Below, piece by piece: positions 1 to 64,000 of a DNA stretch of 64,000 nucleotides (the first letter of the stretch is position 1; every line of letters begins with the position of its first letter). Position numbers and translations under genes: made by a program. The stretch is from Sinorhizobium mexicanum (GTDB lineage Bacteria > Pseudomonadota > Alphaproteobacteria > Rhizobiales > Rhizobiaceae): positions 1,869,676-1,933,675 of the forward strand of contig NZ_CP041241.1 of the NCBI RefSeq assembly GCF_013488225.1. Reading direction: 5' to 3'. Below the pieces are notes generated by a model. The model was not told the DNA's origin, made no database searches, and saw only the letters and a program-made list of their open reading frames with translations.

Positions 1-425
1 ACGACGCACTGAGCGGCGACCGTGGCAACGACTTGCTCGACGGCGGCGTCGGCAATGACAGCCTTTATGGCGGCGCCGGCGCGGACAGGCTGACCGGCGG
101 GACCGGAGCCGATCGGTTTCTCTTCAAGTCACTCGCGGAAACGACCGTCGCCACCACTGGCCGCGACACGATCTACGACTTCGTCGCCTCGCAATCGGAC
201 AGGCTCGACCTCTCGGCGATCGATGCCAATACTGCGGCGACGGGGAACCAGGCATTTGTCTTCGTCGGAACAGCCGCTTTCTCCGGCGGCAAGGGCGAGC
301 TGCGCTACGACCGCGCGGCCTCCGACACCTATATCTACGGCGACGTCAACGGCGACAGGAAGGCGGATTTCGCCATCCACCTCGACGATGCCGTTGCCCT
401 GCAGAAGGGTTACTTCATTCTCTGA
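1..425 (+). CDS. RTX-type calcium-binding protein, C-terminal part (5' end outside window)
   Basis: The reading frame is open from the first bases of the window, so the true start lies upstream. The visible 140 or so residues begin with glycine/aspartate-rich nonapeptide repeats ([23 protein letters not shown]) that form a calcium-binding parallel beta roll. A typical serralysin/hemolysin C-terminal block follows ([22 protein letters not shown], then the [24 protein letters not shown] segment). Such proteins are normally exported by a type I secretion system that reads the extreme C-terminus. The N-terminal catalytic or adhesive part is not visible, so the function cannot be named. Confidence 0.85.
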
Positions 426-469
426 GCGGCTAACCTCGCTCGATGAAGCGCCGACCGTAATTCAAAGTG

Positions 470-513
470 CTACAGCGTCCTTTGCCCGTCTGGCACGACG
501 CGCGGCGCTGTAG
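470..513. repeat. Mosaic palindromic repeat, type A
   Basis: A 44-bp imperfect palindrome opening with CTACAGCGTCCTTTG and closing with CGCGGCGCTGTAG. Close relatives occur near 2753, 18597, 33870, 34096, 57882 and 58096 in this window. It follows the RTX gene stop and could form a hairpin in the transcript. Confidence 0.7.
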
Positions 514-526
514 CCCACGCTGCCTC

Positions 527-841
527 TCATCGCCCGTATGGCACTACAGCCGTAGCCATCCTGTCCGGCGTCCATGGCGGCTCGTAGGTCAACCGCACCT
601 CTGCATATTCGACGCCGGGGACATACCAGACGCAGGTCTGCACCGCCTCCTTGAGAAAGGCCGTCGCCGGGCAGCCCTTTACCGTCGTCGTCATGGTGAC
701 GCGCACGACGCCGCCCTCCAGCACCTCGATGCCATAGATCAGGCCGAGGTCGACCACGTTCGATCCCAGTTCCGGATCGATGACGATCCGCAGCGCCTCG
801 CGGATGCGCTCGACCAGTTCCTCCATATCAGGCGCCGACAT
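527..841 (-). CDS. MIP18/DUF59 (PaaD/SufT-like) Fe-S assembly-type protein
   Basis: 104 aa. It starts MSAPDMEELVERIREAL and carries the DUF59 core IDPELGSNVVDLGLIYG, then VRVTMTTTVKGCPATAFLKEAV, in which the conserved Cys of the family is visible. Family members (SufT, PaaD, eukaryotic MIP18) help deliver or mature Fe-S clusters on target proteins. A longer upstream frame exists, but the ATG at 841 fits the family N-terminus. It overlaps the end of the DUF2249 gene by 14 nt and is the last gene of a three-gene leftward operon. In this setting it may repair Fe-S clusters damaged by nitric oxide; that is inference. Confidence 0.85.
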   Translation of the reverse strand: MSAPDMEELVERIREALRIVIDPELGSNVVDLGLIYGIEVLEGGVVRVTMTTTVKGCPATAFLKEAVQTCVWYVPGVEYAEVRLTYEPPWTPDRMATAVVPYGR

Positions 842-1358
842 GATGATCCGGCTTTCCGACGCGAATGAGGATGCGATAGATCTCGCCGGTCGCATCGAAG
901 TTTCCGGCCCAGCGATGACCGCGCTTCGCGAGTTCGGGATAGAGAAACAGCGGCTCCCGCGCGAGCAGGGCAAAGAGCACTTCGCCGACTTCCATCTTCT
1001 CGAGCGCGGCGAGGACGCGCACCATCGGCTCCGGTGGATCGAGATCGGTCAGGTCGAGCTGGCGTGTCGGATCCGGCCATCCGTCCAGGTTCATGTCCCC
1101 GCCCGACACACGAATGTCGTCGACCTGCTCTTGCGGTCTGAACAGCACGGCCCAGTCGCCGTTTCCGAGGGCCTCCTCCTGGTGGGAAAACCCGCGCCCG
1201 GCCATGACGCTGAAAAGCGGCACCGGCCGGAACGAGGCGATGAGTCTCAAGGCCTGCCCGGGGACGAGGTTGTCGACGGCGTTCATGATCACCGGAAAGG
1301 GATCGCCGCCGCCGCGCAATATCGGCCGAACGTCAAGTTCATGGGGTTCTATGGTCAT
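828..1358 (-). CDS. DUF2249 domain protein (tandem domains)
   Basis: 176 aa. Two DUF2249-type units are visible: residues 1-80 (ELDVRPILRGGGDPFPVIMNAVDNL, then LRLIASFRPVPLFSVMAGRGF) and a second around residues 100-176 (LDLTDLDPPEPMVRVLAALEKM). DUF2249 has no established enzymatic role, but it recurs beside denitrification genes. The ATG at 1358 is preferred over 1370: it overlaps the upstream TGA as ATGA and has GGAG 8 nt before it. It is translationally coupled to the membrane protein upstream and overlaps the MIP18 gene downstream. Confidence 0.85.
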   Translation of the reverse strand: MTIEPHELDVRPILRGGGDPFPVIMNAVDNLVPGQALRLIASFRPVPLFSVMAGRGFSHQEEALGNGDWAVLFRPQEQVDDIRVSGGDMNLDGWPDPTRQLDLTDLDPPEPMVRVLAALEKMEVGEVLFALLAREPLFLYPELAKRGHRWAGNFDATGEIYRILIRVGKPDHHVGA

Positions 1359-2719
1359 GGTTGTCTCCATAACTGGAAGGATGGCAGGAAGAGGTGCGGA
1401 CGTTGAGCACCTGTCGGCAAGCGGAGGCTGGCTGGCACGTTCGAGAGCCGCCGTGCCCGGGTAAACTCAAGGACAAGCACCAAGATTGCGACCAATTGAC
1501 AAAGGCTGGCAAGCCGGAAAAGCGGTTCCGCGCCGACAGAGAGACCGAGAGTCGCGATCAGCACCGATGCATAAAACGCGCGGAACCAACGGAGCGCCCG
1601 CATTTCGACGACCAGATCCTGCACGCGCGGCGTCGCGGTGCGGCCGAGTGCCGGACCATAGCATTCGAGCCAAGTCATGAAAGGGATGATCTTGTAGAGT
1701 TGCGCAAGGCCCATGCCCGTCAGCCAACCGAAAGCGACGAGATAAACGAGCGAGCCGATACCCTGTTCGATGCGGCCGGTCACGAGCAGTCCAACGAAAA
1801 GAACCATGGCGGCAGCAAGCGCGCCAAAGGCGCCGATGCTCGCGCGGATGTTGAGCTCGATTTCCCGCCTCCTCCGCTCCCTGTAGATCCGGAAGATGTC
1901 ACTGGCATAGACCACGACCGCAAGCACGCCAAGAAAGGCCGCAAGGAGCAACAAAGCGAAACGGCCGACCGAGCCCGCCAGAATAAGCGGAATGCCACCG
2001 GCTACCAGGCCAAGCGCACCGCTGCCGGACAGCCAGACGATCCTGCTGCTGCGGCGCTCCCCATCCGGCGAAAGCATGAACATGGTCAGGAGACGATAGC
2101 TGACGCCCATCGTTGTAAAGGTCAGCCAGCCGCCGAGGCCGAGTACGGCATGGAGCGAGACCCCTTCCAATGTGAGAGCGATCGCAGCATCGGCTCCCGC
2201 CACGCCGCCGAGGACGAAGGCATAGGTTCCGCCGAGCAGCACCGTTACGACCAGCGCGCCGAGGCCGATGACGACGAACCGCGCGGTGAGCGGCAGCGGC
2301 CGCGCGCGCCATAACGTCGCCGCGAAGGCGAACCCGATCAAGGCAAAGCCGGCTATCGTCAGAACCGCCGCCACCGGCAGCACGATCGGCGGCAGATCGA
2401 TACTGCCGGAAAGACCCACGAAACCGAGGACCAGGCCGGCGATGCCGGCTACGAGAAGCACGAGCGCAGGAAGGGCGAGATGGGTGCAGCAAAGCGGCCG
2501 TCCGACAAGGACCGGCACGAATTGCAGCAGCGCGCCCGCCATCAGCAGGCTCAACCAGCCGAGCGCGATCGTGTGAACCAGCGCCAGGGTTTCGGGCGCC
2601 TCCATCGCGGCGGCGGGATAGCCGTAGCCGAGGACCATCATCGTCTCGCCGATCACAAGAAAGGCGAGCGCGGCAGCGAAATAGGACATGGTCCAGCGAG
2701 AAAGCGTGGCCCCGAACAT
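1355..2719 (-). CDS. 12-TM membrane protein resembling a heme-copper oxidase subunit I/NnrS-type protein
   Basis: 454 aa, almost entirely hydrophobic, with about 12 predicted transmembrane segments and a short Arg-rich cytoplasmic loop (YRERRRREIELN). Histidines occur in LVHTIALGWLSLLMAG and in LHAVLGLGGWLTF, positions that recall the heme-binding helices of oxidase subunit I or NnrS proteins. The full ligand set is not obvious, so this is only a resemblance. It is the first gene of the operon with the DUF2249 and MIP18 genes. A role in nitric oxide or nitrite metabolism is inferred from context. Confidence 0.6.
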   Translation of the reverse strand: MFGATLSRWTMSYFAAALAFLVIGETMMVLGYGYPAAAMEAPETLALVHTIALGWLSLLMAGALLQFVPVLVGRPLCCTHLALPALVLLVAGIAGLVLGFVGLSGSIDLPPIVLPVAAVLTIAGFALIGFAFAATLWRARPLPLTARFVVIGLGALVVTVLLGGTYAFVLGGVAGADAAIALTLEGVSLHAVLGLGGWLTFTTMGVSYRLLTMFMLSPDGERRSSRIVWLSGSGALGLVAGGIPLILAGSVGRFALLLLAAFLGVLAVVVYASDIFRIYRERRRREIELNIRASIGAFGALAAAMVLFVGLLVTGRIEQGIGSLVYLVAFGWLTGMGLAQLYKIIPFMTWLECYGPALGRTATPRVQDLVVEMRALRWFRAFYASVLIATLGLSVGAEPLFRLASLCQLVAILVLVLEFTRARRLSNVPASLRLPTGAQRPHLFLPSFQLWRQP

Positions 2720-2752
2720 CTCGATTCACCTGGTTGACCGGATCACGCGAAC

Positions 2753-2840
2753 CCATAGCGCCGCGCGTCATATCAGACGCGCAAAGGACGCTGCTGCATG
2801 TTTCTATCCCTAAATCGGCTACGACTTAAGAAACATGCAG
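2753..2840. repeat. Mosaic palindromic repeats, type A followed by type B
   Basis: An A-type unit (GCGCCGCGCGTC..AGACGCGCAAAGGACGCTG) runs directly into a B-type unit (TGCATGTTT..CTTAAGAAACATGCAG). The B unit is a near-perfect inverted repeat. The same A+B order appears at 33870-33963 and 57882-57984. The spacer between the two leftward transcripts (2720-2893) holds little else. Confidence 0.7.
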
Positions 2841-2893
2841 TGGCGAGGTCACGTGACCGGTTCTGATAGGCAGGAGTGGAATGCGGCCGCCGC

Positions 2894-3202
2894 TCAATGC
2901 CCGCCGCAGCAGCAGTCGCAGCCGGAAGCCTCGTGACGCCCGATTTCGACGCGCCATACGTCGGGCCCCTGTTCCAGATACTCCCAAAAGAATTCGCCGG
3001 GATGTCTCGCTTCGAGCTGGTAGTGCAGCGGTCGCGGGTCGTGGTCATTGACGAGGATGAGGGAACCACCCGCGGCGAGAGCATTCAGCATGCCGAAAAT
3101 TTTCGGGTGACGCTCCACCGGCGGAATGGTCCGGACGTCGATGAAGGGCTTTGATTCCGTTTCTGCAGTTGTCATGAGGGATCCGTTCGCCGCCGCCGAC
3201 AT
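2894..3202 (-). CDS. Small DUF2249 protein with Cys-rich tail
   Basis: 102 aa. A single DUF2249 domain (FIDVRTIPPVERHPKIFGMLNAL, LILVNDHDPRPLHYQLEARHPGEFFWEYLEQGPDVWRVEIGR) is followed by a tail reading CDCCCGGH. The clustered cysteines plus histidine suggest a metal or Fe-S site; that is inference. The ATG at 3202 was chosen for its GAGAAG-like ribosome site. A later ATG (3175) has none. An FNR/NnrR-type box lies 82 nt upstream, so it is probably induced without oxygen. It reads away from hemN. Confidence 0.85.
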   Translation of the reverse strand: MSAAANGSLMTTAETESKPFIDVRTIPPVERHPKIFGMLNALAAGGSLILVNDHDPRPLHYQLEARHPGEFFWEYLEQGPDVWRVEIGRHEASGCDCCCGGH

Positions 3203-3277
3203 TGTTCGCTTCTCAGGGGCAAGGCGGCGTGATCGCCCCGGATTTGAGAAAACTAGTCGGGCCGGCAACGCTGCATT

Positions 3278-3291
3278 TTGTCGAAGCGCAA
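3278..3291 (-). promoter_or_regulatory. FNR/NnrR-type box upstream of the DUF2249 gene
   Basis: On the minus strand it reads TTGCG-CTTC-GACAA, matching the CRP/FNR-family half-site pattern TTGnn-N4-nnCAA. Its centre lies 82 nt before the start at 3202. Confidence 0.5.
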
Positions 3292-3361
3292 ACAAATTCC
3301 GGATTGAGCAACACGCCTACTGCAGCGTCGCGCGGGGGCAAAGGACGCTGTGCACTTCGGA

Positions 3362-3406
3362 TCGCTGCACCGTTTTTCCTTAAATCGGCGACGAAGGAAA
3401 CATGCA
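3362..3406. repeat. Degenerate type B palindromic repeat
   Basis: GCACCGTTTTTCCTTAAATCGGCGACG..AAGGAAACATGCAG, a decayed B unit just after a partial A unit (GCAAAGGACGCTGTGCA, from about 3339). Confidence 0.5.
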
Positions 3407-3410
3407 GTAC

Positions 3411-3424
3411 TTGGCTTTTCGCAA
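3411..3424 (+). promoter_or_regulatory. FNR/FixK/NnrR-type box upstream of hemN
   Basis: TTGGC-TTTT-CGCAA. The centre is 71 nt before the hemN ATG at 3489, compatible with class II activation at about -41.5 and a 30-nt leader. Confidence 0.6.
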
Positions 3425-3488
3425 AGAACGGGCCGGGATCGCATCCTAGAGTCGGGTCATGAATTCTTACATGACCATAGGAACCGCC

Positions 3489-4841
3489 ATGCACGCCTCA
3501 ATCCTGCAGAAATACGGCGAAATGCGCCTGCCGCGCTACACAAGCTATCCGACCGCCCCGCGTTTCGCGGACACGATCGATCACGAGACCTATTCCGAAT
3601 GGTTGGCGGCGATACCACGCGAGCAAGACGTATCGCTCTATCTGCACATCCCCTTCTGCCGTTCGATGTGCTGGTATTGCGGGTGTCACACCACGATCAC
3701 CCGGCAGGACGATCCGATCCTCGACTATCTCGCCGTCTTGAAGGACGAGATCCGGATGGTGGCGGACCGCACGCAGCAACCTCTTCCGATCGGCGAGGTG
3801 CACTTCGGCGGAGGCACGCCGACGATCATCGAGCCGGAAGAATTCCTTGCCCTGATGAACCTGTTGCGCGAGCAATTCTCCTTTGCCGGCTCAACCGGCA
3901 TCGCGGTCGAGATCGATCCGCGCCGGCTGACGGTCGAGATGGCGGAGGCGCTCGGCGCCGGCGGCGTCACCCGCGCCAGCCTCGGCGTGCAGAGTTTCGA
4001 TCCGGTCGTCCAGAAAGCCATCAACCGCATCCAGAGCGAGGCACAGACGGCCGACGCCGTGCATCATCTGCGCCGGTCCGGCGTCGAGAGCATCAATTTC
4101 GACCTGATCTACGGCTTGCCGCATCAGACCGTCGAGTCGTGCGTCGCGACCGCGCAGGCCGCCTTGGCGATGCGGCCGGAGCGTTTTGCCGTCTTCGGTT
4201 ATGCGCACATCCCCTCCTTCAAGAAGCACCAGCGCATGATCGATGAGAACGCCCTGCCGGACGGTGCCGCCCGCAGTGCCCAGGCGATGGCCATCAGCGA
4301 GACTCTCGTCGCCGCCGGCTACCGGCAGATCGGCCTCGATCACTTCGCCCTGCCGCACGACGACCTCGTAAAAGCCCAGGATACCGGAAAGCTGCGGCGC
4401 AATTTTCAGGGTTACACGACCGACAACTGCGAGACGCTCATCGGTTTCGGCGCGTCCGCCATCGGCCGCTCGCAGGAAGGTTATGCGCAGAACGAAGTGG
4501 CGCCCGGCCTCTACGCCCGCCACATCGCGTCCGGCCGCCTGGCGACGGCGAAAGGATACCGCCTGACCGGCGAAGACCACATGCGGGCCGAGGTCATCGA
4601 ACGGCTGATGTGCGACTTCAGCGCCGACGTCGCCGCGATCGCCGCGGCCCACGATTTCGACGCGCGTCCGCTTATCGACCAGAACGCCAAGCTCGCGGCA
4701 CTTGCCGACGACGGCGTGGTTGACGTTGCCGGCGGCGTCATTCAGGTGCGGCAGGATCACCGTTTCGTCGTTCGTGCCGTCGCCGCCGCCTTCGACGCCT
4801 ATCTCGAGCAGTCGCAAAGGACGCACAGCAAGGCTGCGTGA
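3489..4841 (+). CDS. hemN: Oxygen-independent coproporphyrinogen III oxidase
   Basis: 450 aa. A radical-SAM enzyme that converts coproporphyrinogen III to protoporphyrinogen IX without oxygen, supplying heme for anaerobic cytochromes. The Fe-S signature CRSMCWYCGC is at residues 57-66, preceded by the family N-terminus LQKYGEMRLPRYTSYPTAPRF. VHFGGGTPTII (SAM site) and FDLIYGLPHQT are also visible. The ATG at 3489 was chosen because it has AGGAA upstream and matches the family N-terminus; earlier in-frame ATGs are at 3459 and 3471. It sits behind an FNR-type box inside the denitrification island. Bacterial HemN is about 455 aa, so it is full length. Confidence 0.95.
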   Translation: MHASILQKYGEMRLPRYTSYPTAPRFADTIDHETYSEWLAAIPREQDVSLYLHIPFCRSMCWYCGCHTTITRQDDPILDYLAVLKDEIRMVADRTQQPLPIGEVHFGGGTPTIIEPEEFLALMNLLREQFSFAGSTGIAVEIDPRRLTVEMAEALGAGGVTRASLGVQSFDPVVQKAINRIQSEAQTADAVHHLRRSGVESINFDLIYGLPHQTVESCVATAQAALAMRPERFAVFGYAHIPSFKKHQRMIDENALPDGAARSAQAMAISETLVAAGYRQIGLDHFALPHDDLVKAQDTGKLRRNFQGYTTDNCETLIGFGASAIGRSQEGYAQNEVAPGLYARHIASGRLATAKGYRLTGEDHMRAEVIERLMCDFSADVAAIAAAHDFDARPLIDQNAKLAALADDGVVDVAGGVIQVRQDHRFVVRAVAAAFDAYLEQSQRTHSKAA

Positions 4842-4867
4842 GGAAGGTTCGCGGCAGCAAAAGAAGA

Positions 4868-4887
4868 GGCCGGTGCGAACCCCGGCC
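4868..4887 (+). terminator. Hairpin downstream of hemN
   Basis: GGCCGG-TGCGAACC-CCGGCC, 27 nt after the hemN stop. The T-run is weak, so intrinsic termination is only possible. The rest of 4842-5085 shows no gene. Confidence 0.35.
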
Positions 4888-5085
4888 CTTCACCAAATGT
4901 GGATCTTACGTTGATTTCCTGACGAACCGCTGCGGCGCAAAGGCTGAGGGTGTTTGTCTTGCTCAAGAAATCTGAAGTAGTGGAAAAATGCGTTTGCCTC
5001 ACCCCAGGGTCTCAATAAAATGTGGGTCTTCATCCGCGCCGCGGCCTGACAGGCGAGACCTCACGGCCAGTCATGGAGGAGCGGG

Positions 5086-5544
5086 ATGGCAGAACCGGGG
5101 AGCAATGCACCCCGAGGGCAAGCGGACTGCGCACTCGAGGTGTTCGCCGAGACAGTTATCATTCGTCGCGATCCAGCCGGCGGGCTCGACGCGTCCGTGA
5201 TCGAGGAAATCGTACCACCAGGCGTGGCTGCACCGCTGCACCGCCATAGCCGGGAGGATGAAGTCTCCTATGTGATCGAGGGCACATTTCGAATCTGGCG
5301 TGGTGATGACGTGTTCGACATCGGTCCTGGCGGTATCGCACTGTTACCCCGCCATCAGGTCCACTCCTTCAAGAATATTGGCACCGCCCCCGGACGCCTC
5401 CTGACCGTCATTCTACCCGCAGGCTTTGAACGCTTTTTCGAGGTGGTTGCCCAGCTCGGTTTGGGAGACGAGAACCTGGACGAGATCGCGACCGTCGCGG
5501 CGGACCAATTTGGACTCGAGATAATGGGTCCGCCGCCGGACTGA
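5086..5544 (+). CDS. Cupin domain protein
   Basis: 152 aa. One beta-barrel cupin with both motifs complete. Motif 1 is HRHSREDEVSYVIEG, giving HxH and Glu ligands. Motif 2 is GGIALLPRHQVHSFKN, giving the last His. A single divalent metal (Fe, Mn or Zn) is expected. The start has a strong GGAGGAG site. Single-domain cupins of this type include dioxygenase-like enzymes, isomerases and sensors, and the substrate cannot be told. It lies between hemN and the converging norD, without an FNR-type box. Confidence 0.8.
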   Translation: MAEPGSNAPRGQADCALEVFAETVIIRRDPAGGLDASVIEEIVPPGVAAPLHRHSREDEVSYVIEGTFRIWRGDDVFDIGPGGIALLPRHQVHSFKNIGTAPGRLLTVILPAGFERFFEVVAQLGLGDENLDEIATVAADQFGLEIMGPPPD

Positions 5545-5667
5545 GGTGCGGTCCATGGCGAAGGCCTGTGGCTGTTGCACAGACATTCAACCACGAAACC
5601 ACATCTCAGTTAGGGCTGGGCTGGGCTGCGGTGCGGACCGGGCCATTCCGTGGCTCCTCCGTCGCCC

Positions 5668-7569
5668 CTATCCGGCGAGCCCGCGATAGATGGCGGGGAG
5701 TGCGGCCGGTAGCCGGGCAATGTTGCCGACCATGGCATAGCCGTTCTGGCCGAACATCGTCGGCACATAGGATCGCGCCTCGCGGTCGACCGTGACGGCA
5801 AATGTGCTGATCCCGCTTCGACGCGCCTCCGACACGGCACGCCGGCTGTCTTCCAGCGCGAAGCGCCCCTCGTAGTGGTCGACGTCGTTCGGCTTGCCGT
5901 CGGTTAGCACCAGAAGCAGTTTCTTGCGATTTGGCTGCTTGTGGAGTTCGGCCGAGGCATGCCGGATCGCGGCGCCGATGCGGGTGTAATAGCCGGGCTT
6001 GAGCGCGGCGATCCGCGCCTCGACGAGACCGCTCATCGGCTCATCGAAAGCTTTGACGGTTTCCACCCGCACCCAGTCGCGCCGGCGCGACGTGAAGGTC
6101 AGGATCGAATGGTTGTCGCCGCAGGCGGCCAGGCCATGCGCCAGGATCGTCAACGCCTCCTTCTCGACATCGAGAACGCGGTGATTGTCCGACCAGGAAT
6201 CGGTCGACAGCGACACGTCGACAAGGATGGTGACGGCAAGGTCATGCGCCTGCGGCCGGCTCATCAGGTGAATGCGATCGCTTCCCTGGCCGCCTGCCGC
6301 AAGATCGGTGCGTGCGCGAACTACGGCATCGAGATCGAGGTCGGCGCCGTCCATCTGCGCGCGCAGGATCTCATGACGCGGTCTGAGCACCTCGAACTGG
6401 CGCCGCACGCGACGAATGAGGCTTTGCGTCTCGGATGTCAGTTCGGCGCGGTCGGCGAGCGCGGAAGCGGGGGAAGCCAACACGCGGCAATGGTCCTTGA
6501 GATAGGTACCGGTGCGGTAGTTCCACTCCGGATAAGTGTGTTCGGCCGTCAAGGGTGTGACGTCGACCGCCTCGGGCGGCAGGTCCAGATCGAACCGGAA
6601 GCGTGCGCTCGGGCGCCCCTTCCGTTCGCCGAGCGTCATCTCGTCCAGCTCTTCCGCCGCCTTCGCGTCGTGGTCGTCGCGGTCGTCGGCAGGCCGGTCG
6701 ACATTGACCATCTCCGACATCGCGAGGATCTTCTCGAAGCGGTTGAGAATGAAGGGGCTGCGGTCGCCCTTGCGATTCTCGGCGTTCTCTCGGGCCGCGA
6801 CATGGCGTTCGGTCTCGACGGCGGGCGACGCTGCCCTGCCCTGCGCCGGCTCATCGTCTTCGCGCCGCGTCTCGGTTTCGGCGCGCACCAGCGCATCCGG
6901 CCAGAGCGGCAGAGGCAGCATCGGCAGGTAGCCGGGCGGTGTGCGATGCGGGAAGATGACGGGCAAGGTCTTGTCCGGCTCCCCCGCGGCCTTCCGCAAC
7001 ATGCCGAGAATGCGGTTTTCGACATGCTGTTCTATGGATGGCAGCGTGCCTCGGGTCCGCTCCGCAAGGACGGCAGCCGCCAGCCGGCGGTAACGCGCGC
7101 GCATGCCCGGAAACGTGCCCAACACGGCAGCGACCGTTACTTCCGCACGGGCGAGTGCGGCAAGATCGCAGCGGAGCAGATCGGCCTCCGCCAGCGGTTC
7201 CAGCGACATCGTCGCCATGTAGGCGACAAGCCAGAAATAGAGGTCGCGGTTGAGGTCCCTGTCCGGGAAAAGATCGATCTCCGCCGGCAGCATCAGCGAT
7301 GCGTGATCGCGCCCGGGCTGCACCAGCTTCTCTTCCCCGAGCCCCACCCTCTGGCGCCATTTCAACCTGTGGCCCGAGGTACGCCCACGCGCCGGGGCGA
7401 TCTGCACTGCGCTCTCGCCGCCGTGTCCGCGGAACGAGATCGCGAGCACCGGCAGGAGATCGGCGAGCTGCACCGCGTGCTCCGGGTGGCGCCGCCACGT
7501 GCGCGTGTTGCCGATGAAGCGGTGCCAGGCACGGCCGACCGTTTCTTCCAGTTCGAGGAAATCGAGCAT
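5668..7569 (-). CDS. norD: Nitric oxide reductase activation protein NorD
   Basis: 633 aa. NorD works with the AAA ATPase NorQ to load the non-heme iron of NorB and activate nitric oxide reductase. The C-terminal third is a von Willebrand A domain with the MIDAS signature DVSLSTDS and later LTDGKPND. The middle is charged and low-complexity (Asp/Glu/Arg-rich), as in other NorD proteins. Last gene of norCBQD. It ends facing the cupin gene. The start has GAGG upstream, and the norQ stop is 10 nt away. Confidence 0.93.
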   Translation of the reverse strand: MLDFLELEETVGRAWHRFIGNTRTWRRHPEHAVQLADLLPVLAISFRGHGGESAVQIAPARGRTSGHRLKWRQRVGLGEEKLVQPGRDHASLMLPAEIDLFPDRDLNRDLYFWLVAYMATMSLEPLAEADLLRCDLAALARAEVTVAAVLGTFPGMRARYRRLAAAVLAERTRGTLPSIEQHVENRILGMLRKAAGEPDKTLPVIFPHRTPPGYLPMLPLPLWPDALVRAETETRREDDEPAQGRAASPAVETERHVAARENAENRKGDRSPFILNRFEKILAMSEMVNVDRPADDRDDHDAKAAEELDEMTLGERKGRPSARFRFDLDLPPEAVDVTPLTAEHTYPEWNYRTGTYLKDHCRVLASPASALADRAELTSETQSLIRRVRRQFEVLRPRHEILRAQMDGADLDLDAVVRARTDLAAGGQGSDRIHLMSRPQAHDLAVTILVDVSLSTDSWSDNHRVLDVEKEALTILAHGLAACGDNHSILTFTSRRRDWVRVETVKAFDEPMSGLVEARIAALKPGYYTRIGAAIRHASAELHKQPNRKKLLLVLTDGKPNDVDHYEGRFALEDSRRAVSEARRSGISTFAVTVDREARSYVPTMFGQNGYAMVGNIARLPAALPAIYRGLAG

Positions 7570-7579
7570 CGCCAGGACC

Positions 7580-8392
7580 TCAGGCTATCAGGGAATCGGC
7601 CACTTCCAGCAGCGCTGCCCTGACGTCCGGCTCGTCGGTCAGGGGTTCTATCATGGCGGCTCGAACTGCCTGCTTGGCCGGCATGCCGGCATCGATCAGC
7701 GAAGCGCAGTAGACGAGCAGTCGGGTCGAAACGCCCTCTTCGAGATCGTGGCCCTTGAGCACTCTCAGACGCGCGGCGAGATCGACGAGCCGGGCCACCT
7801 GCGCTTCCGCGAGGCCGCTTTCCGCCGAGACGACGGCGATTTCCTGAGCCTTCGGCAGGAAATCGAACTCGATCGCGACGAAACGCTGCCGGGTGCTCGG
7901 CTTCAGGCTCTTGAGGAGATTCTGGTAGCCGGGATTGTAGGAAACGACCAGCATGAAACCGGACGGCGCCTCGAGCATCTCGCCGGTGCGCTCCAAGGGC
8001 AACATGCGGCGATCGTCGGTGAGCGGATGCAGGACGACGGCGACGTCCTTGCGCGCCTCGACGATCTCGTCGAGATAGCAGATGCCGCCCTCGCGCACTG
8101 CGCGCGTCAGCGGTCCGTCGACCCAGATGGTGTCGCCACCCTTCAGCAGATAGCGGCCGGTGAGATCCGCGGCGGCAAGATCGTCATGGCAGGAAACGGT
8201 CGAAAGCGGCAGGCCGAGTCTTGCCGCCATATGGCTGACAAAGCGCGTCTTGCCGCAGCCGGTCGGGCCTTTCAGCAAGAGCGGCAATTGCCGGACCCAG
8301 GCAGTTTCAAACAGCGCGCATTCATTGCCGAGCGGACTGTAGTGCGGAATGTCGGCGGTTGGGAGGGTGGCGTTCGGCAGGACGAAATTCAT
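7580..8392 (-). CDS. norQ: Nitric oxide reductase chaperone ATPase NorQ
   Basis: 270 aa. MoxR-type AAA+ ATPase with Walker A GPTGCGKT at residues 42-49 and Walker B GGICYLDEI. VVSYNPGYQNLLKSLKPSTRQRF is typical of the NorQ/CbbQ family, and the C-terminal CbbQ domain (GHDLEEGVSTRLLVYCASLI) is present. The start at 8392 (MNFVLPN) has GGAG upstream and gives the usual family length; a 10-residue longer frame is not needed. It pairs with NorD. Confidence 0.94.
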   Translation of the reverse strand: MNFVLPNATLPTADIPHYSPLGNECALFETAWVRQLPLLLKGPTGCGKTRFVSHMAARLGLPLSTVSCHDDLAAADLTGRYLLKGGDTIWVDGPLTRAVREGGICYLDEIVEARKDVAVVLHPLTDDRRMLPLERTGEMLEAPSGFMLVVSYNPGYQNLLKSLKPSTRQRFVAIEFDFLPKAQEIAVVSAESGLAEAQVARLVDLAARLRVLKGHDLEEGVSTRLLVYCASLIDAGMPAKQAVRAAMIEPLTDEPDVRAALLEVADSLIA

Positions 8393-8467
8393 TTTGGTCT
8401 CCGTGACAAACAGTCGAAGCAAGCGGAAAGACCGACCCCGACGTGTTGTCGGGGCCAGTCATGTAGG

Positions 8468-9814
8468 TCATTCGGCGGGCTGGATCGAAGCGCTGAGCCG
8501 TTCGCTGCGTTCCCGGCCGGGAACCAGCACGGCCCAGATGAACATCAGTGCCGAGACGAGGACGACCGCACCGGAGCCGAGGCGGATCCAGTAGAACAGC
8601 GCCAGCTGGTCCTGCACGTCCATGTAGCTTTCGCCAAGCACACGCTGCAGGTGAACCTGAAGGATGCCTGCGAAGGTGAGCGCGAAGGTCATCACCGACA
8701 TGGCGGTGCACATCGCCCAGAAGCTGACGATCGAGAGCCACTGGTTGTAGGGCTGGCGGCCGCGGATTTCCGGGATCGCATAGGCCATCACCGCCAGGTT
8801 CAGCATCACATAGGCGCCGAAGAAGGCGAGGTGGCCGTGGGCCGCAGTCACCTGCGTGCCGTGGGTGTAGTAGTTCACCGAAGACAGCGTGTGCAGGAAG
8901 CCCCAAACGCCGGCGCCGAAGAAGGCCATCACCGAGCAGCCGATCGACCAGAGAAGGGCAGCGCGGTTCGGGTGCTTGCGCCCGGCCTTCCAAGTCATCA
9001 CGAAGGTGAAGATCACCATGGTGAAGAACGGTGCGACTTCGAGCGTCGAGAAAAGCGAGCCGATCCACTGCCAGTAGCCGGGGGCGCCGATCCAGTAGTA
9101 GTGGTGACCGGTGCCGAGGATGCCCGAGAAGAGCGCCAGGCCGACGATGACGTAGAGCCACTTCTCGACGACCTCACGGTCGATGCCGTTGAGCTTGATC
9201 ATCAGGAAGGCGAGCACCGATGCCATGATCAGTTCCCAGACGCCTTCAACCCACAGGTGGACGACATACCACCAGTACATCTTGTCGAGCGCCAGGTTCA
9301 TCGGGTTGTAGAAGGCGAACAGGAAGAAGATCGCAACGCCCCACAGGCCGAAGATCAGGATGTTGGTAACCGTCGTCTTGCGGCCTTTGAGAACGGTAAG
9401 CGTGATGTTGTAGAGGAACATCAGCGCCACCACGACAATGCCGACCTTGATCGCGAAGGGCTGCTCGAGAAACTCGCGGCCCTCGTGAATATGGAAAAGG
9501 TACCCCACCACCGCGACGGCCGCCGCGATCAGGAACAGCCAGAACTGGGCGACGGCAATCTTGGTGCTGTAAAGCTCCGTTTCCGCTTCCTCTGGCAGGA
9601 GATAATAGGTGGCGCCCATGAAGCCCATCAGCAGCCAGACGATCAGCGCATTGGTGTGCACCATGCGCACGATGTTGAACGGCAGGAGCTCGGAGAGCGT
9701 GTTGGGCAGGACGTAGATGGTGCCGGCGAGAACACCGAACAGCACCTGGGCGAGAAACAGGCCGAGTGCGCCATAAAAATAGAGCATCGCGACCTTCTGG
9801 GTCTGGTATTTCAT
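8468..9814 (-). CDS. norB: Nitric oxide reductase large subunit NorB
   Basis: 448 aa, 12 transmembrane helices. Catalytic subunit of cytochrome-c-dependent nitric oxide reductase, which reduces 2 NO to N2O in the inner membrane. MVHTNALIVW gives the heme b ligand in helix II. The acidic helix HLWVEGVWELI is followed by GTGHHYYWIG (non-heme FeB histidines) and HGHLAFFGAYV (heme ligands). The length equals that of standard cNorB. norC lies 24 nt upstream, so the two are co-transcribed. Confidence 0.97.
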   Translation of the reverse strand: MKYQTQKVAMLYFYGALGLFLAQVLFGVLAGTIYVLPNTLSELLPFNIVRMVHTNALIVWLLMGFMGATYYLLPEEAETELYSTKIAVAQFWLFLIAAAVAVVGYLFHIHEGREFLEQPFAIKVGIVVVALMFLYNITLTVLKGRKTTVTNILIFGLWGVAIFFLFAFYNPMNLALDKMYWWYVVHLWVEGVWELIMASVLAFLMIKLNGIDREVVEKWLYVIVGLALFSGILGTGHHYYWIGAPGYWQWIGSLFSTLEVAPFFTMVIFTFVMTWKAGRKHPNRAALLWSIGCSVMAFFGAGVWGFLHTLSSVNYYTHGTQVTAAHGHLAFFGAYVMLNLAVMAYAIPEIRGRQPYNQWLSIVSFWAMCTAMSVMTFALTFAGILQVHLQRVLGESYMDVQDQLALFYWIRLGSGAVVLVSALMFIWAVLVPGRERSERLSASIQPAE

Positions 9815-9838
9815 GGTTCTTTACTCCAATCGCAACGC

Positions 9839-10294
9839 TTAGCCGGCTTCGTTCGGTGGCCAGTTCTGGGTCTTGATGCGGCTCGTCCACTCCAGGAAGT
9901 CGGCGAGATCGTTGAGCTCCTGTTCGGTGAGGTTGAACTGCGGCATCTGCCTGCGCCCTTCGACGCCGGAGGGTTGCGCCGCCATCCAGGCCTTCAGCGT
10001 CTCGCGCGCGCCGTCCGGATCCTTGTCGCCGCCCCAGCGCTTCCAGACATTGCCGAGTTCTGGCGCGAAATAGGCGCCTTCGCCGAGAAGCGTGTGGCAG
10101 TTGATACAGGAGTTCTTTTCCCAGACGTGCTTGCCGCGCGCGACGGAGTCCGTCAGCGTCGTCTCGTCCGTCGAGCTCGTTTTCATGTAGTAGTGGCTAT
10201 GGGCGGTCAGCCCGACGAATATTGCAAAGAAGAAGAAGGACCCGCCGTAGAAGACGTTTCGGGCCCCGGTCTTGGTGAGGCGTTCTGCCATCAC
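9839..10294 (-). CDS. norC: Nitric oxide reductase cytochrome c subunit NorC
   Basis: 151 aa. Membrane-anchored monoheme cytochrome c that passes electrons from soluble carriers to NorB. One N-terminal transmembrane anchor (about residues 14-32) is followed by the heme site CINCH at 63-67. The Met ligand is likely in RQMPQFNLTEQE. AAAGGA precedes the start. An FNR/NnrR-type box lies 144 nt upstream, between norF and norC. Confidence 0.96.
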   Translation of the reverse strand: MMAERLTKTGARNVFYGGSFFFFAIFVGLTAHSHYYMKTSSTDETTLTDSVARGKHVWEKNSCINCHTLLGEGAYFAPELGNVWKRWGGDKDPDGARETLKAWMAAQPSGVEGRRQMPQFNLTEQELNDLADFLEWTSRIKTQNWPPNEAG

Positions 10295-10431
10295 GTGGTC
10301 CTTTCGATTTCAGATGGCCGCGAAAGCGTGGCCGGCTTGATCTGATCCCCTCCCCGTTTGGCGCCGCCTGTGGCGGAGCCGACGAATGTCCGGGGCACGA
10401 TCCATGTCTATGGATTTCCCGCGCGCGTTCT

Positions 10432-10445
10432 TTGCGTTTCGGCAA
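10432..10445 (-). promoter_or_regulatory. NnrR-type box upstream of norC
   Basis: On the minus strand TTGCC-GAAA-CGCAA; on the plus strand TTGCG-TTTC-GGCAA. It is a nearly perfect inverted repeat close to the NnrR consensus TTGCG-N4-CGCAA. It lies after the norF stop, suggesting a second promoter for norCBQD. Confidence 0.6.
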
Positions 10446-10460
10446 ACAAGGAGAGCGGTT

Positions 10461-10739
10461 TCAAACGGATGGCATGCTGGTGGCAAACAGCTTCGCCGCT
10501 GCCACCAGCGCAAGGATCAGCGGCCAGACGAGAAGCCCGCGCCGCATCGCGGCCGGACCGGAGCGCAGGCCCATGAAATCCAGGATGATCAGTCTGGACT
10601 TGATGAGTGCCAGGACGAGAACGGCGGAAACGACGACAGGGGCACGGCCTTGAAAGGCGACGGCCAACATGCCCGAAAGCACGATGGCAACGAGCACGAT
10701 CCAGGTTCGAGCGAGTTGGTTTCGATTGCGGTCCGTCAT
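10461..10739 (-). CDS. norF: NorF, small membrane protein (COX4-like)
   Basis: 92 aa with three hydrophobic helices (TWIVLVAIVLSGMLAVAF, APVVVSAVLVLALIKSRLIILDFM, GLLVWPLILALVAAAKLFA). The segment KSRLIILDFMGLR is characteristic of the small oxidase subunit IV-like proteins called NorF. NorF and NorE together improve nitric oxide reductase activity or assembly. It starts 4 nt after the norE stop. Confidence 0.85.
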   Translation of the reverse strand: MTDRNRNQLARTWIVLVAIVLSGMLAVAFQGRAPVVVSAVLVLALIKSRLIILDFMGLRSGPAAMRRGLLVWPLILALVAAAKLFATSMPSV

Positions 10740-10743
10740 GACG

Positions 10744-11301
10744 TCATACCAGATAGATGATCGGAAACATCACGATCCAGATGAGATCGATGACGTGCCA
10801 GAGGGTTGTTATCAGGGTTACGTTGCCGGGCGTCGGGCGCCAGACTACGAGAAGCAGGATCAGGCCGCCGAACACCACATGCAGCAGGTGGAAGCCGGTG
10901 ATCAGGAAATAGAGCTCGAAGAAGGCCCCGAACCGGGCAAGGTCGCCGCTTGCCAGTTCACCGCTATATTCCGTGAGCTTGATCGCGACGAAGACGAAGC
11001 CGAGCAGGGCAGCCAGGACGAGGGCACGCCGGCGCCCGCCGGGTAGAGCGAATTTGCGCGCGGCGAGCGCAGCCTGCCACCCGCTCGTCAAAAGCACCAG
11101 CGTGTTGATGCCCGCGAGCAAGGGGTTGAGTTCGTTTCGCCCGGCAGCAAAAGCGTCGGCCTGCAGGAAACCGGTGACGAGGAAGGCCACGAGCAGAATG
11201 CCGAAGGCCGCGAGTTCGCTCCAGACCAGAATCCAGAGCAGAAGCTCATCTGCGGGCGCTTCCTCTCCCGCTTCGATATCAGATGTTACCCGTGCATCCA
11301 T
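10744..11301 (-). CDS. norE: NorE, cytochrome oxidase subunit III-like protein
   Basis: 185 aa with five transmembrane helices in subunit III order. These include LLLWILVWSELAAFGILLVAFLV, FELYFLITGFHLLHVVFGGL and LITTLWHVIDLIWIVMFPIIYLV; the last two carry the family histidines and HVIDLIW motif. NorE is an accessory protein of nitric oxide reduction. The ATG at 11301 has AAGGGAGAGG upstream, while the longer frame begins at a GTG (11334) without a site. An FNR-type box is centred 66 nt upstream. Confidence 0.9.
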   Translation of the reverse strand: MDARVTSDIEAGEEAPADELLLWILVWSELAAFGILLVAFLVTGFLQADAFAAGRNELNPLLAGINTLVLLTSGWQAALAARKFALPGGRRRALVLAALLGFVFVAIKLTEYSGELASGDLARFGAFFELYFLITGFHLLHVVFGGLILLLVVWRPTPGNVTLITTLWHVIDLIWIVMFPIIYLV

Positions 11302-11360
11302 GCCGCCTCTCCCTTGATCGGAAACGATCGGCACTTAGGCGGGCCGGCAAAGCGATGTCT

Positions 11361-11374
11361 TTGACATTTCGCAA
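11361..11374 (-). promoter_or_regulatory. FNR/NnrR-type box upstream of norE
   Basis: TTGAC-ATTT-CGCAA (plus strand). The centre is 66 nt from the norE start. Confidence 0.6.
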
Positions 11375-11413
11375 GGAAGCATGACCAAAAACCGGATATC
11401 GGCGAGGGCAACT

Positions 11414-11529
11414 AAGAGCGGGATGAGGGCAAGTGGCGCGGTTTTCCGCCCGCGTCCCGCGTCTCAACTTATTGGAATCGATCACGTTTATGATTTTGTG
11501 CCGATTCGACCCAAAATCATCGTGATCCA
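11414..11529. repeat. RIME-like mosaic repeat, type C
   Basis: Opens with GAGCGGGATGAGG, then GCGGTTTTCCGCCCGCGTCCCGC. It continues as GGAATCGATCACGTTTATGATTTTG with the inverted partner CAAAATCATCGTGATC. Relatives are at 18414, 41519, 49624 and 57986. Its right end lies 11 nt before the start of a small gene. Confidence 0.7.
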
Positions 11530-11540
11530 GGAGTTCTTCG

Positions 11541-11696
11541 ATGACAGACGCACAGATCGGCCTTTCGGTCGCTACCCCCATCATCATCGTTTTCGCCCTC
11601 GTCCTGCACCGCATGGGCGTGCTGCAGCGCACCGGCACGGTCTCGGCCGTCCTGTTCTCGATCGCGATTGCCGTGGTGCTGTTTCTCGACCGCTAG
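11541..11696 (+). CDS. Small membrane protein of unknown function (51 aa)
   Basis: 51 aa, too short for most gene finders. ATG at 11541 with AGGAG 8 nt upstream, ending TAG at 11694-11696. Two hydrophobic stretches (VATPIIIVFALVLHRMG and TVSAVLFSIAIAVVLFLDR) are linked by a short polar turn, so it is probably a two-helix hairpin in the inner membrane. It sits between norE and the hemerythrin-nnrU pair inside the nitric oxide cluster. It could be a small accessory subunit; no family was recognised. Confidence 0.65.
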   Translation: MTDAQIGLSVATPIIIVFALVLHRMGVLQRTGTVSAVLFSIAIAVVLFLDR

Positions 11697-11748
11697 AAAT
11701 CCAGGGTGCCGCGGTTTTCCGTCCGGAGTAGCGTCGCGTCGATCGGAC

Positions 11749-11762
11749 TTGCGATATGTCAA
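11749..11762 (+). promoter_or_regulatory. FNR/NnrR-type box upstream of the hemerythrin-nnrU operon
   Basis: TTGCG-ATAT-GTCAA. The centre is 69 nt before the ATG at 11825. It overlaps a more upstream possible start at 11756, which argues against that start. Confidence 0.55.
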
Positions 11763-11824
11763 AGAAGCGAGCCGGCTCGACGGCTAGACGATTGCACCAG
11801 GATAAATCGACTGGAGCCCGGCTG

Positions 11825-12277
11825 ATGGCTGGAAGAGAGACAATGCAACGAAGCCGCATGCTGGAAACCGGCTATGACGCGCTGTTGGAATTATGTGATC
11901 GGCTGGAGGCAATCGCCGACGCCTTGCCGAACGCAATCGATGTGACGCGCTACGATGAGATCGCGAACACGCTGGTACCGACGCTTGGCAGCCTGCACGA
12001 ACTGGAGGAACAAGTCCTCTTTCGGCAACTTCGCTTGCAACCGGACGGTCGCAACGTCACGACGCTGATCGAGCGTCTTCGCGCGGAGCACGCACATGAT
12101 GAGAAAGCCGCGGCGGATGTCGCCGAGGTCCTGCGCGAGCTGCTTCACGGTCGCTGCCGGCTAAGCTGGGACGCGATCGGCTATATGCTGCGTGCCCTCT
12201 TCGAGAGCCTTCGCCGCCATGTCGCGACCGAGCGCCTGCTGCTTGTCGAGAGCCGCCGGGGTGCCTGTCATGCGTGA
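11825..12277 (+). CDS. Hemerythrin-like (HHE) domain protein
   Basis: 150 aa, all-helical. Helix-borne metal-ligand residues are visible in LGSLHELEEQVLFRQL (H..E), RAEHAHDEKAAADV (H, H, D/E) and LFESLRRHVATERLLL (H..E), the pattern of a di-iron four-helix bundle. Such proteins bind oxygen or nitric oxide, or donate iron for Fe-S repair as YtfE/Ric does. The ATG at 11825 with GGAG 8 nt upstream is preferred; an ATG at 11843 is also possible. Its stop overlaps the nnrU start, so the two are coupled. Confidence 0.75.
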   Translation: MAGRETMQRSRMLETGYDALLELCDRLEAIADALPNAIDVTRYDEIANTLVPTLGSLHELEEQVLFRQLRLQPDGRNVTTLIERLRAEHAHDEKAAADVAEVLRELLHGRCRLSWDAIGYMLRALFESLRRHVATERLLLVESRRGACHA

Positions 12278-12962
12278 ATTTTTGCTGGCCTTCGCTGTCT
12301 TTCTCGCGCTGCACATGGTGCCCGCCATGCCGAAGCTTCGCGAGCGACTCATTCAGCGGCTGGGCCGAAAAAGTTATTTCGCCGGCTACTCGCTGCTGTC
12401 GACCCTAGCGCTCGTCTGGGTCTTCCACGCGGCGCTGACACTTGATTTCATACCGCTCTGGGACCCGGCACCATGGCAGGCCTGGGTGACGTTCGTACTC
12501 GCACCGCTTGGTATTTTCCTCGTTCTTGCGGGCCTCTTCAGCGAGAACCCGCTTTCCGTCTCGATCTTTCAGGGTATCGGACGGATGGGGGCGATCGTCG
12601 GCATCACGCGCCACCCGGTGCTCTGGGGGTTCCTCCTCTGGGCAGCGGGACACGTCGTGCCGAACGGCGATGTTCGCTCGCTCGTGCTCTTTGGCGGTTT
12701 CGCGCTCTTTGCCGCGAGCGGTTTCCTGATGGTTGAGCGGCGCGCACGCCGTCGCCTGGGCGACAAGTGGCCAAGCGCTGCCGCCGGCACGTCGATCTGG
12801 CCCTTCGCCGCGATCCTCAGTGGCCGCGCCCGCTTCCGTCTCGATCCGGTCCTGGTGCTGTCGGCCTTCGCCACGGCCGCAATCACGCTCTGGCTGCTTG
12901 CGGGCGGCCACTACGCCCTCTTCGGCGCCGATCCGCTGCTGCAAGCCTTTCCGATTTATTGA
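12270..12962 (+). CDS. nnrU: NnrU family membrane protein
   Basis: 230 aa, about six transmembrane helices. ITRHPVLWGFLLWAAGHVVPNGD is the hallmark of NnrU (isoprenylcysteine methyltransferase-like fold) proteins. nnrU is tied to nitrite and nitric oxide metabolism in rhizobia, but its biochemical role is not settled. The ATG at 12270 overlaps the hemerythrin stop by 8 nt. It converges with ubiX downstream. Confidence 0.9.
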   Translation: MREFLLAFAVFLALHMVPAMPKLRERLIQRLGRKSYFAGYSLLSTLALVWVFHAALTLDFIPLWDPAPWQAWVTFVLAPLGIFLVLAGLFSENPLSVSIFQGIGRMGAIVGITRHPVLWGFLLWAAGHVVPNGDVRSLVLFGGFALFAASGFLMVERRARRRLGDKWPSAAAGTSIWPFAAILSGRARFRLDPVLVLSAFATAAITLWLLAGGHYALFGADPLLQAFPIY

Positions 12963-12993
12963 ACCTGCCACCCGGACGTTCGCCCGGCCGGCT

Positions 12994-13569
12994 TTATCCC
13001 TGCCAAGCTTCCGCGAGCGGCGCGATCGGCAGCGCCAGAAGATCTATGGCTCGCGCGGCGAGATGATCGACGATTGCCTCGACGCTTGCCGGCCGGTGAT
13101 AGAATCCCGGCACCGGCGGCATGACGATCGCACCCATTTCAGTGACGGCGCACATGTTGCGCAGGTGCCCGAGGTGGAGCGGCGTCTCGCGCGTCATCAG
13201 CACCAGCCGTCGGCGTTCCTTCAGATGTACGTCGGCGGCGCGGACGAGGAGATTGTCGGCAAGTCCATTGGCGATCGCCGCCAGCGTGCGCATCGAGCAG
13301 GGTGAGACGATCATGCCGGCGGTCGGAAAAGACCCGCTGGCGATCGCCGCGCCGATGTTGTCGTGATCGTAGACTCGATCGGCCTTTTCGAGCATTCGCA
13401 ACAGCGCGTCCGGCCCCACCTCGTGGCTCAATGTCCGGTGTGCCGCCGGCGACATGACCAAATGCGTCTCGACCCCGTCGATCCGCGCAAGTCGTTCGGC
13501 GATGCGCAACGGGATGGCTGCTCCCGAAGCGCCGGTCACGCCGACGACTATCCTCAATCTTCCCGTCAT
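12994..13569 (-). CDS. ubiX: UbiX-type flavin prenyltransferase
   Basis: 191 aa. Attaches dimethylallyl to FMN to make the prenylated-FMN cofactor of UbiD decarboxylases. Flavin-site motifs seen are VVGVTGASGAAIPLRIAERL, IASGSFPTAGMIVSPCSMRTLAAIANGLADNLLVRAADVHLKERRRLVLMTRETPLHLGHLRNM and MPPVPGFYH. A longer frame exists, but the ATG at 13569 overlaps the ubiD stop as ATGA. That coupling suits an enzyme pair needed in step. Confidence 0.95.
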   Translation of the reverse strand: MTGRLRIVVGVTGASGAAIPLRIAERLARIDGVETHLVMSPAAHRTLSHEVGPDALLRMLEKADRVYDHDNIGAAIASGSFPTAGMIVSPCSMRTLAAIANGLADNLLVRAADVHLKERRRLVLMTRETPLHLGHLRNMCAVTEMGAIVMPPVPGFYHRPASVEAIVDHLAARAIDLLALPIAPLAEAWQG

Positions 13570-15074
13570 TGGCGGTCTCCCAGACCCAGCTCGGCCCACA
13601 TCCGGTCCACATCGGCCTTCACCTCCGGCGACATGTCGAGCACCTTCCCCCACTCGCGGTCGGTCTCCGCACCGATCTTGGTGGTCGCATCGAGCCCGAG
13701 CTTGCCACCGAGACCGGAGCGCGGCGAGGCGAAGTCTAGATAGTCGATCGGCGTGTCGGCGACGATCGTCACGTCACGGCTTGCGTCGAAGCGCGTGGAA
13801 AGCGCCCAGACGACATCCGGCCAGCTGCGCACATTGATGTCGGGATCGACGACGATGATGAGCTTCACGTAGCTGAACTGCGGCAGCATCGACCAGAGTC
13901 CCATCATCAACCGCTTCGCCTGGCCCGGATAACGCTTGTCGATCGCCACGACCATTGCCCGATAGGAGCAGGCCTCAGGCGGCAGCCACAGATCGACGAT
14001 TTCCGGAAACTGCTTCTTCACCAGCGGCACGAACAGCACGTTCATCGCTTCGCCAAGACGCGACGGTTCATCGGGCGGCCGGCCGGTATAGGTGGAAAGA
14101 TAGATCGGATTTCGGCGCATCGTGATCGCCGAAAGCGTCATTACCGGGAAGCGGTCGACGGAGTTGTAATAGCCGGTATGATCGCCGTAGGGCCCTTCGT
14201 CCGCCGTCTCGACGGCGGACACGGTGCCTTCGAGCACGATTTCCGCGTTTGCCGGCACCGGAAGCGGCACCGTCCGGCCTGCAGCCAACGGCGTTCGGCG
14301 CCGGCGAATGAGTCCTGAAAAATTGAGTTCGCTCAATCCGTCCGGCAACGGCATCACCGAGGCAAGGATGGTGGCCGGATCCGCACCGACCGCAACCGCG
14401 ACCGGCATGTCCCGGCCCTGTCGCTGCCAAAGGCGGTGATGGCGTGCGCCGCCGCGGTGAGCGAGCCAGCGGACGATCGCGCGGTCTTTGCCCAGAACCT
14501 GCATGCGGTAGATGCCGACATTGATGTCCGTCGGATCGTCCGGCGCCATGGTGATGACGAGCGGCCAGGTGATGAGCGGCGCCGGCTCGCCCGGCCAGCA
14601 CCACTGGATCGGCAGGTTCGCAAGATCGAGCTCCGGACCGCTCCAGACGATCTCCTGGCACGGCGCTCGGCTATGATGCTTCGGCCGCATCGAGAGCGCG
14701 GAGCGCAGCAACGGCAGCTTCTCCCAGGCATCGCGCAGCGATCCCGGCGCACGGGGATCACGCAGCTCCGCGAGTTCCTGGGCAAGGAAGGGTAATCCGC
14801 CCGGCGCCAGACCGAAGCCGCGCTCGATCCGCGCTTGCGCGCCAAACAGGTTGGCGAGCAGCGGAATTGCGTGCACGCGGCCGGAAGCATCGACCGGCTT
14901 TTCGAACAGGAGCGCTGGTCCGCCCGATGCAAGGACGCGCCTGTGGATTTCGGTCACTTCATGGACGAGCGAGACCGGCCGCGAAATCCGCTTGAGCTCG
15001 CCGGCGCGCTCCAGCGCCAAAGCAAAATCCTGAAGCGAGGCGAAGTGCTCTGCGAGACGGAAGTGTTTGTTCAT
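13566..15074 (-). CDS. ubiD: UbiD family decarboxylase
   Basis: 502 aa, the normal UbiD length. It decarboxylates 4-hydroxy-3-polyprenylbenzoate in ubiquinone synthesis, using prenyl-FMN from UbiX. Seen are ISRPVSLVHEVTEIHRRV, the active-site region DEGPYGDHTGYYNSVDRFPV and LIIVVDPDINVRSWPDVVWAL. Frame choice: the ATG at 15074 (MNKHFRLAEHF) gives the family N-terminus, and 200 upstream residues are dropped. It is coupled to ubiX and reads away from ubiT. A dedicated copy next to ubiTUV suggests use during anaerobic growth; a UbiD acting on another aromatic acid is the alternative. Confidence 0.92.
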   Translation of the reverse strand: MNKHFRLAEHFASLQDFALALERAGELKRISRPVSLVHEVTEIHRRVLASGGPALLFEKPVDASGRVHAIPLLANLFGAQARIERGFGLAPGGLPFLAQELAELRDPRAPGSLRDAWEKLPLLRSALSMRPKHHSRAPCQEIVWSGPELDLANLPIQWCWPGEPAPLITWPLVITMAPDDPTDINVGIYRMQVLGKDRAIVRWLAHRGGARHHRLWQRQGRDMPVAVAVGADPATILASVMPLPDGLSELNFSGLIRRRRTPLAAGRTVPLPVPANAEIVLEGTVSAVETADEGPYGDHTGYYNSVDRFPVMTLSAITMRRNPIYLSTYTGRPPDEPSRLGEAMNVLFVPLVKKQFPEIVDLWLPPEACSYRAMVVAIDKRYPGQAKRLMMGLWSMLPQFSYVKLIIVVDPDINVRSWPDVVWALSTRFDASRDVTIVADTPIDYLDFASPRSGLGGKLGLDATTKIGAETDREWGKVLDMSPEVKADVDRMWAELGLGDRQ

Positions 15075-15108
15075 GCCGCCTCTTTGTGCCGGTGATTTCC
15101 GCCTGTCT

Positions 15109-15122
15109 TTGATGTGGGACAA
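15109..15122 (+). promoter_or_regulatory. FNR-type box between ubiD and ubiT
   Basis: TTGAT-GTGG-GACAA. The centre is 67 nt before ubiT and only 41 nt from ubiD, so spacing fits activation of ubiTUV better than of ubiDX. Confidence 0.5.
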
Positions 15123-15182
15123 ACACGGGCGACGGCAGCCGGCTAACATCGGGAGAACGTTCACACAGTTCGCAGGCCCCTC

Positions 15183-15689
15183 ATGACCGTTCCCACAGCG
15201 ATGGCCGTTCCGCTCCGGCTCATCCCCATTCCCGCCATTGAGCGGGCGACAAGGCTCGTCTTCTCCCACGTCATGGCGCGCCATCCCGGCCTTTTCGATC
15301 GCCTCGGCGAACACGCGGCCAAGCGGTATGGCTTCATTCCGTCCGACCTGCCGGTCGGTTTCCTGGTCGAGCCTGCCAAGAACCGTATATCCGTACACCG
15401 CAAGCCCAATGTGCCGGTGACCGATGCTTCCGTCACGGGCGGCTTCGTCCTTCTCCTCGGCCTGCTCGAAGGCCGGCTCGACGGTGACGCCGTTTTCTTC
15501 TCGCGTGACCTGACGGTAACCGGCGACATGGAAGCGATGCTGGCGCTGCGCAATGCGCTCGACGACTGCAACATCGACCTGCCCTCCGACATCGGCAGCC
15601 TCGCAGGCCCCTTCGCACCGCTGATCCGGCGGGCCGCAGCTGAGATCAGAAGCCGCGTCCTGCCCAGGGAGGCCGGCCAATGGAACTGA
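15183..15689 (+). CDS. ubiT: UbiT, SCP2-domain lipid-binding protein
   Basis: 168 aa. An SCP2 sterol-carrier domain covers most of the protein (VGFLVEPAKNRISVHRKPNVP, TGGFVLLLGLLEGRLDGDAVFFSRDLTVTGDMEAMLALRNALDD). UbiT binds the polyprenyl ubiquinone intermediates and is needed only for oxygen-independent synthesis. Its end overlaps ubiU by 10 nt. The first of three tandem genes behind an FNR-type box. Confidence 0.93.
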   Translation: MTVPTAMAVPLRLIPIPAIERATRLVFSHVMARHPGLFDRLGEHAAKRYGFIPSDLPVGFLVEPAKNRISVHRKPNVPVTDASVTGGFVLLLGLLEGRLDGDAVFFSRDLTVTGDMEAMLALRNALDDCNIDLPSDIGSLAGPFAPLIRRAAAEIRSRVLPREAGQWN

Positions 15690-16657
15690 TCTGCCCGGCC
15701 GGCACGCCGGCCGCCTTCCGCGAAGCCGTCGATGCCGGAGCCGATGCCGTCTATTGCGGTTTTCGTGACGAGACCAATGCCCGCAACTTCCCGGGGCTGA
15801 ACTTTTCCCGCGACGAGCTGAAGGCGGCGATCGCCTATGCCCGTCAGCATGGAGCGATGACCTTCGTTGCCATCAACACCTTCATGCGCGCCGGTCGCGA
15901 AAAACTCTGGCACGAAGCGGTGGACGATGCCGTGCGCCTCGGGGCCGACGCCGTCATCCTCGCCGATTTCGGTTTGATGGCCTATACCGCCGAGCGCTAT
16001 CCCGACCAGCGCCTGCACGTATCGGTCCAGGCCTCCGCCGCCAACGCGGATGCGGTCAATTTCCTGGTCGAGACGTTTCGGGCAAAGCGCGTCGTGCTGC
16101 CGCGCATCCTCACCATACCCGACATCGCCCGCCTCGCGCGGCAGATCCGCTGCGAGATCGAGGTTTTCGTCTTCGGCGGGCTCTGCGTGATGGCTGAGGG
16201 GCGGTGTTCGCTCTCCTCCTATGCGACCGGCAAGTCGCCGAACATGAACGGTGTCTGTTCTCCGGCGAGCCACGTCCGCTACCGCGAGGATGGACGCGAA
16301 CTCGTCTCCGAACTCGGCGATTATACGATCAATCGCTTTCCCGCCGGCGAGGCGGCTGGTTATCCGACGCTCTGCAAGGGACGCTTCAACGTCGCGGACG
16401 AACGCGGCTACGCCTTCGAGGACCCGGTTTCGCTCGACGTGATGGACCACGTCGACCTGTTGCGCGAGGCCGGCGTCAGCGCGCTGAAGATCGAGGGACG
16501 CCAGCGCGGCAAGGCCTATGTCGCCGAGGTCGTGTCGGTGATGCGCCGCGCGGTAGCCGCCGATGCCGCCGAGCGGCCGGCTCTCATCTCGCGCCTGAGA
16601 CTCTTGAGCGAAGGCCAGCGGACGACGTCCGGTGCCTATGAAAAGCGCTGGAGGTAG
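15680..16657 (+). CDS. ubiU: UbiU, U32 peptidase-like ubiquinone hydroxylase component
   Basis: 325 aa. UbiU and UbiV form a complex with [4Fe-4S] clusters that hydroxylates ubiquinone precursors without oxygen. The four cysteines of the cluster fall at residues 169, 176, 193 and 232 (GLCVMAEGRC, NGVC, TLC), the same numbering as in E. coli UbiU. The U32 core (MELICPAGTPAAFREAVDAGADAVYCGFRD) opens the protein. ubiV follows after 3 nt. Confidence 0.95.
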   Translation: MELICPAGTPAAFREAVDAGADAVYCGFRDETNARNFPGLNFSRDELKAAIAYARQHGAMTFVAINTFMRAGREKLWHEAVDDAVRLGADAVILADFGLMAYTAERYPDQRLHVSVQASAANADAVNFLVETFRAKRVVLPRILTIPDIARLARQIRCEIEVFVFGGLCVMAEGRCSLSSYATGKSPNMNGVCSPASHVRYREDGRELVSELGDYTINRFPAGEAAGYPTLCKGRFNVADERGYAFEDPVSLDVMDHVDLLREAGVSALKIEGRQRGKAYVAEVVSVMRRAVAADAAERPALISRLRLLSEGQRTTSGAYEKRWR

Positions 16658-16660
16658 ATC

Positions 16661-17581
16661 ATGACCGTCACCACGCTTCCAAGCCTCAGCCTTGGTCCGG
16701 TTCTCTACCTCTGGGATGGACCGAAATGGCGCGATTTCTACTTCCGCATCGCCGACGAGGCGCCGATCGCGCATGTGGTCATCGGCGAAACGGTCTGCTC
16801 GAAGCGCCTGCATTTCATCGAGCCGCATGTCGGCGAGGTTGTCGAGCGGCTGGAACAGGCGGGAAAGAGCGTCAGCCTCTCCTCGCTGTCGCTGGTCACG
16901 CTCGAACGCGAAAGCCAGCTGGTGCGGGCTCTCGCGCGCGACAGCGCGCACCCGGTCGAAGCCAACGACCTGTCTGCGCTCGGGCTGCTTGCCGGCAAGC
17001 CGCATTCCATCGGACCGTTGATCAATGTGTATAACGGCGCGACCGCGCGGCTGCTCGCCTCACGCGGTGCGACGAGCATCTGCCTGCCACCGGAACTGCC
17101 GATGACATCCGTGCGCGAGATCGTCCGCGATGCGCCCGGCGTGGCCTTCGAGATATTCGCGTTCGGGCGAGTCCCGCTGGCGATCTCGGCCCGCTGCGCG
17201 CACGCCCGGTCCAAGGGACTGGTCAAGGATAATTGCCAGTTCATCTGCGGCGACGACCCGGATGGCCTAGTGGTCGAAACGCTCGACCGTCAGCCTTTTC
17301 TCGTCCTGAACGGCGTACAGACCGTCTCGCACACATGCCAGGCGCTTATCCAGGAACTGCCGGAACTGGCGGCCGCCGGCATTTCGCGGATCCGCCTTTC
17401 GCCGCAGGACTGCGACATGGTCTCCGTCGCCCGGGCATTCGACGATGCAATCGCCGGCAGGTCCGCCCCCGCCGATGCCATCGCCCGTCTTCAAGAGGCC
17501 TATCCCGGTACGCGCCTTTCGAACGGGTTCCATTACGCCCAGCAGGGTGCCGCCTGGATCGCGGGCAACGCATCAACTTAG
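16661..17581 (+). CDS. ubiV: UbiV, U32 peptidase-like ubiquinone hydroxylase component
   Basis: 306 aa. Partner of UbiU in oxygen-independent hydroxylation. Cluster cysteines are at 46 (GETVCSKRLHF), 179, 192 and 196 (ARCAHARSKGLVKDNCQFIC), with the spacing of E. coli UbiV. The reaction supplies ubiquinone to the Nap and Nor chains when oxygen is absent. Confidence 0.95.
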   Translation: MTVTTLPSLSLGPVLYLWDGPKWRDFYFRIADEAPIAHVVIGETVCSKRLHFIEPHVGEVVERLEQAGKSVSLSSLSLVTLERESQLVRALARDSAHPVEANDLSALGLLAGKPHSIGPLINVYNGATARLLASRGATSICLPPELPMTSVREIVRDAPGVAFEIFAFGRVPLAISARCAHARSKGLVKDNCQFICGDDPDGLVVETLDRQPFLVLNGVQTVSHTCQALIQELPELAAAGISRIRLSPQDCDMVSVARAFDDAIAGRSAPADAIARLQEAYPGTRLSNGFHYAQQGAAWIAGNAST

Positions 17582-17594
17582 CCGGAGTCTCACC

Positions 17595-17984
17595 ATGACA
17601 CGTGAATTCGACATGCTCGCAGATGAAACCACACACGATGAGAATCTCGTGACGGTCATCAGCCAGATCCGCAGGTTGATCGATGGCGCTTCGCTCGAAT
17701 GCGGCTGCCGTACACGCGTCGACGAATTGCTGCTTCGCTTCGAAAGCCTGACGGCGAGGCAACGCGAAAAGCGCATACTCGACCAGGCCCGGCGCCAGCG
17801 GCGCCGCATCGCCACGATCATGGAACTGCTTCACGAGCTTGACGAGATCGGCTATGGGGATGCCGACCGCAGCGTGCTGGTGGAAGCGCGGCTGCTTTTC
17901 GAGGACATCGCCGAAGCTGCGCTGCAAGGCGCGCGGCTGCTCAATGTCGCCGCCCTACCGAGTTCGAAGGCAGGTGTGCGATGA
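17595..17984 (+). CDS. Conserved-looking helical protein of unknown function
   Basis: 129 aa from the ATG at 17595 (GGAG 9 nt upstream), 13 nt after ubiV. It is predicted to be almost wholly alpha-helical and highly charged. Points to note are GASLECGCRTRVDELLLRF with a CxC pair and an Arg-rich helix (REKRILDQARRQRRRIATIMELLHELDEIG). The bundle-like pattern recalls HHE or regulatory helical proteins, but no metal-ligand set is clear. Position downstream of ubiTUV suggests it belongs to the same transcript. No family recognised. Confidence 0.75.
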   Translation: MTREFDMLADETTHDENLVTVISQIRRLIDGASLECGCRTRVDELLLRFESLTARQREKRILDQARRQRRRIATIMELLHELDEIGYGDADRSVLVEARLLFEDIAEAALQGARLLNVAALPSSKAGVR

Positions 17985-18026
17985 AGATGGTTAGGCTTTC
18001 GGGGCTGGGCCCACTGGAGACGGAGA

Positions 18027-18395
18027 ATGAAGCTTCCGTTGCGTATCCTTTGCCTGTGCCTTGGCTGGCTGATGGTCGCATTCGCCGTCGCCGGCGTGTT
18101 CCTGCCGCTATTGCCCACCACTCCTTTCCTGCTCTTGGCGGCGGGCCTGTTCGCCCGGGCCTCTCCCCGGCTTGAACGCTGGCTTCTCGAGCATCCGGTT
18201 TTCGGCCCCTCGCTGCGCCTCTGGCGCGAAAAGGGTGCGATCACGGCGAGATCGAAGTACACCGCCGTCGCCCTGATCGCCGCAAGTTTCGGTCTCTTCT
18301 GCCTTTTCAGCGCGCCGGACGCGATGCTTGCGGCCATCGTCGCGGCCGTGATGGCGCTCCCGGCCGCCTTCATTCTCACACGACCGAGCAATTGA
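18027..18395 (+). CDS. DUF454 (YbaN-like) membrane protein
   Basis: 122 aa. A first helix pair (LGWLMVAFAVAGVFLPLLPTTPFLLLAAGLFARASPRLERWLLEHPVFGPSLRLWREKGAI) is the DUF454 signature, and two more helices follow. Function of the family is unknown; it is often seen near anaerobic or nitric-oxide-related genes. GGAGA precedes the ATG. Converges with napC across a repeat. Confidence 0.88.
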   Translation: MKLPLRILCLCLGWLMVAFAVAGVFLPLLPTTPFLLLAAGLFARASPRLERWLLEHPVFGPSLRLWREKGAITARSKYTAVALIAASFGLFCLFSAPDAMLAAIVAAVMALPAAFILTRPSN

Positions 18396-18413
18396 GTGCC
18401 GCTAAAGCGGCCT

Positions 18414-18588
18414 TGGAGCGGGATAAGGAAAAGTGCGTGCGGTTTTCCGCCCGCATCCCGCTCTATTACCCGCTCTATTAGAATCGATCACGTTCATGAC
18501 TTTAGGTCGATCCGACCTGAAATCATCGTGATCTAGAGCATCCCGCTTTCAAGTGGAATCACTGAAAGCGGATAAGATGCTCTAAGGA
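18414..18588. repeat. RIME-like mosaic repeat, type C
   Basis: GAGCGGGATAAGGAAAAGTG, GCGGTTTTCCGCCCGCATCCC, TAGAATCGATCACGTTCATG with partner ATCATCGTGATC. An extra module follows: GAGCATCCCGCTTTCAAGTG and its inverted arm CACTGAAAGCGGATAAGATGCTC. Confidence 0.75.
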
Positions 18589-18596
18589 TCAAAGTG

Positions 18597-18640
18597 CTCG
18601 AGCGTCCTTTGTGCGTTCACTTGAACGCACGGCGCTCTAG
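18597..18640. repeat. Mosaic palindromic repeat, type A, overlapping the napC stop
   Basis: CTCGAGCGTCCTTTGTGCGTTCAC paired with TTGAACGCACGGCGCTCTAG. The minus-strand TAG at 18639-18637 that ends napC lies inside the repeat arm. Confidence 0.65.
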
Positions 18641-19332
18641 AAGGCGCTCGCGTGCAATTCCTTCATTGCCCGACGCAGTTCGTCGATCGGAGTTGAACTG
18701 GTGGCGGTTTCGCCTTCCAGTTCCCGCGGTACCTTCCAGCCCGGATCGATGCCCTCCATGTTCGGGAGCTCGTGGGCGATGCCCTTGTGGCAATCGATGC
18801 AGGTTGCCCGGCCGGGAAGCAGGTAGCGGGTGTGAATCGCCGCCGCCCGTTCCGTCTGCCTCTGCAGGTCCATCGCCACGGACGAATGGCAATTGCGGCA
18901 CTCGAGACTGTCGTTTGCCTTCAGCCGCGCCCATTCATGCTGGGCGAGTTCCAGCCGATGCTCGAGGAATTTCGGGCGGGTATTGATCGTCCCGAAGATC
19001 TTGCCCCAGACCTCCTTCGACGCCTGCATCTTGCGGGCGATCTTGTCGGTCCAGCGATGCGGCACATGACAGTCCGGACAAGTCGCTCTGACCCCGGAGC
19101 GGTTGGAGAAGTGGATCGTCCGCGTCAGCTCCTGATAGACGTTGTCGCGCATCTCGTGGCAGGAGGTGCAGAAGGCCTCGGTATTGGTGAGCTCGAGCGC
19201 GGTGTTGAAGGCACCCCAGAACATCACGCCGCCGACGAAGCCGCCAAGCGTCAGAAAGCCGAGGCTCAGTGTTCCTGCCGGCGTGCTGACGACGCGCCAC
19301 GCCCAGAGGACGACTTTCCTGATCCATTCCAT
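18637..19332 (-). CDS. napC: NapC tetraheme cytochrome c
   Basis: 231 aa. Membrane-anchored NapC/NirT quinol dehydrogenase that passes electrons from ubiquinol to NapB. One transmembrane helix (about residues 20-45) is followed by four heme sites: CTSCH (55-59), CPDCH (85-89), CRNCH (145-149) and CIDCH (178-182). It starts 4 nt after the napB stop and is the last gene of napEFDABC. Confidence 0.97.
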
Positions 19333-19336
19333 CGCG

Positions 19337-19840
19337 TCACTCGCTTCCCGCAGGCTTGGCGCCCAGCTCGCTCATATCCTTGAAGGTATTGCCGACAAGT
19401 GGCTTGGCGTCGGCCTGCGGCACATGGCAGGCGGTGCAGAAGTAACGCCTTGGCGAAACGTCCGCGAGCATCTGGCCCTCGCGGGTCATGTAGTGCGTGA
19501 CGCTGATCATTGGCGCGCCGGATTCCTGGGTGAACTCGCGCCTGTGGCAGGAGAGGCACCGGTTGGTGTTGACCGAGAGCTGATAGCCCTCGATCGAATG
19601 CGGGATGACCGGCGGCTGGTCAGGATAATTGCGCTCCTTGCGAACGTCATCGGTGATCCACTTGGGCAAGGGCGCCGCGGGGCCGGTCTCCATCGCGGGA
19701 GACCGCCCCACCAGTTGTGGCATGACCGTCGGTATCACCTGGGCAATCGCGGTTGTCGTGACGAACAGCAAGAGTCCTGCCACGACCACCATCCATTCAG
19801 GCCGTCTCAGACGGCGACGGGTATAATCTTGACCGCGCAT
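19337..19840 (-). CDS. napB: NapB diheme cytochrome c subunit
   Basis: 167 aa. Periplasmic electron-transfer subunit of nitrate reductase. An N-terminal export signal ([27 protein letters not shown]) precedes two heme sites, CLSCH and CTACH, with the NapB context [20 protein letters not shown] and [21 protein letters not shown]. The ATG at 19840 overlaps the end of napA by 34 nt; the ATG at 19792 is an alternative but would shorten the signal. Confidence 0.95.
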
Positions 19841-22314
19841 TTTTTGAAATCCGTCTGTTTGGAGATGGGATCCGTGGCGTCGAGGGTAACTTTGTTTATG
19901 AGCTTGCTGGCGTCGAACCACGGAACGAAGATCACGCCCGGCGGCATGCGGTTGCGACCACGCGTATCGATACGGGCGCGCATCTCGCCGCGCCGGGAAA
20001 CGACCCGGACTTCGGCGCCCTGATTGATGCCGCGCTTGCGGGCATCGTCGGCGTTCATGAAGCAGACGGCGCCCGGGAAGGCCCTGAAGAGCTCGGGAAC
20101 ACGCAAGGTCATCGAACCGGAATGCCAGTGCTCCAGCACGCGGCCGGTCACCAGCCAGATGTCGTATTCCTCATCGGGCGATTCGGCCGGCGGCTCGTAG
20201 GGCACGGCGATGATGACCGCCTTGCCGTCCGGCTGGCCGTAGAAGTTCACGCCCTCCCCAGGCTTGACGAAGGGATCGAAACCCTCGCGATAGCGCCAGA
20301 GCGTCTCCTTGCCGTCGACCACCGGCCAGCGCAACCCGCGCACCTCGTGGTACATGTTGAAGGGTGCGAGATCGTGGCCGTGGCCGCGCCCGAAGGTGGC
20401 ATATTCCTCGAACAAGCCCTTCTGGATGTAGAAATCGAAGGCCTTGGCCTCCTGGTTGTCGTAGGCCGGATCGATCTCGCTGAGAGGAAAGCGATCCACT
20501 TCGCCGTTGCGGAAGATCACGTCGAACAGGGTCTTGCCGCGATATTCGGGGTTCGACTCGAGAATGTCGGCCGGCCAGACCTCGTCGGTCGTAAAGCGCT
20601 TGGAGAATTCCGCGATCTGCCAAAGGTCCGAGCGGGCCTCGCCGGGAGCCTGGACGAGTTGGCGCCAGACCTGGGTGCGACGTTCGGCATTGCCGTAGGC
20701 ACCCTCCTTCTCCACCCACATGGCGGCCGGCAGGATCAGGTCGGCACTCATCGCGGTGATCGTCGGGTAGGCGTCCGAGACGACAATGAAGTTGTCGGGG
20801 TTGCGATAGCCCTGCCAGGTCTCGTTGCTGGTATTCGGTGCAGCCTGGATGTTGTTGTTGACCTGCACCCAGTAGAAATTGAGCTTGCCGTCCTTGAGCA
20901 TGCGGTCCTGCAGGACGGCATGGTAGCCCGGCTTGTCGGGGATAATCCCCTTCGGGATGCGCCAGATCTCCTCGGCACGCTCCCGATGTTTGGGATTGGT
21001 CACCGTCATGTCGGCCGGAAGCCGATGGGCGAAGGTTCCGACCTCGCGCGCGGTGCCGCAGGCCGACGGCTGGCCGGTCAGCGAGAACGGGCTGTTGCCG
21101 GGCTCCGAGATCTTTCCCGTCAACAGGTGAATGTTATAGACCATCTGGTTTGCCCAGACGCCGCGCACATGCTGGTTGAAGCCCATGGTCCAGAGCGACA
21201 TGACCTTGCGGTCGGGATCGGCATAGAGTTCCGCCAACTGCTCCAGGAAGCCGGGATCGACGCCGGTCAATTCCGCCGTCTTCTCCAATGTGTAATCGGA
21301 AACGAATGCCTTGAAGGCTTCAAAGTCGATCGGTTCCATCTTGCCCGGATCGGCCGCGTTGGGAGCCGCCTTTTCCAAGGGATGTTCCGGTCGCAGGCCA
21401 TAGCCGATCTCGGTTACGCCGCGCACGAATCGCGTGTGGCGCTGCACGAAGTCCTGATTGACGCGACCGGTCTGGATGATGTGATTGGCGATATAATTGA
21501 GGATCGCCAGATCCGTTCCCGGCGTGAAGATGATCGGGATGTCGGCCAAGTCCATGCTGCGGTGGGTAAAGGTGGAAAGCACGGCGACGCGGACATGAGG
21601 TTGCCCCAGTCTGCGGTCAGCGACCCGCGTCCACAGGATCGGGTGCATTTCGGCCATGTTCGAGCCCCACAGCACGAAGGCGTCGGCGTGCTCGAAATCG
21701 TCATAGACACCCATCGGCTCGTCCATGCCGAAGGTGCGCATGAAGGCATAGGCGGCCGATGCCATGCAGTGGCGGGCATTGGGGTCGAGATTGTTGGAGC
21801 GAAAGCCGGCGCGCATCAGTTTCGTCGCCGCATAGCCCTCGAAGATCGTCCACTGTCCGGAGCCGAACATGCCGACGGCCGTCGGTCCCTTCTCCTTCAG
21901 AACTCTCTTCGCCTGCTCCGCCATCACGTCGAAGGCTTCGTCCCAGCTCACCGGCTCGAACTCGCCGTCCTTGGCGTAAGCGCCGTTCCGCTTGCGCAGG
22001 AGCGGCGTTTTCAGCCGATCGGCGCCATACATGATCTTCGAGAGGAAGTAGCCCTTGATGCAGTTGAGGCCGCGGTTGACCTCGGCCTGCATGTCGCCGT
22101 GCGTGGCGACCACCTGCCCTTCCTTCACGCCCACCATCACGCCGCAACCGGTGCCGCAGAAACGGCATGGCGCCTTCGACCATTTGATCTCCAGCGCGGT
22201 CACGCCGCCGGGAACAGGTTGCGCTGCGGCAGGAAGCGCGATGCCAGCGGTGGCCGCCGCTATGCCGGCCGCATGGGCCTTGAGGATGTCACGCCGCGTC
22301 AGTTCGCCGGTCAT
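19807..22314 (-). CDS. napA: Periplasmic nitrate reductase catalytic subunit NapA
   Basis: 835 aa. Molybdenum-bis-MGD enzyme that reduces nitrate to nitrite in the periplasm. The Tat signal is [12 protein letters not shown] at residues 6-17. The [4Fe-4S] cysteines are in CRFCGTGC (50, 53, 57) and NCIKGYF (85), and the likely Mo-coordinating Cys is in [12 protein letters not shown] (183). The frame continues upstream, but the ATG at 22314 gives the Tat signal and the family length of about 830. It overlaps napD by 26 nt. Confidence 0.97.
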
Positions 22315-22576
22315 TGCCGATCGTCTCCTCTTTCTCGACATGCTCGAACACGATGTTGGCCGCCACCACGCCTTCCAGCATGGAAATCTGCGACAGGCAC
22401 TCGCCGAGCATGCCCGTGCTCGTTCCTTCGATGACCACCACGATCTTGCCGCCCTGGTGGCCGTAAACCTCGACATTGCTCATTTGCGAAAGCATCGCCA
22501 AAACCTCGTCCTCCATCGCCGGAACGGCGACGATGACAGCGCTTGAGACGTGATAATTGCCCGGTGTGTCAGACAT
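22289..22576 (-). CDS. napD: NapD chaperone
   Basis: 95 aa. A ferredoxin-fold chaperone that binds the Tat signal of NapA and holds back export until the cofactor is inserted. The family pattern is visible in [44 protein letters not shown]. The ATG at 22576 overlaps the napF end by 8 nt. The tail overlaps napA. Confidence 0.93.
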
Positions 22577-23069
22577 CGGCCCCCTCCTGGTTCCGCGCGC
22601 CGAGCTCGACGGCGGCGACCGGACAGATGCCGACGCAGGCGCCGCAGCCGCTGCAGGCTTCCTCGTCGACGACCGGCAGAAAAGGTCCGCCGATCCGCGG
22701 CTGGAAGCGGATCGCCTGCTCCGGACAGCTATCGCGGCAGGACTGACAGGCGACAGCGTTCTTCGCCAGACAGTGATCGGCGATCGCCGCCACATGCTGA
22801 AAGCGCGTCACGTCGGCAAACTGAAAGACCGGCTCCGGACAGGCGCTCCGGCATTCACCGCAGAAGGTGCACTCGCCAATGAAAAAATCGAGGGACGGTC
22901 TGTTGCCGGCAAGGCTGATGATGTGCGTCGGACAGGCGTCCACGCAGCGGCCGCAACCGGTGCAGGCGGCAAGACTCTCGGGCGTCACGCCCGGCGGACA
23001 GATCCGTTCGGGCGCGGGCGCGCCGCGGCGGAAGAGCAGGTCTCGTCTGGAAATCGTCGCAACAGCCAT
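22569..23069 (-). CDS. napF: NapF ferredoxin-type protein
   Basis: 166 aa. Cytoplasmic protein with several [4Fe-4S] motifs: CTGCGRCVDACP, CTFCGECRSACP, CQSCRDSCP and CSGCGACVGICP. NapF is thought to act in cluster loading of NapA before export. The N-terminus (ISRRDLLFRRGAP) is normal for the family. The ATG at 23069 is preferred to one 12 nt earlier. Confidence 0.95.
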   Translation of the reverse strand: MAVATISRRDLLFRRGAPAPERICPPGVTPESLAACTGCGRCVDACPTHIISLAGNRPSLDFFIGECTFCGECRSACPEPVFQFADVTRFQHVAAIADHCLAKNAVACQSCRDSCPEQAIRFQPRIGGPFLPVVDEEACSGCGACVGICPVAAVELGARNQEGADV

Positions 23070-23077
23070 GACGCACC

Positions 23078-23305
23078 TCAATGCGGCGCCGGCGGCGGAC
23101 CGGGCGGTCCGAAGACGAGCTGCAGCATCCAGACGATGAAGCCATAGCCGCCGACGACGGCGACGGCGAGCAACGGCCAGATGCCGAAGGCCAGTATCAG
23201 AAATGTCAGAAGTTCACGTCGTCGGGATTGTGGCGGCGGCGCCACCACCTGCTGCGGAGATAACTCTGACACGCCAACACCCCCGTTGATGTCACCCGCC
23301 AGCAT
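23078..23305 (-). CDS. napE: NapE small membrane protein
   Basis: 75 aa. One transmembrane helix pair typical of NapE (RRRELLTFLILAFGIWPLLAVAVVGGYGFIVWMLQLVFGPPGPP). The role is unknown. The ATG at 23305 has a poor ribosome site; a GTG at 23272 preceded by GGGGGTG is an alternative start. First gene of napEFDABC. Confidence 0.88.
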   Translation of the reverse strand: MLAGDINGGVGVSELSPQQVVAPPPQSRRRELLTFLILAFGIWPLLAVAVVGGYGFIVWMLQLVFGPPGPPPAPH

Positions 23306-23443
23306 AGTAACAATCCCTGTCAGGAAAGAAAGGGAAATAAACTAAACTCTAGTGCTCAAGAATAGAAATAACATCTATCAATTCAATGAGATATTCTGAC
23401 CCGGGCAAATTTGGGGTTTTCTTCGGCTGAGCGGTCGTAGCAT

Positions 23444-23457
23444 TTGGCATTTTCGAA
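23444..23457 (-). promoter_or_regulatory. Weak FNR/NnrR-like box upstream of napE
   Basis: TTGGC-ATTT-TCGAA on the plus strand, one mismatch from the half-site pattern. No better box was seen in 23306-23520, so how nap is induced is uncertain. Confidence 0.25.
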
Positions 23458-23514
23458 AATACGCAGATGCTACAACGCCAGCGCGTGGAAACATGGCCGC
23501 CTGCTGAACCAACA

Positions 23515-23552
23515 AAGAAAGGGCCGGTGCGGCGTTCACGCCGCACCGGCCC
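23515..23552 (-). terminator. Strong terminator downstream of the pseudoazurin gene
   Basis: A perfect 14-bp stem, GGGCCGGTGCGGCG / CGCCGCACCGGCCC, with loop TTCA. On the minus strand it is followed by TTTCTTTG. It lies 64 nt beyond the pseudoazurin stop and insulates napE from that transcript. Confidence 0.85.
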
Positions 23553-23616
23553 TTTAAGATTTTGGCCTCTACGATTCCGCTGGTGGATGACGCCCGCTGT
23601 CGATGGACGCCGCCGC

Positions 23617-24063
23617 TTAAAGGGCCAGCGCTGCGAGGGCGGCGTTGAGACGCTCCTGCGCCTTCTTCGGGTTCTTCGCGCCCTTCGCCGCGTCGAGATT
23701 GGCCGGGCTGTCGCCCACCTGTACGACGCCCACCATGCCCATGCCGTAATGCGGCGTGCACTTCACGCCATAGAGGCCCGGAGTGGTGAACGTGACCTTG
23801 TAGTTCTCGCTGACCTTGCTCTTCAGCGTTTCGGCGCCATCCGGCAGCATGCCCTTGATCGTCTCGACGTTGTGGCCCTTGTCGGTCGGGATGAAGGTCA
23901 CGGTATCGCCCGCGGCGATCTTCAGCGATGCAGGCTCAAAGACCATTACGCCGTCCTTGCCCTTGTTGAGCATGTGCACTTCAAAGTCTGCCGCAAGCGC
24001 AGGGGTGGTGATCAGCATTGCCACCGCGGCGAGGCCAAGGCCCTTCTTCATCATCGTCAGCAT
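23617..24063 (-). CDS. Pseudoazurin, periplasmic blue copper protein
   Basis: 148 aa with a signal peptide ending ALA-ADFEV (about residue 25). Type 1 copper ligands are His64 (DKGHNVET), Cys102, His105 and Met110 ([11 protein letters not shown]), with pseudoazurin spacing. It shuttles electrons from the bc1 complex to nitrite or nitrous oxide reductase. GGAG precedes the ATG at 24063. A perfect FNR/FixK palindrome lies upstream. Its usual acceptors are not in the window. Confidence 0.95.
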
Positions 24064-24141
24064 TTCATCTTCTCCGTTGAACCACCGAGCCCTTGCCCGT
24101 GGTTGTCGCCCCGGAAATAGGCCGATGCCGACCTGCCGACT

Positions 24142-24155
24142 TTGACGCGCGTCAA
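24142..24155. promoter_or_regulatory. Perfect FNR/FixK-type palindrome upstream of pseudoazurin
   Basis: TTGACGCGCGTCAA, fully symmetric, 85 nt (centre) before the start at 24063. Confidence 0.75.
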
Positions 24156-24330
24156 ATAACGCGACGATGGTGGCGAGGGCCGCCTTCGCTCGTGGATGTG
24201 AACGCACACGAGCGCGAGGCTATGGCAATCGTGGTTGCTGCCGTTTGAGCCCTAAACAGGATTGTCGGCAGGGATTCTTTCTGGCCGGAGATCCCGGAGA
24301 TCATTGACAGGTTTCGTTTGTCGGATTAAA

Positions 24331-24356
24331 ACTGACGAAATTCGAAAATCGTCAGT
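24331..24356. promoter_or_regulatory. Probable TetR operator
   Basis: Perfect inverted repeat ACTGACGA-N10-TCGTCAGT ending 18 nt before the TetR gene; expected autoregulation and control of the adjacent RND pump. Confidence 0.7.
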
Positions 24357-24374
24357 CATAATTCGTGAGATGAA

Positions 24375-24983
24375 ATGAGCGAACTCGCAGACACCGGCGT
24401 CGACGCCGCCAGGCAGGAAAACGTGACGCGGATCCTCGATTCCGCCGAGCGGCTGTTCCGCCATTACGGCTACAGCAAGACGAATGTGGCCGACATCGCC
24501 CGCGACCTCGAAATGTCGCCGGCCAACATCTATCGCTTCTTCGCGTCGAAGACGGAGATCCACCAGGCGCTTTGCGCGCGCATGCTGGCCGCGAGCTATG
24601 GGCAGGCCTTCGAGACGTCCCGTCTGCCTTTGAGCGCCTCCGAGCGGCTCCGCCGTTACGCACAAGGGCAGCACAAGATGACGGTCGAGACCATGCTCGA
24701 CGAGCAGAAGGTCCACGAAATGGTCGTCGTCGCCATCGAGCGGGACTGGCACGTCATCGAGAAGCACATCGACCGCATGGACGGGCTCCTCGCCGACATC
24801 ATCCGCGAAGGCATCGCAGCCGGCGAGTTCGCCGATCAGGACCCGGAAAAGGCCGCGCGCTGCTTTGGCGCCAGCATCGTCACGCTCTGCCATCCGCAGA
24901 TCGTCGCCCAGTGTCTCGCGAAGGAAAACCGCGCAACGCCCGACGAGCTGATCGAATTCGCGATCAGTGCACTGAAGAAATAA
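24375..24983 (+). CDS. TetR family regulator of an RND efflux pump
   Basis: 202 aa. The N-terminal helix-turn-helix is clear (ILDSAERLFRHYGYSKTNVADIARDLEMSPANIYRFFASKTEIHQAL, about residues 20-65). The ligand domain is variable. It precedes the MFP and RND genes on the same strand and has a perfect inverted repeat directly upstream, so it probably represses itself and the pump. The ligand cannot be told. Confidence 0.92.
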   Translation: MSELADTGVDAARQENVTRILDSAERLFRHYGYSKTNVADIARDLEMSPANIYRFFASKTEIHQALCARMLAASYGQAFETSRLPLSASERLRRYAQGQHKMTVETMLDEQKVHEMVVVAIERDWHVIEKHIDRMDGLLADIIREGIAAGEFADQDPEKAARCFGASIVTLCHPQIVAQCLAKENRATPDELIEFAISALKK

Positions 24984-25038
24984 TCGAGCCAGACATAATC
25001 GAGCCGCGGGGCGGCAGACAGGATCAGGAGTGCCAGAG

Positions 25039-26184
25039 ATGTTTTCACCAAAGGCCCTCGAAATGAGAACCCCGGTCGCCGCCAAGCTCGCGGCCGCGCT
25101 TGCCATCGCCGTCGCCCTCTCCGCCTGCTCGGAAGAGAAGGTCGAGACCAGGGAGATCATCCGGCCGGTCAAGGTCGTCGAGATCGCCGCGGGCGGCAAT
25201 CACCGCGAACTCGACTATTCCGGTTCGGTGAAGGCGCGCACGGAGATGAATCTCGGCTTTCGCGTCGGCGGCAAGATCACCGAAAGGCTCGTCAATATCG
25301 GCGACCGGGTGAAGCCGGGCGACCTGCTCGCCCGCATCGACCCGACCGATTACGAGCTCGCCGTAAAAAGCGCCGTAGCCAACCTCGCTGCCGCTGAGAA
25401 GCAGGTGGAAACGACGGCGCTCACCAAGATGCGGGCCGAGCAGCTCTTCACCCGTGAATTCTCGTCCAAGGCTGAGCTCGATCAGGCGACGCTTCTCTAT
25501 GATCAGGCGGTCTCCACGCGGGACGCCGCCGCCTCGTCGCTCGATCAGGCCAGGAACCAGGTCGCCTACAGCGATCTGAAATCCGACCAGAACGGCATCG
25601 TCACCGCGATCAACGCCGATATCGGCCAGGTCGTCGGCACCGGCACGCCGGTGGTGACCGTCGCCGTCGATGGTGAAAAGGAAGTGCAGATCGCCGTGCC
25701 CGAGATGGATATCTCCGAATTCAAGCCGGGCAAGACGGTCGAGGCGCGCTTCTGGTCGGACGACGCGCTCGTGCTCGACGCCCATGTACGCGAAGTCTCC
25801 GGCAGCGCGGACCAGCAGTCGCGGACCTTTTCCGTGCGCGTCAGCCTGCCGACCGACGCGCGCGTGCTGCTCGGCATGACGGCCACGATCGAGGCGGTCG
25901 CGGCCAATGCTGGGCCCTCGGTTTCCATCCCGTTGAGCGCGCTTGCCGAGAAAGACGGCCGGAAGGTGGTCTGGGTGGTCAATCCTGACAGCTCGACCGT
26001 GCACGCGCGCGACGTCAAGCTCGCCGAATTCAGCGGCGATGGCGTTCGCATCGCCGAAGGGCTTAAGCAGGGCGATCTCGTCGTTGCCGCCGGCACGCAA
26101 TTCATGACGGAAGACCTGAAGGTGAAGCTACCGGCAGCCGAACAGCAGGCGGCGCTGACCGAAACCGGCGAAGTCCTTCGCTAA
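25039..26184 (+). CDS. RND efflux periplasmic adaptor (MFP) lipoprotein
   Basis: 381 aa. Membrane fusion protein linking the inner-membrane pump to an outer-membrane channel. Lipobox LSAC is near residue 30, with the biotinyl-lipoyl-like halves LDYSGSVKARTEMNLGFRVGGKI and YSDLKSDQNGIVTAINADIGQVV around a coiled-coil hairpin. ATG at 25039 with AGGAG 8 nt upstream. The pump gene follows after 33 nt. No outer-membrane factor gene is nearby, so a shared TolC-like channel is likely. Confidence 0.93.
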   Translation: MFSPKALEMRTPVAAKLAAALAIAVALSACSEEKVETREIIRPVKVVEIAAGGNHRELDYSGSVKARTEMNLGFRVGGKITERLVNIGDRVKPGDLLARIDPTDYELAVKSAVANLAAAEKQVETTALTKMRAEQLFTREFSSKAELDQATLLYDQAVSTRDAAASSLDQARNQVAYSDLKSDQNGIVTAINADIGQVVGTGTPVVTVAVDGEKEVQIAVPEMDISEFKPGKTVEARFWSDDALVLDAHVREVSGSADQQSRTFSVRVSLPTDARVLLGMTATIEAVAANAGPSVSIPLSALAEKDGRKVVWVVNPDSSTVHARDVKLAEFSGDGVRIAEGLKQGDLVVAAGTQFMTEDLKVKLPAAEQQAALTETGEVLR

Positions 26185-26217
26185 CCCTCCAATTACCGAT
26201 AGAACGGAACGACGGCC

Positions 26218-29200
26218 ATGGACGCCTCCACTGAGGACAGGAAACCGTTCAACCTCTCGCGCTGGGCGATCGGTCATCCGAGCATCGCGCGCTTCCTCTT
26301 CGCGCTGATCATCATCACCGGCGCCCTCGGCCTCGTACGCATGGGCCAGCGCGAAGATCCGGAATTCACCTTCCGTGTCATGGTCATCCAGGCCGTCTGG
26401 CCGGGCGCATCGATCGAGGAGATGCAAGACCAGGTCGTCAACAAGATCGAGCGCAAGCTGCAGGAAACGCCGCATCTCGATTTCGTCCGCTCCTACACGC
26501 GCGCCGGCAGCGCCATCATCACGCTGCAAGTCGAGGGCGACACCAATGCCGAAGAGGTGGCCGACGCCTTCTACCAGGTACGCAAGAAAGTCGGCGACAT
26601 CGACAACGAGCTGCCGGACGGTCTCCTCGGCCCCTATTTCAACGACGAGTTCGGCGACACCTTCATCACGCTCCACTCGATCAGCGGCGACGGCTACAGC
26701 TATCCGGAGCTCAAGAAGTTCGCGATCCAGGGCCGCGACATGCTCTTGACGACGCCCGGCGTCGAAAAGGTATCGATCATCGGCGATCAGCCGGAGAAGA
26801 TCTATATCGACGTTTCGTCCAAGACGCTCGCGGAACACGGGCTGACGCTCAACGATCTGCGCAACGCGATCGTCGGCCAGAACAACGTCGATCGTGCCGG
26901 CTCCGTCGATACCGGCACGCGTTCGGTGCGCATTTCCGTCGAGGGCGGTGTCGACCGCGCCGAGGATATCCGTGCGCTCCGCTTGCGCGCCGGGAACCAG
27001 GTGATCCGGCTCGGTGACATCGCCACCGTCACCTCGGGGCTGGAGGACCCATACCAGCGCAAATACCGCTTCAACGGCCACGACAGCGTCCAGATCGGCG
27101 TGGTCATGGCCAAGGGCTACAAGGTCACCGACGTCGGCAAGGCAGTGGAAGCGACCTACGAGCGCTTCGAATCCTCCCTCCCCTATGGCGTCTCCGTCGA
27201 CCAGATCGCGAACCAGCCGGAGGTGGTGACCGACGCGATCAGCGAGTTCATGCATGCCCTCGGCGAGGCGCTGATCATCGTGCTCGTCGTCTCCTTCCTG
27301 TCGATCGGCTGGCGCTCTGGTCTCGTCATCGCGATCGCCATCCCGCTCGTGCTCGCGGCTACATTCGCGATCATGTACGAGCTCGGCATCGACCTGCAGC
27401 GCATCTCGCTCGGCGCGCTGATCATCGCGCTCGGCCTGCTCGTCGACGACGCGATGATCGTCGTCGAAATGATGGAGCGCAAGCTCGAGGAGGGCCTCGT
27501 GAAGATCGAGGCGGCGAGCTTCGCCTATTCCTCCACCGCCTTCCCGATGCTGACCGGCACGCTGATCACGACCGCAGGTTTCATCCCCGTCGGCTTCGCC
27601 GAGTCGACCGCGGGCGAATATGTGCGCTCGCTCTTCTATGTCGTCGGCATCGCGCTGGTGGTCTCCTGGTTCGTCGCCGTCTATTTCACGCCGTGGCTCG
27701 GCTACATGATCTTGAAGCAACGCCATCATGCCGGCAATCACCACGACGTCTTCGACACGCGCTTTTACCGGCGCCTGCGCGCGACGGTCGGCTGGGCGGT
27801 GCGCCACCGGGTGATCGTGCTCGTCATGACGCTCGCGACCTTCGTCGCCAGCCTCTGGGCGTTCCAGTTCATTCCGAAGAACTTCTTCCCGCAGTCGTCG
27901 CGGCCGGAAATCCTGGTCGATCTGTGGCTGCCGGAAGGAACCAGCATCAAGGAGGTCGAGAAGCAGGCGAAGGCTGTCGAAGCCCGGATGATGGACGACG
28001 AGGACAAGCGCTTCATCGCCACCTATATCGGCGAGGGCGCACCGCGCTTCTTCCTGCCGCTCGACCAGCAGCTTCGCAATCCGAACTTCGCGCAGCTGCT
28101 CGTCATGGCGAAGGACGAGCCGGCCCGCGAGCGGCTGATCACAAAGCTGCGCACGATCATTGCCGAAGACTTTCCGTCGATCCGCGCCAAGGTCGACCGG
28201 CTGTTCCTCGGCCCGCCGACCGGCTGGCCCGTGCAGTTGCGCGTGATGGGCCCGGATCGCGCCGAAGTACGCCGCATCGCCGATCAGGTGAAGGCGAAGT
28301 TCAACGAGAACCCGCTGCTCGGCGCTGTTCACGACGACTGGCTGGAGCCGGTGCCGGCGATGAAGCTGACGATCGACCAGGACCGCGCCCGGGCGCTGGG
28401 CGTCACCTCGCAGCGCATCCGCCAGATGCTGCAGGCATCGATGTCCGGCGTGCCGCTCGACAATTTCCGCGACGGCGAGGAAACCGTCTCGATCGTCGCG
28501 CGGGAGCCGGACGGCAATCGCCAACTGCTTTCGGCCGTCAACTCGGTCTATGTTCCGACCGACTTCGGCGGCTTCGTTCCGGTCTCGCAGGTCGCCAAGG
28601 TCGTGCCGGTCATGGAGCAGGGCATCGAATGGCGCCGCGATCGCCTGCCGACGATCACGGTCCGCGCCACGCTGCCTGACGGCGTGCAGTCGAACGACGT
28701 AACGACGAAGCTCTACAACGAGCTTCAGGGGCTGAGAGACGGACTCGCTCCCGGCTACAAGGTCGAGATCCAGGGCGGCGCCGAGGACAGCGCCGAAAGC
28801 CAGGCCTCGATCGCCGCCAAGGCGCCGATCATGCTGGTCGTCATCGTCGTGCTGCTGATGGCGCAGCTCCAGCACTTTGGCAAGGCGATGCTGGTGCTCG
28901 CGACCGGCCCGCTCGGCATCATCGGCGCGGCCGCCGCGCTCTTGATCAGCGGCGCCCCCTTCGGCTTCGTCGCCATTCTCGGCGTCATCGCGCTGCTCGG
29001 CATCATCATCCGCAACTCGATCATCCTCGTCGACCAGATCGATCAGGACATCGCGGCAGGCATGGAGCGCGCCGAGGCGATCATCGGTGCGGCCGTTCGC
29101 CGCTTCCGGCCGATCATGCTCACCGCCCTGACGGCCGTGCTGGCGCTGATCCCGATCTCGCGCGGCGTGTTCTGGGGCCCGCTCGCCTACGCCATGATGG

Positions 29201-29367
29201 GCGGCATCCTCGTTGCGACGGTGCTGACGATCCTGGTGCTGCCGGCCGGCTACGCACTGTTCTTCGGCCGGGAGCCGAAGCGGAAAGCTGAGCCGGAAGC
29301 CGCCGAGCAGCACTCCGAAGACGACAACGAGGAAGAGCGCTATCCCACGCCGATCGCCGCGGAGTGA
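26218..29367 (+). CDS. RND efflux pump permease (AcrB/HAE1 type)
   Basis: 1049 aa, 12 transmembrane helices with two large periplasmic loops, the usual AcrB length. The proton-relay pair is in GLLVDDAMIVVEMMERK (helix 4). FVRSYTRAGSAIITLQVE and RPIMLTALTAVLALIPI are family landmarks. Proton-driven export of drugs or other toxic compounds; the substrate is unknown. The C-terminus is acidic (EHSEDDNEEE). Confidence 0.95.
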   Translation: MDASTEDRKPFNLSRWAIGHPSIARFLFALIIITGALGLVRMGQREDPEFTFRVMVIQAVWPGASIEEMQDQVVNKIERKLQETPHLDFVRSYTRAGSAIITLQVEGDTNAEEVADAFYQVRKKVGDIDNELPDGLLGPYFNDEFGDTFITLHSISGDGYSYPELKKFAIQGRDMLLTTPGVEKVSIIGDQPEKIYIDVSSKTLAEHGLTLNDLRNAIVGQNNVDRAGSVDTGTRSVRISVEGGVDRAEDIRALRLRAGNQVIRLGDIATVTSGLEDPYQRKYRFNGHDSVQIGVVMAKGYKVTDVGKAVEATYERFESSLPYGVSVDQIANQPEVVTDAISEFMHALGEALIIVLVVSFLSIGWRSGLVIAIAIPLVLAATFAIMYELGIDLQRISLGALIIALGLLVDDAMIVVEMMERKLEEGLVKIEAASFAYSSTAFPMLTGTLITTAGFIPVGFAESTAGEYVRSLFYVVGIALVVSWFVAVYFTPWLGYMILKQRHHAGNHHDVFDTRFYRRLRATVGWAVRHRVIVLVMTLATFVASLWAFQFIPKNFFPQSSRPEILVDLWLPEGTSIKEVEKQAKAVEARMMDDEDKRFIATYIGEGAPRFFLPLDQQLRNPNFAQLLVMAKDEPARERLITKLRTIIAEDFPSIRAKVDRLFLGPPTGWPVQLRVMGPDRAEVRRIADQVKAKFNENPLLGAVHDDWLEPVPAMKLTIDQDRARALGVTSQRIRQMLQASMSGVPLDNFRDGEETVSIVAREPDGNRQLLSAVNSVYVPTDFGGFVPVSQVAKVVPVMEQGIEWRRDRLPTITVRATLPDGVQSNDVTTKLYNELQGLRDGLAPGYKVEIQGGAEDSAESQASIAAKAPIMLVVIVVLLMAQLQHFGKAMLVLATGPLGIIGAAAALLISGAPFGFVAILGVIALLGIIIRNSIILVDQIDQDIAAGMERAEAIIGAAVRRFRPIMLTALTAVLALIPISRGVFWGPLAYAMMGGILVATVLTILVLPAGYALFFGREPKRKAEPEAAEQHSEDDNEEERYPTPIAAE

Positions 29368-29428
29368 ACTCGGCCGCCATCATTCTTGACGCGCCAGCCG
29401 GAAGGAATACCGGCTGGCGCATGGTCGC

Positions 29429-31231
29429 TTAGCCCAGGTGGTGGCGCTCCTGGAGGCCGTAGACCGGTGTCGAAATGCCTTCGCAGCGGGCCTTCAGCTG
29501 CAATGAAAGATACTGCGAATAGTGGCGCGACTGGTGCAGGTTGCCACCATGGAACCAGAGCGCCTCCTGTTGTGTCGGCTTCCACATGTTGCGCTGCTCG
29601 CCCTCCCACGGACCGGGGTCCTTCGGCGTATCTGAGCCGAGGCCCCAGACCTTGCCCACCTTGTCGGCGACCTCCTTCGAGATGAGATCCGCCGCCCAGC
29701 CGTTCATCGAGCCATAGCCGGTGGCGTAGACGACGAGATCGGCCGGAAGCTCGGTGCCGTCCTTCAAGACGACGGCATCTTCCTTCAGGTGGCTGACATC
29801 GGAGCCGGATTTCAGCTTGATGCTGCCGTCGATGACGAGATCGCAGGCGCCGACGTCGATGTAGTAGCCGGAACCGCGGCGCAGATATTTCATGAACAGC
29901 CCGGAACCGTCGGCGCCCCAGTCGAGCATGAAGCCCGCCTTTTCCAGATCCGCATAGAACTTGGCGTCACGTTCGCGCATCTTCTCGTAAAGCGGAATCT
30001 GGAACTCGTGCATGATCCGGTAGGGAAGCGAGGCGAAGATCAGGTCGGCCTTGCGGGTCGTCATGCCGGCGGCAACCGCCCGTTCGGAATAGAGGTCCCC
30101 GAGTCCGATATCCATCAGCGTGTCCGAGCGCACGATGTGCGTCGACGACCGCTGCACCATCGTCACGTCGGCACCGCCTTCCCAAAGCGCCGCGCAGATA
30201 TCATGCGCGGAATTGTTGGAGCCGACGACCACCACCTTCTTGTCACGATAGGCGTCCGGACCCGGATGCTGCGACGAATGCTGCTGTTCGCCTTTGAAGA
30301 CGTCCTGACCTTCGAGTTTCGGAATATTCGGCTTGCCCGACATGCCGGTCGCGAGCACGAGTTGCTTCGGTCGCAGCACGACTTCCTCGCCGTCGCGCAC
30401 AACGACGACCGTCCACTCTTTCGCTTCCTCGTCGTACTTGGCCGACTTGCAGGTGGTCGAGCCCCAGTAGTTGAGCTCCATCACCCTGGTGTACATCTCC
30501 AGCCAGTCGCCAATCTTGTCCTTCGGCGCGAAGACCGGCCAGTTCTCCGGGAAGGGGATGTAAGGCAGGTGGTCGTACCAGACCGGATCGTGCAGGCACA
30601 GCGACTTGTAGCGCTTGCGCCAGCTATCACCCGGTCGTTCGTTCTTCTCGATGATGATCGTCGGCACGTTCAACTGACGCAGACGCGCGCCGAGCGCGAT
30701 GCCGCCCTGGCCGCCGCCGACAATGAGGGCGTAGGGCTGCGTCCCGTAGCCGAGGTCGGCCGCCTCCCGCTCGCGCTTTTCCTTCCACGTCCTGCGATTG
30801 GGATCGTGACCGTGCTCGGCGCCGAGCGGCCGCCGCAGGCCTTTCGGCTCCTCGTGCCCTTTAAGCTCCGTCATCGTCGTGAGAAGCGTCCAGATCAGGC
30901 CGTCCTTCAACCGGATATGGCCGTAGCCTCGCGCCACTTGCGTCTCGAATTCGAACCACCCGTCGGTCACGCCGTCCCCGCCGCTCGCCTGTTCGTTGGC
31001 GTCCTGCCGGAACAGCGCCGGCTTCACCGCTGCGAGCTGGCTCGTCAGCATGTCGCGGATCTGGTCCCGCCCCTCCATCGTCCTGATGTTCCAGGTAAAG
31101 GTGACGAGGTCGCGCCAGTAGCAATCCGCCTGGAACAGATTGACGGCGGCCTCGATATCACCCTGTTCAAGGGCCCTGCCGAGCTTGGCAAGGGCATTGT
31201 CGATGCGGGTGTTGGGACTTTCTTCAAGCAT
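29429..31231 (-). CDS. SnoaL/NTF2-like domain fused to a flavin-containing monooxygenase
   Basis: 600 aa. Residues 1-130 look like an NTF2/SnoaL fold (ALAKLGRALEQGDIEAAVNLFQADCYWRDLVTFTWNIRTMEG). The rest is an FMO or Baeyer-Villiger-type enzyme: FAD site ALIVGGGQGGIALGARLRQL, then SLCLHDPVWYDHLPYIPFPENWPVF, NADPH site VVVVGSNNSAHDICAALWEGG and VYATGYGSMNGWAADL near the end. The N-terminal domain is shared with 4-hydroxyacetophenone monooxygenase-like proteins. Very strong GGAGGAG site. A near-perfect sigma-54 promoter precedes it, with a cognate AcoR-like activator gene just upstream, so it is likely induced by its substrate, perhaps a ketone or alcohol-derived compound. Confidence 0.88.
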   Translation of the reverse strand: MLEESPNTRIDNALAKLGRALEQGDIEAAVNLFQADCYWRDLVTFTWNIRTMEGRDQIRDMLTSQLAAVKPALFRQDANEQASGGDGVTDGWFEFETQVARGYGHIRLKDGLIWTLLTTMTELKGHEEPKGLRRPLGAEHGHDPNRRTWKEKREREAADLGYGTQPYALIVGGGQGGIALGARLRQLNVPTIIIEKNERPGDSWRKRYKSLCLHDPVWYDHLPYIPFPENWPVFAPKDKIGDWLEMYTRVMELNYWGSTTCKSAKYDEEAKEWTVVVVRDGEEVVLRPKQLVLATGMSGKPNIPKLEGQDVFKGEQQHSSQHPGPDAYRDKKVVVVGSNNSAHDICAALWEGGADVTMVQRSSTHIVRSDTLMDIGLGDLYSERAVAAGMTTRKADLIFASLPYRIMHEFQIPLYEKMRERDAKFYADLEKAGFMLDWGADGSGLFMKYLRRGSGYYIDVGACDLVIDGSIKLKSGSDVSHLKEDAVVLKDGTELPADLVVYATGYGSMNGWAADLISKEVADKVGKVWGLGSDTPKDPGPWEGEQRNMWKPTQQEALWFHGGNLHQSRHYSQYLSLQLKARCEGISTPVYGLQERHHLG

Positions 31232-31330
31232 GAGGTCTCCTCCTTTTCGCTTGGCTTGCCTGCTGGCGACTCCTCTTTCGCCGGCGAGGGTGTTGCTGTG
31301 CAGCGCTGCCGCCGCGGTCGAACAGCGATG

Positions 31331-31347
31331 TGCAATGGCCGTGCCAA
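31331..31347 (-). promoter_or_regulatory. Sigma-54 promoter for the monooxygenase gene
   Basis: Minus strand TTGGCACGGCCATTGCA, matching the -24/-12 consensus TGGCACG-N4-TTGCW at every conserved base. It lies 100 nt before the start at 31231. Confidence 0.85.
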
Positions 31348-31554
31348 GCGTCGCAGCCAGGAAAAACGCAATGTTTTCAGGAACGGGAGGAATTAGGACT
31401 GTTGCACGCTCCGACGCGGCCGCCACAAGTGAGGCGTCCGACCTGTTGCAGGCGCCGCCGACGCCGGCAACGCCGCCCGTCCGACCAGACGCGCATAGGT
31501 CGCTGTGGGGCTTCGCGTTACGGCATTCAGCAACCTTGCGCCGGCAGGTCGCTC

Positions 31555-33441
31555 CTACCGATGCGGCTTCAAGTGAAAGCGCCTGACCTGGCGATGCACC
31601 GTCGAGCGGTCGAGGCCCAGCCGTCGCGCCGCCTCAGAGATGTTCCAGTTGCAGGCATCGAGCATCAGTCTCAACGCCGTGCCGGCATCATCCGCATCGT
31701 CCGGCTCGGCCCTCGCGACGAGATAATCCGGCAGGTCGGAAACGTCGATGACGCAGGCTTCGGCGAGCGCAGCCGCAACGGCGATGGCGTTGTCGAGTTC
31801 GCGAATGTTTCCCGGCCAGTCGTGCGCCTTCAGCGCGACAAGCGCGGCCGGCGAGAGCGTCCTTTGGCCGGCGGCATGGGAATGTCGTTCCAGCATCTGC
31901 TCGACCACCCAGTCGAAATCGCGTCTGTCTCTGAGCGGCGGAACCGAGAGCGTTGCGGCGTTGAGCCGGTAATAGAGATCTTCGCGAAAGGCGCCCTGCG
32001 ACACCAGCGTCTGCAAGGGCCGATGCGAGGCCGAAACGATCCTGATCTGGACCGGGCGCGGCACGGTGCCTCCGACCGGAAGCACCTCGCGCTCGGCCAG
32101 CACCCTGAGCAGTCGGCTCTGCAGCGCAAGAGGCATGTCGCCGATCTCGTCGAGAAAGAGCGTGCCGCCGTCCGCCTGCTCGATCAGGCCCTTGCGGCCC
32201 TTGGCGGACGCGCCGGTGAAGGCGCCCGGCAGATAGCCGAACAGCTCGCTCTCGATCAGTTGCTCGGGGATCGCCGCGCAATTGATGGCGACGAAGCGGC
32301 CCGTAAGGCCGCTGCCCTCGTGGATTGCGCGCGCCAGGTATTCCTTGCCTGTCCCGGTCTCGCCCTGGATGAGGATCGGCAGCGCCGTGCGGGCGAGTTT
32401 CGCAGCCTTTGCCTGCAGCGCGACGATTTCGGGCGCATCGCCGCCGAGCCGGCGCAACGGCGGCGGGATCTGCGCGCGCGAGACGCCCGGCGCGCGGACG
32501 CCTGAATGCGGCTCGATGGCATGCGCAAAGAGCGCATTGCCGTCGCGGGCGAAAACGAGCCGTTCCTGCGTCGGCCGGCGGCGCGTGAGCTCCGGAAGAT
32601 CGTCGATTTCCAGGTCGAGGAAGCGCGATACCGGCTCGCCGATGATGAGGCGCGGATCACGCCAGTCGAGCCCCGTCGAGCGGGCAAGGATCTTCGCCCC
32701 GCCTTGGGTCATGCCGGCGATCCGCCCGAGACCGTCGATCGAGATCGCCGCCTCCGGATCGACGTCGAGGAATTCCGGCGAGCGCGAGAACCTGAGCACC
32801 CATTGATGCCGCGCCTGGGCCATGAGATTGGCGAGCTCGATCCGCCTTGCGCTGGCGGTGACCAGATGAAGCGCCAGGTTCTGGCTTGTCTTGAGGATCG
32901 GGGAACTCAGCAGCGAGATGTCGAGGACGGCCGAAAGTTCGCCGTGGATGTCGTAGATCGGTGCCGCCGTGCAGGAGAGCGGCGTGTGCGTGTTGTCGAA
33001 GTGGTCGCTCTGGTGGATCGTCAGCGCCTCACCCGTCTCGATGCAGGCGCCGACGGCGCAGGTCCCGGCGCGCCATTCGGACCATTCGGACCCGAGATAG
33101 AGGCCCGCTTTGCGAAGGCTGTTGTTGAAGAGTGGGTCACCAAGGAACTCGACGGTCACGCCCTGCCGGTCGGAGAGCAAGAGCACATAGTTCTGCCCCG
33201 CCACTTGCCTGAACAGATGTTCGAGCCCGGAACGGGCGATGGCGATCAGGTCTTCCGATTGCTGGCGATGCTCCTTGAGCCGTGTCTCCGGTACGATATA
33301 GGCCTCGCAAGCCTGCGCCGGGTCGAGGCGGTGATGCTCCAGGCAGCGCCGCCAGGATTTGACGACCATATCGTCGCGGCTGCTCGGAAGGCCGCGGCCG
33401 ACGCGCTCGATTTCGCGGATATGGTCGGAATGTGAAAACAT
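31555..33441 (-). CDS. AcoR-like sigma-54-dependent activator (GAF, AAA+, Fis HTH)
   Basis: 628 aa. Domains in order: N-terminal GAF-type sensor (about residues 60-210), then a PAS-like linker, AAA+ domain and Fis-type helix-turn-helix. The AAA+ domain holds Walker A GETGTGKE, the sigma-54 contact loop GAFTGA and Walker B GGTLFLDEIGDM. The HTH is NISEAARRLGLDRSTVHRQVRRF. The absence of a receiver domain points to direct ligand sensing, as in AcoR. ATG at 33441 with AGGAGG. It stands directly upstream of, and on the same strand as, the sigma-54-preceded monooxygenase, its likely target. Confidence 0.92.
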   Translation of the reverse strand: MFSHSDHIREIERVGRGLPSSRDDMVVKSWRRCLEHHRLDPAQACEAYIVPETRLKEHRQQSEDLIAIARSGLEHLFRQVAGQNYVLLLSDRQGVTVEFLGDPLFNNSLRKAGLYLGSEWSEWRAGTCAVGACIETGEALTIHQSDHFDNTHTPLSCTAAPIYDIHGELSAVLDISLLSSPILKTSQNLALHLVTASARRIELANLMAQARHQWVLRFSRSPEFLDVDPEAAISIDGLGRIAGMTQGGAKILARSTGLDWRDPRLIIGEPVSRFLDLEIDDLPELTRRRPTQERLVFARDGNALFAHAIEPHSGVRAPGVSRAQIPPPLRRLGGDAPEIVALQAKAAKLARTALPILIQGETGTGKEYLARAIHEGSGLTGRFVAINCAAIPEQLIESELFGYLPGAFTGASAKGRKGLIEQADGGTLFLDEIGDMPLALQSRLLRVLAEREVLPVGGTVPRPVQIRIVSASHRPLQTLVSQGAFREDLYYRLNAATLSVPPLRDRRDFDWVVEQMLERHSHAAGQRTLSPAALVALKAHDWPGNIRELDNAIAVAAALAEACVIDVSDLPDYLVARAEPDDADDAGTALRLMLDACNWNISEAARRLGLDRSTVHRQVRRFHLKPHR

Positions 33442-33631
33442 GACCGCCTTCCTCCTGGGCGCGAGTGTGCGCATGGGAAGCCGAAATGTAAAGGAACGGA
33501 AAGCCGAGGAGCGGGGACGCGATGATCCGCCTCGGGCGCTTGTGTCCGGAACACCGGCGCGCGACCCGGACTCTGCTTGGTCCGGGCCGACGCCGCCAAA
33601 TATCCTTGATCGGCCGGATCGGCCGCGCGCA

Positions 33632-33841
33632 TCAATCGTCGAGGCGGAAGCCGACCTTCATGACGACCTGGTAATGCGCCACCTCTCCGTTGACGATCTG
33701 TCCCCGGATCTGGTCGACTTCGAACCAGTCGAGATTCCGCATGGTTTTCGAGGCGCGCGAAATCGCCGTTTCGATCGACTCGTTGACCGAGGTCTTCGAG
33801 CTTCCGATCAACTCTATCTTCTTGTAGACGTGCCCGGTCAC
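33632..33841 (-). CDS. Dodecin (GTG start)
   Basis: 69 aa. Dodecins assemble into hollow dodecamers that store or buffer flavins. The family pattern is clear: VYKKIELIGSSKTSVNESIETAISRASKTMRNLDWFEVDQIRGQI, including the flavin-stacking Trp39. A larger frame exists upstream, but GAGGAGG sits 5 nt before a GTG at 33841, giving the right length. It lies next to a flavoprotein monooxygenase and its regulator, on the same strand. Confidence 0.92.
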   Translation of the reverse strand: MTGHVYKKIELIGSSKTSVNESIETAISRASKTMRNLDWFEVDQIRGQIVNGEVAHYQVVMKVGFRLDD

Positions 33842-33869
33842 AGTAACCTCCTCGGGTTCTGGTTGATCC

Positions 33870-33963
33870 CACAGCGCCGTGCGTCTTTTCAGACGCCCAT
33901 AGGTCGCCGCTGTGGACTCTGAATTGCTGCATGTTTTGTCCTCCGATTTAAGGAAACATGCAG
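33870..33963. repeat. Mosaic palindromic repeats, type A followed by type B
   Basis: A unit ACAGCGCCGTGCGTC..AGACGCCCATAGGTCGCCGCTGT. Then a B unit CTGCATGTTTTGTCCTCCG with its inverted arm ATTTAAGGAAACATGCAG. Fills the gap upstream of dodecin. Confidence 0.7.
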
Positions 33964-34095
33964 TAGCGCGAACATCGCCCTCGGGCAGCGAAGAGTGCGA
34001 CGGCGCGTGCTCGGACCGCCAATCATTGAGGACGATGCAGTCAGCATGCGCCCGTTGGCGCGCGATTGCCAGCCGCTGCATTCGGAAATTGCGGC

Positions 34096-34143
34096 CTACC
34101 AACGCGGCGCGTCTTTTGAGGCGCGCAAAGGTCGCTGTGGCAC
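34096..34143. repeat. Mosaic palindromic repeat, type A
   Basis: CTACCAACGCGGCGCGTC paired with GAGGCGCGCAAAGGTCGCTG. It lies 23 nt past the stop of the LacI-type regulator. Apart from repeats, 33842-34165 holds no gene. Confidence 0.6.
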
Positions 34144-34165
34144 TTTTGATTGTTGCGTTCGCCGG

Positions 34166-35179
34166 TTACCCACCGCGGATCGAGGAACGCCAGACGAGAT
34201 CGGCGTTCAGTCTGACCGAATGGTTGCGTGCGGAAGGATCTTCCGCGTCGTCCCTGCCGAGCCACGTCACCGCCTCCCGGGCAATTGCCTCGACCGGCTG
34301 GCCGAACGTCGTCAATTGATAGGACGACCAGGCCGCCTGTTCGATATCGTCGAATCCGGCAACGCAGAGCTGATCCGGGATGGAAATCGAGAACTGATGC
34401 CGGGCGGCGTCCATGAAGCCGCAGGCGATGAGATCGGTTGCGCAGAAAACGGCATCGGGCCGCTCGCTGAGCGTGAGCAACCGCTGTGCCAACACGCGGC
34501 CGCTTTCATAGCCGGTCGATCCGTAGCGCTCGACGACGACCTCGACGCCCATGGTCTTCGCCGCCGTGACGAAGCCGTGCTCACGCGCCATCAGGCTCGG
34601 CGTTCCGGCCTCGGAATTGGCAAAGGCAAGGCGACGGCAGCCGGCGCGCAGGAAGGCGGTGACAAGTCGGCCCGCGGCGGCGGCGTCATCGAGATTGATC
34701 CTGAGCGGCCCTTCCTGATCGTCGTCACGGTTGATCAGCACAAGTCGCTGGCCGTTCTTGAGGCAGAGCTGGGTGATCGACTTGTCGGGCATTCCCGACA
34801 GGATGATCGACGCGTCGGCGCGATACCGGATCGCCTGCCTGAGCGCGAGATCGACGCTGCCGTCGGACCGGTCGGTGTTGACCAGCATGGCGATCTTGCC
34901 GGCATCCTGCAATTGCTGTGTCACCGCCCGGATCAGGCTCGATCGGTATGGCGTGCCCATGTCGGAAACGATGAGGCAGACGATGCCGCTCTCGTTCAGC
35001 ATCAGCCCGCGGGCGAGATGATTAACGTGATAGCCAAGCGCTTCCGCCGCTTCCACCACCCTGCGCCGCGTCTCCGGCGAGACGCTGGCTCCAGGCGTGA
35101 AGGTGCGCGAAACAGCGGAGCGGGAGACACCCGCCCGCTCGGCAACCTCCTGAGCGCTGACGAAAGGTTTTTGCGACAT
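34166..35179 (-). CDS. LacI family regulator of the adjacent sugar-phosphate-type ABC operon
   Basis: 337 aa. N-terminal helix-turn-helix (SAQEVAERAGVSRSAVSRTFTPGASVSPETRRRVVEAAEALGYHVN) and a periplasmic-binding-protein-like effector domain. Divergent from the ABC transporter genes. Three TTGCA-N6-TGCAA operators lie in the shared intergenic region, pointing to autoregulation plus repression of the importer. Confidence 0.93.
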   Translation of the reverse strand: MSQKPFVSAQEVAERAGVSRSAVSRTFTPGASVSPETRRRVVEAAEALGYHVNHLARGLMLNESGIVCLIVSDMGTPYRSSLIRAVTQQLQDAGKIAMLVNTDRSDGSVDLALRQAIRYRADASIILSGMPDKSITQLCLKNGQRLVLINRDDDQEGPLRINLDDAAAAGRLVTAFLRAGCRRLAFANSEAGTPSLMAREHGFVTAAKTMGVEVVVERYGSTGYESGRVLAQRLLTLSERPDAVFCATDLIACGFMDAARHQFSISIPDQLCVAGFDDIEQAAWSSYQLTTFGQPVEAIAREAVTWLGRDDAEDPSARNHSVRLNADLVWRSSIRGG

Positions 35180-35215
35180 GATAGCCTGATTTGCTCACAG
35201 CCCTTGCACAAAGAA

Positions 35216-35241
35216 TTGCACAATTTTGCAAATGCGTGCAA
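35216..35241. promoter_or_regulatory. Two overlapping LacI-type operators
   Basis: TTGCA-CAATTT-TGCAA (35216-35231) and TTGCA-AATGCG-TGCAA (35226-35241). Both are perfect in their 5-bp arms and share TGCAA/TTGCA bases. Confidence 0.8.
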
Positions 35242-35284
35242 GCGATCTGTGCCGGCGAACTGGCGATGTTATCGGAGAAACATG

Positions 35285-35290
35285 TTGACA
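35285..35290 (+). promoter_or_regulatory. Probable -35 element of the ABC operon
   Basis: TTGACA, with a weak -10 about 17 nt on. The operator at 35314-35329 would overlap the transcription start. Confidence 0.4.
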
Positions 35291-35313
35291 GTTAAAATCT
35301 CCTCATGCAGCAT

Positions 35314-35329
35314 TTGCACGCGCTTGCAA
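35314..35329. promoter_or_regulatory. Third LacI-type operator, proximal to the ABC operon
   Basis: TTGCA-CGCGCT-TGCAA, same arms and spacing as the pair at 35216-35241. Centre to centre about 93-98 bp, allowing repression by looping. Confidence 0.8.
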
Positions 35330-35372
35330 TAGTGCCCGGCATGGAGGCGCCGGCTCAATCTGGGAGGAAATC

Positions 35373-36401
35373 ATGGGTTTGGTTAAAATGGCTGCGGCAA
35401 CTTTTGCCGCGGGTGCGACTTTCTTTGCCTTTTCCGCGCATGCCGAAGGAACCCTCAATCTCATCTGCTCGGCGGACGTGGTGATCTGCGAACAGATGGA
35501 AGGCGCCTTCGAAAAGGAGACCGGCGTTTCGGTCAACATGGTTCGCCTTTCGTCCGGTGAAACCTATGCCAAGATCCGCGCCGAGGCGCGTAACCCGAAG
35601 ACCGATATCTGGTGGGCAGGCACCGGCGACCCACACCTGCAGGCCGCGTCCGAGGGGCTGACGCTCGAATACAAGTCGCCGATGCTCGGCGAGCTGCAGG
35701 ACTGGGCGGTCAAGCAGGCCGAGAGCGCCGGCTACCGCACGGTCGGCGTTTATGCGGGAGCACTCGGCTGGGGCTATAACACCGAAATCTTCAAGCAGAA
35801 GAACCTCAAGGAACCCAAGTGCTGGGCCGACCTGCTGGATGCGTCGTACAAGGGCGAAATCCAGATCGCCAACCCGAACTCGTCCGGCACCGCCTATACC
35901 GCACTGGCGACACTCGTCCAGATCATGGGCGAGGACCAGGCCTTCGATTACCTGAAGAAGCTCAACGACAACGTCTCGCAATACACCAAATCCGGCTCGG
36001 CACCGGTGAAGGCGGCCGCCCGCGGCGAAACCGCGATCGGGGTCGTCTTCATGCATGACGCGGTGGCGCAGACCGTCGAAGGTTTCCCGGTAAAGTCGGT
36101 GGCGCCCTGCGAGGGCACCGGCTACGAGATCGGCTCCATGTCGATCATCAAGGGCGCAAAGAACCTCGACAATGCCAAGAAGTGGTATGACTGGGCGCTC
36201 TCGGCCGCTGTGCAGTCGAAGATGAAGGAGGCAAAATCCTTCCAGCTCCCGTCGAACAAGACGGCGGAAGTTCCGAAGGAGGCGCCGAAGTTCGAGGATA
36301 TCAAGCTGATCGACTACGACTTCAAGACCTATGGCGATCCGGCCAAGCGCAAGGCACTGCTGGAGCGCTGGGACAGGGAGATCGGCGCCAACGCGAACTG
36401 A
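35373..36401 (+). CDS. AfuA/FbpA-type ABC substrate-binding protein
   Basis: 342 aa with signal peptide (to AHA-EGTLN, about residue 25). It belongs to the group I ferric/sugar-phosphate binding family (LNLICSADVVICEQMEGAFEKETGVSV, RLSSGETYAKIRAEARNPKTDIWWAGTGDPHLQAASEG). Relatives such as AfuA were first named for iron but bind hexose phosphates. The two Cys in ICSADVVIC could form a disulfide. With a phosphatase gene at the operon end, a phosphorylated sugar or polyol is more likely than iron; this is inference. Confidence 0.88.
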   Translation: MGLVKMAAATFAAGATFFAFSAHAEGTLNLICSADVVICEQMEGAFEKETGVSVNMVRLSSGETYAKIRAEARNPKTDIWWAGTGDPHLQAASEGLTLEYKSPMLGELQDWAVKQAESAGYRTVGVYAGALGWGYNTEIFKQKNLKEPKCWADLLDASYKGEIQIANPNSSGTAYTALATLVQIMGEDQAFDYLKKLNDNVSQYTKSGSAPVKAAARGETAIGVVFMHDAVAQTVEGFPVKSVAPCEGTGYEIGSMSIIKGAKNLDNAKKWYDWALSAAVQSKMKEAKSFQLPSNKTAEVPKEAPKFEDIKLIDYDFKTYGDPAKRKALLERWDREIGANAN

Positions 36402-36421
36402 TCCCCCGTATTCCGGGGGAT
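36401..36421 (+). terminator. Hairpin directly after the binding-protein gene
   Basis: ATCCCCCG-TATTC-CGGGGGAT, 8-bp stem beginning at the last base of the stop codon. Confidence 0.5.
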
Positions 36422-36452
36422 TGTGCCGGCGGCTCCCGCCAGCCGGCCGAAA

Positions 36453-36486
36453 CCTCCCCACCGCGCGGAACCGCGCGGTGGGGAGG
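36453..36486 (+). terminator. Long perfect hairpin between binding protein and permease genes
   Basis: CCTCCCCACCGCGCGG / CCGCGCGGTGGGGAGG with a 2-nt loop and no T-run. Such hairpins commonly stabilise the binding-protein mRNA and lower permease expression. Confidence 0.6.
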
Positions 36487-36593
36487 TTGGCGACACATGA
36501 CGCTACACTTTCTTGCAAATCGGTCGCATCGATGCCTGGATTGACCCGGGCGCGCTTCTCGCGACCCCGGAAGGCCCGAGGCAAACGCGATCC

Positions 36594-38822
36594 ATGGAAC
36601 ATCGCAATCGCAGACTGAATATCGTCCTCGCCCTCGGGCTCGCGGCTTTCCTTTTGCTGCCCTGGTACCGCATCGAGGGCGGCTTCTTCGGCCTCGGTTG
36701 GCTTGCCGATTTTCCGGGCGACGCGTCGGTTTCGCCCGGCCTGATGCAGATCGCGAACGGTCGGTGGTGGCTTGCGGCTCCGGCGCTGATGCTCATTCTC
36801 GCCGGTGCGTGCCGCTTCGTCGGTGATGCGCAGTCGCGCGGCGCTCTCCTCGCCTGGACCGGCGCACTCGGGATCGTATTTCTCGCGCTGCAAGGCCTGG
36901 CGATCGGCTTTACCGGCTGGACCTGGACGATCAGCGAAACGCTTTTCGGCACGCTTGCGGACGGGCAGCCCTCGATGGGCGCGGGTGCGGTGCTCTCGGC
37001 GCTCGTCTTCGTTCTCATCTTTTCCTTCGGCCTTGCCGAACGCGGTGTAATGAAGGGCGACGCCTTCGTCGTCAGCGCGATTTCCCTGCTCGTCTTTCTC
37101 GTCGCTGTCTTCGTCTTCTATCCGGTAGGCAGCATGCTCGTCGGCGCCTTCCAGGATTTCGACGGCTCGTTCAACCCGGACGGCTTCACCCGCAACATCG
37201 TCGACCCGTCGATCTGGAGCCTCGACTGCGTCATCGGCGGAGCGCGCTGCGGCGTCGCCTGGCGCACCTTCTGGCTGGCGATCATGACGGCAAGCGGATC
37301 GACCATTCTCGGGCTCGCCTTCGCTCTCGTCGCCACCCGCACCGGCTTCCGCTACAAGAAGAGCCTGCGGCTCCTGACGGTGCTGCCGATCATCACGCCG
37401 CCCTTCGTCGTCGGCCTCGCGCTGACCCTGCTCTTCGGCCGCTCGGGCGTCGCGACGCAGGCGATGTCGGCGCTGCTGGGTATCGAACCGGGCCGCTGGC
37501 TCTACGGCCTCACCGGCATCTGGATCGCCCAGGTCCTGTCCTTCACGCCGATCTCGTTCCTCGTGCTGATCGGTGTCGTCGAGGGCGTCAGCCCGTCGAT
37601 GGAGGAAGCCTCGCAGACGCTGAGAGCCGACCGCTGGCGGACCTTCTGGCGCGTCTCGCTGCCGTCGATGAAGCCCGGGCTCGCCAATGCCTTCCTCATC
37701 GGCTTCATCGAAAGCATGGCGGATTTCGGCAATCCGCTGGTGCTCGGCGGCAGCCACGGCGTGCTGTCGACGGAAATCTTCTTCGCCGTCGTCGGCTCGC
37801 AGAATGATCCCTCCCGCGCCGCGGTGCTTGCGATCATCCTGCTCTCATTCACGCTTGCAGCCTTCCTCGCCCAGCGCCTCTGGCTTTCGGGGAAGAATTT
37901 CTCGACCGTCACCGGCAAGGGTGACAGCGGCGTGCATGCGGCCCTCCCCCGCTCGGTCTCGGTCGGCGTTCATGCGCTGGTCATCCCCTGGGCGCTCTTC
38001 ACCCTCGTCGTCTACGGCATGATCCTGGTCGGCGGTTTCGTGAAGACCTGGGGGCTCGACAATACGCTGACGCTCGAACACTACATCCAGGCCTTCTCGA
38101 TCGAATTCCGCGACGGCGCCATTGCCTGGACGGGCGTTGCCTGGAACTCGTTCTGGACGACGATGGAAATCGCCCTCGTTTCGGCGCCGCTGACGGCCGC
38201 CGTCGGTCTTCTCACCGCCTATCTGATCGTGCGCCAGAAATTTGCCGGCCGCGAGCTCTTCGAATTCGCGCTGATGATGAGCTTTGCCATTCCGGGCACG
38301 GTCATCGGCATCAGCTACATCATGGCCTTCAACCTGCCGCCGCTGGAGATGACCGGCAGCGCGCTGATCCTGATCGCCTGCTTCGTGTTCCGCAACATGC
38401 CGGTCGGCGTGCGTGGCGGCGTCGCGGCGATGAGCCAGCTTGACCGCAGCCTCGACGAAGCTTCGTTGACGCTTCGGGCCGACAGCTTCCGCACGATCCG
38501 CAAGGTGATCCTGCCGCTGCTCCGGCCGGCGATCACCGCCGCCCTCGTCTATTCCTTCGTGCGCGCCATCACCTCGATCAGCGCCGTCATCTTCCTGGTC
38601 AGCGCCGAATACAACATGGCGACCTCCTATATCGTCGGCCTCGTCGAAAACGGCGAATACGGCGTCGCGATCGCCTATTCCTCGATGCTGATCCTGGTCA
38701 TGATCGCCGTCATTGCCGGCTTCCAATTCCTTGTCGGCGAGCGGCGGCTGAGGCGCGAGAACCGCGTGCAGTCGCTTGCCGCAACCACGCCCGCTTCCCT
38801 TCGCCAGGAGAAAACCGCATGA
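36594..38822 (+). CDS. AfuB/FbpB-type ABC permease, two fused permease domains
   Basis: 742 aa. Two binding-protein-dependent permease units, each with an EAA loop: MEEASQTLRADRWRTFWRVSLPSMKPG and LDEASLTLRADSFRTIRKVILPLLRPA. There are about 14-16 helices. The first 160 residues form an extra hydrophobic region before the first permease domain. The start at 36594 follows a weak GAGG. The stop overlaps the ATPase start as ATGA. Confidence 0.9.
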   Translation: MEHRNRRLNIVLALGLAAFLLLPWYRIEGGFFGLGWLADFPGDASVSPGLMQIANGRWWLAAPALMLILAGACRFVGDAQSRGALLAWTGALGIVFLALQGLAIGFTGWTWTISETLFGTLADGQPSMGAGAVLSALVFVLIFSFGLAERGVMKGDAFVVSAISLLVFLVAVFVFYPVGSMLVGAFQDFDGSFNPDGFTRNIVDPSIWSLDCVIGGARCGVAWRTFWLAIMTASGSTILGLAFALVATRTGFRYKKSLRLLTVLPIITPPFVVGLALTLLFGRSGVATQAMSALLGIEPGRWLYGLTGIWIAQVLSFTPISFLVLIGVVEGVSPSMEEASQTLRADRWRTFWRVSLPSMKPGLANAFLIGFIESMADFGNPLVLGGSHGVLSTEIFFAVVGSQNDPSRAAVLAIILLSFTLAAFLAQRLWLSGKNFSTVTGKGDSGVHAALPRSVSVGVHALVIPWALFTLVVYGMILVGGFVKTWGLDNTLTLEHYIQAFSIEFRDGAIAWTGVAWNSFWTTMEIALVSAPLTAAVGLLTAYLIVRQKFAGRELFEFALMMSFAIPGTVIGISYIMAFNLPPLEMTGSALILIACFVFRNMPVGVRGGVAAMSQLDRSLDEASLTLRADSFRTIRKVILPLLRPAITAALVYSFVRAITSISAVIFLVSAEYNMATSYIVGLVENGEYGVAIAYSSMLILVMIAVIAGFQFLVGERRLRRENRVQSLAATTPASLRQEKTA

Positions 38823-39880
38823 GCATCGAAGGTCCCGGTTCCGTCGTCTTTCGGAACGTCCGCAAAGCGTTCGGCGCCTTCACGGCCATTCACGACCTGT
38901 CGCTGACGATCGAGCCCGGCACGCTGGTGACGCTGCTCGGCCCGTCCGGCTGCGGCAAGACGACGACACTCAGGATGCTGGCCGGCCTCGAGCATCCGAC
39001 ATCCGGCCGTATCCTGATCGGCGGCAGGGACGTGACGATGTTGCCGGCGAACGAACGTGACGTTTCCATGGTCTTCCAGTCCTACGCCTTGTTTCCGCAC
39101 ATGACGGCGCTCGACAACGTCGCCTACGGCCTCGAATCGTCGGGGTTGAAGCGCAAGGAGGCACGCGAGCGGGCCGAGGACGGGCTGGCGCTCGTCGGTC
39201 TTGCCGGCATGGGCGGGCGCCTGCCGGCGGAGCTTTCCGGCGGACAGCAGCAGCGTGTCGCTGTCGCCCGCGCGCTGGTGCTCGAACCGCAGGTTCTGCT
39301 TCTCGACGAGCCGCTGTCGAATCTCGACGCGCGGCTGCGCCGCCGTGTCAGGACGGAGATCCGCGAACTGCAGCAGCGGCTCGGCTTCACCGCCGTCTAC
39401 GTCACCCACGACCAGGACGAGGCGCTGGCCGTTTCCGACCGCATCATCGTCATGAAGGACGGCCACATCGCCCAGGAAGGCGCGCCGCGCGATCTCTACG
39501 AAGCACCGGCATCCGCCTTCATCGCCGACTTCATGGGCGAGGCAAATGTCGTTTCCTGCGATATCCTCGGCGTCGAGGGAGGCGATGCGACGATCCGCGT
39601 CGAGGCCCTGACCCATCGCGTGCCGGGGCGCGACATTCGGCCCGGGCCGGCGAAGCTCGCCGTGCGGCCGAACGCGATCACGCTGGAACCGGCAAAAGAC
39701 GGCGCGTTTTCCGGCCGCATCACCCACGCCGCCTATCTCGGCGATCATGTCGAATACGAGGTGAAGACGGCCGCTGGCACGCTCTTCGTTGTCGATCCCG
39801 CCGTCGAAAGAGCACTGGCTCCGGCGACGGAGGTCGCGATCGGCTTCAAGGGGCGTGGCATCGCCATTATCAGCGGTTGA
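38819..39880 (+). CDS. AfuC/FbpC/PotA-type ABC ATPase
   Basis: 353 aa. Walker A GPSGCGKTT, Q-loop VFQSYALFPH, signature LSGGQQQRVA, Walker [13 protein letters not shown] and H-loop VYVTHDQDEA; the C-terminal TOBE domain follows (residues 240-353). Energises uptake with the upstream permease. Translationally coupled to it. Confidence 0.95.
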   Translation: MSIEGPGSVVFRNVRKAFGAFTAIHDLSLTIEPGTLVTLLGPSGCGKTTTLRMLAGLEHPTSGRILIGGRDVTMLPANERDVSMVFQSYALFPHMTALDNVAYGLESSGLKRKEARERAEDGLALVGLAGMGGRLPAELSGGQQQRVAVARALVLEPQVLLLDEPLSNLDARLRRRVRTEIRELQQRLGFTAVYVTHDQDEALAVSDRIIVMKDGHIAQEGAPRDLYEAPASAFIADFMGEANVVSCDILGVEGGDATIRVEALTHRVPGRDIRPGPAKLAVRPNAITLEPAKDGAFSGRITHAAYLGDHVEYEVKTAAGTLFVVDPAVERALAPATEVAIGFKGRGIAIISG

Positions 39881-39932
39881 GCTCGCATCGTGCGAGAAAC
39901 GGAATTATCAAACCAGAACCAAGGAAAGCTTC

Positions 39933-40733
39933 ATGACGTCACACGACCCCTCCGGGCTCGAAACCCGACTGGCTCTCGCCGAAGCGGTGGCACGCGAGGC
40001 GGGCGCTGTCGCGCTCGACTATTTCAGCCGGCGCGAGACGCTGGTCATCGAGACCAAGCGGGATCCGCAGGATGTCGTCTCGATCGCCGATCGCGAAGTG
40101 GAAATGCTGATCCGTGCCCGTTTCGCGGAGGCCTATCCCGACGATGGCGTGCTCGGCGAGGAATACGGGCTGGAGCCGGGACGCTCCGGCTTCACCTGGG
40201 TCATCGACCCGATCGACGGCACCAGTCCCTTCGTCAACGGCATGCCGAACTGGTGCGTTTCGATCGCCCTCCTCCATGACGGCGTTCCGGTCGTCGGCGT
40301 GATCTCGGCGCCCTGCCACGACGAACTTTATGCCGCAGCACTCGGGCGGGGTGCGCGGCTCAACGGCAAGCCGTTGTCGCTCGACGCGTCACGCACCATT
40401 CGCAACGCCGTCACCGGCATCGGCGCCAACAATCACGTGACGCCGGCATCCGTCGGCAAGATGGTCGAGAAGCTGCTGGAAGCCGGCGGCAATTTCGTGC
40501 GCAACGGATCCGGCGCGCTGATGCTCGCCTATGTCGCCGCCGGCCGCCTGGTCGGCTATTACGAGCCTTATATGCACGCCTGGGACTGCCTCGCCGGCTA
40601 TTGCCTCGTCAAGGAAGCGGGCGGCTGGTACCTGCCCTTCCCCGTCGAGGGCGAGCGTCTGACCAAGGGCGCTGCCGTTCTCGCTGCGGCGCCCAGCGCG
40701 ATCGAAGACCTGCGCAAGGTGGCGGGCATCTGA
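39933..40733 (+). CDS. Inositol monophosphatase family protein
   Basis: 266 aa. Mg-dependent phosphatase of the IMPase/HisN/CysQ family. Metal-site motifs: GEEYG (Glu), WVIDPIDGTSPFVNGMP, and the late HAWDCLAGYCLVKEAGG (Asp). ATG at 39933 preceded by AAGGAAAG, 52 nt after the ATPase. As last gene of a LacI-controlled importer it may dephosphorylate the imported substrate in the cytoplasm; histidinol phosphatase activity is the main alternative. Confidence 0.9.
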   Translation: MTSHDPSGLETRLALAEAVAREAGAVALDYFSRRETLVIETKRDPQDVVSIADREVEMLIRARFAEAYPDDGVLGEEYGLEPGRSGFTWVIDPIDGTSPFVNGMPNWCVSIALLHDGVPVVGVISAPCHDELYAAALGRGARLNGKPLSLDASRTIRNAVTGIGANNHVTPASVGKMVEKLLEAGGNFVRNGSGALMLAYVAAGRLVGYYEPYMHAWDCLAGYCLVKEAGGWYLPFPVEGERLTKGAAVLAAAPSAIEDLRKVAGI

Positions 40734-41145
40734 GCGGCGGGGCTCGAAACCGGCGATCGAATTCGGAGGCGTCGAAGCGGTCAACAACGACAAACATAGC
40801 CGATTCCAATGGGTTAGCAGAAGATGGCGGCGGAGGTCCTGCGCTTGGGCGGGACCCGTTGGCTTACTGCCCTCTTCGTCCGAGGCTCAATCGCTCGGTG
40901 GCAATGGTTGTCCGCCGGGCCAAACATCTCGTTCGCAGCCTCAGGGAAGACGCGAGGCGGATTTCAATGAACAATCCACAAAAACCGAGTGTCGCGGGAT
41001 TTCTTGAATCAGGTCCGATTTGGGCGTAAAATTACACAGCAATTCAAAGCGTTACAGCGACCGTGCGAACTGAGGAGGCCGGAGCTGAAACGTCAGGCGC
41101 ACGCGAGGGGTAACGCTTTGTCAAGCTTCATACGTGGAGGTTGTC
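40734..41145. other. Intergenic stretch without a recognisable gene
   Basis: No supported coding frame. Around 41040-41065 (TTCAAAGCGTTACAGCGACCG) there is a fragment resembling the left end of the type A repeat. Otherwise nothing stands out. Confidence 0.5.
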
Positions 41146-41505
41146 ATGGTAAACACTCTCATGGCGGGAAAAAGGGCCCAGGACTGGGCCAATCTGGTCC
41201 TGGCGGTGTGCTTGTTCCTCTCTCCCTGGGTCATCGGTTTTGCGGCTGAGCCCGTGCCGACCTGGAATGCCTGGATCGCCGGCATCGTGCTCGGCGCACT
41301 GGCGGTTGCAGCGCTTTCGGCCTTCGCAGAATGGGAGGAATGGGTGAACGTGGTGATCGGCCTGTGGCTGATCGTTTCTCCCTGGCTGCTCGGCTTCATG
41401 GCGAACATGAACGCGATGTGGACGCATGTCATCCTTGGCGTGCTCGTCGCGGCACTGTCGGCCTGGGCTGTCTGGGACTATCGGCACCCGCATTCGGCTG
41501 CCTAA
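41146..41505 (+). CDS. SPW repeat membrane protein
   Basis: 119 aa. Two copies of the SPW motif, LSPWVIGFAAE and VSPWLLGFMAN, each following a helix pair, for four transmembrane helices in all. Function unknown. The ATG at 41146 with GGAGG 5 nt upstream is preferred over a GTG at 41134. Confidence 0.9.
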   Translation: MVNTLMAGKRAQDWANLVLAVCLFLSPWVIGFAAEPVPTWNAWIAGIVLGALAVAALSAFAEWEEWVNVVIGLWLIVSPWLLGFMANMNAMWTHVILGVLVAALSAWAVWDYRHPHSAA

Positions 41506-41518
41506 TGGATGTCGCCCA

Positions 41519-41700
41519 AAGCACGCAGCGGTTTTGGGGCAACGACATGCATGAAAACAAAGACCTAAAGCGCGTTGCATGACGCCGTTCGAACGCGACG
41601 CGCTTAGATCGCGATGATTTGGGTCGAATCGACCCAAATCATAAGCGTGATCGATGCTGATAAGTTGAGACGCGATCGTGCGTTCAGAAAAACGCGCAAC
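41519..41700. repeat. RIME-like mosaic repeat, type C variant
   Basis: GCAGCGGTTTTGGGGCAACG, GACATGCATGAAAAC, AAGACCTAAAGCGCG. These are followed by the inverted pair GATGATTTGGGTCG / CGACCCAAATCATAAGCGTGATC and a truncated right end. Lies at the tail of the thu operon. Confidence 0.65.
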
Positions 41701-41773
41701 GCGTCAGTCATTCTTCAGTTGCGAGCAATCCCCGCTTCCAGCGGAACCGGCCGGAAGCAGGAGTGTTGTATCG

Positions 41774-42862
41774 TCAACCTCCGACGACCGCACGTTTCTC
41801 CTCGACCGAAGGCACGTCCGCGACCTCCAGTTCACGCCGCTCTCTTTCGGTTTCGATGGCGACATCGAGCACTTTCTGCAGATCGGCGGCATGACGGAAG
41901 TTGGGCTCGACAGCCTGACGTTCGGCGACCGCCGCGGCGAAGCGCTGGTAATTGGTCGGCACCGTCCCGGCATCGAGGTCGCGCCAGATCGCCTTTTCGA
42001 CATCGGGGCCAAGGCAGGCCTTGAGGAGCGATCCGTCCGGCGTATGGAACACCTCCAGCGCACCCTTGTCGCCGTGCAGCCTGAGCCTCAACTCGTTGAG
42101 ATGCCCCGTCGCCCAACGGCTGGCGTGGATTACGCCCATCGCGCCGTTTTCGAACTCCGCCGTCATCGCGAAGCTGTCATTGGCGTCGAGATCGTATTCG
42201 CCGATGCGGTTGTCGGGCGCCTTGTCGAACGCCTTCAGCCGGGCAAAGACCCGCTCGACCGTGCTGCCGGCGCCATAGCCGGCAAAGTCGAGGATGTGGA
42301 TGCCGACGTCGCCGAGCACGCCGTTGGAGCCGTGTTTGGTCGACAGCCGCCACAGCCATTTCGATTCGCTCGCCCAGTCGCCCCACGCCTTCGACACCAG
42401 CCAGCTCTGCAAGTAGGAGGCTTCGAGATGGCGCACCCTGCCGATTTCGCCGGCCAGCACCAGTTCCCGCGCACGCTGAAGCGGCGCGACATTGCGGTAG
42501 GTGAGGTTCACCATGTTGACGACACCGGCGCGCTCCGCGGCTTCGGCCATTTCGGCGGCCTTGTCGTAGTTTTCCGCCAGCGGCTTTTCGCACAGCACGT
42601 GCTTGCCGGCGGCGATCAGCGCCAGCGTCGTCGGGTGATGGGCCTTGTCCGGGGTGACGTTGGTCGCCGCGTCGAATTCGCCCCAGGCGATCGCGTCGTC
42701 GAGCGAGGTGAAGACGCGGGCAATGCCGTGCACGTCGGCAAAGGCGCGCGCCCGCGACGGGTCGACATCGACAGCCGCGACAAGTTCGACGCCATCGATC
42801 TTGGCAAAGGCGAGCGCGTGGCTGTTGGCCATGCCGCCGGTTCCGAGAATGAGCAAACGCAT
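41774..42862 (-). CDS. thuB: ThuB, Gfo/Idh/MocA family oxidoreductase
   Basis: 362 aa. NAD(P)-dependent sugar oxidoreductase: Rossmann start RLLILGTGGMANSHALAF, catalytic EKPLAEN, and the C-terminal substrate domain. In S. meliloti ThuA and ThuB convert imported trehalose-type disaccharides to 3-keto derivatives. The ATG at 42862 has GAGG upstream; an ATG at 42874 overlapping the thuA stop (ATGA) is an equally fair start. Last gene of the operon. Confidence 0.9.
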   Translation of the reverse strand: MRLLILGTGGMANSHALAFAKIDGVELVAAVDVDPSRARAFADVHGIARVFTSLDDAIAWGEFDAATNVTPDKAHHPTTLALIAAGKHVLCEKPLAENYDKAAEMAEAAERAGVVNMVNLTYRNVAPLQRARELVLAGEIGRVRHLEASYLQSWLVSKAWGDWASESKWLWRLSTKHGSNGVLGDVGIHILDFAGYGAGSTVERVFARLKAFDKAPDNRIGEYDLDANDSFAMTAEFENGAMGVIHASRWATGHLNELRLRLHGDKGALEVFHTPDGSLLKACLGPDVEKAIWRDLDAGTVPTNYQRFAAAVAERQAVEPNFRHAADLQKVLDVAIETERERRELEVADVPSVEEKRAVVGG

Positions 42863-42870
42863 GATGGACC

Positions 42871-43662
42871 TCATCGATATCCTGCTTCGCCGGCCTGGTG
42901 GAGCTTCGGCCCCCGCTCGACGATCGGTTCCAGCGCCTTCTCCACCGGCACGTTCGGCGCGTCGTGGATCGCCTTGTACGTGCCCTGCGGATTGTGCGCC
43001 CATTTCACTGCGTTGCGCAGCACCGTCTGCACAGTCGCGTCATGATAGGTCGGATAGGTTTCGTGACCGGGACGGAAATAGAAGATGTTGCCGGTGCCGC
43101 GCCGCCAGGTCAGCCCCGAGCGGAACACCTCGCCGCCGGCAAACCAGGAGATGAACACCGTCTCCAGCGGCTCCGGCACGGAAAACTGCTCGCCATACAT
43201 CTCTTCGTTTTCCAGCACGAAATTCTCGCCGAGACCCGCAGCGATCGGATGGCGCGGATTGACCACCCAGACGCGCTCGCGCTCGCCCGCCTCGCGCCAT
43301 TTCAGCGCGCAGGGCGTGCCCATCAGCCGCTTGAACACCTTGGAGAAATGGCCGGAGTGGAGCACGATCAGCCCCATGCCCTCCCACACGCGCTTGGCCA
43401 CCCGCTCAACGACGCGGTCGTCGACAGCGCCGTGGTCCTTGTGGCCCCACCAGACGAGCACGTCGGTCGAAACCAGTCGTTCTTCGCTCAACCCGTGCTC
43501 CGGCTCCTGCAAGGTCGCCGTCGTCGCGGCAATCGCGGCGTCCTCGTTCAGCGCCGCCGCGATCGTGTTGTGCATGCCGTTCGGGTAAATCTCCCGAACC
43601 ACCGCATTCGTCTGCTCGTGGATATTCTCACCCCACACGATGGTGTTGATAGCCAAGGTCAT
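42871..43662 (-). CDS. thuA: ThuA, trehalose utilization protein
   Basis: 263 aa. ThuA-like domain with a flavodoxin/class I amidotransferase-like fold ([81 protein letters not shown]). Works with ThuB in oxidising disaccharides. Between thuK and thuB, coupled to thuB. Confidence 0.93.
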
Positions 43663-43725
43663 TCTCCTCGTGGTTACTGCATCCGCTGCCGGATGCCCTT
43701 GTCTGGTGGTTAATTTGCGGCGAGG

Positions 43726-44754
43726 TTAAGCCGCGCCACGCAATTCGGTGCGGCCGATCGCGCGTCCTGCCGCATCGAAGCGATGAATTTGGCCGGCGGC
43801 AGGCGAAACCTGCACCGTCTGTCCGGGCTCGTGCCTAGAGATCCCGCTTTCCCGGACGATCAACGGCTCACCGGCGCCGATATCGATATAGACATAGCTG
43901 TCGGAGCCGAGCATTTCGGCGTGGACGATCGTGCCGTGCCATTGCCCGGCGCCCTCGACGACCTCCAGATGTTCCGCCCTGATGCCGATCGTCTGCGCCT
44001 CGTAGGGTTCCGCGAAGGCGTCGGTCAGGAAGTTCATTTTCGGCGAGCCGATGAAGCCGGCGACGAAGATCGAATTCGGCCTTTCATAAACGTCGAGCGG
44101 CGTGCCGATCTGCTCGACAAGCCCGTCCCGAAGCACGCAGATCCGGTCGGCGAGCGTCATTGCCTCCACCTGGTCGTGCGTCACGTAGATCATCGTCGTG
44201 TTGTGCATACTACGATGGAGCTTGGCGATCTCAAGCCTGGTCGCGACACGAAGTGCCGCATCGAGATTGGAAAGCGGTTCGTCGAAGAGAAAGACCTTCG
44301 GGTCGCGCACGATCGCACGGCCGATCGCCACGCGCTGCCGTTGCCCGCCGGAGAGCTGGCGGGGCAGACGCTTGAGATAGGGGGTAAGCTGCAGCATTTC
44401 GGCCGCCGCCTCGACCCTTTTTCTGCAGTGTTCCTTGTCCTTGCCGGCGAGCTGCATGCCGAAGGCCATGTTGTCGAAAACGGTCATGTGTGGATAAAGC
44501 GCATAAGACTGAAACACCATGGCGATACCGCGGCGCGACGGGGCGAGCTGATTGACGATCTGCCCGTCGAAGGAAAGCGTTCCGGAGGTGATTTCCTCCA
44601 GACCCGAAATCAGGCGGAGCAACGTGGACTTGCCGCAGCCCGACGGCCCGACGAAGACCATGAATTCGCCGGCGCGGATGTCCATGCTGACACCCTTGAT
44701 GACCTCGAAGGAGCCGAAGGACTTGCGAATGTCCCGCAGTTGAAGCTCTGCCAT
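43726..44754 (-). CDS. thuK: ThuK, ABC transporter ATPase
   Basis: 342 aa. MalK/UgpC-type ATPase: Walker [46 protein letters not shown], Walker [14 protein letters not shown], and the C-terminal regulatory TOBE region ([13 protein letters not shown]). Energises disaccharide uptake with ThuEFG. Confidence 0.93.
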
Positions 44755-44796
44755 TTCCTTCTCCTAAATCCAGCGGGATGCGTGTGGAAAATCGCT

Positions 44797-45627
44797 CTAG
44801 CCTTTGACGCCACCGGCCGTGAGGCCGGAAATGATGCGCCGCTGAAAGATCAGGACGAGGACCACGAGCGGCACCGTGACAATCACCGACGCCGCCATGA
44901 TGTTGCCCCAAGGGACCTCGAACTGGCTGCCGCCCGAAAGCAGCGCGATCGCGACCGGCACCGTGCGCTGCGTGTCCGACGACGTAAATGTCAGTGCGAA
45001 GAGGAATTCGTTCCAGGAAGCGATAAAGGCGAGCAGTCCGGTCGTCACCAGCGCTGGCCACATCAGCGGCATGAACACGCGGGTGATGATCACCCAGGGC
45101 GTGGCGCCGTCGACGATCGCCGCCTCCTCGATTTCGACCGGCAGGTCGCGCATGAAGGTCGTAAGCACCCACACCGTGAACGGCAGCATGAAGATCATGT
45201 AGGAAAAGATCAGCGCCAGCGGCGTATTGAAAATGCCGATCCAGCGCACGAGCTCGAAGAGGCCGGCAAGCACGGCGATCTGCGGAAACATCGACACCGA
45301 CAGGATGGCGAGGAGAAGCAAGCCCCGGCCCCGGAAGCGGACGCGCGCAAGCGCGAAGGCGGCGGTGATCGCCAGCAGCAGCGACACGGCGACGACCAGG
45401 GTCGCAACGAGCAGCGAATTTCCGAGGTTCCTCAGGAAACTGCCATGCGTCAGGATCTCCTGGTAATTGGCAAGCGAGGGCGTCGACAGCCAATAGTCGA
45501 CACGGAACAGCGCCGTACCGGATTTCAAGCTCGTCAGGATCGCGTAATAAAACGGGAACACCGCGACGACGACGATGACGGCGACGAGCGCATAGAACGC
45601 AGTTCGTTTTACGGCTGTCATGAGCAT
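44797..45627 (-). CDS. thuG: ThuG, ABC sugar permease
   Basis: 276 aa, six transmembrane helices, MalG type. EAA loop VEIEEAAIVDGATPWVIITRVFMPLMWPAL. The ATG at 45627 overlaps the thuF stop (TGATG) and has GGAAGG before it; a second ATG lies 6 nt later. Confidence 0.93.
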   Translation of the reverse strand: MLMTAVKRTAFYALVAVIVVVAVFPFYYAILTSLKSGTALFRVDYWLSTPSLANYQEILTHGSFLRNLGNSLLVATLVVAVSLLLAITAAFALARVRFRGRGLLLLAILSVSMFPQIAVLAGLFELVRWIGIFNTPLALIFSYMIFMLPFTVWVLTTFMRDLPVEIEEAAIVDGATPWVIITRVFMPLMWPALVTTGLLAFIASWNEFLFALTFTSSDTQRTVPVAIALLSGGSQFEVPWGNIMAASVIVTVPLVVLVLIFQRRIISGLTAGGVKG

Positions 45628-46607
45628 CAGCGTTCGCCTTCCAGATTGACGCGTCCGAACCACATGTAGAGCACGGTGATCGCCGCGATGATGAGGAACA
45701 GCATGGTCGAGGCGGCGGCGCCGTAGGCAAACTTGTCGAAATCGAAAAGGTTCTCGCGGGCGAGCACCGACATCGTCTTCGTTTGCGTGTTGTTCGGCGT
45801 CAGCACGTAGATCAGGTCGAAGATGCGCAGCGCGTCCAGCATGCGGAAAATGACCGCGACCATCAACGCCGGCCGTATCAGCGGCAGGGTGATGCGCCAG
45901 AAAACCTTGACTGGATGGACGCCGTCGATCTTCGTGGCCTCGTAGATTTCACCCGGCACCATCTGCAGGCCGGCGAGAATCAGGAGCGCCATGAACGGCG
46001 TCGTCTTCCAGACGTCGACGATCAACACCGCGATCATCGCGGTATCGGGGCTCGCGGTCCAGGCGATCTTCTGGCTGACCAGACCGAGGCCGATGAGTAT
46101 GTCGTTCAGGATGCCGAACTGGTCGTTGAGCATCCAGGCCCACATTTTTGCGGAGACGATGGTCGGGATCGCCCAAGGAATGAGGATCGCGGCACGCACG
46201 AGACCGCGTCCGGGAAACTGCGCATTGAGTACGAGCGCCACGATCAGGCCCAGCACCGTCTCGATGCTGACCGAGATCACCGTGAACCTGAGCGTATTCC
46301 ACACCGCGTTCCACCAGGCCGGGTCGGCGAGCAGGCCCCTGTAGATCGTGCGTCCGCTCTTCAGCGTGACCCAGGAGAGATAGTTCTGGAGGCCGACGAA
46401 CTCAGCAGCGGAGAGATTGGTCAGTGAGGCGTTGGTAAAGCTGAAATAGATGGTGCGGACGAGCGGCCAGCCGGCGACCATCGCCAGCACCAGGAAAGTC
46501 GGCGCCAGGAAAAGCCAGGCCGAACGGAGACGCTGCGCCTGAAGATCTGAGCCTATCCTCTTGCCCGCAAGCGCAGACGGCGGCCCCGCGAGAGAAACTT
46601 CGGTCAT
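45627..46607 (-). CDS. thuF: ThuF, ABC sugar permease
   Basis: 326 aa, six transmembrane helices, MalF type. EAA loop GEIYEATKIDGVHPVKVFWRITLPLIRPAL. Partner of ThuG in the membrane channel. 245 nt of non-coding sequence with a hairpin separates it from thuE. Confidence 0.93.
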   Translation of the reverse strand: MTEVSLAGPPSALAGKRIGSDLQAQRLRSAWLFLAPTFLVLAMVAGWPLVRTIYFSFTNASLTNLSAAEFVGLQNYLSWVTLKSGRTIYRGLLADPAWWNAVWNTLRFTVISVSIETVLGLIVALVLNAQFPGRGLVRAAILIPWAIPTIVSAKMWAWMLNDQFGILNDILIGLGLVSQKIAWTASPDTAMIAVLIVDVWKTTPFMALLILAGLQMVPGEIYEATKIDGVHPVKVFWRITLPLIRPALMVAVIFRMLDALRIFDLIYVLTPNNTQTKTMSVLARENLFDFDKFAYGAAASTMLFLIIAAITVLYMWFGRVNLEGER

Positions 46608-46755
46608 GACACGAGCTCACTGGTTGGCGTCCAGCTCTTGGCGGAACGCTCGACCTGCTGCATGGTTCCCTGGATCTGAGGGATCCGGGGAACGCACCAT
46701 ATTCAAAGGGTTGAAATACTCTTCGGGGTTCCGAAGGGCCTGCGATGCTGCTTTC

Positions 46756-46782
46756 GACGGCAGCCGACGAGCGGCTGCCGTC
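46756..46782 (-). terminator. Hairpin between thuE and thuF
   Basis: GACGGCAGCCG-ACGAG-CGGCTGCCGTC, 11-bp perfect stem without a T-run; likely stabilises thuE mRNA. The rest of 46608-46852 shows no gene. Confidence 0.55.
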
Positions 46783-46852
46783 CTCGTTTGTGCACCTCGC
46801 TACCCCAAAACCGCTGCATAGCTTTGGGCTTCACGCATTGAGGTGGTGGGAT

Positions 46853-48118
46853 TTACCAACCGTCTCCCTGCAGCTCGGTCAGGTCGACTTCGAGCAGCTC
46901 GAGGTTTTCGGCGGCCGTGCCGTCTCCCGAGAGCGTGTTATGCACGGCGCTCCAGAACTTGGAGGAAACCTCGTTGTACTTCACTTTCGCCACGGCCGAG
47001 GGGCGCGGTACGGCATTCTCGAAGATCGGTTTCCAGTTCGGCATGAAGGGCTGCGCGGCCGCGACGTCCTTGTCGTCATAGAGTACGGCGATCGTCGGCA
47101 GGTTTGACAGCTGGATGGCGCGCGCCTTCTGGACTTCCGGCGAGACCAGGAACTTTACCAAGGTAATCGACGCTTCCTGTTCGTCTGAATATTTGGAAAC
47201 CGCAAGGTTCCATCCGCCGAGCGTCGAGGAGTGTTGACCTCCGTCCGTCGCCGTCGGCAGCGGCGTCACGTCGAACTTGCCCTTGACCGCGCTGTCGTCG
47301 CCGTTTCCGAGCGCATAGGCGTAGGGCCAGTTGCGCATGAACACGGCATTGCCCGTCTGCCAGACGCCGCGCGACTCCTCCTCCTGATAGGCGAGTACGC
47401 CACGGGGAGAGATCGTGCCGATCCAGCCCTTGACCCGGTCGAGGGCCGCGGCCGCCTTTTCGTTGTTGACGGAGATCGTGCCGTCGGGTTCGATGATCTG
47501 GCCGCCGCCGGAGGACTTGATCCATTCGAGCGCGTTGCAGGTCAGGCCCTCATAGGCGTTGCCCTGGAAGACGAATCCCCAGATGTCGGGATTGCCGGCC
47601 GCGCGCTCCTTGTCCTGGATTTCCTTCGCCGTGGCGGCGAGCTCATCCCAGGTCTCGGGTGGCTTCTTGCCGTATTTGTCGAGGAGATCCTTGCGATAAT
47701 AAAGCGCCGGCGCGTCGGTGTAGAACGGCAGCGCAACCAGCTTGCCGTTGACGGTTTGCGATTGAATGATCGACGGGAAGTGCGCGCCGGCCACGTCCTT
47801 CGCGGCCTCGGTCAGATCGACGAATTGATCGGCAAGCTGCGGCGCCCAGATGACGTCGGTCTGATAGACGTCGACATCCTTGTTTCCGGCCGCGAGCCAG
47901 AGGCGGTACTGGCTGAACTGCTCGCTGCTCGAGGGCGGCATCGTCACCAGGTTGACCTTGTGGCCCGTGTCCTTTTCGAACTTGGCGATCTGCTCGCGCA
48001 GAAAGCTCAGGTTCTTGCCGGTCGAATTCGCCGCGATGGATATCTCGGCGGCAGCGGCGAGATCGGCAGCACCCGCGATCGCGGCGCAGAAAATCAGCGT
48101 CCTTACGATAGGCTTCAT
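46853..48118 (-). CDS. thuE: ThuE, ABC substrate-binding protein for trehalose/sucrose/maltose
   Basis: 421 aa with signal peptide (cleavage near AAAA-EISIA, residue 24). Family 1 sugar-binding protein: FEKDTGHKVNLVTMPPSSSEQFSQYRLWLAAGNKDVDVYQTDVIW, then GVLAYQEEESRGVWQTGNAVFMRNWPYAYAL. Strong GGAGGAG start. First gene of the operon, divergent from thuR. Confidence 0.93.
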   Translation of the reverse strand: MKPIVRTLIFCAAIAGAADLAAAAEISIAANSTGKNLSFLREQIAKFEKDTGHKVNLVTMPPSSSEQFSQYRLWLAAGNKDVDVYQTDVIWAPQLADQFVDLTEAAKDVAGAHFPSIIQSQTVNGKLVALPFYTDAPALYYRKDLLDKYGKKPPETWDELAATAKEIQDKERAAGNPDIWGFVFQGNAYEGLTCNALEWIKSSGGGQIIEPDGTISVNNEKAAAALDRVKGWIGTISPRGVLAYQEEESRGVWQTGNAVFMRNWPYAYALGNGDDSAVKGKFDVTPLPTATDGGQHSSTLGGWNLAVSKYSDEQEASITLVKFLVSPEVQKARAIQLSNLPTIAVLYDDKDVAAAQPFMPNWKPIFENAVPRPSAVAKVKYNEVSSKFWSAVHNTLSGDGTAAENLELLEVDLTELQGDGW

Positions 48119-48166
48119 GTTCTTCTAGCTCCTCCAAGCCCCCCGGTTTCGTGACATCCCCTGAAT

Positions 48167-48183
48167 TCGAAAACGGTTTGGCT
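48167..48183. promoter_or_regulatory. Possible ThuR operator, thuE-proximal
   Basis: TCGAAAACGGTTTGGCT. The core AAACGRTTTGGCTGG is repeated at 48368-48382. The CG-centred AAACGnTTT shape is typical of LacI-family operators. Confidence 0.45.
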
Positions 48184-48270
48184 GGCGAGCAAGCTGGCAG
48201 AAGCCAAAATCTCTGTCAAGATGTGCTCCAGATCGGCGTCACAACGAAAATGAGCATGATTTATTGCATT

Positions 48271-48290
48271 GTTTTTAAACGATAAATACC
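48271..48290. promoter_or_regulatory. Possible ThuR operator, middle
   Basis: TTTTAAACGATAAAT lies within this stretch, related to the two flanking AAACG sites. Confidence 0.35.
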
Positions 48291-48360
48291 ATGATTTAGC
48301 CTGTGGATCGTTGCTGCCGCAGGAGTCCTCCGGGATACTGATCGGGCATGAATTTCTCAC

Positions 48361-48380
48361 AAATTTAAAACGATTTGGCT
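48361..48380. promoter_or_regulatory. Possible ThuR operator, thuR-side
   Basis: TTTAAAACGATTTGGCT, sharing AAACGRTTTGGCTGG with the site at 48171-48185, about 198 bp apart. Between it and thuR lie degenerate A and B repeats (about 48480-48572). Confidence 0.4.
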
Positions 48381-48597
48381 GGTCGCCGCTCACGTCGCCT
48401 AGTTGCTCCGCGAGTCCGTTTCCATCACGCGCGGTTGTTACCACCGGCAAACAGCGTATAGTCCTGAGCGAATGCTCCGGCGCCGCGTAATTATCAGACG
48501 CGCAAGGTCGCCAGGCAGTTTGGTGTCTGCATGATTTCGGATCGGCTCCGATTTGAGAACCATGCGGTGGGGGCGCGCAGGGAATACGATCGGTCAC

Positions 48598-49623
48598 ATG
48601 AAGCTCAAGGAGTTCGCCAAGCAGTTGGGGTTGTCCCCGACGACGGTCAGCCGCGCTTTGAGCGGCTATCCCGAGGTCAGCGAGAAGACCCGCAAACGCG
48701 TCGCGGAAGAGGCTGTGCGCCTCGGCTACCGACCGAACGTCAATGCCGTGCGCCTCGTCACGGGACGCGCCGGCGCGATCGGCGTGGTGATGGGCCGCAG
48801 CGGCGAATTCCAGTTCTCGGAATATATGAGCGGGATGGCCGAGCGGCTGGATAGCGAAGACATCGACATCCTCGTCAGCCCCATCGCGGAGCAGGGCGGC
48901 AAGGACGAGAGCCAGCTCTATAGCCGGCTAGCGACCAGCGGCCGGGTCGATGCGGTGATCATCCATTCGCCGATGCCCGACGATGAGCGCATCGCGCTCC
49001 TGCACAGGCTGGGAATGCCGTTCCTCGTCCATGGCCGTTCCGAGACCGACGTCCCGCACGCCTGGCTCGACATCGACAACGAGGGCGCCATCCGGCGCGC
49101 AACCTCGCATCTCCTCGATCTCGGCCACAGGCGCATCGCGATGATCAACGGCCGCGCCGGCCTGACCTTTTCACTCCATCGCGACAAGGGCTATCGCAAA
49201 GCCCTTGAACAACGTGGCATCCCGTTCGATCCGCGCCTCGTCGCCCATGGCCACTTCACCGACGAACTCGGTTTCCGCTTCGCCCGCTCCTTCCTCGAAC
49301 AATCACCGCGGCCGACGGCCTTCGTTGCAGGTTCGATGATGACAGCGCTCGGCGTCTACCGCGCCGTACGCTCCTTCGGCCTCGTGGTCGGCCGGGACAT
49401 TTCCGTCATCGCCCATGACGACGTCTTTCCCTATCTCACCGCCGACAACATGGTCCCCTCGCTTTCGACCACGCGCTCGTCGCTGCGCGCCGCCGGCGCG
49501 CGTTCGGCCGATCTCGTGCTGCAGCTTCTGTCGGGCAGGCCTGCGACCGAGATTCACGAGCTCTGGCCGGTCGAACTCATTCTTCGCGAATCCACCGGCC
49601 CCGTGCCGCAGTTGTCTGATTAG
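48598..49623 (+). CDS. thuR: ThuR, LacI family regulator
   Basis: 341 aa. Helix-turn-helix KLKEFAKQLGLSPTTVSRALSGYPEVSEKTRKRVAEEAVRLGYRPN at residues 2-47, then the sugar-binding domain. A longer frame begins at 48553, but the ATG at 48598 gives the canonical LacI N-terminus. Divergent from thuE, as in S. meliloti thuR. Confidence 0.9.
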   Translation: MKLKEFAKQLGLSPTTVSRALSGYPEVSEKTRKRVAEEAVRLGYRPNVNAVRLVTGRAGAIGVVMGRSGEFQFSEYMSGMAERLDSEDIDILVSPIAEQGGKDESQLYSRLATSGRVDAVIIHSPMPDDERIALLHRLGMPFLVHGRSETDVPHAWLDIDNEGAIRRATSHLLDLGHRRIAMINGRAGLTFSLHRDKGYRKALEQRGIPFDPRLVAHGHFTDELGFRFARSFLEQSPRPTAFVAGSMMTALGVYRAVRSFGLVVGRDISVIAHDDVFPYLTADNMVPSLSTTRSSLRAAGARSADLVLQLLSGRPATEIHELWPVELILRESTGPVPQLSD

Positions 49624-49813
49624 AGCAATTCCAGGGAAGTATGTAACGGCTTTCCGTCCGGAATTGCGAAGTTTCAACGAGTTGGATCGTTTCAGTGTTT
49701 CAATGAAATGATCTGGAACGCCGTGCGTTCAAGTGAACGCACCAAGGACGCGCTATCCTTTGATTATATAGCATTTCATCCGCCTTCACGTGATTCCACA
49801 TGAAAGCGGATGC
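49624..49813. repeat. RIME-like mosaic repeat, type C with degenerate A module
   Basis: AGCAATTCCAGGGAAG, GGCTTTCCGTCCGGAATTGC, TTTCAATGAAATGATC, then GTGCGTTCAAGTGAACGCAC and GATTCCACATGAAAGCGGATGCTC. The first arm begins one base after the thuR stop. 49814-49989 shows no supported gene. Confidence 0.6.
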
Positions 49814-49989
49814 TCCAGCGCGCGGGTTCATTCACGCGGAGCCGCAGCCTGATGCACGCCAGTCGGATGAAGGCGATCGCCCGCAGGCGCCCCTATCCTC
49901 ATGTTTAGCTCGACCTCCGACACGCCTCAACATAGCGTCCCCGACGTGGCTCGTGACGACACGCCTCGATCACGCAACAGGAGTGCATC

Positions 49990-50958
49990 ATGTCACAGGC
50001 AGAAATGAAACGCCGTACGATTGGTCAGCAGGAGACAAACATGAGCTTGGACAACGCCTCACACCCCGCCAGACGCGGGCCCGAAGAGCTGGTTCCGTCG
50101 CGCTACGCCGTGCGGGTCGGCGAGATCGACGTGCTGGTGGTCAGCGATGGGGTGCTACCGCTCCCAACCACGATGTTGGGACACAACGCCGAAGCGGCCG
50201 ACCGCGCGGGTTGGCTGAACGACATGTTCCTGCCGCAGGACGCTTTCGACTGGGCACTGAACGTGGTCCTGGTGCGTAGCGGCGCGCAGACGATACTCAT
50301 CGACGCCGGGCTGGGGTTGGACCCGGACTTGAACCTGCCGCGGGCCGGGCAGTTGGTCAAGCGACTGGAGGCCGCCGGCATCGATCTTGCGTCCGTGACC
50401 GACTTGGTCCTTACCCACATGCACATGGACCACATCGGCGGGCTGCTCGTCGACGGGGTGAAGGACCGGCTGCGTCCGGACCTGCGGATCCATGTGGCGG
50501 CCGCCGAGGTCAAATTCTGGGAGTCGCCCGATTTCTCCCACACCTCCATGCCGGAGGGGTTCCCGGACGCACTTCGCTCGGCCGCGAAGCGGTTCTCGAA
50601 AGAGTACCACAACCATCTGCGGCAGTTCGAGGACGAGTATGAGGTGGCGCCGGGCGTAGTCGTCTCTCGCACCGGCGGCCATACCCCCGGGCACAGCGTG
50701 GTCCGCGTGGCGTCCGGCGGCGACCGGCTGATGTTCGCCGGCGACGCCGTGTTTGCGGTCGGGTTCGACCACCCGGACTGGCACAACGGTTTCGAACACG
50801 ACCCCGAGGAAGCGACCCGCGTTCGGGTCCGTCTTATGCAAGAGCTGGCGGCGACCGGCTCGTTGCTGGTGGCCACGCACCTGCCGTTCCCGTCCGTCGG
50901 CCGGGTGGCGGTCGACGGAGACACCTTTCGTTGGGTACCGGTTTTCTGGGACTACTGA
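49990..50958 (+). CDS. Metallo-beta-lactamase fold hydrolase
   Basis: 322 aa. Zinc motif THMHMDHIGG (HxHxDH), later TGGHTPGHS and AGDAVF, and a distal ATHLPF. This is the arrangement of AHL-lactonase and related MBL-fold hydrolases. The start at 49990 has AGGAG; another ATG at 50041 also has AGGAGA and would give 305 aa. Not part of an obvious operon. Its substrate is unknown. Confidence 0.88.
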   Translation: MSQAEMKRRTIGQQETNMSLDNASHPARRGPEELVPSRYAVRVGEIDVLVVSDGVLPLPTTMLGHNAEAADRAGWLNDMFLPQDAFDWALNVVLVRSGAQTILIDAGLGLDPDLNLPRAGQLVKRLEAAGIDLASVTDLVLTHMHMDHIGGLLVDGVKDRLRPDLRIHVAAAEVKFWESPDFSHTSMPEGFPDALRSAAKRFSKEYHNHLRQFEDEYEVAPGVVVSRTGGHTPGHSVVRVASGGDRLMFAGDAVFAVGFDHPDWHNGFEHDPEEATRVRVRLMQELAATGSLLVATHLPFPSVGRVAVDGDTFRWVPVFWDY

Positions 50959-51067
50959 CCGCTTATCGGGATAACCCGAACAAAACGACCGCATGCGTTC
51001 GAACAACCTGTCGATCGCTGTCTCGTACGACGCCGCCCGTGTCGCGGTGTCGTACGAGTTCGCCGGC

Positions 51068-51149
51068 TTAGCTTCGGCTCCTCGCGAGCAAGTCGATCAT
51101 CTCGTTCGCCTTCACCGGCTTGTGCTCCGGCAGCAAGTGGCCTTCTCGT
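51068..51149 (-). pseudogene. Remnant of a hydrolase-like C-terminus
   Basis: On the minus strand a frame ends REGHLLPEHKPVKANEMIDLL.. at the TAA 51070-51068, reminiscent of an alpha/beta hydrolase C-terminus, with no upstream gene left. The surrounding 50959-51335 is otherwise empty. Low certainty. Confidence 0.3.
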
Positions 51150-51335
51150 CCTTCGCGGCGAACCAACGACTAGGTCGCTTTCGGAGCGAAGCGGACATTC
51201 AGCGGCCGCCGACTGGTGATCCGTCCGGATACGGGGGCAAGCTCACAGGCGTCGACCGCCTTGAGCGCACGCCCTTGCGCCCTGCACCCGGAGAGGCCAA
51301 GACTGCGCGCGAAGATTCGTGCGTCAGACAGGCAG

Positions 51336-52541
51336 ATGAAGAGAAGAGAGATCGCGATCATCGGCGGCGGCCCGGCAGGCCTCATGGCGGCAGACGTGTT
51401 GTCCCGTCTTGACCATTCGGTGACGATCTATGACGCCATGCCGACGGTCGCGCGCAAGTTCCTGCTCGCGGGAAAATCCGGCCTCAACATCACGCACGCC
51501 GAGGATTATGCGCTTTTCGCGACGCGCTTCGGCTCCGCATCGGATCGATTGCGCCCTGCCCTTGACGCTTTCACGCCGAACGATGTGCGCGACTGGGCAG
51601 CCGGGCTCGGCACGGAAACTTTTGTCGGCTCCTCGGGCCGTGTCTTTCCGAAGGTCATGAAGGCATCCCCGCTTCTGCGCGCCTGGCTGCGCAGGCTGGA
51701 AGCGCAGGGCGCCAGGCTTCTCACTCGCCATCGCTGGTTGGGCTTTGATGATGGGGGCTACGTATTCGAGACGCCGGAGGGGCGGAAAGCCGTCCGTTGC
51801 GACGCCGCCCTGCTGGCGCTTGGCGGGGCAAGCTGGCCGCGGCTCGGCTCCGATGCCGGCTGGCTGGCATTGCTGCGCGACGCGGGTGTGGCTCTCAGCG
51901 ATTTTCGGCCCGCCAATTGCGGCTTCGACGTCGCCTGGAGTGAAAGTTTTCGCGAGCGCTTCGCCGGCGAACCGCTGAAATCGGTGACCGCTTCATCCGA
52001 TGCCGGCGTCTTTCCGGGTGAATTCGTGGTGACCCGGCACGGCATCGAGGGCAGCCTCGTCTACGCCCATGCGTCGAGCCTGCGCGACCGGCTGGAGCAC
52101 GACAGCGAAGCCACGCTCGTCATCGACCTCGTACCCGGCCGGCCAGCGGAACGCCTTGCCCGCGACTTTGAGCGCCAGCAAGGCAAGGCAAGTTTTTCAA
52201 ACCGCCTTCGCAAAGCCGCGGGCCTTGCCGGCGTCAAGGCCGCGCTGGTGCGGGAGGTGGCGCCTCAGGCCCGTCAGGCCGATCCGCATGCACTCGCCAG
52301 CCTGATCAAGGCCTTGCCGATTCCGGTTCTAAGACCGCGGCCGATCGCAGAGGCGATTTCCTCGACAGGTGGCGTCAGCTTCAAGAGCGTCAACGACGAC
52401 TACATGCTCACGGCGCTTCCGGGTGTTTTCGTCGCCGGCGAAATGCTCGATTGGGAAGCGCCCACCGGCGGCTATCTGCTCACCGCCTGCTTTGCGACAG
52501 GACGGGCGGCGGCACGCGGGATCGCGGCCTGGCTTAAGTAG
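51336..52541 (+). CDS. HI0933/BaiN-like flavoprotein (TIGR03862-type)
   Basis: 401 aa. FAD-binding start EIAIIGGGPAGLMAADVLSRL, then the family hallmark ARKFLLAGKSGLNITHAED. ALLALGGASWPRLGSDAGWLALLRDAG, GGVSFKSVNDDYML and EMLDWEAPTGGYLLTACFATGRAAA close the protein. Members are uncharacterised NAD(P)/FAD oxidoreductases. The ATG at 51336 puts the GxGxxG motif at the N-terminus; 40 upstream in-frame residues are discarded. Confidence 0.92.
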   Translation: MKRREIAIIGGGPAGLMAADVLSRLDHSVTIYDAMPTVARKFLLAGKSGLNITHAEDYALFATRFGSASDRLRPALDAFTPNDVRDWAAGLGTETFVGSSGRVFPKVMKASPLLRAWLRRLEAQGARLLTRHRWLGFDDGGYVFETPEGRKAVRCDAALLALGGASWPRLGSDAGWLALLRDAGVALSDFRPANCGFDVAWSESFRERFAGEPLKSVTASSDAGVFPGEFVVTRHGIEGSLVYAHASSLRDRLEHDSEATLVIDLVPGRPAERLARDFERQQGKASFSNRLRKAAGLAGVKAALVREVAPQARQADPHALASLIKALPIPVLRPRPIAEAISSTGGVSFKSVNDDYMLTALPGVFVAGEMLDWEAPTGGYLLTACFATGRAAARGIAAWLK

Positions 52542-52854
52542 TAGCGGTTAAGCTCAATCCTTTTGAGCTGCGCGTCCGCATCGCCAAGATGAGAGCAACC
52601 CCCATCATGAACTGGATTCCGATCCTGTCGCCGAACATGACAGCCGAGGCGGCGATCCCGAATACGGGCTGGAGGTACCGGACGCTCGCCGCTATGGGCG
52701 CCGGTACGTCGCGCAGTATGCTGAGCCACAGGAACCGGCCCGCGACAGTGACGATCAGGCCAAGGTAAGTCGCTCGTCTACCCGATGGGAACCGGGACAA
52801 CCTGAAGGTCTGGGCCTTTAGAGACTGGATCGCGGCGGAGGTACAACAGTTCAA
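52534..52854 (-). pseudogene. C-terminal remnant of an EamA/DMT-family transporter
   Basis: A frame ending TYLGLIVTVAGRFLWLSILRDVPAPIAASVRYLQPVFGIAASAVMFGDRIGIQFMMG matches the last helices of EamA drug/metabolite exporters. The other seven to eight helices are missing and the N-terminal 28 residues are unrelated. It overlaps the end of the flavoprotein gene by 8 nt. Confidence 0.65.
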
Positions 52855-52944
52855 GGCAAGCGTTGAAGCTCAGCGACATCACGGCGTCTGGCGTTCAGCA
52901 AACCCTGCAGATTCCATCGGGCATGCCATCTTCCCCGAATTGCT

Positions 52945-53649
52945 CTACGCCGTCTCCCGGCGGAGTTCTTCGATGTCGCCGGCCTCTCGAGCCGGAGGTC
53001 TGCCATAGGCGCGCAGAAAGGTGCGCACGGCCGCCCGCGCCGACTTCTCGAGTTCCGCGTCCGTCGGCGTTCCGCCAAAGAAGCTGGTCATCTGCAGATC
53101 GGCATTGACCAGGGCGAGGAACTGCGTGGCGGCAAGATCGAAGTCGTCTATATCGAGCCGCGCGACATGGGAAAGCCGGGCAAAGAGCGCCGCCAAGGCC
53201 GTTCCGATCTTGCCTGGTCCCTGCTGGCGCCAGATCGCGAAGAGATGCGGATAACGCTCGCCCTCCGTCTGCACCAGCTTGCGGATGAACTTTCCGTCGT
53301 GATTACACACGCAGTTCTTGTTGAGGCGGACGGCAAAGGCGGTCAGATCGTCTTCGAGATTGTCGCCGTTGTCGGGAAAGGTCGCGAGAATCGTAAACAG
53401 CGCGGCATTGGCACGGTCCAGGATGTCCTGAACGACGGCCATGAACAGCGTCTCTTTTTCGCGGTAGTGGTTGTAGACGGTCTGCCGCGAGACGCAGGCT
53501 TCCATCGCGATTTCGTCGATGCTGGCGCCGGCAAAACCTTCCCGGCAAAAGACCTCGGCAGCGGCGTCCAATATCGAGACGCGTTTAGCGCATTGGCCTT
53601 TCTGAGTGGGGCCGCCCGGCTTCGGTTGCGGCGCTTTCGGTTTTTTCAT
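52945..53649 (-). CDS. TetR family regulator
   Basis: 234 aa. Helix-turn-helix at residues 24-70 (SILDAAAEVFCREGFAGASIDEIAMEACVSRQTVYNHYREKETLFMAV). Lys/Pro-rich N-terminal tail. Divergent from the MFS exporter gene, with paired inverted repeats in between, so it likely represses the exporter. Confidence 0.92.
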   Translation of the reverse strand: MKKPKAPQPKPGGPTQKGQCAKRVSILDAAAEVFCREGFAGASIDEIAMEACVSRQTVYNHYREKETLFMAVVQDILDRANAALFTILATFPDNGDNLEDDLTAFAVRLNKNCVCNHDGKFIRKLVQTEGERYPHLFAIWRQQGPGKIGTALAALFARLSHVARLDIDDFDLAATQFLALVNADLQMTSFFGGTPTDAELEKSARAAVRTFLRAYGRPPAREAGDIEELRRETA

Positions 53650-53676
53650 GCCCTGAAAATAAGACGTGTTGACGAA

Positions 53677-53694
53677 TTAGACAATGGTGTCTAA
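53677..53694. promoter_or_regulatory. TetR operator 1
   Basis: TTAGACA-ATGG-TGTCTAA, perfect 7-bp arms, 28 nt upstream of the TetR start. Confidence 0.7.
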
Positions 53695-53704
53695 CTTTAC
53701 ACGT

Positions 53705-53724
53705 GTGTCCAATTTGTTAGACAC
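53705..53724. promoter_or_regulatory. TetR operator 2
   Basis: GTGTC-N10-GACAC, containing TTAGACAC, the same half-site as operator 1. Confidence 0.55.
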
Positions 53725-53865
53725 GAGCAGTCGCGGGCAGATGCGATCCTCCCAAGCCGCATCCTGCCTCTCCGGCGGCCGCTTTTCCGTTTCAACCTTT
53801 AGCGACAGCGATGGGCCGGCAGGTGCATCCGGCTCTGCCTTCGCGGTTTCTGAAAGAACATCATC

Positions 53866-55065
53866 ATGACGGCCTCATTTCTACGCACTGCGATTATTCT
53901 CGGTCTTTTGTCGGCCATCGGGCCGTTTGCGATCGACATGTACCTTCCGGCCCTGCCCTCGATCGGCAAGGATCTCGGCGCTGAAAACAATGTCGTGCAA
54001 CTGAGCCTGCTCTCCTTCTTCATCTCCTTTGCGCTGTTCCAGCTCGTCTACGGCCCGCTGTCGGACATCTGGGGCCGCAAGGCACCGCTCTATCTCGGCA
54101 TCGGGCTTTTCGCGCTCGCCAGTATCGGTTGCGCGGTGGCGAGCGACATCGAAACCCTCATCGCCTTCCGCTTCCTTCAGGGCATCGGCGGTGCCGCCGG
54201 CATGGTCATTCCGCGCGCGGTCGTGCGCGACATGCACACCGGCGTCCAGGCGGCGCGGCTGATGTCGCTGCTCATGCTCGTCTTCAGCATTTCGCCGATC
54301 CTCGCACCGCTGACGGGCAGCGCCGTGATCGAGTTCTACGGCTGGCGCGGCGTCTTCTATGCGGTGATGATCGCCGCCGCGGTCGGGCTGGTGCTCCTTT
54401 CGACGCAGCTCAAGGAGACCCGCCCGAAGGAGCACCGCTCGGACAGCACCGTCGGCAGCGCGATCGCCGCCTATCGGCTCCTTCTTGGCGACCGCAACTT
54501 CCTGACGCTGACCTTCATCGGCGGTCTCGGCATCTCGAGCTTCCTCGTCTATCTCGCGAACTCGCCCTTCGTACTGATCGACCATTACGGCCTGACGCCG
54601 ACGCAATACAGCCTTGCCTTCTCGATCAACGCCGTGTCGTTCTTCACGGTATCGCAGGCGACCGGGTGGCTCGGCGAACGTTTCGGTCTCGTCCGGTTGA
54701 TGCGGATGGCGGTGACGATGTTCGCGTTGACCATGATCAGCATGTTCGTCGTCATGAGCCTTGGCATCAATCAGTTGCCGGTCATGGCGGCCTTCCTCTT
54801 CGTCGGCTACGGCGTTCTCGGCCTCGTCATTCCGACATCGTCGGTGCTGGCGCTCGAGGATCACGGCGAGATTGCCGGCACCGCTTCGGCGCTGATGGGA
54901 ACGCTGCATTTCGTGACCTCGGCCGTCGCAATGGTCATCACCAGCATTTTCTTCGACGGCACCGCGCTGCCGATGGTGGCGGGCATCGCGCTCTGCGCCC
55001 TTGGAGCCTTCCTCGTTACCCAGGCAACGATCGGCCGTCGCCGCCGCGTCGTTGCCGCGGAATAG
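53866..55065 (+). CDS. Bcr/CflA-family MFS drug exporter
   Basis: 399 aa, 12 transmembrane helices. Opening AIGPFAIDMYLPALPSIGKDLGA and the loop-2 motif GPLSDIWGRKAPLYLGIGLF are typical of the Bcr/CflA group, as is RFLQGIGGAAGMVIPRAVVRD. Probably controlled by the divergent TetR regulator. Substrate unknown. Confidence 0.93.
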   Translation: MTASFLRTAIILGLLSAIGPFAIDMYLPALPSIGKDLGAENNVVQLSLLSFFISFALFQLVYGPLSDIWGRKAPLYLGIGLFALASIGCAVASDIETLIAFRFLQGIGGAAGMVIPRAVVRDMHTGVQAARLMSLLMLVFSISPILAPLTGSAVIEFYGWRGVFYAVMIAAAVGLVLLSTQLKETRPKEHRSDSTVGSAIAAYRLLLGDRNFLTLTFIGGLGISSFLVYLANSPFVLIDHYGLTPTQYSLAFSINAVSFFTVSQATGWLGERFGLVRLMRMAVTMFALTMISMFVVMSLGINQLPVMAAFLFVGYGVLGLVIPTSSVLALEDHGEIAGTASALMGTLHFVTSAVAMVITSIFFDGTALPMVAGIALCALGAFLVTQATIGRRRRVVAAE

Positions 55066-55072
55066 ACAATCC

Positions 55073-55099
55073 CCCGCGCATCCGAAAAGGGTGCGCGGG
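55073..55099 (+). terminator. Hairpin after the MFS gene
   Basis: CCCGCGCATCC-GAAAA-GGGTGCGCGGG beginning 8 nt after the stop. No long T-run. Confidence 0.55.
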
Positions 55100-55258
55100 C
55101 CGGTCCTTTGGCTGCGTCGCAAAGAGGCCGATGACCGCTTTGTGAAGCTGCTCCTGTCGATTACGTGCTAACGTCTATCGACGGGCGCGGCGCAATCCCA
55201 AAGTTTGCTTACTCGAACCACCGGGGGTGCCGCGCCGAACACTGCAAAGGAGCCGGCC

Positions 55259-55843
55259 ATGCCTCCGACGCGACGTTCGCTGCTGACCGCTTTTCTGGCA
55301 ATCCCGGCCTTGCCCATCGTCAACCTCCGCCAGGCCGCCGCCCAGCGGCGCCCGCTGCCGCCAACGCCGGCCTGCGGCAGTAATCGCGACCTGACCCTCG
55401 CCCGCACCGCCGGTCCCTTCTACAAACCCGACGCCCCCTTGCGTCACGAACTTTTTGCCGATTCCCCCGATGGTGAGCGCATCACGCTTGCCGGCTACGT
55501 CCTCGACGCCGACTGCCGGCCGCTCGCCAACAGCCTCGTCGAGATCTGGCATGCCGACGACACCGGCGCTTATGACACGCGCGGCTTCAGGCTGCGTGCG
55601 CACCAGTTCACCGATGCGAACGGGCGCTGGTGGTTCGCCACGATCGTACCCGCGCGTTACACTGGCCGAACCCGGCATTATCATCTCCGCGTGCAGCGCC
55701 GCGGCGGCGGGCTGCTCACGACGCAACTGTTCTTTCCGAGCGAACCCGCCAATGCGCGCGACGGCCTCTATTCGGATGCGCTGTTGCTCGATATCCGCAA
55801 CACTGCCGACGGCAAATTCGGCCGATTTGATTTCGTCGTCTGA
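55259..55843 (+). CDS. Intradiol ring-cleavage dioxygenase-like protein with Tat-type signal
   Basis: 194 aa. Beta-sandwich intradiol dioxygenase core: GYVLDADCRPLANSLVEIWHADDTGAYDTRGFRLRAHQFTDANGRWWFATIVPARYTGRTRHYHLRV. The ferric ligands would be the Tyr of GAYDT, the Tyr of ARYTG and the two His of RHYH. The N-terminus PTRRSLLTAFLAIPALPIV looks like a Tat/Sec signal, so it acts outside the cytoplasm, unlike catechol or protocatechuate dioxygenases. AAGGAG precedes the ATG at 55259. Substrate unknown. Confidence 0.85.
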   Translation: MPPTRRSLLTAFLAIPALPIVNLRQAAAQRRPLPPTPACGSNRDLTLARTAGPFYKPDAPLRHELFADSPDGERITLAGYVLDADCRPLANSLVEIWHADDTGAYDTRGFRLRAHQFTDANGRWWFATIVPARYTGRTRHYHLRVQRRGGGLLTTQLFFPSEPANARDGLYSDALLLDIRNTADGKFGRFDFVV

Positions 55844-55888
55844 GCTGCAATGCGTGGCCGCCGCTCTCGGCAGCGGCCCGCCGTTCAC

Positions 55889-57850
55889 TCAGTGCTCGTT
55901 CGCATGTGTTCCGTGCGCGGTGATCACGCTCTGCGCTTCCTTACCGTAAAGCTCCTCGAAATGATCGAAGCCCTTGGAAAAGAAGCCGATCCCCTGCGTG
56001 GCGGATCTCAGCGAGCGCGCCAGGTCGTCCAGCGCGGAGCCTGGGATCAGGGCGCGGAAGATATCCCACCCCTTCGCCCCTTCGTCCCGGTCGAAACCGA
56101 GAACTTGGCCCTTCAGCGTCGAAACGATTGGCACGAGGCTGCCGGAATAGATGGACGGGATATGAATCTCCACGCGGAAGATCGGCTGCATCAGCACGGC
56201 CGAGGCCTGTGAAAGGGCCTGGCGGACGCCCATCTTCCCGGCTGTGCGGAACGCGTATTCCGAACTGTCGACGGAGTGGTGCTGGCCGTCGGTCAGCATC
56301 ACGCCGACGTCGATGACCTTGAAGCCGAGCGGGCCTTTGTCCATCGCTTCGCGCGCGCCCGCTTCGACCGCCGGTATGAAGTTTCTCGGAACGGCGCCGC
56401 CCTTGACGGTCTCGGCAAAGGTGAATCCGCCGCCGCGTTCATTGGGGTGAACGCTGAGCTTCACATCCGCAAACTGGCCGGCGCCGCCGGTCTGCTTGCG
56501 GTGCCGATAATGCACGTCCGACGACTTCGAGATCGTCTCGCGATAGATGGGGCTTGGCGGTTGCTCGCTGACCTCGACGTGAAAGATATCGGAGAGCGTC
56601 CGGCACAGGTCGCGCAGGTGCACCGGCCCCTGAGCGCAGACCAGTTGCGCGCCGGTCCCCTCCTCCTGCATGACCTTCAGTCCGCGATCGGTTTCGGAAA
56701 GCTTGGCGAGCGTTTCGGAAAGCTTGGTCTCGTCGCGCTCGCTTTCCGGCACCAAAATCCGCTCCATCATCGGCGTCGGCGGAGTTGTCCATTCCGGCGG
56801 CGCCACGGCGGCATTGGTCGTCAGCAGCGACGGTACGACAAGGTGATCGGATTTCACCGCGGCGAAAACCTGACCGGGCGCCGGTGTCGCCGATGCCAGG
56901 GGGCGGCCGTTCGCCGGATCCTGCAAGGCCCCGAGCCCGGCGCCGCCAAGCATTGCTCCCTGCTTCACGCCGTTTTCGAGCGCGCGCACGAGCACGGTCT
57001 TGCCGACGCTCGGGCGATGATGGGCGTGAAAGCTGACGGCGGAAAGCGTCGCATCGGCGATGCCGCCAGCCGTAGCAAGGCGTTTTCTAAGCGCATCCAC
57101 CCGCGGCGCGTCGTGACGCAGCGCCTTCATCAGCCGCAGAATGCCGTTGCTGTGGCTTGCCGCGCCGACCAGCACCGGAATGATCTTGTTTTCGCTCAGG
57201 ACCCGCGTCGAGATCGTATAGATTGCGTCGCTCGCCGGCTCGCGATCCTCGATCAACTCTTCCAGCAGCCAGTCATCGAATTCGGAAAGATGCTCCAGCA
57301 GTTCGGTGCGGGCCTCGTGTTCGCGCTCGACGACGCTTTCGGGGAGTTCGAAAAGCGCCGACGTCTGGCCTTCCCGGTAGCGCCAGGCGCGCTCGGAAAT
57401 CAGGTCGCAGCTGCCGATGATCTTGTCACCCTCGCGGATCGGAATCTGCCGGAGGACGAAAGGGTGGTTGGAATAGTCCTGGAGAGCGGCGACGACGTCC
57501 CTCAGCCGTCCCCTCGGCTCATCCATGCGGTTGACAAAAAGGATGCAGGGCGTTCCCGACGCCTCGATCGCCTTGAGGTAAGGCGCCGCGAGCACGGCCT
57601 CTTCCGGTACCGGCGAAACGCAGAGCACGCAGGCATCGCTGGCAAGAAGAGCATCTTGCGCATGCGCCAGCGCCTCGTTGGTTCCGGGTGTGTCCAGCGC
57701 ACACCACTCTTCGTTTCCGAATTCGAACTCCGTCAGGCTCAGGCCGTAGGGAGAGGCGGATTTTCTTGGCTGGCCTTCGAGCAGACCGAGCTTTTCCACG
57801 AGCGTGGATTTTCCGGTCTGCGAAGGCCCAAGTACCGTGAAGCAGCGCAT
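55889..57850 (-). CDS. Orphan elongation factor G-like GTPase
   Basis: 653 aa. EF-G domain order: GTPase with P-loop GPSQTGKS and DTPG, domain II around 270-370, then domains III-V (VHYRHRKQTGGAGQFADVKLSV; KGGAVPRNFIPAVEAGAREAM; QALSQASAVLMQPIFRVEIHIP). The base-recognition motif reads NRMD instead of NKxD, and the protein is about 40 residues shorter than EF-G. It stands alone, away from ribosomal genes. It belongs to the EF-G-like group found in rhizobia; role unknown. The ATG at 57850 with AGGAGG is preferred to 57868. Confidence 0.88.
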   Translation of the reverse strand: MRCFTVLGPSQTGKSTLVEKLGLLEGQPRKSASPYGLSLTEFEFGNEEWCALDTPGTNEALAHAQDALLASDACVLCVSPVPEEAVLAAPYLKAIEASGTPCILFVNRMDEPRGRLRDVVAALQDYSNHPFVLRQIPIREGDKIIGSCDLISERAWRYREGQTSALFELPESVVEREHEARTELLEHLSEFDDWLLEELIEDREPASDAIYTISTRVLSENKIIPVLVGAASHSNGILRLMKALRHDAPRVDALRKRLATAGGIADATLSAVSFHAHHRPSVGKTVLVRALENGVKQGAMLGGAGLGALQDPANGRPLASATPAPGQVFAAVKSDHLVVPSLLTTNAAVAPPEWTTPPTPMMERILVPESERDETKLSETLAKLSETDRGLKVMQEEGTGAQLVCAQGPVHLRDLCRTLSDIFHVEVSEQPPSPIYRETISKSSDVHYRHRKQTGGAGQFADVKLSVHPNERGGGFTFAETVKGGAVPRNFIPAVEAGAREAMDKGPLGFKVIDVGVMLTDGQHHSVDSSEYAFRTAGKMGVRQALSQASAVLMQPIFRVEIHIPSIYSGSLVPIVSTLKGQVLGFDRDEGAKGWDIFRALIPGSALDDLARSLRSATQGIGFFSKGFDHFEELYGKEAQSVITAHGTHANEH

Positions 57851-57881
57851 CGGCGATCCTCCTACCACGATGACACGTTTT

Positions 57882-57984
57882 CTACAGCGCCGCGCGTCTC
57901 TTCAGACGCGCAAAGGTCGCTGTAGCACTTGAATCGCTGCATGTTTTTATCCTTAAATCGGCTCCGATTTAAGGAAACATGCAG
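57882..57984. repeat. Mosaic palindromic repeats, type A followed by type B
   Basis: The cleanest copies. A is CTACAGCGCCGCGCGTC..CAGACGCGCAAAGGTCGCTGTAG. B is CTGCATGTTTTTATCCTTAA with inverted arm TTTAAGGAAACATGCAG. Confidence 0.8.
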
Positions 57985-57985
57985 T

Positions 57986-58095
57986 AGAGCGGGATGAGGA
58001 AAAGTGTGCGCGGTTTCCGCCCGCATCCCGCGTCTCGACCCATTAGAATCGATCACATTATGACTTAGGTCGATTAGACCTAAAGTCATCGTGAT
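57986..58095. repeat. RIME-like mosaic repeat, type C
   Basis: GAGCGGGATGAGGAAAAGTG, GCGGTTTCCGCCCGCATCCC, TAGAATCGATCACATTATG, with inverted partner CTAAAGTCATCGTGATC. Directly abuts the A+B pair before it and an A unit after it. Confidence 0.8.
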
Positions 58096-58189
58096 CTACA
58101 GCGCCGCGCGTCTATTCAGGACGCTGTAGCCCTTTTAAGTGCTGCATGTTTTTATCCTTAATTCGGCTTCGACTTAAGGAATTATGCAG
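58096..58189. repeat. Mosaic palindromic repeats, A then B (second pair)
   Basis: Shortened A unit CTACAGCGCCGCGCG..GGACGCTGTAG (58096-58129), then B unit CTGCATGTTTTTATCC with inverted arm TTAAGGAATTATGCAG (58142-58189). Further degraded B and A pieces lie at 58361-58455. No gene in 57851-58512. Confidence 0.7.
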
Positions 58190-58512
58190 CGGGCCAGGAT
58201 GCCGCGCTCAGGCACGTAGACCGAAGGTCGGTGGCTTGCTCCGGCTCGCGCCCTCCCCCCGCGAGGTCAAGGCTCGACCAAGGGTGCACCCGTGCCCGTC
58301 GCTACGCAAGGCTGAGATTGACGATCTTAAGAAAAGGTCGCGGACCTGCTGCATCTTTCCTTCAAGCGGAGCCGATTTGCGGACAAAAACATGCAGCAAA
58401 CCAAGGTGCTAGAGCGATCTTTGCGCGGCCTGAAAAGACGCGCGTCGCCGTAGGCGGCAAAACCTGCACCGAGTGCCTCGGCCGCACCGGCATTCCCCCT
58501 TTGCGGCGCGAT

Positions 58513-59310
58513 CTATCCGATCGCGCTCGGCGCAAATTCCGCGACCAGTTCATGGCGATCACCTGGATAGGTCAGCCGAACGCTGGTGACCGGCGCACCG
58601 CCGCTCCAGGTACGCCGTTCGATGACGAGGCAGGGCGATCCGACCGCTATGCCGAGCGCCTGCGCGGCCTGACGGCTTGCAGCGACAGCGCGGATGCGAT
58701 GTTCGGCCGTACTCCACGGCACCTTGCCGAGCAGCCACGAACCGGGTGCGACGGCATCGAATGATTCTGCTTCGGCCTCCGGCACCGCCGAAAGGTTGAT
58801 CAAGCGTTCCTCAAGGCAAAAGGGCCGGCCGCTCGCCAGATGCCGGCAGGTGATATCGAGCAGCCGCGCCGACGCCGGCAGGTCTATGCGTCCCGAATCG
58901 TCGGCACCGGCCTTGCGGACATGCCGTTCGTCGAGACGATAGCCGTATTCGAGGCCACGCGACTGCACCTCGAGTTTCACGTCATGGATTTCCATGACCG
59001 CTGATTGCACGTGCGGAAAGGTGACATAGCTGCCGGACTTGCGCCGCCGCTCGATCAATCCTTTCTTGACGAGCTCGGTCAGAGCCTTGTTCACGGTCAT
59101 GCGCGAGCAACCATATTGCTCAGTCAACTCGTGCTCGAAAGGAATACGATGCCCCGGCGGCCAGTCGCCGGACAGAATGTGCCCCTCGACATCGCTGAGA
59201 ATCCGCTGGTGCAGGGAGAGCGGCTGGTCTGGACGCTTTTCCTCGGGGGAAGAACGATCGATGGGAATGGCGGGATCCTCGGCTGGTGACTGACCCCGTA
59301 CCTTAAACAT
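58513..59310 (-). CDS. hutC: HutC-type GntR family regulator
   Basis: 265 aa. GntR winged helix (LHQRILSDVEGHILSGDWPPGHRIPFEHELTEQYGCSRMTVNKALTELVKKGLIERRRKSGSYVTF), then a UTRA ligand domain (ERLINLSAVPEAEAESFDAVAPGSWLLGKVPWSTAEHRIRAVAA). The sequence is very like histidine utilisation repressors, but no hut catabolic genes are present in the window. An ATG at 59310 is used; a GTG at 59358 would add 16 residues. Confidence 0.8.
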   Translation of the reverse strand: MFKVRGQSPAEDPAIPIDRSSPEEKRPDQPLSLHQRILSDVEGHILSGDWPPGHRIPFEHELTEQYGCSRMTVNKALTELVKKGLIERRRKSGSYVTFPHVQSAVMEIHDVKLEVQSRGLEYGYRLDERHVRKAGADDSGRIDLPASARLLDITCRHLASGRPFCLEERLINLSAVPEAEAESFDAVAPGSWLLGKVPWSTAEHRIRAVAASRQAAQALGIAVGSPCLVIERRTWSGGAPVTSVRLTYPGDRHELVAEFAPSAIG

Positions 59311-59505
59311 TTCCCGCCGCGGCAACAGTCCCGGTGAGGATGCCCGCTGGTTTTCCACGACGGATGCTGGACGATCAAAGTCTTACGATGGCCCGGCCGA
59401 ATCGATGATCATCGCTGGGATCACAGCCGGCAGCAGAGACACCATTTCGTCTTCACAAGCCGACATGCGGACGAAGGGGCCGCGCTACGCGCCTGTCCAG
59501 TCCCT

Positions 59506-59685
59506 TTAATAGAAGAGATGCCAAGGCGTCACGAACGCACGCGCCCATTCCTGCTCCTGCTCCCGCTCGCGCTCCGCCGCAACATCGACACGGACGGCAT
59601 TGGAAGCCGCCTTTTCGTTGCGCACCGGCGCCTTCGACACCGGCGGCTCGAAATAGCCAAGCGTCATTCCACCGAGATAGAACAT
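59506..59685 (-). CDS. Small protein of unknown function (59 aa)
   Basis: 59 aa from the ATG at 59685, with GGGAAGGGCG upstream. The sequence opens MFYLGGMTLGYFEPP, has a Glu/Arg-rich middle (AAEREREQEQEWARAF) and ends TPWHLFY. Aromatic ends and a charged core suggest a peptide that may interact with membranes or a partner. No family recognised. Confidence 0.55.
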   Translation of the reverse strand: MFYLGGMTLGYFEPPVSKAPVRNEKAASNAVRVDVAAEREREQEQEWARAFVTPWHLFY

Positions 59686-60121
59686 TGAGCGCCCTTCCCT
59701 GTTTGCGTTTTCCAACACAATCCTGCCACAATCCAGCAGCCTGTCAATAGTCTACTAATTTTATGTTCTAACACGCCTACCTCCAGCGCCGGCCAACCTG
59801 CTCTCGACGGGGGTTGGCCGCGGGAGCGAAATCGCGGCCGCGTTCGCCAGCTCGCAGGCGGAAACGACGCGCGATCGACCGAGCAGGAATAAACGAATTC
59901 AAAGTGTTAGATGGACTTCTGAGGCCCCGGTCACGGCAGCAAGCGAGAGCGGCGAGACGCTCCAACCCTGGCCGGCTTCAAAAGCATGCATCAACGGCGA
60001 ATTGGCGCGGCAATCGCTACTGTCACGATCGAACCGCCCCCTGCCGCTGCCGATCGGAAACATGCCGGTGGGGCTCACCTTGAGCCGCGCCCAGCTTGCG
60101 GCCGCCACCGTGTTCGACCCG

Positions 60122-60137
60122 GTTGTCCGCGGACAAC
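60122..60137. promoter_or_regulatory. parS-like partition site 1
   Basis: GTTGTCCGCGGACAAC, perfect 16-bp palindrome fitting the repABC parS pattern GTT-N4-GC-N4-AAC; expected RepB binding site. Confidence 0.85.
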
Positions 60138-60159
60138 CGAATCGAGACCGCCCACAAAA

Positions 60160-60175
60160 GTTGTCCGCGGACAAC
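60160..60175. promoter_or_regulatory. parS-like partition site 2
   Basis: Second identical copy of GTTGTCCGCGGACAAC, 38 bp from the first. Confidence 0.85.
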
Positions 60176-60248
60176 CGTTAAACAGAGAAATTCATAAAAC
60201 TGCGACGTCTCGGCGGGATAAACGGGGTTTTTGTTAAGCGTTTGTAAA

Positions 60249-60286
60249 TTGGCAACGAATCGGCGCATAGTATATCTGCGCAGATA
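60249..60286 (+). promoter_or_regulatory. Probable repA promoter with overlapping palindrome
   Basis: -35 TTGGCA (60249-60254) and -10 TATATC (60271-60276), 16-bp spacer. The 14-bp palindrome TATCTGCGCAGATA (60273-60286) overlaps the -10 and may be the RepA/RepB autorepression site. Confidence 0.5.
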
Positions 60287-60328
60287 GGGGCTTATTGGCG
60301 AATTTTGCGCAGTTTTTCGGAGAGGGCG

Positions 60329-61525
60329 ATGTTGCAGCAGAGAATCCAGAGTCTTGAGGAGCAGGAGCATTTGCCATCCCTGCTGTCCGCTGACGCTCAG
60401 GAACTCGCTCATCAGCTGCAGGAACATCAGAAAAAGATCTTCTCCCCGACTGCACAAAAGACGATGCGGCTGTTCACCCCGGCCGAGGCGGCTGCCTTCA
60501 TTGGAATCGGTGAAGGCTACCTGCGCCAGATCGCGTCAGAAGGCCACGGGCCGCAGCCGCTGTCAAACGGCCGGCGCATGTATGCCGTCGAGGATATCGA
60601 TCGCATCCGCCATGTGCTCGACGAGGGCGCGAAGACCGGGAAATACATCCCTCATCGCCGGCCGGGCGAAAAGCTCCAGGTCATTTCGGTGATGAATTTC
60701 AAAGGCGGGTCGGGCAAGACGACGACGTCTGCTCACCTCTCCCAATATCTTGCGCTGCGCGGCTATCGCGTGCTGGCGGTCGATCTCGACCCGCAAGCCT
60801 CGCTCTCCGCCCTCTTCGGCCACCAGCCGGAGCTCGACGTCGGCGAGGCCGAAACGCTTTATGGCGCCATCCGCTATGAGAACCCGCGCCCCATCGCCGA
60901 TGTTGTCCGCTCGACCTACACCACCAATCTTCACCTGATCCCGGGCAATCTCGAACTGATGGAGTTCGAGCACGAGACGCCGAAGGCAATGATCGGCGGT
61001 TCGGCCGAGACCTTGTTCTTCGCCCGGATCGGCGAGGTGCTGTCCGAGATCGAGAGTTTCTACGATATCGTCGTCATCGACTGCCCGCCGCAGCTCGGCT
61101 TTTTGACCATGTCCGCGCTCTGCGCCGCGACGTCGGTGCTTATCACCGTGCATCCGCAGATGCTCGACGTGATGTCCATGTCGCAGTTCCTCTCGATGAC
61201 GAGCGACCTGATGACCGTCGTGGAAAAAGCGGGCGGACGGACGAGCTACGACTGGATGCGCTATCTGGTCACCCGTTTCGAGCCGAACGACGGACCTCAG
61301 AGCCAGATGACCGGCTTCATGCGGGCTATCTTCGGCAATCGCATGCTCCAGAATGCCATGGTGAAGTCGACCGCCATCTCGGATGCAGGCGTCACCAAGC
61401 AGACCCTCTACGAGGTGGAACGCTCGCAATTCATCCGTGGCACCTATGACCGGGCGATGGATTCGCTCTCGCTCGTCAATGCGGAGATCGAAGAGATGAT
61501 CCGCAAGGTCTGGGGAAGGAAGTAA
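60329..61525 (+). CDS. repA: RepA, ParA-type partition ATPase
   Basis: 398 aa. Deviant Walker A motif NFKGGSGKTTT at residues 123-133, VLAVDLDPQASLSALFGHQPE and YDIVVIDCPPQLGFLTMSAL. The N-terminal region carries a MerR-like HTH (FTPAEAAAFIGIGEGYLRQIA). Segregates the replicon with RepB and represses the repABC operon. ATG at 60329 with GGAGAGG. Confidence 0.97.
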   Translation: MLQQRIQSLEEQEHLPSLLSADAQELAHQLQEHQKKIFSPTAQKTMRLFTPAEAAAFIGIGEGYLRQIASEGHGPQPLSNGRRMYAVEDIDRIRHVLDEGAKTGKYIPHRRPGEKLQVISVMNFKGGSGKTTTSAHLSQYLALRGYRVLAVDLDPQASLSALFGHQPELDVGEAETLYGAIRYENPRPIADVVRSTYTTNLHLIPGNLELMEFEHETPKAMIGGSAETLFFARIGEVLSEIESFYDIVVIDCPPQLGFLTMSALCAATSVLITVHPQMLDVMSMSQFLSMTSDLMTVVEKAGGRTSYDWMRYLVTRFEPNDGPQSQMTGFMRAIFGNRMLQNAMVKSTAISDAGVTKQTLYEVERSQFIRGTYDRAMDSLSLVNAEIEEMIRKVWGRK

Positions 61526-61528
61526 TCG

Positions 61529-62533
61529 ATGGCGCGCAAGAACCTGATCGGCATTTCCGACAGCCCTACGGCTCCGCTCGACGGAGAGCGGCCAGCCGTC
61601 GAGCGTCCGATCGCCGGCCTTGCACCCGGCCAGCGCCCAAGTGGCCTCGTCGGCGGGATTACCAGATCACTCTCGAATATCACGCAGAAGGTGGAGCGCG
61701 CTGACGAATTGGAGCGCCAGCTTGCCGAAGGGCAATCGATCGTCGACCTTGACCCTTCGCTGATCGACGCTTCCTTCGTCGTAGACCGGCTCGGTGTTGC
61801 CGCCGAGGCGCAAGCGGCGCTGGTGCAACAGATCCGCGACCACGGACAACAGGTGCCGATCCTCGTCAGACCGCATCCGACGGCGAAGGAACGGTATCAG
61901 GTCGCCTATGGTCACCGGCGGCTTGCAGCACTCCGCGAAATCGGCGGGAAGGTCAAGGCGGTCATTCGCAACCTCAGCGACGAACAGCTCGTCGTCTCCC
62001 AGGGGCAGGAGAACAACGCCCGCACGGACCTCTCCTTCATCGAGCGCGCCCTGTTTGCCACGCGTCTGGAAGATCGCGGCTTTTCCCGCGAGATCATCAT
62101 GTCGTCGCTTGGTATCGACAAAGCGGCGCTCTCGAAGATGATCACGGTGGTGCGCCGGCTACCGGTCGAAGTGATCGAGGCGGTCGGTGCCGCGCCCGCT
62201 TTTGGACGCCGGCGATGGATGGAGCTCGCCGATCTTATCGATCTCGACGGCAACCGGTCGCGAGCGCTCGAATTTATCGAAAAGACCGAGTTTTCAGCCG
62301 GCGAAAGCGATCAGCGCTTCGAAAAGCTGTTCGGCTTCCTCAGTACGGCCAAGGCGCGCACAAAGGCGGAGGCCTGGACCGCGCCTGACCGCACACGTCC
62401 GGTACGCATCCGCGAGACGGAGTCAGAAACGACTCTTGCCTTCAGCAAGAAGGCGGCACCCGGTTTTGCCGATTTCGTGAGGCAGAGGCTGCAATCTCTG
62501 TACCTCGAATACCAACAGGAAACAGGAGATTAA
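61529..62533 (+). CDS. repB: RepB, ParB-type partition protein
   Basis: 334 aa. ParB/Srx domain: VPILVRPHPTAKERYQVAYGHRRLAALREIGGKVKAVIRNL, then NARTDLSFIERALFATRLEDRGF. HTH: EIIMSSLGIDKAALSKMITVVRRLP. Expected to bind the two parS sites upstream of repA. Starts 3 nt after the repA stop. Confidence 0.97.
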   Translation: MARKNLIGISDSPTAPLDGERPAVERPIAGLAPGQRPSGLVGGITRSLSNITQKVERADELERQLAEGQSIVDLDPSLIDASFVVDRLGVAAEAQAALVQQIRDHGQQVPILVRPHPTAKERYQVAYGHRRLAALREIGGKVKAVIRNLSDEQLVVSQGQENNARTDLSFIERALFATRLEDRGFSREIIMSSLGIDKAALSKMITVVRRLPVEVIEAVGAAPAFGRRRWMELADLIDLDGNRSRALEFIEKTEFSAGESDQRFEKLFGFLSTAKARTKAEAWTAPDRTRPVRIRETESETTLAFSKKAAPGFADFVRQRLQSLYLEYQQETGD

Positions 62534-62542
62534 ACAGAGCAA

Positions 62543-62595
62543 AAGAAAAAGGCTTCCGAACGACTAGCGCTGCGGAAACCCTTCTCTCGTGTAGC
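62543..62595 (-). ncRNA. Antisense ctRNA (incompatibility RNA) between repB and repC
   Basis: Minus-strand promoter TTGACA (62630-62625), 17-bp spacer, GATTCT (62607-62602). The transcript would start near 62595. It ends in a terminator hairpin GGTTTCCG / CGGAAGCC (arms 62580-62573 and 62558-62551) followed by TTTTTCTTTT. About 50 nt, the size of known repABC ctRNAs, which block repC translation. Confidence 0.85.
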
Positions 62596-62689
62596 AACTA
62601 GAGAATCCCATTTCCGCGAATCAGTGTCAAGAGTTTTTGACGTCGTTTCGGCGAACGGTTTTCTTTTGCCTTGGATAAGGTGAAGAAAA

Positions 62690-64000
62690 ATGGAACGTGG
62701 AAGTGTGACGACGCCCTTTGGGCGGCGGCGGATGACGCTTGGCATGCTATCAAGCCAAATCACCGCCAGCCGCGCCGAGGCGGAGCGGTCTGTCGACAAG
62801 TGGAAATTGTTTCGCTGGCTCTGCGAAGCCAAGACCGTCGTCGGCGTATCCGATCGGTCGCTGGCGGTGCTCAACGCGCTGCTGAGCTTTTATCCCGGCA
62901 CCGAACTGTCCAGGGAAAGCGGCCTTGTCGTTTTTCCCTCCAATGCCCAGCTTTCGCTCCGAGCGCATGGCATGGCCGGAACGACCTTGCGGCGCCACCT
63001 CGCCTGCCTCATCGAAGCCGGCCTGATCCTTCGACGCGATAGCCCGAATGGCAAGCGTTACGCGCGGCGAATCCACAGCGGTGCCGTCGGCGAAGCCTTC
63101 GGGTTCGATCTTTCTCCGCTCATCGCACGTGCTGCCGAAATCGAAACGGTCGCCGCTGAGCTCGCCGCCGAACGGCAGCACCTGCGCATCATGCGTGAGC
63201 GACTGAGCCTCTGCCGGCGCGACGTTGCCAAGTTGCTGGAGCTCCTCCACGAAAGCGCTCCGCAAAGCGATTGGCAGAACTACAAGCTGATCTTCGAAGA
63301 ACTCGTCAACGCGCTTCCCCGCAAGCCCTCGACCGCCGAAATCGAAACCGTGCTTGGCTCGATGGACCATCTTCGTTGTGATCTTACCAACCAGTTGGAA
63401 AACTTGCTCAAATTCCAAAAAACGGACACCTATGATCACCAGAATGGATGTCACATACAGAATTCACATCCAGACTCTCTTTCTGAATCTGAAGTTGGCT
63501 TGGGAAAAGGACCGGAACCCATTTTGCGAAAAGCTGCCGATGCCAACGCTGCAACGGATTTGACAGAACATCCCCCGAAACCGGCACCACGCAACGCAGC
63601 GTCGCCCTTCAACACCGTCGATCGCTCGAGTGCGGCACCTCAACTGCCGTACCGCGAAATCCCGCTGCCAGCCGTCTTGCAAGCCTGCCCGCAGATCGCC
63701 GACTATGCTCCTTCCGGCCGGATTTCCAGTTGGAAGGATCTGATGACCGCGGCGATTGTCGTTCGCTCTATGCTGAATGTCAGCGCCAACGCCTATGACG
63801 AAGCCTGCTCCGTCCTTGGCTGCGAGAACACGGCTACCATTGTCGCCTGCATCCTCGAAAGAGCGGAGCAAATCACATCCCCGGGCGGTTACCTGCGCGA
63901 ACTGACGAGGCGGGCGCAGCGCCAGGAGTTTTCGCTTGGCCCCATGGTCGTGGCGTTGAGTCGAGCTAAGCGGAGTGCAGGAGTTGCCCTTGCAAGTTAA
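62690..64000 (+). CDS. repC: RepC, replication initiator
   Basis: 436 aa, complete; the TAA is the last codon of the window. Sequence shows the RepC N-terminal domain (GSVTTPFGRRRMTLGMLSSQI; KWKLFRWLCEAKTVVGVSDRSLAVLNALLSFYPG). The winged-helix segment is FPSNAQLSLRAHGMAGTTLRRHLACLIEAGLILRRDSPNGKRY. RepC initiates replication, probably from an origin inside its own coding region. Its translation is controlled by the antisense RNA upstream. Confidence 0.97.
   Translation: MERGSVTTPFGRRRMTLGMLSSQITASRAEAERSVDKWKLFRWLCEAKTVVGVSDRSLAVLNALLSFYPGTELSRESGLVVFPSNAQLSLRAHGMAGTTLRRHLACLIEAGLILRRDSPNGKRYARRIHSGAVGEAFGFDLSPLIARAAEIETVAAELAAERQHLRIMRERLSLCRRDVAKLLELLHESAPQSDWQNYKLIFEELVNALPRKPSTAEIETVLGSMDHLRCDLTNQLENLLKFQKTDTYDHQNGCHIQNSHPDSLSESEVGLGKGPEPILRKAADANAATDLTEHPPKPAPRNAASPFNTVDRSSAAPQLPYREIPLPAVLQACPQIADYAPSGRISSWKDLMTAAIVVRSMLNVSANAYDEACSVLGCENTATIVACILERAEQITSPGGYLRELTRRAQRQEFSLGPMVVALSRAKRSAGVALAS

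Follow-up and report, generated by a model that had tools for sequence, protein, structure and literature searches.

Why would a decarboxylase pair for ubiquinone synthesis lie beside ubiTUV among the denitrification genes of a rhizobium? Escherichia coli uses one decarboxylase for ubiquinone synthesis with and without air, and the question raised by this locus is whether its UbiX and UbiD serve in the same general way or belong to oxygen-free synthesis. The window (the whole 64,000-nucleotide stretch of DNA analysed) is Sinorhizobium-like, its contig carries repA- and repB-like genes, and the five-gene block, with ubiX-ubiD divergent from ubiTUV and flanked by nor and nap genes, lies on a megaplasmid. 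The features are as follows.

5668 to 11334, minus strand: norD, norQ, norB, norC and norE-like nitric oxide reductase genes (Pfam VWA, CbbQ/NorQ, COX1, cytochrome c, COX3)
11756 to 12962, plus strand: hemerythrin-domain (PF01814) and NnrU-family (PF07298) proteins (Pfam), convergent with ubiX
12994 to 13569, minus strand: ubiX, flavin prenyltransferase, 191 aa (NCBIfam NF004685, Pfam PF02441)
13566 to 15074, minus strand: ubiD, prenylated-FMN-dependent decarboxylase, 502 aa, presumed substrate polyprenyl-4-hydroxybenzoate (NCBIfam TIGR00148, Pfam)
15109 to 15122, no strand: CRP/FNR-superfamily box TTGATGTGGGACAA, upstream of both operons
15183 to 15689, plus strand: ubiT, SCP2-domain accessory factor, 168 aa (NCBIfam NF047962, Pfam SCP2)
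15680 to 16657, plus strand: ubiU, U32-family subunit of the O2-independent hydroxylase, 325 aa (NCBIfam NF047963, four cysteines)
16661 to 17581, plus strand: ubiV, U32-family subunit of the O2-independent hydroxylase, 306 aa (NCBIfam NF047965, cysteines)
18637 to 22476, minus strand: napC, napB and napA, periplasmic nitrate reductase (Pfam)
60305 to 62533: repA- and repB-like genes

The nor gene order is identical to the annotation in Ensifer canadensis, and each neighbour identified in the interval that runs from norD through napA is a denitrification-type gene, an accessory gene or an unknown one. Within the block, ubiT and ubiU overlap by 10 bases and ubiD and ubiX by 4, the ATG of ubiX overlapping the end of ubiD; this start lies at 13569, and the listed open reading frame begins at 13653.

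The identity of each gene product was assessed by family scores and by alignment with E. coli. UbiT (65.5 bits, cut-off 46.9, with an SCP2 domain, PF02036), UbiU (504.7 bits, cut-off 440) and UbiV (360.7 bits, cut-off 275) all score above the thresholds of the NCBIfam families listed above, and UbiX does so for both NF004685 (254.5 bits, cut-off 188) and the subfamily model TIGR00421 (213.7 bits, cut-off 108.9). UbiD has three UbiD domains (PF20695, PF01977 and PF20696) and exceeds the subfamily threshold of TIGR00148 (466.3 bits versus 244.85) but falls below that of the narrow E. coli-type equivalog NF008175 (590.1 bits versus 788), so we place it in the UbiD family and in no narrower group, with E. 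coli UbiD as its nearest member. Identity to the E. coli proteins is 53.2% for UbiD, 51.1% for UbiX, 49.2% for UbiU, 33.7% for UbiV and 22.0% for UbiT. A sequence-only reading of this DNA had placed ubiTUV and ubiX-ubiD at these positions, and the families, alignments and cysteine positions agree with it. Cys169, Cys176, Cys193 and Cys232 of UbiU align with E. coli residues of the same numbers, as that reading had claimed, and Cys46, Cys179, Cys192 and Cys196 of UbiV align with E. coli 39, 180, 193 and 197, so the C-N12-C-N3-C set that it had recognized in the last three is correct. The denitrification setting that it described is likewise what we find, with the block between the nor and nap genes. 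Its term "complete" suits the presence of the five genes and not a full ubiquinone pathway: the prenylation and methylation enzymes UbiA, UbiG and UbiE are not among the genes of the block. The block is real and of an already known kind.

It is very probable, in our judgment, that this block is a five-gene switch for O2-free ubiquinone synthesis. UbiX would make prenylated FMN for UbiD, and UbiD, using this cofactor, would strip the carboxyl group from polyprenyl-4-hydroxybenzoate. UbiU-UbiV, Fe-S proteins of the U32 family, together with the lipid carrier UbiT, would perform the ring hydroxylations that in air need O2, and in air other enzymes would take over these steps. The block should thereby permit respiratory quinone synthesis without oxygen during nitrate or nitric oxide respiration, and our findings support the earlier suggestion that oxygen-independent hydroxylation and decarboxylation are both supplied here for that purpose. 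For this strain we infer the function, the regulation and which enzyme decarboxylates in air; for relatives, others have shown a requirement for ubiD-X and ubiU-V that is confined to anaerobic conditions, and induction under denitrification.

The proposed regulation starts from the intergenic box, which agrees with the FNR box TTGAT-N4-ATCAA at 8 of its 10 fixed positions. The box that had been called FNR-type is indeed present, and "CRP/FNR-superfamily box" is the safer name. Its location in an upstream region shared by the two operons points to their joint induction by a FixK-, FnrN- or NnrR-like regulator, which would switch them on along with nor and nap. The pattern TTG-N8-CAA lies between the divergent operons in 81 of 84 related regions (2.5 expected), a count from which only identical regions were removed and in which some loci are the same place fetched twice. 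Clustering at 98% leaves 77/80, at 90% 72/75 and at 80% identity 55/58 (1.8 expected), and 6 of the 81 boxes are perfect copies of TTGAT-N4-ATCAA. The NnrR regulon of Bradyrhizobium diazoefficiens includes a sterol-binding/U32 gene pair with the box TTGTTCCCGCTCAA (PMC6710368), and this box sequence also stands upstream of ubiT in one of our genomes (G121; L019/L042). Under denitrification, Agrobacterium sp. 6Ca8 raises ubiX 24-fold and ubiD 31-fold with ubiA unchanged, and in air its ubiD and ubiX are near-silent at ~5 TPM (excerpts of PMC12883736).

The rival that survives best is that UbiD and UbiX are an ordinary housekeeping pair, active like that of E. coli under both aerobic and anaerobic conditions, and that their adjacency to ubiTUV is incidental. 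Searches of the genome with PF01977 for UbiD and TIGR00421 for UbiX gave no match elsewhere, so this is the sole UbiD/UbiX pair; the second pair for which the sequence-only reading had advised a search is absent, and its word "dedicated" fails in the sense of an extra copy. E. coli (L181-L183) has the same protein families and cysteine positions, but its ubiT is divergent from ubiUV and its ubiD and ubiX are located elsewhere and are common to both pathways (excerpts of PMC6747719). In Rhodobacter capsulatus, ubiD is also expressed and functional in air (excerpts of PMC10626278). Relatives of this strain speak against this. A UbiD of the ubiquinone type is present in 58 of 296 family genomes and 52 of 247 order genomes, and UbiU in every one of these (58/58 and 52/52), with ubiquinone-type UbiD in 0/227 family and 0/174 order genomes that lack UbiU, counts that are not independent because the genomes are related. 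The other side of the family survey is 238 of 296 genomes with no ubiquinone-type UbiD beyond fragments. Members lacking both UbiD and UbiU are found in 27 of the 32 genera with UbiD, and in the three same-genus genomes without UbiU (G287, G366 and G501) UbiD is absent or a fragment. S. meliloti strains cured of pSymA grow (PMC4207669), a point for which the UbiD comparison covers pSymA alone. This pattern argues against a housekeeping role, and together with the near-silence in air of the Agrobacterium genes it makes that explanation improbable. The tie of UbiX-UbiD to UbiU, the part of "dedicated" that stands, comes from relatives: the co-occurrence counts, the Agrobacterium sp. 6Ca8 transcripts, and R. 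capsulatus, in which deletions of ubiD-X and of ubiU-V allow growth in air and none anaerobically (excerpts of PMC12883736 and PMC10626278). What is new is the order-wide rule that, in the relatives surveyed, ubiquinone-type UbiD occurs only where UbiU does.

Weak matches were treated as follows. Fragments were scored as absent in both the UbiD and UbiU surveys. Of the 76 order genomes with a PF01977 match, 24 were left out of the ubiquinone-type class; 11 of these were aligned and show 27-33% identity to this UbiD, and the remaining 13 were excluded on score alone (204 bits or less). One order genome (G234), with UbiD split over contig ends and under the score line, was counted as present. 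Family genomes counted as lacking ubiquinone-type UbiD include 22 whose only matches are 25-35% identical and four (G366, G381, G467 and G494) that carry short pieces, and UbiU was taken as absent where the match was ~113 bits or less (G326, G484 and G519) or only part of the gene was present (G287). That the UbiD numbers merely reflect the choice of cut-off was considered and rejected, and so was co-occurrence without linkage. Among the 52 order genomes, the two sets of genes are divergent neighbours by coordinates in 34, and likewise in G234; in 10, all of one genus (g63), they share a contig but are separated by at least 260 kb, and in 7 draft genomes they fall on separate contigs, which leaves linkage undecidable.

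Could this UbiD instead decarboxylate another aromatic acid, with the denitrification link reflecting anaerobic aromatic degradation? The UbiD family is broad, and the aligned low-identity matches in the order (11 of 24) and the family represent other UbiD-type decarboxylases in relatives. This UbiD, however, stands apart from its paralogues in the tree, is 53% identical to E. coli UbiD, and has E. coli-type UbiD as its top PDB matches (561 bits, versus 161 for the next group). The restriction of its type, in the surveys, to genomes with UbiU and the neighbours from norD to napA also speak against this explanation, which we regard as very unlikely. That the block is a relic out of use is scarcely credible, since all five frames are open and the cluster cysteines and promoter box are intact here, even though some relatives (L261, L262 and L263) retain fragments only.

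Decarboxylation in rhizobia appears to be split between aerobic and anaerobic enzymes, which raises two questions: which enzyme is the aerobic one, and what takes the place of UbiD in genomes with UbiTUV but no UbiD. For the first, the R. capsulatus monooxygenase UbiN decarboxylates in air (excerpts of PMC10626278). The aerobic enzymes here probably include a UbiN-like flavin monooxygenase, which would decarboxylate and hydroxylate in one step; the candidate (L220, on contig C1) fits UbiN by class of enzyme only, and such a candidate occurs in 295 of 296 family genomes. In S. meliloti the candidate would be a chromosomal salicylate-hydroxylase-like monooxygenase, and it is not named in excerpts of an essentiality study of that species (PMC5929573). 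Among 175 genomes of the class (thresholds E 1e-60 and 1e-50, counted by hand), 25 have both enzymes, 58 UbiD only, 17 the UbiN-like enzyme only and 75 neither, with the UbiN-like profile unspecific outside the family, where it finds several copies per genome. An either/or rule across the class is thus not upheld, and the 75 genomes with neither enzyme mean that UbiN is not a general answer. Coq4 was rejected as an aerobic substitute: it has no match in this genome and a single marginal one (22.9 bits, cut-off 22.9) among the 247 order genomes.

For the second question, UbiU without ubiquinone-type UbiD in 21/247 order and 11/296 family genomes means that UbiTUV is not always paired with this UbiD. 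A second UbiTUV lineage, whose UbiU proteins form two clades (18 and 4 sequences), would live without UbiD. In the fetched flanks of the 21 order loci with UbiU only (L141-L161; ORFs of at least 90 aa), no ORF family outside ubiTUV is common to more than 8, and four loci from a single genus account for most of the recurring families, so we reject a ubiTUV-linked substitute decarboxylase shared by these genomes. Taken across the Rhizobiales, we lean toward a broader reading, held less firmly than that for the block itself: ubiquinone-type UbiD-UbiX may be reserved for O2-free synthesis. UbiD would then be retained solely alongside UbiTUV, acquired and lost together with it, and controlled through an O2- or NO-sensing CRP/FNR box; in air a UbiN-like monooxygenase would decarboxylate, and the second UbiTUV lineage would use another anaerobic decarboxylase. 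The arrangement ties quinone supply to denitrification in soil bacteria, and so also to N2O.

Comparable systems show which features recur. R. capsulatus shares the anaerobic need for UbiD-X and UbiU-V and a separate aerobic decarboxylative hydroxylase, but its anaerobiosis is phototrophic, unlike the denitrification here (excerpts of PMC10626278). The pSymA of S. meliloti 1021 (L277) carries the five genes in the arrangement seen here, adjoining nor and at 58-85% identity, although no nap gene was matched within that 19.5-kb stretch. In Hyphomicrobium denitrificans, a different genus, transcripts of ubiXDTUV (Hden_0564-0568) depend on sHdrR and SoxR, regulators that respond to sulfane sulfur. 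The same five genes, with ubiD and ubiX in single copy, are grouped there with the genes for nitric oxide reductase and share their regulation with denitrification (excerpts of PMC12423496).

The best explanation for the five genes at 12994-17581 is, with high probability, that they form a switch for O2-free ubiquinone synthesis. The genes lie in two operons that diverge from a 108-base gap: the minus strand encodes ubiD-ubiX and the plus strand ubiT-ubiU-ubiV. UbiT, UbiU, and UbiV exceed their NCBIfam equivalog cut-offs, and UbiD and UbiX pass NCBIfam family models, with UbiD missing the narrower UbiD equivalog cut-off (590.1 vs 788 bits). Alignment with the E. coli K-12 proteins (NC_000913) gave identities of 53.2% for UbiD, 51.1% for UbiX, 49.2% for UbiU, 33.7% for UbiV, and 22.0% for UbiT. 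The sequence-only reading had placed the UbiU cysteines at the E. coli positions and noted the C-N12-C-N3-C set in UbiV; in both proteins the cluster cysteines do share alignment columns with their E. coli counterparts. Aligned in the same way, the E. coli UbiD stretch EGPYGDHTGYYN, which we take to be part of the prFMN site, is kept letter for letter. Two further genes follow ubiV:

17445-17984, plus strand, small protein directly 3′ of ubiV, without a Pfam match
18027-18395, plus strand, DUF454 protein adjoining the 17445-17984 gene

The small protein is matched at 81% in L061 and at 36-51% in L075, L076, L077, L089, L270, and pSymA of S. meliloti (L277), each time adjacent or close to ubiV, and is possibly an extra module component. 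Its linkage to the DUF454 gene recurs in L061, L075, and L076.

The module is surrounded by norD, norQ, norB, norC, a norE-like gene, a gene for a hemerythrin-domain protein, nnrU, napC, napB, napA, and a gene for a radical-SAM/HemN-like protein. The host genome comprises 7.14 Mb in four contigs, and the window covers 1869676-1933675 of contig C4. Within the window lie

60305-62533, plus strand, partition genes like repA and repB, a mark of repABC-type replicons

These RepA- and RepB-like genes make it very likely that C4 is a repABC megaplasmid or chromid. An 18.5-kb stretch matched best with plasmid records from S. chiapasense (1.63 Mb) and S. terangae (2.09 Mb). Within the named genome collection, which may omit records of this or a very near genome, the nearest UbiD (94%) is that of Sinorhizobium terangae.

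A search for a second ubiX/ubiD pair, proposed in the sequence-only reading, returned none; PF01977 and TIGR00421 each match a single protein in the whole genome. A single UbiD and a single UbiX would, alone, favor a housekeeping pair as in E. coli, in which the same two proteins are reported to serve both ubiquinone pathways (PMC6747719), but the phylogenetic profile of the relatives argues against this role. Ubiquinone-type UbiD (lower-identity PF01977 proteins being counted apart) occurs in 52 of 247 genomes of the order, and UbiU in 52/52 of these; UbiU is alone in 21, and 174 have neither. The 73 UbiU genomes include 70 above the curated cut-off and three slightly below it, and G234 was reassigned to the UbiD-containing group. 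Among 296 genomes of the family, UbiD occurs in 58, UbiU in 58/58 of these, UbiU alone in 11, and neither in 227; at least 11 genomes are common to both sets. Fisher tests of the association in order and family ignore kinship and were given no weight. UbiD and UbiU genes are divergent neighbors in 35 of the 52 order genomes (G234 included), share a contig but are separated by 260 kb or more in 10, all from one genus, and are on separate contigs in 7. Our confidence in the switch is slightly lowered because one genus and draft assemblies account for the cases of co-occurrence without linkage.

Since 27 of the 32 genera with UbiD also hold members without both genes, repeated joint gain or loss is suggested; four of the 27 (g119, g132, g141, and g186) also have UbiU-only members. 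Two genomes of the host's own genus retain a partial ubiD (L261) and a partial ubiU (L262), and a relative from another genus (L263) a damaged nor-ubiX-ubiD stretch. In the named collection, ubiD accompanies ubiTUV at 32/32 Rhizobiales loci (L061-L092), with all five genes at 29 and norB or napA at 16 within the fetched stretches, some shortened by contig ends. At 48 loci (L093-L140), ubiU or ubiV is nearby in only two (L101 and L103), and the other 46 stand apart from UbiD of UbiU-bearing genomes in a tree with weak support (0.56). No published statement of an order-wide rule, ubiquinone-type UbiD only alongside UbiTUV, was found in the portions of the literature consulted.

The misfit is UbiU without ubiquinone-type UbiD (21/247 order and 11/296 family genomes; such loci include L141-L161 and L271-L274). 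Because 22 of 26 UbiD-less UbiU sequences (from 27 loci, duplicates removed) cluster in clades of 18 and 4 in a UbiU tree, this is largely a lineage and not scattered loss. None of the 21 order loci showed a substitute decarboxylase linked to ubiTUV. The phototrophs Rhodomicrobium and Rhodovulum are described as lacking ubiD (PMC10626278).

For the aerobic step, seven of 26 PF01494 matches in the host genome were sufficiently full-length and were examined. L218 and L219 pass UbiH/UbiF-type models. L220, on contig C1, is salicylate-hydroxylase-like, is above no NCBIfam cut-off among those shown, and best matches 6-hydroxynicotinate 3-monooxygenase in the PDB (174 bits), with further matches to 4-hydroxybenzoate decarboxylase (8gsm, 164 bits) and decarboxylative vanillate 1-hydroxylase (8x38, 156 bits). 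By hand count, counterparts at E 1e-40 or better occur in 295/296 family genomes and in 13/13 of those of 2.0 Mb or less. We infer that L220 is a candidate UbiN. The sole family genome without a match, G475 (L266), has UbiD, UbiT, UbiU, and UbiV; it is a 200-contig draft, and the absence is possibly a gap. Extending the family pattern to the class (n = 175) fails: 25 genomes have both UbiD and a UbiN-like protein, 58 UbiD only, 17 the UbiN-like protein only, and 75 neither.

The gene set, its logic, and the denitrification link are already in print for relatives, so the module adds another example of a reported kind. Rhodobacter capsulatus strains deleted for ubiD-X or ubiU-V reportedly match wild-type growth in air but do not grow anaerobically; without O2 the ubiD-X mutant accumulates decaprenyl-hydroxybenzoate, and UbiN performs the aerobic decarboxylative hydroxylation; ubiD is expressed and functional both aerobically and anaerobically (PMC10626278). 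Hyphomicrobium denitrificans has single-copy ubiXDTUV co-regulated with denitrification, and the authors suggest unidentified aerobic replacements (PMC12423496). In Agrobacterium sp. 6Ca8, denitrification vs air raised ubiX 24.25-fold and ubiD 31.01-fold from about 5 TPM and left ubiA flat at 1.01-fold (PMC12883736). S. meliloti 1021 carries the whole module on pSymA. Derivatives that have lost pSymA are viable, as are those that have lost both pSymA and pSymB; in minimal medium the former grow 1.18-fold faster and the latter 1.37-fold slower than the wild type (PMC4207669). If the other replicons lack such a UbiD, these cured strains would be ready-made ubiD-ubiX knockouts.

The divergent region of the window holds the box TTGATGTGGGACAA. 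With letter-identical copies removed, TTG-N8-CAA occurs in 81/84 divergent regions vs 2.5 expected from base shuffles. When the regions are clustered at 98%, 90%, and 80% identity, it is present in 77/80, 72/75, and 55/58 clusters (2.5, 2.3, and 1.8 expected). Six of the 81 boxes are perfect FNR boxes, and 50 match the FixK2 form TTG(A/C)-N6-(T/G)CAA quoted in PMC6710368; the NnrR box of Rodionov 2005 is given as ctTTGcgnnnncgCAAag (PMC1274295). A word search of the available text of PMC6710368 found neither ubiD nor ubiX. Its nnrR-dependent genes include Bradyrhizobium diazoefficiens bll7628-bll7627 ("sterol-binding protein" and "U32 family peptidase"; box TTGTTCCCGCTCAA), which by description are ubiT-ubiU. 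We found TTGTTCCCGCTCAA identical upstream of ubiT in genome G121 (L019 and L042, the same place). A box also lies near another gene of the window, identified by eye:

23617-24207, minus strand, ORF resembling a pseudoazurin precursor

This box, TTGACGCGCGTCAA at 24142, is close to the start of the ORF.
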